NCBI GenBank assembly: GCA_002479245.1
Contig: DLMG01000277.1
Location: forward strand, 1 to 17,698
Length of the DNA: 17,698 bases
DNA from: Verrucomicrobia subdivision 3 bacterium UBA7542
Lineage (GTDB): Bacteria > Verrucomicrobiota > Verrucomicrobiia > Limisphaerales > UBA11358
Direction of reading: 5' to 3'
How positions within the stretch are numbered: the first letter of the stretch is position 1; every line of letters starts with the position of its first letter. A program made the position numbers and the translations under genes. Positions 1 through 17,698 of this stretch are shown in pieces. The notes under the pieces are model-generated. The model did not search any database, was not told the origin of the DNA, and was given only the letters and a program-made list of their open reading frames with translations.

Positions 1-1
1 G

Positions 2-184
2 ACCGTATGGTTCCAACCCGTGGTGGGCGGGTTGATGGTCGGCATTCTGGAGGCGTTCGCCGTAAGCCGGCTGCCCGCGGCTTACAACGACGTCGCCGCC
101 TTTGCCGTTTTGTTGCTGGTTTTGTTCGTCCGCCCGCACGGCCTGTTTGGCCGGCCCGGCGGAGAAAGCGTGAGGGAGCAATAA
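2..184 (+). CDS. livH: LivH-type branched-chain amino acid ABC permease, C-terminal fragment
   Basis: This is the last 60 codons of a gene whose start lies left of the window. Reading from base 2 gives a protein tail with a short GG-MVGILEAF segment, a conserved-looking AAYNDVAAF stretch, a hydrophobic helix (AVLLLVLFV) and then RPHGLFG. That ending, R-P-x-G-L-F-G, is typical of LivH-family inner-membrane permeases. The family forms one half of the membrane channel of the high-affinity branched-chain amino acid importer, paired with LivM. The order livH-livM-livG-livF that follows supports the assignment. The stop is TAA at 182-184. The overlapping frame starting at base 7 is not coding. Substrate specificity cannot be read from this fragment: relatives move branched-chain amino acids, aromatic acids, urea or amides. 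Confidence 0.88.
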   Translation, partial: TVWFQPVVGGLMVGILEAFAVSRLPAAYNDVAAFAVLLLVLFVRPHGLFGRPGGESVREQ

Positions 185-210
185 GCGAATTATGATGAAT
201 GAGATAAACA

Positions 211-403
211 CTCGCCCTCGCCCCGGCCCTCTCCCCCGGGAGAGGGAGAAACAATCGCCGCCTTCTGCCAAAATGAACACGCTCAGTGTCTTCCGCTCGG
301 CCTGCGCGAAGATCAAAAAGACGGTGGCAGCAACGATCGCCTCCCAATTTTCAGCTGCCGATGATTCGCTCCCCCTCTCCCCGGGGGTGAGGGCGGGCGT
401 GAT
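211..403. repeat. Inverted repeat pair filling the livH-livM spacer (family A)
   Basis: The 243-bp spacer 185-427 has no credible gene. Its two ends carry related GC-rich segments in opposite orientation, at about 211-249 and 369-403. The left arm contains the hairpin CTCTCCC-CC-GGGAGAG (229-244). The right arm contains a similar CCCTCTCCCC/GGGGGTGAGGG core but lacks about 8 bp present in the left arm. The 120 bp between them is more ordinary sequence. The layout resembles a small non-autonomous element or a REP-type pair. Confidence 0.6.
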
Positions 404-427
404 TCCTGAATTCCATTTCTTTCCACG

Positions 428-1555
428 ATGAGCCACCGTCTCAAAGCCTTGCTGCCCTTCGCCCTCTTCGCCCTCGCGCTGGTCGCGGTGCAATTCACCC
501 TGCGCGCGACGGGAAGGGAATACTGCCTTACGCAGCTTACCATGTCGCTTTACTACGCCATCGTCGTGATTGGTCTGTGCTTGGTGATGGGTTACGCCGG
601 ACAGGTGTCGCTCGGCCACGGCGCGTTCTTCGCCATCGGCGGTTACACATCCGCGGTGCTGACGACTCATGACTTCTCCCGCGTTAATGCCACCGCCTGG
701 GCCGGCGCGCTCCGTCAGGCGTGCCTGCTGGTGGCCAAGGACGACCTTTACGGCAACCAGATCGTCACCGCCTCCCCGTGGGCCGCCTTCTTGGCGGCCA
801 TGCTCGTGACGTTGGTCATCGCGAGCCTGATCGGCTATCCCGCGCTCCGGCTCAAAGGCCATTACCTCGCCATGGCCACGCTCGGCTTCGGCCTGATCGT
901 TTACAAAACCGTCCTCGGCACCGCCCTCTTCGGCGCGGCGGACGGCATCAACGGCGTGCCGGAATGGAAGCTGGGCTTTGGCCTGACGGTGTCAGGCCGG
1001 AGCGCCCTGCGCGTTGAAAATTACTATGTCGCCGGCGCCTTGGTGCTGGTGCTGCTCGTGCTGTTGCGCAACCTTATCCATTCCCGCGTCGGCCGCGCGT
1101 TGCAGGCCATCCACGACCGCGAGACTGCCGCCGGCGCGATGGGCATCAACACCGCCGCCTACAAACTGCGCGCCTTCGTGTTGAGTGCGCTGCTCGCGGC
1201 AATGGCCGGCGTGTTCTTCACGCATTACACCGGCGGCATCGGGCCGTCGGAAGCCAGCGCGTTCAAGTCAGTGCGCTACGTCGCGTTGGCTGCGTCCGGC
1301 GGCATGGCAAGCCTCTGGGGCGTCACCGGCATGAGCACCCTGTTGAACTACCTGTCGTTCCGCGGCCTGTTCGGCAGTTATGACAACGCCGTGTTCGGTG
1401 TAATTCTCATCACCATTGTTTCGCTCGCGCCGGAAGGTCCGCTCAAGCCGCTGGGGCTGTGGGTCGGGCGGCTGGTAGGGATGCGTTCCACCGCGTCCCA
1501 AACAAAACAAAACAATGGGGACACGGTGGAACGTGTCCCTACCACGGTTATCTGA
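428..1555 (+). CDS. livM: LivM-type branched-chain amino acid ABC permease
   Basis: This 375-residue polytopic inner-membrane protein is the second channel subunit of the importer. Hydrophobic helices begin at residue 8 and recur to about residue 345. LivM hallmarks include GYAGQVSLGHGAFFAIGGY near residues 55-75, LRLKGHYLAMATLGFG near 140-155, and DGINGVPEWKLGFGL after it. The RALQAIHDRETAAGAMGIN segment is the cytoplasmic loop that couples to the ATPases. The ATG at 428 begins just before the first helix and I see no better upstream start. The last 25 or so residues (from about 350) are not family-like: they are encoded by an inverted repeat (1475-1542), so the original stop has probably been replaced. 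The gene ends one base before the livG ATG, indicating translational coupling. Confidence 0.93.
   Translation: MSHRLKALLPFALFALALVAVQFTLRATGREYCLTQLTMSLYYAIVVIGLCLVMGYAGQVSLGHGAFFAIGGYTSAVLTTHDFSRVNATAWAGALRQACLLVAKDDLYGNQIVTASPWAAFLAAMLVTLVIASLIGYPALRLKGHYLAMATLGFGLIVYKTVLGTALFGAADGINGVPEWKLGFGLTVSGRSALRVENYYVAGALVLVLLVLLRNLIHSRVGRALQAIHDRETAAGAMGINTAAYKLRAFVLSALLAAMAGVFFTHYTGGIGPSEASAFKSVRYVALAASGGMASLWGVTGMSTLLNYLSFRGLFGSYDNAVFGVILITIVSLAPEGPLKPLGLWVGRLVGMRSTASQTKQNNGDTVERVPTTVI
1475..1542. repeat. REP-like inverted hairpin pair inside the 3' end of livM (family B)
   Basis: Two units face each other. The left hairpin is GGGATGCG-TTCCAC-CGCGTCCC at 1478-1499 (21 of the 22 bases excluding nothing but one G-T wobble pair). 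The right hairpin is GGGACACG-GTGGAA-CGTGTCCC at 1518-1539 with a perfect 8-bp stem. The arms are reverse complements of each other apart from stem positions 5-6. At position 6 the pair is G-C in one unit and A-T in the other, a compensatory change. An A-rich linker separates them. The unit encodes LivM residues from about 350 to 372. Confidence 0.8.
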
Positions 1556-1556
1556 C

Positions 1557-2432
1557 ATGACGCTGCTTGAAGTAAAACATGTCCGGCGCAGTTTCGGCGG
1601 CCTCGTGGCGGTGAACGGGGTTTCGTTCTCGGTCAACCCGGGCCGGATCAAGGCGGTCATCGGCCCCAACGGCGCGGGCAAGACGACCCTGTTCAACATC
1701 ATCTCCGGCCTGCTCAAGGCCGACGCCGGGCAGGTCACTTTCAAGGACCGCTCCATCACCGGTTTCAAGCCGTATCAAATCGCCCGCGCGGGGATTTCGC
1801 GGACGTTCCAGAATCCCAGCCTGTTCTTCCAAATGAGCGTTCTGGAAAACGTGATGGTGGGTCGGCACCGCCGCTCGGGCCGGGAATTCGCCGCCTGCTG
1901 CCTGCGCCTTCCCGGCCAGCCGAAGGAGGAACGTTCCATCCGTGAAGCCGCGCTGGCGCAACTGGATTACGTCGGCCTCGCTCATCTCGCCGGGTTCCCG
2001 GCCGGCGGTCTCTCTTTCGGGCAGCGCCGTATGGTGGAACTGGCCCGCGCGCTGGCCACCGATCCCGAACTGCTGCTGCTCGATGAGCCCGCCAGCGGAC
2101 TGAACACCCGGGAAAAGGAAAACCTTGGCGCGCTTATCCGCCGCATCCGCGACCGCGGCGTCACCGTGCTCCTGGTCGAGCACGACATGACCCTGGTGAT
2201 GGATTTGTCGGACGACATCCTCGTGCTGCACAACGGCACGATCATCGCCGAAGGTTCGCCGGTAACGATTCAAAGCGATCCGAAAGTCATCAGCACTTAC
2301 CTGGGCGGGGAATTCCGCCCGCCCGAGGAAGTTGAACTGGCCCTGCTGACCGGGGAGCGACCGGACACTGCCCCCGGAGCGCGAGTTGTCCCAACTCGCA
2401 GCAGCCCGGTTGGCGAAGGAGCGGTCCGATGA
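1557..2432 (+). CDS. livG: LivG-type ABC transporter ATP-binding protein
   Basis: This 291-residue ATPase powers the LivH/LivM importer on the cytoplasmic face. It has Walker A GPNGAGKTT (residues 36-44), Q-loop TFQN (83-86), signature LSFGQRR (152-158), Walker B LLLLDEP (172-178) and the H-loop histidine H209 in VEHDM. The long insert between Q-loop and signature is typical of LivG, as is the YLGGEF segment near residue 255. I chose ATG 1557, one base after the livM stop, because the family normally begins MTLLEVKHV-like. An in-frame ATG at 1515 lies inside a repeat and would add 14 unrelated residues. From about residue 274 the tail is repeat-encoded (2376 onwards) and is unlikely to be functional LivG sequence. 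Confidence 0.94.
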   Translation: MTLLEVKHVRRSFGGLVAVNGVSFSVNPGRIKAVIGPNGAGKTTLFNIISGLLKADAGQVTFKDRSITGFKPYQIARAGISRTFQNPSLFFQMSVLENVMVGRHRRSGREFAACCLRLPGQPKEERSIREAALAQLDYVGLAHLAGFPAGGLSFGQRRMVELARALATDPELLLLDEPASGLNTREKENLGALIRRIRDRGVTVLLVEHDMTLVMDLSDDILVLHNGTIIAEGSPVTIQSDPKVISTYLGGEFRPPEEVELALLTGERPDTAPGARVVPTRSSPVGEGAVR

Positions 2433-2492
2433 AAAATATTTACGGCAACAAATGCGTTCGCGGGCGCTGCGGCTTGAGACAAGCCGCGCTCC
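2376..2492. repeat. REP-like inverted hairpin pair across the 3' end of livG and the livG-livF spacer (family C)
   Basis: The left unit is GCGAGTTG-TCC-CAACTCGC at 2381-2399. The right unit is GCGGCTTG-AGA-CAAGCCGC at 2469-2487. Both have perfect 8-bp stems. Over 31 bp the arms (2376-2406 and 2462-2492) are imperfect reverse complements. Stem positions 4 and 5 differ between units (A-T/G-C versus G-C/C-G) yet stay paired. The left unit supplies the last 18 or so codons of livG. The right unit ends 9 bp before the livF start. Confidence 0.82.
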
Positions 2493-2501
2493 GTTCCTGA
2501 A

Positions 2502-3221
2502 ATGTTATTGCAGGTCAAAAATTTGAGATGCAGCTACGGCAGCCTTGAGGTTGTCCACGGCATCAGTCTGCACGTGTGCGCCGGCGAGATCGTCGGCCTG
2601 CTCGGGGCGAACGGCGCGGGCAAATCCTCGCTGCTCAAGTCCATCATCGGCCTGCTGCCGCCGCGGCAGGGCGACATCTTCATTGATGGCCGGCCCACGC
2701 ACGGCCAGCCCGCCTGGCGCAGCATCAGCAATTCCACCGTGCTCGTGCCGGAAGGCAAAATGATTTTTGCCGACATGACCGTGCGCGAAAACCTGCTCAT
2801 CGGCGGCTACCACAACCCCGACCGCAACCTGCAGCTCGACATCGTGCTCGACCGTTTCCCGCGGTTGCGCGAGCGGATTCACCAGTTGGGCGGCACGTTG
2901 TCCGGCGGCGAACAGCAGATGCTGGCGCTGGGCCGCGCGCTAATGGCCCGGCCCAAATTGTTGTTGCTCGACGAACCTTCGCTGGGCCTCGCGCCGCTCA
3001 TGGTCCGGGAGGTGTTCGGCGAAATCCTCAAGATGAAGGACCTCGGCATGACGGTGCTGCTCGTGGAGCAAAACGTCATCGGTACCTTGCAGATCGCCGA
3101 CCGCGCCTATGTGATGGAAACCGGCGAAATCATTTTGGAAGGAGAAGCCGCCGACCTCCTGTACAACCCGGAAATCAAGCGCGCCTACCTCGGCAAAGGC
3201 GGCAAGGAGGTCTGGTTATGA
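2502..3221 (+). CDS. livF: LivF-type ABC transporter ATP-binding protein
   Basis: This 239-residue protein is the second ATPase of the importer and is expected to form a heterodimer with LivG. It shows Walker A GANGAGKSS (residues 35-43), signature LSGGEQQ (133-139) and Walker B LLLLDEP followed by SLGLAP (153 onwards). VEQN stands in place of the H-loop histidine, which is normal for LivF. The ending, NPEIKRAYLG, is the usual LivF C-terminus, and the length matches the family. The start at 2502 is right for the family (MLLQVKNLRCSYG). No strong Shine-Dalgarno sequence precedes it. The gene is in line with livM and livG, separated from livG by a repeat-filled 69-bp spacer. Confidence 0.95.
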   Translation: MLLQVKNLRCSYGSLEVVHGISLHVCAGEIVGLLGANGAGKSSLLKSIIGLLPPRQGDIFIDGRPTHGQPAWRSISNSTVLVPEGKMIFADMTVRENLLIGGYHNPDRNLQLDIVLDRFPRLRERIHQLGGTLSGGEQQMLALGRALMARPKLLLLDEPSLGLAPLMVREVFGEILKMKDLGMTVLLVEQNVIGTLQIADRAYVMETGEIILEGEAADLLYNPEIKRAYLGKGGKEVWL

Positions 3222-3230
3222 GGCGAGGAA

Positions 3231-3461
3231 AACATCCAACAGCCAACATCGAACATCCAACACCCAATGTTCCCACGATGTCCAATTGCCAGCCATTGGA
3301 GGTAGGACGCGTCACTCCGTGCGCGCCGTCGGGGAAAAACCATAAGCGTCGGTTGGAAGTTGCGGCGCGCAGGGGACTGCGCGCCCTACCATCCCAATCA
3401 GGTTCAGCAGCGCAAATCGCAGATTGCAAATTCTCGACTTTCGACTCTCGACCTTCGACTC
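3231..3461. repeat. Repeat-packed livF-paaK spacer: hairpin pair (family D) and heptamer tandem
   Basis: The 289-bp spacer 3222-3510 has no convincing gene. It begins with two copies of AACATCCAAC (3231-3240 and 3252-3261). Next comes an inverted pair, 3301-3329 and 3362-3390: the right unit is a perfect hairpin GGCGCGCAG-GGGA-CTGCGCGCC (3364-3385), and the left is a decayed version with a CTCC loop. Then come four tandem heptamers of the form TCGACYY (3434-3461). The small reading frame starting at 3218 runs entirely through this repeat DNA and is treated as non-coding. Confidence 0.7.
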
Positions 3462-3510
3462 AGATTGCCAGGCCTCTGTTCTTTCGTAATTTCTCAACCC
3501 CATCCTTTTT

Positions 3511-4734
3511 ATGAACGTCTTCGATCGCCGTTACGAAATGATGCCGCGCGCCGAACTGGAACAACTCCAGCTCGAACGCCTGCAGGCCCTCCTCGTCCGC
3601 CTCAAACGCAACGTCCGCCGTGCCCGCGAAAAAATCGGCGACACCCGCGTCGAGTCGCTCGCCGACCTGGCGCGTCTGCCGTTCACCACGCCGGAAGACA
3701 TGGTGGACAGTTTTCCCTACGGCATGTTCGCGCTGCCCATGCGCGAAATCATCCGGCTGCACACCACCGTCGGCCCGCAGGGCAAACCGCTCGTCATCGG
3801 CCACACGCGCAATGACCTGGCCCAGTGGGGCCGGCTTGTCGCCCGCCAGCTCGTGGCCATCGGCGTGACCGCCAACGACGTGGTCCAGATGTGTTTCGGC
3901 GGCGGCGTCTATGGCGCGGCCGGTTACCTCTTTGGCGCGCAGGTCATCGAAGCGTCCGTCATCGCCGAGGATTCCGCCCACGTGGATTATCAGATTGCCA
4001 CGTTGCAAAACTTCCAGCCCACCGTCCTCATCACCACGCCAGGCAACGCCCTTGACCTCATGCAGGTGATGGAACAGCGCCGCTTGGACCCGCAATCACT
4101 CCACATCCGCACCGTCCTGCTCTCGCGCCCGGTGGACCACGAAACCCGCGAACGGCTGGCCGCCGGGTTGTTCGCGAGGGTGCAATGCAACTTCGGTCTT
4201 GGCGAAATCCTCAATCCTGGCCTGTGCGTGGAATGCAGCGCCGGACACTTCCACGTCCATGAAGACCATTTTCTCGCCGAAGTGCAGGACGGTGAACTGG
4301 TGTTGACAACGCTTTGCCGCGAAGCCCTGCCCCTGCTCCGCTATCGCACCCGGGTTCGCTGCGAACTCACCCGCGAGAAATGTTCCTGCGGCCGCAGCGG
4401 CGCCAGAATCGTGCCCGGCGAGCGGCTCGATGGCCGCCTGCGCGTCAACGAAACCCCGCTTTACGAGGGCCAGATTGCCGGAGTCCTCGCCCGGACCAAG
4501 GCCGCCGGGCAGCCCTTCACCTTCACCGTGTCCGAGCGGCGCATTGTGGTTTCTGTTGAAATTTCCGACGACCTGTTCGCCGATGCCGTCGGGCTAATCG
4601 AAGAACTCACGCGCGAAATTGAGTCCGAGTTCCTGGCGCGGCTGGGCATCGAAGCGGACGTGCGCTTCATTTCGCCCCGCTCCCGCGCCGGGGTGGATAC
4701 CGAACTGGATGCCGACAGCAAGACAGAGGATTGA
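3511..4734 (+). CDS. Degenerate phenylacetate-CoA ligase (PaaK) family paralogue
   Basis: This 407-residue protein aligns along its length with the canonical ligase encoded just downstream (shared ESLADLARLPFTT, RLHT, LVLTTLCREALPLLRYRTR and CSCGR segments). Adenylate-forming motifs are altered. The phosphate-binding loop reads TTVGPQGKP (85-93) instead of TSSGTTGKP. YGLSE is FGLGE (228-232). The AMP-ribose aspartate after YRTR is V282. The GRSDDMLIVRG hinge is replaced by GERLDGRLRVN, and the C-terminal EGKAKR lysine motif is missing. Cys and His residues of a possible metal site (C242, H250, C291, C293) are kept. The frame is intact and codon use matches its neighbours, so it looks like a maintained protein rather than a fresh pseudogene. 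It may be a catalytically impaired partner or regulator of the next gene, or a ligase with a shifted function. The ATG at 3511 has no obvious ribosome binding site. Confidence 0.8.
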   Translation: MNVFDRRYEMMPRAELEQLQLERLQALLVRLKRNVRRAREKIGDTRVESLADLARLPFTTPEDMVDSFPYGMFALPMREIIRLHTTVGPQGKPLVIGHTRNDLAQWGRLVARQLVAIGVTANDVVQMCFGGGVYGAAGYLFGAQVIEASVIAEDSAHVDYQIATLQNFQPTVLITTPGNALDLMQVMEQRRLDPQSLHIRTVLLSRPVDHETRERLAAGLFARVQCNFGLGEILNPGLCVECSAGHFHVHEDHFLAEVQDGELVLTTLCREALPLLRYRTRVRCELTREKCSCGRSGARIVPGERLDGRLRVNETPLYEGQIAGVLARTKAAGQPFTFTVSERRIVVSVEISDDLFADAVGLIEELTREIESEFLARLGIEADVRFISPRSRAGVDTELDADSKTED

Positions 4735-4902
4735 TTCGTAATCGTTCTCGTTCTCGTCCTCGTCCTCGGTGCCAGCTCGCGAAGACGCTCGCTCCACCCA
4801 GAATGCAAGCCACATCCCACCCGCCATCGTGCAGTAAAACTTGACGCGCTATTCATTTTGGGGTGGAGTAGTAGGCACAATTATCAAATCAGGCGTTGAG
4901 TC
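4735..4902 (+). other. Spacer between the two PaaK-family genes with a short hexamer tandem
   Basis: This 168-bp spacer begins with an imperfect tandem of GTTCTC/GTCCTC hexamers (about 4743-4767). It then becomes more AT-rich towards the next ATG. No gene, clear hairpin pair or strong promoter is visible. A TTGACG at about 4843 has no convincing -10 partner. Confidence 0.45.
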
Positions 4903-6195
4903 ATGTTTTGGGATCAAAAAATTGAAACGCTTGAGCGCGCCGCGCTGGAGCGGCTGCAGCTTAAACGTTTGCAGGAAACGGTCCGGCGCGTGGCCGCGCA
5001 CGTGCCGTTCTACCGGCAGAAATTCGCCGAACTGGGCGTGAAGCCGGAGGATATCCGGTCGCTCGCCGACCTGCGCCGCCTGCCCTTCACCACCAACGCC
5101 GACTTGCGCGACAACTATCCCACCGGCCTGCTGGCCGTGTCTTACGACGCCACCCTCCGCCTGCACACTTCCAGCGGCACGACCGGCAAACCCAAGGCGC
5201 TGTTTTTCTCGCGGCAGGATGTGGACAACGCCGCCGAACTGTGCGCGCGTTCGTTCGTCATGACTGGCATCACGCAGAAGGACGTGTTCCAGAACATGAT
5301 GACCTACGGCATGTTCACCGGCGCGCTGGTCACCCACTACGGCGCGGAGAAAATCGGCTGCCTCGTCATCCCCGCCGGCCCGGGCAATTCCGAGCGGCAG
5401 TTGATGCTGATGCAGGATTTTCGGACGACGTTCATCCACCTCACGCCCAGCTACGCGCTCTACCTTGCGACCTTTCTCGAAAAACACGGGGTTGACCCGC
5501 GGCGCGATCTCGCGTTGCGCAAGGCGTTCGTGGGCGCCGAAGCTTACACTGAGGAAACCTGTCGCAAAATTGAAGAGGGCCTCGGCCTTGACGTTTACAA
5601 CTCCTACGGCCTTTCGGAAATGAACGGGCCGGGCATCGCATTCGAGTGCGTGCACAAACAGGGCATGCACCTCTGGGAGGACCATTTCCTCCTTGAGATC
5701 ATTGACCCGCAGACCGGCGAACTGCTGCCCGACGGCGAAGCCGGAGAACTGGTGATGACGACGCTCTGCCGCGAAGCCATGCCCCTGCTCCGCTACCGCA
5801 CCCGCGATATCACGTCCATCATCACCAAGCCCTGCTCCTGTGGGCGCACGCATCGCCGCATGAACCGCATCGCCGGCCGTTCGGACGACATGCTCATTGT
5901 GCGCGGCGTGAACATCTACCCGCAGCAGATCGAGCGCGTCCTGATGGCGCAGTCAGGGGTGGGCAGAAATTATCTGATCGCGCTGGAGGGCCTTGACGAG
6001 ATGACGATCAAGGTGGAACTGGCGGAAGCCGGTTTCGAGGGACAGGTGGAGCAGCTCATGAAATTGCAGAACCATCTGACCGAAAAATTACGCGCGGAAA
6101 TCCTCATCAAACCACAGGTCCAGCTCCTGCCGCCCGGTTCGCTGCCGGTGAGTGAAGGCAAGGCCAAACGCGTGATTGACAACCGCAAAATGTAA
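4903..6195 (+). CDS. paaK: Phenylacetate-CoA ligase family protein (AMP-forming)
   Basis: This 430-residue protein has the size and full motif set of PaaK-type aryl-acid CoA ligases, which adenylate an aryl or acyl carboxylate with ATP and transfer it to CoA. Visible motifs are HVPFYR (33-38), TSSGTTGKPK (89-98), YGLSEMNGPG (235-244), YRTRD (298-302), the GRSDDMLIVRG hinge (325-335) and SEGKAKRVID with the likely catalytic K420. C249, H256, C311 and C313 could form a structural metal site. In many bacteria and archaea, PaaK genes sit beside ACT-domain genes, Liv transporters and indolepyruvate ferredoxin oxidoreductase, in amino-acid or aryl-acid catabolism; the first two neighbours are present here. 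The true substrate (phenylacetate, indoleacetate or another acid) is not determined. The start is ATG 4903, with only a weak upstream GGCG. Confidence 0.93.
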   Translation: MFWDQKIETLERAALERLQLKRLQETVRRVAAHVPFYRQKFAELGVKPEDIRSLADLRRLPFTTNADLRDNYPTGLLAVSYDATLRLHTSSGTTGKPKALFFSRQDVDNAAELCARSFVMTGITQKDVFQNMMTYGMFTGALVTHYGAEKIGCLVIPAGPGNSERQLMLMQDFRTTFIHLTPSYALYLATFLEKHGVDPRRDLALRKAFVGAEAYTEETCRKIEEGLGLDVYNSYGLSEMNGPGIAFECVHKQGMHLWEDHFLLEIIDPQTGELLPDGEAGELVMTTLCREAMPLLRYRTRDITSIITKPCSCGRTHRRMNRIAGRSDDMLIVRGVNIYPQQIERVLMAQSGVGRNYLIALEGLDEMTIKVELAEAGFEGQVEQLMKLQNHLTEKLRAEILIKPQVQLLPPGSLPVSEGKAKRVIDNRKM

Positions 6196-6276
6196 AGCAA
6201 CCGGATGAAAAGGAACCACGATCCCAAAATCGCACACGACCGCCTTGAATCACATTGGACGGTGTACAGCGCGATA

Positions 6277-6363
6277 GCGTCTTGGAGTGCGGCAGCCCTC
6301 TGCCGCTTTGGGAACAATCGTAAACCGGGCGAAAGCGCCAGAGGACTGGCGCAGTCCAAAACC
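6277..6363. repeat. REP-like inverted hairpin pair in the paaK-ACT spacer (family E)
   Basis: The left unit is GCGGCAG-CCCT-CTGCCGC (6289-6306). The right unit is GCGCCAG-AGGA-CTGGCGC (6335-6352). Both have perfect 7-bp stems. The 33-bp arms, 6277-6309 and 6331-6363, are imperfect reverse complements. Stem position 4 is G-C in one unit and C-G in the other. The rest of the 243-bp spacer (6196-6438) shows no gene. Confidence 0.82.
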
Positions 6364-6438
6364 GGGCGGCTCTTTTCGTGGTTCACGGAAACGACCAAGG
6401 CGAACCTTCCAGCTTAAATTCCAAGAAAGGAATCTCAA

Positions 6439-6864
6439 ATGAACGACGTCAAACTGGTGGCTGCTTTTGCCGAGAACAAACCCGGGCAGGTCGCCCACTT
6501 CACCAAAATCCTCGCCAGCGCCAACATCAACATCCGCTGGCTCGCCGTGGCCAGCACCGGCCCGTTCGGCGTGATGAAATTCCTCGTCAGCGATCCGGAG
6601 ATGGCCTGCCAGGCCCTCAAACACGAAGGCTTCGTCACCAAACTGGTGGACGCGCTCGCCATTGAAGTCCCGGACAAGCCCGGCGGATTGCATGCCGTGG
6701 CCGATTGTCTGGCCAGCCACAACATCAACCTCGACAACGCCTCCGGTTTCATCACCAACAATCGCGCCATCATGGTCCTCGAAGTCCCCGACGCGGCCAG
6801 GGCGCGCGACGTCCTGCAAAAGCAGGGTTTCCGCGTGTTGACGCAAATGGAACTGCCGGTGTAG
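6439..6864 (+). CDS. Tandem ACT-domain protein
   Basis: This 141-residue soluble protein is made of two ACT domains, roughly residues 4-68 and 73-138. Each opens with the strand-turn motif typical of the fold (NKPGQVAHFTKILA and DKPGGLHAVADCLA), followed by NINIRW or NINLDN. ACT domains bind small ligands, often amino acids, at domain interfaces and regulate enzymes or transport. Stand-alone double-ACT proteins commonly follow PaaK genes, so this one probably senses the amino acid or acid handled by the upstream importer and ligase; that role is inferred. AAAGGAA at 6426-6432 is a good ribosome binding site 6 bp before the ATG, the clearest in this operon. It appears to be the last gene of the operon, since the next gene is convergent. 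Confidence 0.92.
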   Translation: MNDVKLVAAFAENKPGQVAHFTKILASANINIRWLAVASTGPFGVMKFLVSDPEMACQALKHEGFVTKLVDALAIEVPDKPGGLHAVADCLASHNINLDNASGFITNNRAIMVLEVPDAARARDVLQKQGFRVLTQMELPV

Positions 6865-6936
6865 CGGTCGTTCCGCGGCCATTTGAAGTTGGATGTTGAA
6901 TGCCTGCTCGCGCGAAGCGGAGTTCGATGTTAAACC

Positions 6937-7056
6937 GCGTGGCGACCTGTCCATCGAAGCTTTAGCGAAAGTTGGACCTGTCCATCATAGTTCCGCTTTG
7001 CGGGACGACGGTGGAAGCTTTACGCGGTCTTGCCGCGTGGCGAAGCTTTACGCGGC
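6937..7056. repeat. Direct-repeat cluster between convergent ACT and thioesterase genes
   Basis: The convergent spacer contains GACCTGTCCATC at 6944-6955 and 6975-6986. It also has GAAGCTTTACGCGG at 7014-7027 and 7042-7055, with a partial copy GAAGCTTTA at 6956-6964. The last copy overlaps the thioesterase stop codon (TAA on the minus strand, 7048-7050). Confidence 0.65.
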
Positions 7057-7461
7057 GTTCCCCATCAACGCCATAAACCATGCCGGTGGCCGGATTGGTT
7101 TGCCTTGGGTATCGGTGAACGCGTGGATCGTGTAGCCGCGAACAACCGGGCTGCCGGTCTCGTTCCGGGTAATTTCCACGTCGAAACGCAACCTCGCCCG
7201 CCCTTGCAATTCCACGGTTGAAGTGATGCGCAACAGGTCGTCATATCGCGCGCCGCCCTGAAATTCGAGATGCGCCTCCACCAGCGGCAGGAAAACGCCT
7301 TTTTCCTCCAGCTCGGCGTAAGACATCTGCAACCGGTTCCGCATTAATTCCGTCCGCCCGCACTCGAACCATTCCAGCGCGCGCGAATTGTAGAACGTTC
7401 CCATCTGGTCCGTTTCACTGTAACGAACACGCAACTGAAGCACATCTTTGAGTTTGTTCAT
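7048..7461 (-). CDS. Acyl-CoA thioesterase, YbgC/4HBT hotdog family
   Basis: This 137-residue cytoplasmic protein is a single hotdog domain of the 4-hydroxybenzoyl-CoA thioesterase family, which hydrolyses acyl-CoA to free acid and CoA. The N-terminal active-site motif RYSETDQMGTFYNSRALEWF carries the expected aspartate, D18, followed by the helix ECGRTELMR. The central sequence LEFQGGARYDD and the downstream LRFDVEI strand match the fold. Length is usual for YbgC relatives. The stop codon lies in a repeat copy. The gene converges on the ligase operon, so hydrolysis of the CoA thioesters made there is conceivable but unproven. A housekeeping YbgC role is the main alternative. Confidence 0.88.
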   Translation of the reverse strand: MNKLKDVLQLRVRYSETDQMGTFYNSRALEWFECGRTELMRNRLQMSYAELEEKGVFLPLVEAHLEFQGGARYDDLLRITSTVELQGRARLRFDVEITRNETGSPVVRGYTIHAFTDTQGKPIRPPAWFMALMGNAA

Positions 7462-7483
7462 GGCTCTCTACCGGATGCGGCGC

Positions 7484-7596
7484 AAAGTGGGACAGGCATC
7501 CTGCCTGTCGGCCTTGCAGTGGCATTTCCAACGGAGCTTTGCTGATGTTTCACAACCTGTTTCCATAGAGACAGGCTGGAAGCCTGTCCCACCTTT
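7484..7596. repeat. 113-bp element with inverted hairpin ends (family F, copy 1)
   Basis: The left hairpin is GACAGGCA-TCC-TGCCTGTC (7491-7509). The right is GACAGGCT-GGA-AGCCTGTC (7570-7588). Each has a perfect 8-bp stem; the innermost pair is A-T in one and T-A in the other. The outer flanks, AAAGTGG and CCACCTTT, are also complementary. The rightmost 85 bp recur at 10974-11058. A further left-end-like fragment (GCAAAGTGGGAC) lies near 7651. The remaining spacer up to 7737 holds nothing recognisable. Confidence 0.82.
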
Positions 7597-7737
7597 CGCA
7601 AAACCCTTGCCAGGCAACCATAACGAAACTGCGATCCGGGTTCCATCGCAAAGTGGGACGGTCATCCGCTCGCTGCCCTTTGACCCTTCCCAAATCCGGC
7701 GGCATCCCCGGGTTTCGGCAACAGCCGCGCGCCCGCC

Positions 7738-8883
7738 TCACTTCCCATTCCACCACACCCGGATGTCATCCGCGGCTTGATGCGCGAGCGAAGGGAAGCT
7801 CCGAACCGCCTCACGCAACTCCGGGAAATAATGGACGGCCAGCCATAGGAGGGCGGCGACAACCGCGAGCCAGACCACCGCATCCAGAAGAAACACGACG
7901 GGCCAGGCCCATCTCGGTCGTCCCAAACCTCGATAGCACGCGTGTCGCGCCACTTTCAGTGGACACGCGACTATGCCGTAGGCGATGAACAGCACCAGCG
8001 CCGCGACCCACACCGGCACGTTTGCCGGTAGCCCCAGCCCAAACACGGCGCCGGTCGCCAGGAGTGAGATCAAGGCGCAGATCCACAGGACCTTCGCCCC
8101 GCCGTGCAGTAACGAGAGCAAGGGCAGTGCGTAGCCCATCCCGGGATGAAAGGGAGCATGCTCCGCCCAATAGCAATGCCAGTTTTGCCGCCACTGATCC
8201 GCATTCGCGCGCATATCCCGTTTGAACCGGCGCTTCCATTCGCGGCGCGCCTTGCGGTCCGGGAAGCCTTTCATTGCCTCGTAATACCCCTCTTTCGCGC
8301 GGCGGATGAATTCTTGCGCCGTCGATGGGTCGCCGGACGCCGCGGCCTTTTCTTCCGGCGAACGCGCCTCGGGCACCACGATCGCCATCATCACATAGAC
8401 GAGCAACCCAGTGCCCCAAAGCATCGTCAAAACAACGAAGGCGAGCCGGACGAGGGTCGGATCAACGTTCACATAGGCGGCAATTCCGTTGCAGACGCCG
8501 GCGATCATCGCGCCCTCGTGGATTCGATAGAGCCTCCTTGGTGTCCCGCCGCTCCGCGCTGCTCGTTCTTCTCCCGCCGCCCCGTCTCCACTCGCGCCGC
8601 GCGCACCCGGCGCCGCAGCTTCGCCCGGGTCCGCCTCGATCGGCCCCATCTCAGCCAGGACAGCGGCGGCCTCTTTCGTTACCACCACCGTCTTGTGACT
8701 GGCCAAAAGCGCGTGGAACTTTTCCGCGATCGCCCGCTCAATGTCCGAGAGGATTTCATCCCGATCCGGGTTGCCTTGCAGCCGTGCGGCTGCGGTCTCC
8801 AGATAGGCCCGCAGGGCATCATAGCCGCCTTCTTCGAGCTGATATGCGTTACCGTCCAGATTGATCGTAATAACCTTGTTCAT
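7738..8883 (-). CDS. PspC-domain inner-membrane protein
   Basis: This 381-residue membrane protein opens with a soluble domain (residues 1-80, MNKVITINLDGNAYQLEEGG, then NPDRDEILSDIERAIAEKF) seen in front of many PspC domains. A low-complexity Ala/Gly/Glu linker (85-113) follows. The PspC domain is at about 115-173, with RRLYRIHEGAMIAGVCNGIAAY and a first membrane helix at about 148-171. A basic, Trp-rich stretch (190-240) follows, then three more helices near 262-284, 290-308 and 327-352. PspC proteins respond to cell-envelope stress in proteobacteria; the role in this lineage is unknown. AAGGAG lies 12 bp before the ATG. The gene is 19 bp downstream of a padR gene on the same strand, so both probably share one transcript and PadR control. 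Confidence 0.87.
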   Translation of the reverse strand: MNKVITINLDGNAYQLEEGGYDALRAYLETAAARLQGNPDRDEILSDIERAIAEKFHALLASHKTVVVTKEAAAVLAEMGPIEADPGEAAAPGARGASGDGAAGEERAARSGGTPRRLYRIHEGAMIAGVCNGIAAYVNVDPTLVRLAFVVLTMLWGTGLLVYVMMAIVVPEARSPEEKAAASGDPSTAQEFIRRAKEGYYEAMKGFPDRKARREWKRRFKRDMRANADQWRQNWHCYWAEHAPFHPGMGYALPLLSLLHGGAKVLWICALISLLATGAVFGLGLPANVPVWVAALVLFIAYGIVACPLKVARHACYRGLGRPRWAWPVVFLLDAVVWLAVVAALLWLAVHYFPELREAVRSFPSLAHQAADDIRVWWNGK

Positions 8884-8902
8884 GGTAGGGATTGTCTCCT
8901 TT

Positions 8903-9232
8903 TTATTTTTGTCCTAGATTTTTCACCGTCCCGTTGATCTTGCCCCAATACTCCAGCGTTTCGCGCAACTGCTCCCGCCCCTTCGCGGTCAGCTCGTAAT
9001 ATTTGCGGGGCGGCCCGGCCTCGGATTCCTTCCATTCGTAATCCAGGAGCCCTTCGCGGCGCATCTTGCTCAGCAACGGATACAGCGTGCCTTCCTGCGT
9101 TGCGAATTCGGTCGCGCTCAACTGTTTCAATATGTCCGCCACGTAGACCTTTTCCGCCGCGATGATCTGCAGCAGGAGGAACTCGAGCAGACCCTTCCGG
9201 ATCGCGGAAAATTTTTCGTTCACACTCATCAT
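8903..9232 (-). CDS. PadR-family transcriptional regulator
   Basis: This 109-residue protein is a compact PadR winged-helix regulator. It has the N-terminal helix KGLLEFLLLQIIAAEKVYVADILKQL, the recognition region ATQEGTLYPLLSKMRREGLLDYEW, the wing GPPRKYYELTAKG and a short C-terminal dimerisation helix. PadR proteins repress nearby genes and often their own. The start could be ATG 9232 or the adjacent ATG 9229; no Shine-Dalgarno sequence is obvious. The gene heads a two-gene unit with the PspC-domain gene, an arrangement common for PadR with membrane-protein partners. The perfect palindrome at 9243-9274 is the likely operator. The ligand or signal is unknown. Confidence 0.93.
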   Translation of the reverse strand: MMSVNEKFSAIRKGLLEFLLLQIIAAEKVYVADILKQLSATEFATQEGTLYPLLSKMRREGLLDYEWKESEAGPPRKYYELTAKGREQLRETLEYWGKINGTVKNLGQK

Positions 9233-9242
9233 TAAATATCTA

Positions 9243-9274
9243 ACCAGCTACCTTTATGTGATAAGGTAGCTGGT
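9243..9274. promoter_or_regulatory. Candidate PadR operator: perfect 12-bp inverted repeat
   Basis: ACCAGCTACCTT (9243-9254) and AAGGTAGCTGGT (9263-9274) are perfect reverse complements separated by 8 bp. The site lies 10 bp upstream of the padR start. Its dyad size and position fit a dimeric autorepressor operator. It could alternatively form a hairpin in the 5' leader. Confidence 0.6.
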
Positions 9275-9291
9275 CGTCCGAAATGAGTCAA
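9263..9291 (-). promoter_or_regulatory. Weak candidate promoter for padR-pspC
   Basis: On the minus strand TTGACT (9291-9286) is followed after 17 bp by TACCTT (9268-9263), a fair -35 with a poor -10. The -10 lies in the right arm of the palindrome, so bound repressor would block it. Confidence 0.25.
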
Positions 9292-9646
9292 AAGGAAAGT
9301 TTCCTTGTAAACAATTGTGTGTGACGAGGTTCGCCCTTTTGGGCTGGTAACAGTGTTTTAGTCCCTGTTTAAAAGCCACAGGCTGTAGATTCACTCAAAA
9401 ACGAATTGGTATCGGCGTTGAAAAAATCTCAAAGGAGGCTGAACAAAAGTTTCAGGCTCGCGTCAGGGAAGTGTGACCGACACCACGCTGCCCGAAAAGT
9501 TTGAAGAGATGAGTGCGCAGTTCGTGCCGTTGGAGGCGGAGAACCTGAACACTCAGAGCACGTAAAACCTTCCATCCGGCCGCTTGTTTAATGGTATTCA
9601 GGTCAACCGCATCTTTCCGCAGGCCCAGGTTAGCCAAGGGTCAGGT
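9275..9646. other. Spacer without a recognisable gene
   Basis: This 372-bp stretch lies between the padR promoter region and the stop of the binding-protein gene. It has mixed composition with an AT-rich part at about 9290-9450. A 61-codon minus-strand frame at 9452-9637 has no family resemblance, no ribosome binding site and no usable context. It may be a decayed gene fragment, but nothing proves that. The ATPase and permease genes that often follow a sugar-binding protein are absent. Confidence 0.5.
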
Positions 9647-10639
9647 TCAAGGACGTTGGTCTTGTAGTTTGAGGAGCATGGTTTTACGCTGTTCTTGAAA
9701 AAACGCGACATCGTCTTTGGTGAGCACCCGCGAAGAGGTAAGGATTTTTCCGTCGGACAACTGCGTTTTGTCGCCGCGAAGATATTTGTCCATGCTGACG
9801 ATGGCTTGCCAGCCAATCTTTAAGGGCTTTTGAACAACCGTCCCGTAAATGTCGCCGGCGGCAATCCCCGCCAGCGTGTCGCTGTCTTCATCAAAGCAAA
9901 TAATCTTCACCTGCCCAACCTTGCCCGCACTGCGCACGGCGGTGAGAATTGCCGGTCCATGGTAGCCGTAAATACCGACCATGCCCGCAAGGTCGGGATA
10001 CTTCGCCAGCGCATCCTCCGCGTTTTTCTGGGCGATGGGGCTTTTGTGATCATCCACAAGCGTGTCCACAATCCGAATTTTCGACCCGGCCAATCCGTTT
10101 TGGATGCCTTGAATACGATCTTTCGTATTTTGCGCGTTTGGATAGCCGACGAATAAAATGATTTTGCCGCCTTGGGGCAGCGCGGCTTTGAGCAATTCCG
10201 CCGCCTGCTTTCCGGCGACAACATTGTCCGTGCCGATGTAACAAGTGCGCTTGCTTTTTTCCGCATCGCTGTCCGCGCAGACCAAAAGCGTTTTGGCGGC
10301 GATGTTGTTCAGGAAATCCGTCTGGTTTTCGGCGTCAATCGGACTGATGGCGATGCCGTCCACGCCGCTCGCGACGAGGTCACTCAATATTTCCTGCTGC
10401 GCCTTCGCCGTGTGTTCGGCGGGAAAGCGGAAATCCAAATCCACGTCACCCAGTAGCCGTGTTGCGTAGTCGCAACCCAGGTGTACGATTGCCCAGTATT
10501 CGTCCGCAGTGTTGGCGACAAAAGCCAGCCGCAATTTTTTTTGCGATGCGCCATTGGCTGTCCCGCTGCTTTTGTTATCGCAGCCTTGGAACAAGGCCAC
10601 AACACACAAGGCCAGGATGAAGCGGTGCAATTTTTTCAT
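9647..10639 (-). CDS. Sugar-type ABC substrate-binding lipoprotein (RbsB/LacI-like fold)
   Basis: This 330-residue protein has a signal sequence, MKKLHRFILALCVVALFQGC, ending in a lipobox-like cysteine at residue 20, so it should be lipid-anchored in the periplasm. The mature part is a periplasmic binding protein of the pentose/hexose class: KLRLAFVANTADEYWAI, a QQEILSDLVASGVDGIAISPID segment, YIGTDNVVAGKQAAELL, then KIICFDEDSDTLAGIAAGDIYGTVVQKP. Such proteins bind sugars or related small molecules for import or sensing. I chose ATG 10639 because the signal peptide starts there; upstream TTG and ATG codons add ten unlike residues. No permease or ATPase is adjacent, so it may serve a distant transporter or a sensor. 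Composition is somewhat AT-richer than the flanking genes. Confidence 0.87.
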   Translation of the reverse strand: MKKLHRFILALCVVALFQGCDNKSSGTANGASQKKLRLAFVANTADEYWAIVHLGCDYATRLLGDVDLDFRFPAEHTAKAQQEILSDLVASGVDGIAISPIDAENQTDFLNNIAAKTLLVCADSDAEKSKRTCYIGTDNVVAGKQAAELLKAALPQGGKIILFVGYPNAQNTKDRIQGIQNGLAGSKIRIVDTLVDDHKSPIAQKNAEDALAKYPDLAGMVGIYGYHGPAILTAVRSAGKVGQVKIICFDEDSDTLAGIAAGDIYGTVVQKPLKIGWQAIVSMDKYLRGDKTQLSDGKILTSSRVLTKDDVAFFQEQRKTMLLKLQDQRP

Positions 10640-10973
10640 AATTGAATTGGGAGAATTGGTTGTCATCAATTTCGTTCTGGATCACGTTTTAGATTCTATC
10701 TTTCATTTGCAGCTTCATAATAACACAACAATGTATTTTCATCGTTATCACTTTTCAACTCTGGTTTATTGCCCAAATAAATGCGAAAAGCTCAAGGTTT
10801 ACATGGATTATGTTGTGTATTGTTCGAAACATGACAGAGGCAAGATTGCGCGTCTTGTCGCAATCCATCTGCTCGTTTCATCAAAATGCCTAGCCGAAAA
10901 ATTTAATCGTTACCGACATTTCGTGTCAGCACTTTTCCACAGGCTCGCGCTGGATTCATATTGTGTCAATTCC
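10640..10973. other. AT-rich region upstream of the binding-protein gene
   Basis: These 334 bp are clearly AT-richer than the surroundings. They contain no convincing gene: a 158-codon plus-strand frame starting at 10509 is mostly antisense to the lipoprotein gene and has no recognisable features. A small dyad, ATTGCG at 10845-10850 and CGCAAT at 10859-10864, could be a regulator site. The region should contain the lipoprotein promoter, which I could not place with confidence. Confidence 0.45.
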
Positions 10974-11058
10974 GCCTTGCGGTGACATTTTCAAAAGGGC
11001 TTTGCCGATGTTCCACAACCCGTTTCCACAGAGACAGGCCGGAAGCCTGTCCCACCTT
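10974..11058. repeat. Partial second copy of the family F element (right end)
   Basis: This 85-bp stretch matches 7511-7595 without gaps over its length, with a modest number of substitutions. It keeps the right hairpin (GACAGGCC-GGA-AGCCTGTC at 11033-11051, with one imperfect pair) but lacks the left hairpin present in copy 1. Its edge overlaps the first two bases of the reductase stop codon at 11057-11059. Confidence 0.8.
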
Positions 11059-11875
11059 ACCAGTATTCCTCGACGTGGATCGTTCCCGGTTTCCCGGGCT
11101 GGTCAGTCTTGAAGCCCCTGCCCTCGAGCATCGCCTTGACAGCTTGCACCATGTCCGGATTGCCGCAGAGAAAGACATCCGCCTGTGCCGGATCCAGCGC
11201 CACGCCGGACTCTTTTTCCACCACCCCCTGTTCCACCAGCGCCTGCACGCGTCCCGTGCGCCCGTGGAAATGCGGGTCTTGATCGGGCCGCGTGATGCTG
11301 GGGATGTAGGTGAAGTTCGGCCGCAGACGGGCCAGGCTTTCGAGTTCGCCGCGATACCCCAGGTCCCAGCCAAAGCGTGCGCCGTGCAGGACCACGAACC
11401 GGCGTTGGGTCTCATTTACCAGCATCGTTCGCAACATCGAAAGGTAAGGCGCCAGACCCGTCCCGGTGGCGATGAGCACGACCGCTTTGTCCGGCGGAAC
11501 ACGGTCCAGCGTGAACACGCCGCTGGCCTTCGGTCCGAGGAACAGCGGGCTGCCATGCTTCAACGCAAACAGGCGCGGCGTGAGCTGGCCGCTGGTGATG
11601 AGCGTGAGATAAAACTCCACATAACGGCGCTCCACGCTGGACGACGAGATGCTGTACGCGCGGCGAATCATCTTGTCCGGCTCGGAAACCGGTTCTTCCG
11701 CTGCCGCTTCCGGCACGCGCGGTTCACGTCCGAGCAAACCCAGCACCGCGAACTGGCCGGGCTTGAAATCGAACATCGCCGCGTCGGGCTGGACGCGGAG
11801 AACCAGCAGTTGCGGATTGATTTCCTCCCGCCCGATGACGGCGGCATTGTACGGGCTTTTGTTGTCTGCGCTCAT
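11057..11875 (-). CDS. fpr: Ferredoxin/flavodoxin-NADP+ reductase
   Basis: This 272-residue cytoplasmic flavoprotein transfers electrons between NADPH and ferredoxin or flavodoxin. The FAD site RRAYSISSSS (71-80), FAD/NADP-domain strand AVVLIATGTGLAPYLSM (131-147), the LHGARFGWDLGY loop (163-174), FLCGNPDMV (235-243) and the C-terminal EEYW, with its terminal aromatic residue stacking on FAD, are all present and in the usual order. A short insert (EPRVPEAAAEEPVSEPDK, 51-68) extends the loop before the FAD motif. The length fits bacterial Fpr proteins. ATG 11875 is preceded by a weak AAGAG. The protein could supply reduced ferredoxin, or oxidise it, but no ferredoxin gene is adjacent. Confidence 0.9.
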   Translation of the reverse strand: MSADNKSPYNAAVIGREEINPQLLVLRVQPDAAMFDFKPGQFAVLGLLGREPRVPEAAAEEPVSEPDKMIRRAYSISSSSVERRYVEFYLTLITSGQLTPRLFALKHGSPLFLGPKASGVFTLDRVPPDKAVVLIATGTGLAPYLSMLRTMLVNETQRRFVVLHGARFGWDLGYRGELESLARLRPNFTYIPSITRPDQDPHFHGRTGRVQALVEQGVVEKESGVALDPAQADVFLCGNPDMVQAVKAMLEGRGFKTDQPGKPGTIHVEEYW

Positions 11876-11890
11876 GCTCTTGGCGGGTAG

Positions 11891-11919
11891 AATCTGACCG
11901 CACCGCCGCCCCCCGTCAA
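11891..11919 (-). promoter_or_regulatory. Candidate promoter for the reductase gene
   Basis: On the minus strand TTGACG (11919-11914) and CAGATT (11896-11891) are spaced by 17 bp, ending 15 bp before the ATG. The -35 is good and the -10 is weak. The implied leader would be very short. Confidence 0.3.
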
Positions 11920-12075
11920 GCGTCGCGTCGAGTCACCAATCATGTCTCTGTCTGCAATCCAAGGCAGAGCGGGCAGTCTGCTTGCGATTCATCGGAGTCC
12001 GCATCCTCCACTCGCCATTCTCCGTTGCTCTCCGAACCGCAACCCCACTCTCGTCGCAGACGGGCTGGCGCACAC

Positions 12076-12762
12076 TTATTTCAGCCATTGTGTTATTTCT
12101 CGCAATGAAGCAACCTCAAAGGTAATCTCCGGTTTGTCCGGACGCGGTTGACGGCGGGGATTGAACCAGCAAGTATCCATGCCATATTGAGAAGCACCTT
12201 GAATATCGGAAATCCAGTTGTCGCCAATCATCAGGACTTCACGTTTGGATGGATTTCCCAATCGGGCGAACGCGGCATCAAAGAATTCCAGCGCCGGTTT
12301 GGCGAAGCCAATCTCTTCGGAGATGATGATTTCCGATATATGCCCACGGATCACGGAGCGGGCCAACCGGGCACGTTGAACCGCTTGCAGACCATTCGTC
12401 ACAATCGCCATCCGATAATTCCGGCGCAGAACATCCAGCGTCTCCAGAGCGCCATCAATCAATTCAGAACCTTCGGCCAGGCATTCGAGGTAGATCGCAC
12501 CGAAGTCGGTGGGTGAATGCGCTATTCCCGTTGTCGCAAACAACAATTCAAAGCGCCGCACTTTAAGAACGTCCGGAGTGATCAACCCTTTCTCCAGGGT
12601 CTGCCACAAATTCTGATTGATTCTGCGATAAACCTTCAGAAAGTCGGATTGGAAGGGAATCCCGCTCCGCTGAAATGCCTGGGCGAGAGCCACCGCCTCG
12701 GCTCGTTCGTAATCAAACAAGGTGCCGTCGGCGTCGAAAAACAGCCATTGGTAAAGTGGCAT
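12076..12762 (-). CDS. HAD-superfamily phosphatase, YjjG-like
   Basis: This 228-residue protein has all four HAD motifs: FFDADGT with nucleophile D10 and acid D12, IVTNG with T122 and N123, the motif III lysine in GFAKP (K155), and MIGDNWISDI with D181 and D186. Size and sequence, including the NLW segment, the SEEIGFAKP stretch and a CWFNP ending to the fold, resemble E. coli YjjG, a 5'-nucleotidase that acts on non-canonical pyrimidine nucleotides (house-cleaning). I chose ATG 12762 because the fold begins immediately with LYQWLFFDADGT; a longer frame from 12816 adds 18 unlike residues. No operon partner is evident. Other small phosphate monoesters remain possible substrates. Confidence 0.88.
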   Translation of the reverse strand: MPLYQWLFFDADGTLFDYERAEAVALAQAFQRSGIPFQSDFLKVYRRINQNLWQTLEKGLITPDVLKVRRFELLFATTGIAHSPTDFGAIYLECLAEGSELIDGALETLDVLRRNYRMAIVTNGLQAVQRARLARSVIRGHISEIIISEEIGFAKPALEFFDAAFARLGNPSKREVLMIGDNWISDIQGASQYGMDTCWFNPRRQPRPDKPEITFEVASLREITQWLK

Positions 12763-12831
12763 CCGTAATTCAAAACTATTTTTGCCCAAGGCGCAAATCC
12801 TTAGCCGTGTCCTCATTGGGCTGTTGTCGTG

Positions 12832-12898
12832 TCGGCGCTGTGCGCCGATTTGATCGAGCCACAGGCTGGACGCTACACGAAATCAGGACGCGACGTCC
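12832..12898. repeat. Inverted hairpin pair upstream of the symporter gene (family G)
   Basis: The left unit is TCGGCGC-TGT-GCGCCGA (12832-12848). The right unit is GGACG-CGA-CGTCC (12886-12898). Compared as inverted copies, with similar GATTT-containing flanks, the inner stems differ at three paired positions yet both stay paired. Downstream, 12908-12958 is rich in AGCCTTT-like near repeats. The rest of the 288-bp spacer 12763-13050 has no gene. Confidence 0.55.
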
Positions 12899-13050
12899 GG
12901 CGCTGACTTCAGCCTTCGGCCTTTAGCATTTAGCCTTTCCTCCACTTTAGCCTTTCTCATCCACAAATTTTGATTGTCGAATACCCGCTGGTTGGACCGC
13001 CAATCCGCTTGCTTCGTTGCCGTCAAATCCGGCGTAATACCGCGAACTCT

Positions 13051-14571
13051 ATGAGCCCTATCATTTACATCTCGCTCGTCGTTCTCTACGTCTTCGTCAT
13101 GCTCGCCGTCGGTTACTGGTGCATGCAACGCACCAAGAACGTCGGCGATTTCTTCCTCGGCGGCCGCACGCTCGGGCCGTGGATGAGCGCGTTCGCATAC
13201 GGCACCACCTATTTCTCCGCCGTGCTCTTCATCGGCTACGCCGGACGGCTCGGCTGGGGCTTCGGCATCCAGACGATGTGGATTGTCATCGGCAACACGT
13301 TCGTCGGCACCTTCCTCGCCTGGTACGTTCTCGCCGGACGCACGCGGGATATGACGGTCCGCCTCAACGCGCTGACCATGCCGGCATTTCTCCGCGCCCG
13401 TTACAACAGCGCGCCGCTCCAGGTCATCTCCGCGGTGATTGTCTTCGTGTTTCTCGTGCCGTACTCGGCGTCGGTCTATATGGGCTTGAGCTATCTGTTC
13501 CAGAAAACGCTCGGGTTGCAATATAACGAAGCCCTCGTCTTCCTCGCCGCGTTGACCGGCGTCTATCTCGTCATGGGCGGCTACTTTGCCGTGGCCGTGA
13601 GCGATTTTATCCGCGGCATCGTCGAATTTTTCGGCGTGCTAACCATGGTGCTGCTGCTCGTGAGCATGAAAGGCGGGCTGTTCGCATCGTTCACCGCGTT
13701 GATGGATCCCCAATACATGCCCGGCCTTCACGCGCCACCGCCACCCACCGGCCCGGCGTTCCCCGGATGGGTCACACTCCTTTCGCTCGTGCTCATCACC
13801 AGTTTCGGGCCGTGGGCGCTGCCGCAGATGGTGCAAAAATTTTATTCCATCCGCAGCAAGGCCGACGTGAAGCGGGCCATGACCATCGCCACGGTCTTTG
13901 CGCTGTTCATGTCGTTTGGCGCGTATTACAGCGGCGCGCTGACGCATCTGTTCTTCACCGACCCGAAGACCGACCTCGCGCCTATCGTGGACGCGACGAC
14001 GCACAAACCAAACCTCGACCTGCTGATGCCGTTTTTCATCACGAGTTTCGTGCCGCAATGGTTGGTGCTCATCATCCTGCTGATGGTGTTCTCGGCCTCG
14101 ATGTCCAGCCTGTCGTCGCTCGTGCTGGTGAGCAGTTCGGCCATCGCGATAGATATTTACGGCGCATTCGGCAACCGGCAAAAGAACGACAAGCGCACGA
14201 TGCTGCTGATGCGCGTGCTGTGCGCCGTGTTCGTGATATTGTCGCTGCTGATAGCCCTGAGCAAGGTGGACGTGATTGTGAACCTGATGGTGATTGCGTG
14301 GGGCGCGCTGGCCGGGGCCTTCCTCGCACCATACGTGTATGGACTGTTCTGGCGGCGGACGACCAAAGCCGGCGCGTATGCCGGCATGATCTCCGGCGTC
14401 GGCACGGCCGTGGTGTTATTTTTCCTATGGGGCAAACCTCTGATCCCCGTCGCCGGCGCCATCGCCATGTTCCTGCCGCTGCTGGTCGTACCCGTGGTCA
14501 GCCTGTTAACGCAGCCTCCTAAACCCGAAATCATCGCCACCGCGTTTGGAGATAAGTCATCTGTAGGGTAA
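13051..14571 (+). CDS. Sodium:solute symporter family (SSS/SLC5) transporter
   Basis: This 506-residue inner-membrane protein has about 13 hydrophobic helices and the family layout. It starts with an N-terminal helix, then a KNVGDFFLGGRTLGPWMSAFAYG loop (about 30-51). The region ASMSSLSSLVLVSSSAIAIDIYG (about 350-372) corresponds to helix 8, where serines help form the sodium site in SLC5 structures. A later GAFLAPYVYGLFWRRTTKAGAYAGM segment is also typical. Members import sugars, amino acids, carboxylates or vitamins with sodium. The substrate is not evident. The start is ATG 13051; the frame continues upstream to a TTG at 12970, but that part is spacer DNA. A large Pro-rich loop (APPPPTGPAFPG, about 228-239) is unusual. 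Confidence 0.88.
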   Translation: MSPIIYISLVVLYVFVMLAVGYWCMQRTKNVGDFFLGGRTLGPWMSAFAYGTTYFSAVLFIGYAGRLGWGFGIQTMWIVIGNTFVGTFLAWYVLAGRTRDMTVRLNALTMPAFLRARYNSAPLQVISAVIVFVFLVPYSASVYMGLSYLFQKTLGLQYNEALVFLAALTGVYLVMGGYFAVAVSDFIRGIVEFFGVLTMVLLLVSMKGGLFASFTALMDPQYMPGLHAPPPPTGPAFPGWVTLLSLVLITSFGPWALPQMVQKFYSIRSKADVKRAMTIATVFALFMSFGAYYSGALTHLFFTDPKTDLAPIVDATTHKPNLDLLMPFFITSFVPQWLVLIILLMVFSASMSSLSSLVLVSSSAIAIDIYGAFGNRQKNDKRTMLLMRVLCAVFVILSLLIALSKVDVIVNLMVIAWGALAGAFLAPYVYGLFWRRTTKAGAYAGMISGVGTAVVLFFLWGKPLIPVAGAIAMFLPLLVVPVVSLLTQPPKPEIIATAFGDKSSVG

Positions 14572-14579
14572 AGCAAATC

Positions 14580-14599
14580 TACGGCGCTCCACCGCCGTA
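14580..14599 (+). terminator. Stem-loop just after the symporter gene
   Basis: TACGGCG-CTCCAC-CGCCGTA forms a perfect 7-bp stem 8 bp after the stop. Only three T residues follow, so it is a weak intrinsic terminator candidate. It could equally be a single REP-like unit. Confidence 0.35.
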
Positions 14600-14681
14600 T
14601 TTCAGGTGGTCTGTTGTCATTTGTTGACCTGACGGGAAATTTGCGCGTTAATTGAACCGAACTATCCATTAACCAATAACT

Positions 14682-15287
14682 ATGAATGGACAACCACCAC
14701 CGCAGCCATCGCATCCGGAACCGCCTCCGCAAATCAGGCCGGTCACACTTGTTTTTATAGGACCAATTCAAAATCCTGCTGTGAAAAACCTGCGAACTGC
14801 TTGTTGCAACACTATCACGAGTGGTACAAAGGAAATTCAAATTCTTTTCTCAAGCAGTGGAGGCGATGTTATCGAAGTTTTTTCATTGTATAATTTTTTG
14901 CGCGCCCTTCCTGTAAAATTGACCCTGCACGCCATAGGATACGTTGATTCAATCGCAATGGTGGTTTTCCTTGCGGGAGAACAAAGACTTTGTTCGCCTG
15001 ATTCAACATTTCTGTTCCACGATTTCGCATGGGGAACGCCTGCCGCAGTTAATCTGACTCGCACACAATGGGGGGATTTGCATGGTTCCTTGGAGCGCAC
15101 CAAAATCCGTTCCCAAGAGTTGCTCAAGTTGCGTACCTCGTTCAAGGATGAGGATTTCAAGAGACTTGAGCTTTTTGATAAGTCTGTAATCCAAGACGCT
15201 GTATTTGCCAAGAAAATGGGGGTCGTTCAGAAGGTTAAGGATGCAATCGTTCCTGCTGGTTCTATTTTCGCAAACATCGAATTTTGA
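14682..15287 (+). CDS. ClpP-fold serine-protease-like protein
   Basis: This 201-residue protein resembles the ClpP/crotonase fold. After a Pro-rich start (residues 5-19) comes a VTLVFIGPI strand, ILFSSSGGDVIEVFSLYNFLR (54-74) in place of the ClpP INSPGG region, GYVDSIAMVVFLAGEQR (86-102) with candidate nucleophile S90, and STFLFHDF (108-115) with candidate H113 at the ClpP MIHQP position. The C-terminal FAKKMGVVQKV matches the usual EAxxxGLVDxV. The catalytic aspartate is less clear; D166 is a candidate. Such stand-alone ClpP-like proteins occur in phage and mobile contexts and elsewhere. Codon use is AT-richer than its neighbours, suggesting transfer. No Shine-Dalgarno sequence is seen before ATG 14682. 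No ClpX-like ATPase is nearby. Confidence 0.75.
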   Translation: MNGQPPPQPSHPEPPPQIRPVTLVFIGPIQNPAVKNLRTACCNTITSGTKEIQILFSSSGGDVIEVFSLYNFLRALPVKLTLHAIGYVDSIAMVVFLAGEQRLCSPDSTFLFHDFAWGTPAAVNLTRTQWGDLHGSLERTKIRSQELLKLRTSFKDEDFKRLELFDKSVIQDAVFAKKMGVVQKVKDAIVPAGSIFANIEF

Positions 15288-15303
15288 TGCGTGGCGAGCT
15301 TGG

Positions 15304-15433
15304 CGCATTTGACGGGCAAAGGCAAAACCAAAGTCGAGAGTCGAAGGCCTACAAAACTTTGTCCCACGTGGGACAAAGTTTTGTAAACAGCTTGTAGCTG
15401 AATAACTTGCTCTAACGCGATTTATTTTATCCG
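15304..15433. repeat. 130-bp element with a 36-bp palindrome, copy 1
   Basis: This sequence recurs at 17167-17295 in the same orientation, with about nine substitutions and one single-base indel. Its centre is a perfect palindrome (15350-15385). To the right is the small dyad CAGCT-TGT-AGCTG. It sits in the spacer between the ClpP-like gene and the convergent membrane hydrolase gene. Confidence 0.9.
15350..15385. terminator. Perfect 36-bp palindrome, possible bidirectional terminator (copy 1)
   Basis: The half-site is TACAAAACTTTGTCCCAC, followed by its exact reverse complement. A GC core (GTCCC/GGGAC) flanked by A-rich and T-rich arms, between two convergent genes, would suit a terminator acting both ways. 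A protein-binding or recombination site is the alternative. Confidence 0.45.
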
Positions 15434-15446
15434 TATCCCCCCACCT

Positions 15447-16040
15447 TCATTTCGGCACGGTATGGCGCGCTTTCCAGGCGGCGGTCCATTGGCGCAGCAC
15501 GCCCACGAACTTTTCGTCCAGACGGCGATTGAATACGCCCACGAATGAATAACCCTGTTGCACGGCAATCCGGAGCGACCAGACAAACAGCACCACGGAA
15601 AGGATCTCGTTGAACCAGGAGTCCAGCCGCCATTGCCCCTTCCAAATCCACATCACGTTTTTGTTGAACGGCCCGAAGTAATAGATGGGCCATAGGTCAT
15701 CGGGGTCCGGTCCGCGTGAACCCGCGATGTCACACAACAGGTGCAGATGGAACACCAGTAGCGCCAGCAACAGCACCCGCCAGCGGTGACGGGCAAAACA
15801 GGCCAGCAACACCGCAATCGCGACGCCACCGTAAATGCCGTGCAACAAAAAGTGATGGTAATGCTCGTAGTACAACGTTCCCCGATAACCCAACGCCCTG
15901 GTGACGACGTCTGGAATCAATCCGAGGCCGTCCACGTCAGGCAGGACGCCGGCCAGGGTGACGAGCCGGCAATCGCGCGGGTTGTCGGTCGTTTTGGCCG
16001 CAATCACCCAGCTCATGAAGAGGTGCGTCGCCGGAGACAT
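15447..16040 (-). CDS. Membrane-bound metal-dependent hydrolase, DUF457/YdjM type
   Basis: This 197-residue membrane protein has the pattern of the YdjM/DUF457 family, often annotated as metal-dependent hydrolase. It shows H6 in the N-terminal PATHLFMSW, LPDVDGLG with D35 and D37, the YYEHYHHFLLHG cluster (58-68), hydrophobic helices around 72-82 and 88-99, and FHLHLLCD (97-104). Conserved His and Asp residues suggest a metal site at the membrane. The physiological substrate of this family is not known to me. The frame begins with ATG 16040 and is divergent from the M28 peptidase gene across a 165-bp spacer. Confidence 0.78.
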   Translation of the reverse strand: MSPATHLFMSWVIAAKTTDNPRDCRLVTLAGVLPDVDGLGLIPDVVTRALGYRGTLYYEHYHHFLLHGIYGGVAIAVLLACFARHRWRVLLLALLVFHLHLLCDIAGSRGPDPDDLWPIYYFGPFNKNVMWIWKGQWRLDSWFNEILSVVLFVWSLRIAVQQGYSFVGVFNRRLDEKFVGVLRQWTAAWKARHTVPK

Positions 16041-16090
16041 GCGCGTAATTTACAGGAATCAGAATTTAGGAGCCAGAATTCATCCGCCTT

Positions 16091-16106
16091 CGCCAAGGCT
16101 TTGGCG
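16091..16106. repeat. Small hairpin in the divergent spacer
   Basis: CGCCAA-GGCT-TTGGCG is a perfect 6-bp stem in the 165-bp region between the divergent membrane hydrolase and M28 genes. The surrounding sequence looks like further spacer repeat. No promoter stands out. Confidence 0.4.
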
Positions 16107-16205
16107 CGACAAGGGAGGCCGCGTAAAGTTTCGCCGTATTCGTATCGCAACCTTCGCCTGCGGAAATTGATGGTTGAAGGTTTGGAGTTGAGAGATAGTT
16201 GAACC

Positions 16206-17129
16206 ATGAAAGTCGTTCACTCAGGAAAAGTCCGGGCGGTCGAGCCTTTACCCAAGCTCAAGACGCTCTTGGAAACAGTCTCCGACCGCCAACTCCGCCA
16301 GTGGATCGAGCATCTGGCCGTGCCCCGTCACTTCGTCGCCGAGGCGCAACAGAACCGGGCGACGGCGGATTGGCTGGACAACCTTTTTGTGTCCCTGGGA
16401 TTTCGGGTGGAACGGCAGGGTCGATATGCAAATGTGCTGGCCTTTCCACAAAAATCCTTCAAGGAAGTAGTCTTGGTTGGCGCGCATTACGATTCCGTAC
16501 CCATGTGCCCGGCCGCGGATGACAACGGCAGCGCGGTCGCCGCCATGCTGGGCTGCGCGGCAGCGTGCAGTCTCTGGCAGCCGGTGTTGCCGGTCGTCTT
16601 TGTCGCTTTCAACTGCGAAGAGGACGGCCTGCTGGGCAGCCGCGACTTTGTAGAGTCGTATCTGCAGAAAGCCGGGTTCCGCATCCGTTGCGCGCACGTG
16701 CTGGAAATGGTGGGATACGCCAGTTCCGCGCCCGGTTCCCAGCGCGTGCCGACCGGTCTGCCAGTGAAGATCAGTGACACCGGCGATTTTCTTGGCCTGC
16801 TGGCGAATGGCCGTTCCACCGCGGCCATGGATCTGGTGCTGCGCCATGCCCGAGCCTATGTGCCGGAACTGCCCGTGACCGGTTTGAATGTGAAGCTCGG
16901 CCTGGAAAAATATTTCCCCGTGCTGGCCCGCAGCGATCACGCTCCGTTCTGGGACCACAAGATACCGGCGGTGATGTGGACGGATACTTCGGAGTTTCGG
17001 AACCACAACTATCATCGTCACACCGACACGCCGGATACCTTGAATTACCAATTTCTCAAACACGTCACCCAACTGCTCACGGCCTGTGTCATTCAGCAGG
17101 CACAGCAAAATCTTGAAGATCAACATTGA
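16206..17129 (+). CDS. M28-family zinc peptidase
   Basis: This 307-residue protein has the co-catalytic zinc motifs of M28 aminopeptidases: GAHYDSVP (H94, D96), AADDNGSA (bridging D106), FNCEEDGLLGSRDF (general base E138, zinc ligand E139), LEMVGY (E167) and YHRHTDTPDTL (H272). The EMVGY then PGSQRVP arrangement matches a subgroup related to glutaminyl-cyclase-like M28 proteins. No signal peptide or membrane segment is visible, so it is predicted to be cytoplasmic, which is less usual for the family. It probably removes N-terminal residues from peptides; the substrate is unknown. ATG 16206 is preceded by a weak GAGAGA. The 130-bp palindromic element follows its stop by 37 bp. Confidence 0.9.
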   Translation: MKVVHSGKVRAVEPLPKLKTLLETVSDRQLRQWIEHLAVPRHFVAEAQQNRATADWLDNLFVSLGFRVERQGRYANVLAFPQKSFKEVVLVGAHYDSVPMCPAADDNGSAVAAMLGCAAACSLWQPVLPVVFVAFNCEEDGLLGSRDFVESYLQKAGFRIRCAHVLEMVGYASSAPGSQRVPTGLPVKISDTGDFLGLLANGRSTAAMDLVLRHARAYVPELPVTGLNVKLGLEKYFPVLARSDHAPFWDHKIPAVMWTDTSEFRNHNYHRHTDTPDTLNYQFLKHVTQLLTACVIQQAQQNLEDQH

Positions 17130-17166
17130 TCCATGCCCTCAACGCAACATCGCGGCGAATCCCTGC

Positions 17167-17295
17167 CGCATTTGAGGGGCGAAGGCAGAACCAAAGTCGA
17201 GAGTTAAAGGACTACAAAACTTTGTCCCACGTGGGACAAAGTTTTGTAAACAGCTTGTAGCTGAACAACTTGCTTTAAGGCGATTTATTTTACCG
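17167..17295. repeat. 130-bp element with a 36-bp palindrome, copy 2 (129 bp)
   Basis: This is the second copy of 15304-15433. The palindrome (17213-17248) is identical in both copies and undamaged. The substitutions are all outside it. Here it lies downstream of the M28 gene. Confidence 0.9.
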
Positions 17296-17698
17296 AAGCA
17301 GTTCAAACCGCGAACCATGCGAACCATGCGAAAATTCTGACCGGAAATTCTTTCGTGACCACAATTCGCGCCAGCGAACAACATAATTTGGGGCACCCAT
17401 CTTGTGGCGGGCTTGGGAAGCCAATTTGGCATATTTCGCGGTTAACCTCTGCGTCCTTTGCGTTCTTCCGCCTTCATTTCATTTCGGCGCGACAAGTTGC
17501 GGTTAAAATTGGGGCTTCGCAGAATTCCGCCCTCCGAAAATCCGTAATACAATCCTGCAACTTCGCGCACGGACGACAAAGATTTGGACTGCGGTGGCAG
17601 AGCGCAGCGGCGACACCGCTTTCCGTGCTACCGGTTGCTTCCAAAAGCGGCGTGGCTCCCGCTCTGCGCATACGCGTCAACTTAAGCTTCCGAGTTTT
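17296..17698. other. Right-end spacer with repeats and no gene
   Basis: No convincing gene is visible. The stretch contains tandem GCGAACCAT (about 17310-17329) and a CTCTGCGTCCTTTGCGTTCTT-like spacer motif near 17447-17467. It also has an imperfect inverted pair at 17596-17622 and 17643-17669, each arm with an AGCGG/CCGCT stem (family H). The minus-strand frames at 17139-17432 and 17474-17680 pass through repeat DNA and are not called. Confidence 0.5.

Follow-up and report, generated by a model that had tools for sequence, protein, structure and literature searches.

What are the paired hairpins that recur along a 17,698-nucleotide stretch of the Verrucomicrobia subdivision 3 bacterium UBA7542 (assembly GCA_002479245.1, 70%-complete; contig DLMG01000277.1, positions 1-17,698, + strand; the window hereafter), and what keeps their differing stems paired? 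A sequence-only reading of this DNA had described five families of such pairs, B to F, and proposed selection on the folded hairpin and a common loop rule served by one type of recognising protein. We consider it very probable (about 90%) that the pairs are REPINs, that is, two inverted REPs forming non-autonomous mobile elements copied by several paralogous RAYTs (Y1/HUH tyrosine transposases). What the sequence shows in favour of this reading is that tags point outward, that stems covary in B, C, E and F, that copies are spread over the genome, that RAYT genes are flanked by C REPs and F-type REPs, and that loops and tags follow RAYT lineage.

All five pairs sit at the positions originally given; in each the tags (GTAG, GTGG or GGAG) point outward and the loops are TCC-like. 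The family B pair (1475-1542) lies at the 3' end of a permease frame (428-1555): its 5' REP (1475..1499, +) carries the tag GTAG at 1475-1478, the stem GGGATGCG/CGCGTCCC, whose first G is the last G of the tag, and the loop TTCCAC, and its 3' REP (1518..1542, -) carries CTAC at 1539-1542, which is GTAG on the minus strand, the stem arm GGGACACG and, read on the minus strand, again the loop TTCCAC. The B 5' stem contains a T-G pair, and position 5 goes from T-G to C-G between the B units. In family C (2376-2492), the 5' REP (2376..2399, +) consists of the tag GGAG, a C, the stem GCGAGTTG/CAACTCGC, the loop TCC and the tail AGC, and the 3' REP (2469..2492, -) of GGAG, a C, the stem GCGGCTTG/CAAGCCGC and the loop TCT. 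The family D pair (3302-3389) has GTAG tags on both units; by eye, the 5' REP (3302..3327, +) is an imperfect hairpin, GACGCGtCAC-TCC-GTGCGCGCC, with one mismatch, one bulged T and a TCC loop inside CTCCGT, and the 3' REP (3364..3389, -) has the stem GGCGCGCAG/CTGCGCGCC and the loop TCCC. Cleaner relatives of the D 5' unit were seen in a scan for tagged hairpins. Family E (6284-6357) comprises a 5' REP (6284..6306, +; tag GGAG, T, stem GCGGCAG/CTGCCGC, loop CCCT) and a 3' REP (6335..6357, -; T, stem GCGCCAG/CTGGCGC, loop TCCT) whose tag is changed to GGAC, as in 4 of 13 E units, this one included. Both family F units (pair 7487-7592) carry the tag GTGG and the loop TCC, with stems GACAGGCA/TGCCTGTC in the 5' REP (7487..7509, +) and GACAGGCT/AGCCTGTC in the 3' REP (7570..7592, -). 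A second family F element (10971..11058, +) is 86% identical over 88 bp to 7508-7595, covering the spacer and a 3' REP at 11033-11055; neither the F pattern nor the tag scan found a 5' REP in it. Read in tag orientation, the loops bear out the TCC- or CCC-like type described earlier. The four-letter tag outside each unit is absent from that description.

In size and fold the units resemble REPs, short palindromes of 20-40 nt that form a stem-loop: their stems measure 7-9 bp and their loops 3-6 nt, the D 5' unit being imperfect. The GT[AG]G foot that serves to recognise REPs lies just outside the units of B and D (GTAG) and F (GTGG) and is replaced by GGAG in C and E. Inverted doublets with outward tags were seen in 5/5 window pairs by eye and in 2/5 (C and F) when the stem had to measure 7-9 and the tag to read G[TG][AG]G, strict rules that exclude a single unit in each of B, D and E. 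By the strict scan the window holds nine tagged hairpins, of which eight have a pyrimidine loop. The corresponding means in 200 first-order Markov randomisations of it were 0.7 (maximum 4) and 0.1 (maximum 2), and none of the 200 held an outward pair of pyrimidine-loop units.

The families are dispersed and multicopy, as REPs and REPINs are. The first 80 contigs of the assembly (702,342 bp, chosen without regard to content) contain 5 to 13 units per family pattern, or by extrapolation ~30-80 per genome, and the whole assembly contains 13 exact-pattern F units. Whether the pairs face one way had been left as a check, and mostly they do: among neighbouring tagged pairs in the 702,342 bp, tags point outward in 34/44, inward in 5 and in the same direction in 5. 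We also searched 763,173 bp of the same genome, ~43 kb of it from loci of this genome that had been retrieved because they carry a Y1 gene or an F copy, with eight patterns that fix only tag and loop and leave the arms free (the window families with variants and one other family). Of the 350 matches, 100 were paired in all or all-but-one position; reversed control patterns gave 180 matches, of which just 2 were paired.

Covariation was computed in the latter sample for B, C, E and F; family D fell outside the set, as its pattern caught just one unit. In each of the four families the covariation score was reached by 0/500 shuffles, and observed values of 0.36-0.48 compare with at most 0.12 for slid partners, save 0.26 in one B slide, chance matches being kept in the alignments for both comparisons. 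Under a tree-aware null of our own implementation (7-17 distinct rows per family, 1000 simulations, three chance rows removed from C and three from F), summed covariation exceeded all 1000 simulations in each family. The five individual changes named by the sequence-only reading are all present, namely C4 and C5 (GCGAGTTG/GCGGCTTG), E4 (GCGGCAG/GCGCCAG), F8 (GACAGGCA/GACAGGCT) and B6 (GGGATGCG/GGGACACG), and differ in weight: by this null, with per-pair E values that rest on few events because the rows are few, C4, C5 and E4 each reach significance individually, F8 (E=0.063) and B6 (E=0.12) fall below it, and family F has no single pair at E<0.05. The F8 difference (A-T left, T-A right) recurs in 7/8 GACAGGC-like pairs, five of these loci having been fetched via the exact F pattern, and is therefore mostly one old change copied along with the element. 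Counts of double-change pairs did not rise above shuffles in E (354/500 shuffles) or B (61/500), nor did counts of further pair types in C (190/500), E (81) or B (42). Taken as a whole, the tests support the proposal that compensatory changes have preserved the hairpins in families B, C, E and F.

Pairing is thus kept, as had been claimed, but the step from covariation to selection does not stand by itself, since template switching in imperfect palindromes, an effect known for quasi-palindromes, copies one arm onto the other and can yield double changes in one step. A purely mutational origin of this kind would suit the alignments of B, C, E and F, where most cells are paired and half-changed pairs are few; we nevertheless think it unlikely, at about the level of a serious minority view, because it leaves unexplained the conserved tag, the conserved loop, the predominantly outward orientation and the match between REP and RAYT lineages. 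Template switching could also act jointly with copying by RAYTs.

From published RAYT biochemistry we infer single-strand recognition, cleavage and copying by these RAYTs, as follows. A REP would fold when its strand is single, at a replication fork or in a transcription bubble, and the RAYT would read the 4-nt tag beside the hairpin foot together with the unpaired loop bases, cut near the tag and then move the doublet. The enzyme would require an intact helix and scarcely its sequence, so stems may drift if both arms change together, while the protein would hold tag and loop constant.

Such REPs flank RAYT genes. A unit identical to the family C 5' REP flanks the RAYT gene L005, and across 152 Y1/RAYT loci scanned (some present twice) the family C pattern occurs only at this locus (= L106) and at L121, whose RAYTs are sisters in the tree (100/98). 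L005 scores 80.8 bits on NCBIfam NF047646 (REP_Tyr_transpos), over the equivalog cut-off of 80, and also matches Pfam Y1_Tnp; L007 (90.0), L107 (81.0) and L112 (90.7) exceed the same cut-off, and L010 (78.9) lies under it. F-type REPs (GTGG, CACAGRCC or CACAGGTC, TCC) flank L008, with CACAG stems unlike the GACAGGC of the window's F, and the F pattern is also present at L129/L227, L217 and L244. A RAYT with the same flanking REP can accordingly be named for C (L005, L121) and, with a related stem, for F (L008), and none was assigned to B, D or E in the assembly or the fetched loci: the 152 loci hold no family B units and only stray single units of D (L116, L125, L237) and E (L109, L147, L179). 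Flanking tagged hairpins were seen at only 6/12 Y1 genes of the assembly, with none at L107 and L108. The tag-based scan overlooked several RAYT flanks whose stems are shorter or whose feet differ; a further listing of flanks gave the feet GGAA, [AC]GTG and GTAT. L108 and L135, in which a motif search found no RAYT frame, were excluded from the tree, for which foot labels were assigned by hand before it was built. GGAG is the usual tag in RAYT clade I without being exclusive to it, as it also occurs at L124 (clade II) and at the hsdR-borne L218 and L223.

The same loci bear on the loop. A single loop rule finds no support in the form proposed: tagged hairpins with GTGA, GTCA, GTTA, GGCA and GGGA loops exist in the same genome, and of 80 clade I RAYT loci, the 53 that have two or more GGAG-tagged hairpins split into 26 with a TCC-like majority loop and 27 with another. 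Between hairpins of different stem within a locus (n=329 pairs), the first two loop bases are common in 62% and the whole loop in 27%, compared with 17% and 3.8% for pairs between loci (n=27,618); the Fisher value from this analysis (5.7e-8) counts related RAYTs as independent and is a guide only. Loop and tag thus follow the lineage of the RAYT, and because loops match within loci far more than between them, several paralogues of one superfamily serve the families, not one protein. Recognition of all families by one protein through a common TCC loop would suit the five window families and the 26/53 loci; we dropped it as very improbable, given that each identified RAYT has REPs of its own family on its flanks, that tags vary (GTAG, GTGG, GGAG) and that the TCC type coexists with tagged hairpins whose loops are GTGA, GTCA or GGCA.

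The genomic setting invites another explanation, in which the hairpins are kept for an RNA job and their association with RAYTs is secondary: B, C, D and E occupy gene ends or spacers within a co-directional gene run (428-6864), F lies between two minus-strand genes, and roles as terminators or mRNA stabilisers have been hypothesised for REPs in the available text of PMC3733652. An Rfam scan of the window gave 0 matches at the gathering threshold, and related REPs lie inside coding frames and around RAYT genes. The tag outside the stem has, to our knowledge, no RNA function, and we judge this explanation improbable, more so than template switching. The presence of different families in neighbouring spacers suggests separate insertions. 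Inverted, multicopy pairs with a spacer would also be expected of MITEs moved by a DDE transposase with terminal inverted repeats, an idea we dropped as the most remote of all, because each end here is itself a hairpin with a tag and the transposases flanked by these repeats are of the HUH/Y1 type.

Some RAYT-like genes lie, together with REPs, in frame inside yoaA, priA, dnaE, clpB, hsdR and other housekeeping genes; where yoaA holds the RAYT-like gene, a close relative carries a REPIN alone. Members of the intragenic clade (L008, L009, L129, L131, L133) score 57.7-73.0 bits on NF047646, under the cut-off of 80, and exceed the cut-off of Pfam Y1_Tnp, so by this test we term them RAYT-like; intragenic RAYTs overall score 57.7-76.8. 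The catalytic Tyr motif of RAYTs is roughly of the Y..NP type. The HUH motif PNHxH is present in 228/228 intragenic relatives listed, and a loose Y..NP-type pattern follows 45-95 residues on in 226/228. We lean slightly towards the view that a RAYT-like HUH lineage resides within housekeeping genes, gene and REPs having entered tolerant linkers (yoaA, priA, dnaE, clpB, recG, hsdR, carB and others) with the frame intact, and that a same-type REPIN can occupy the same spot. If so, an intragenic RAYT would resemble an intein in location, without splicing, and RAYT genes would indeed move as units with their REPs. The intragenic RAYTs touch on the basic question of RAYT gene mobility, for which, according to PMC8266576, there is no evidence. 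A paper describing intragenic RAYTs was not found among the literature matches listed, and some source annotations already name fusions, e.g., 'Rad3-related DNA helicase/REP element-mobilizing transposase RayT'. PMC6006769 likewise describes REPs that have inserted into tnpA-REP genes and others while keeping the frame, presumably in flexible linkers or loops of the protein; the difference here is that RAYT-like genes with REPs sit in frame inside unrelated housekeeping genes. That a fused HUH domain might act inside helicases or polymerases at replication forks, where single-stranded substrate appears, is a speculative further step.

Among described systems, the REPINs of Pseudomonas fluorescens SBW25 (PMC3116915) share the copied unit of two inverted REPs plus spacer and the RAYT association, but there the hairpin arises from the two doublet halves, whereas here covariation lies within each REP stem. 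The GTAG-tagged REPs of PMC3733652 share the tag, a mostly 6-9 bp stem, a short loop, head-head dimers, sub-families with alternative complementary stem residues and intragenic copies in repair genes, and include GTAG-20 REPs, mostly GTGG, in Opitutus terrae (Verrucomicrobia); the portion available describes no TCC-type loop common to several families, and its degenerate tags (GYAG, GYRG, GTRG, GTMG, GTGG) lack the GGAG that C and E carry here. The group 3 RAYT/REP systems of Stenotrophomonas (Sm) and Marinomonas (Mb) likewise use perfect short palindromes, with other loops and GTAG tags; according to PMC8266576, loop bases and pairing are essential for these two RAYTs, mismatches are harmful and most stem bases can vary. 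The natural sequences studied here agree with that rule (loop read, pairing needed, stem mostly free), both inside individual families and between RAYT lineages, and so provide ready-made variants for testing recognition. Tags in the published RAYT/REP work examined are GT[AG]G-like: as a word start, GGAG occurs 0 times in the available text, figures and supplements aside, of PMC2817692, PMC3733652, PMC3116915 and PMC6006769, a count that longer letter strings would escape, and a literature search on GGAG with RAYT returned no title on RAYTs among the matches listed. GGAG, the usual tag of one RAYT clade, offers the published cleavage-site model a naturally occurring variant of the guide sequence.

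Read in one orientation, every unit in the window runs tag, stem, loop, stem, the tag being the four letters just outside the hairpin stem, and the unit plans are GTAG-B-TTCCAC, GGAGC-C-TCY, GTAG-D-TCC(C), GGAGT-E-YCCT and GTGG-F-TCC, where the single letter stands for the family's stem. Tags face outward in every pair, and under strict rules the window has 9 tagged hairpins, where 200 Markov versions of it average 0.7. The whole window is a single contig in a 4.42-Mb, 428-contig assembly that is 70% complete; Pfam identifies the gene at 428-1555 as a branched-chain amino acid permease and 3511-6195 as an AMP-binding pair, whose first member matches below cut-off, along with two ABC ATPases, an ACT protein, a thioesterase, PspC and PadR. 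Pair B lies inside the permease frame (428-1555) at its 3' end and the 5' unit of family C inside the 3' end of the following frame, while the spacers of the co-directional gene run hold the 3' unit of C, D and E, and pair F sits between two minus-strand genes. Codons near the permease C-terminal end are formed by B, a REPIN (two inverted tagged hairpins, or REPs), and it also contains position 1515, where the next frame has its first listed start. The spacer upstream of the permease gene (205-405) carries one more pair in inverted orientation, formed by CCCTCTCCCCCGGGAGAGGG and CTCCCCCTCTCCCCGGGGGTGAGGG, perhaps family A of the sequence-only reading. Another repeat family seems to be represented by a 129-bp direct repeat (15301-15429 and 17164-17292, 92% identical) that contains TACAAAACTTTGTCCCACGTGGGACAAAGTTTTGTA, a perfect palindrome of 36 bp.

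To follow the proposal that stems change in compensation, copies were gathered with patterns that fixed the tag, the loop and part of the left arm but left the right arm free, then aligned and counted for B, C, E and F (the D pattern matched one unit). With chance matches kept in, paired cells amounted to 86% in C, 89% in F, 93% in E and 92% in B, and the covariation scores (0.48, 0.42, 0.36 and 0.44) were matched by none of 500 shuffles each; slid partners scored 0.01-0.12, and one slide of B 0.26. Not all measures beat the shuffles: the number of double-change pairs was reached in 354 (E), 61 (B), 10 (C) and 3 (F) of 500, and that of further pair types in 190 (C), 81 (E), 42 (B) and 0 (F). 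Under a tree-aware null, in which branch changes were re-dealt onto random columns in 1000 runs (distinct rows: C 8, F 17, E 12, B 7; three rows each of C and F, taken to be chance matches, had been dropped), the summed score lay above all runs in the four families alike, and with the shuffles this bears out their covariation. Among the positions singled out beforehand, C position 4 (E=0.015), C position 5 (null never as high) and E position 4 (E=0.001) held individually, and E position 6 (E=0.006) and B column 11 (null never as high) joined them; B position 6 (E=0.12) and F position 8 (E=0.063) taken alone stayed above 0.05, and no single pair in the 17 rows of F reached E<0.05. In 7 of 8 GACAGGC-like F pairs, position 8 reads A-T in the left unit and T-A in the right one: the doublet is inherited whole, which favours the REPIN as the unit that moves and argues against scoring each copy as a separate event.

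Across an own-genome sample (first 80 contigs, 702,342 bp including 14,495 N), hairpins of at least 7 bp carried the loops TCC, TCT, TTCC, TCCT and TCCC 27, 17, 14, 10 and 10 times, versus 2, 3, 1, 0 and 0 in one same-length simulated sequence. Sample and window together hold 162 G[TG][AG]G-tagged hairpins, where three control tags give 71, 92 and 64; 90 of them have pyrimidine-core loops against 5, 7 and 11. All window families have TCC-like loops, as in the proposed common loop rule; against that rule, other loops coexist on tagged hairpins, nearly all GTAG: GTGA 9, GTCA 5, GGCA 3, GTTA 2 and GGGA 2. By eye, these hairpins (sample loci L026-L105) also display paired stem changes. Pairs mostly, but not always, face one way: of 44 tagged pairs at most 160 nt apart, 34 are outward, 5 inward and 5 tandem. 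Spacers of the 23 outward pyrimidine-loop pairs measure 7-28 or 60-74 nt.

PMC8266576 describes assays of two group 3 RAYTs (Y1/HUH tyrosine transposases) in which loop bases are essential, stem mismatches harmful and most stem bases free, and in which the tag helps choose the cut. A RAYT of this kind would read a fixed tag and loop and need a paired stem whose letters are mostly free, and in our analysis fixed tags and loops with changing, paired stems are most likely the trace left by such an enzyme; template switching, which corrects palindromes, may contribute to the covariation as well. The own assembly has 12 Y1_Tnp matches, six of them (L005-L010) flanked by tagged or similar hairpins; the flanks of L001-L004, L011 and L012 showed no such hairpin except one chance-like GGAG/GGGG at L003. 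Family C REPs stand on both sides of L005 (contig C327), as GGAGC-GCGAGTTG-TCC plus GCGGATTG and GCGGTTTG variants, and the highest-identity named relatives of its RAYT come mainly from MAGs of Pedosphaera, Limisphaerales and Verrucomicrobia subdivision 3, which points to a Verrucomicrobiota host. L007 has GTAG-CGCACGCT-TCC, L008 has GTGG-CACAGRCC-TCC, and GTAG-CGCAGACA-TTCY is common to L010 and its relative L126. In a 33-row RAYT tree, clade I (18 rows) has a GGAG or GGAA foot (tag) in all 16 rows where one was identified. The 9 rows of clade II have GTAG in 7, GGAG in 1 and GTAT in 1, and the 6 of clade III have GTGG, GTAG or [AC]GTG. Among the best 80 of 549 confirmed, named clade I loci, 50 showed a recurring tagged hairpin (GGAG 44, GGGG 5, GTGG 1) and 30 showed none. 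Beyond Verrucomicrobia, clade I carries GGAG in Chloroflexus islandicus and two Acidobacteria, and GGGG in Thiohalocapsa halophila. Loops vary by RAYT (TCC, TGT, ATT, TCCC, GCCT, TTCA and others), and their first two bases agree in 62% of 329 different-stem pairs within a locus versus 17% of 27,618 pairs between loci.

The RAYT of L008 (own contig C272) is embedded in one unbroken frame of 1022 codons and has YoaA/DinG helicase sequence to either side. At E<=1e-15, matches to its RAYT part occur in 118 of 293 genomes from the order; among the best 30, 25 fall within open frames that span 646-1564 codons, and the weaker ones, among those listed, mostly in ordinary frames of about 200-400 codons. 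Hosts over the NCBIfam cut-off are priA (L009, L129), dnaE (L131), clpB (L133) and hsdR (L218, L223); partial loci under it are yoaA (L008, L217, L219, L226) and SNF2-type helicases (L222, L225), and listed names and Pfam sets bring in RecG, carbamoyl-phosphate synthase and others. RAYT-like genes set in frame into these and other housekeeping genes across the order, many with flanking REPs, occur at L008, L009 (own contig C411), L129, L131, L133, L134 and most of L216-L245, where stand-alone RAYTs are found too (e.g. L238, L240, L242). At E<=1e-10, two protein searches with fused queries returned 973 and 655 hits, numbers that represent no proportion, since only lengths of 0.55-1.75 times the query were admitted and stand-alone RAYTs were excluded by design. 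In the 120 listed from each, PNHxH occurs in 228 of 228 proteins and together with the Tyr motif in 226, and the HUH motif is preceded by >250 and trailed by >200 residues in 192. Listed clusters P0163 and P0144 lie on contigs of 2.6 and 7.2 Mb, which argues against short-contig chimeras, at least there. REPs within repair genes are already described in PMC3733652; our literature searches found no published account of in-frame RAYT genes, and some database protein names already record a RAYT fusion.

In yoaA the insert occupies a length-variable linker after SATLAT. In the own genome this linker contains an entire RAYT together with GTGG REPs (L246, 637-1560), and in the closest relative found (G031) it contains an F-like REPIN alone (L247, 2110-2268), in frame and with GTAG-GACAGGCG-TCG at both ends; the two YoaA proteins are 95% identical across the 222 residues after the linker. 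These two are the only linkers with tagged REPs among 29 loci read, 27 being without. The yoaA-borne RAYTs do not form one clade, several forks being weakly supported, which fits, as far as the sequences go, repeated arrival of RAYTs at one tolerant site.
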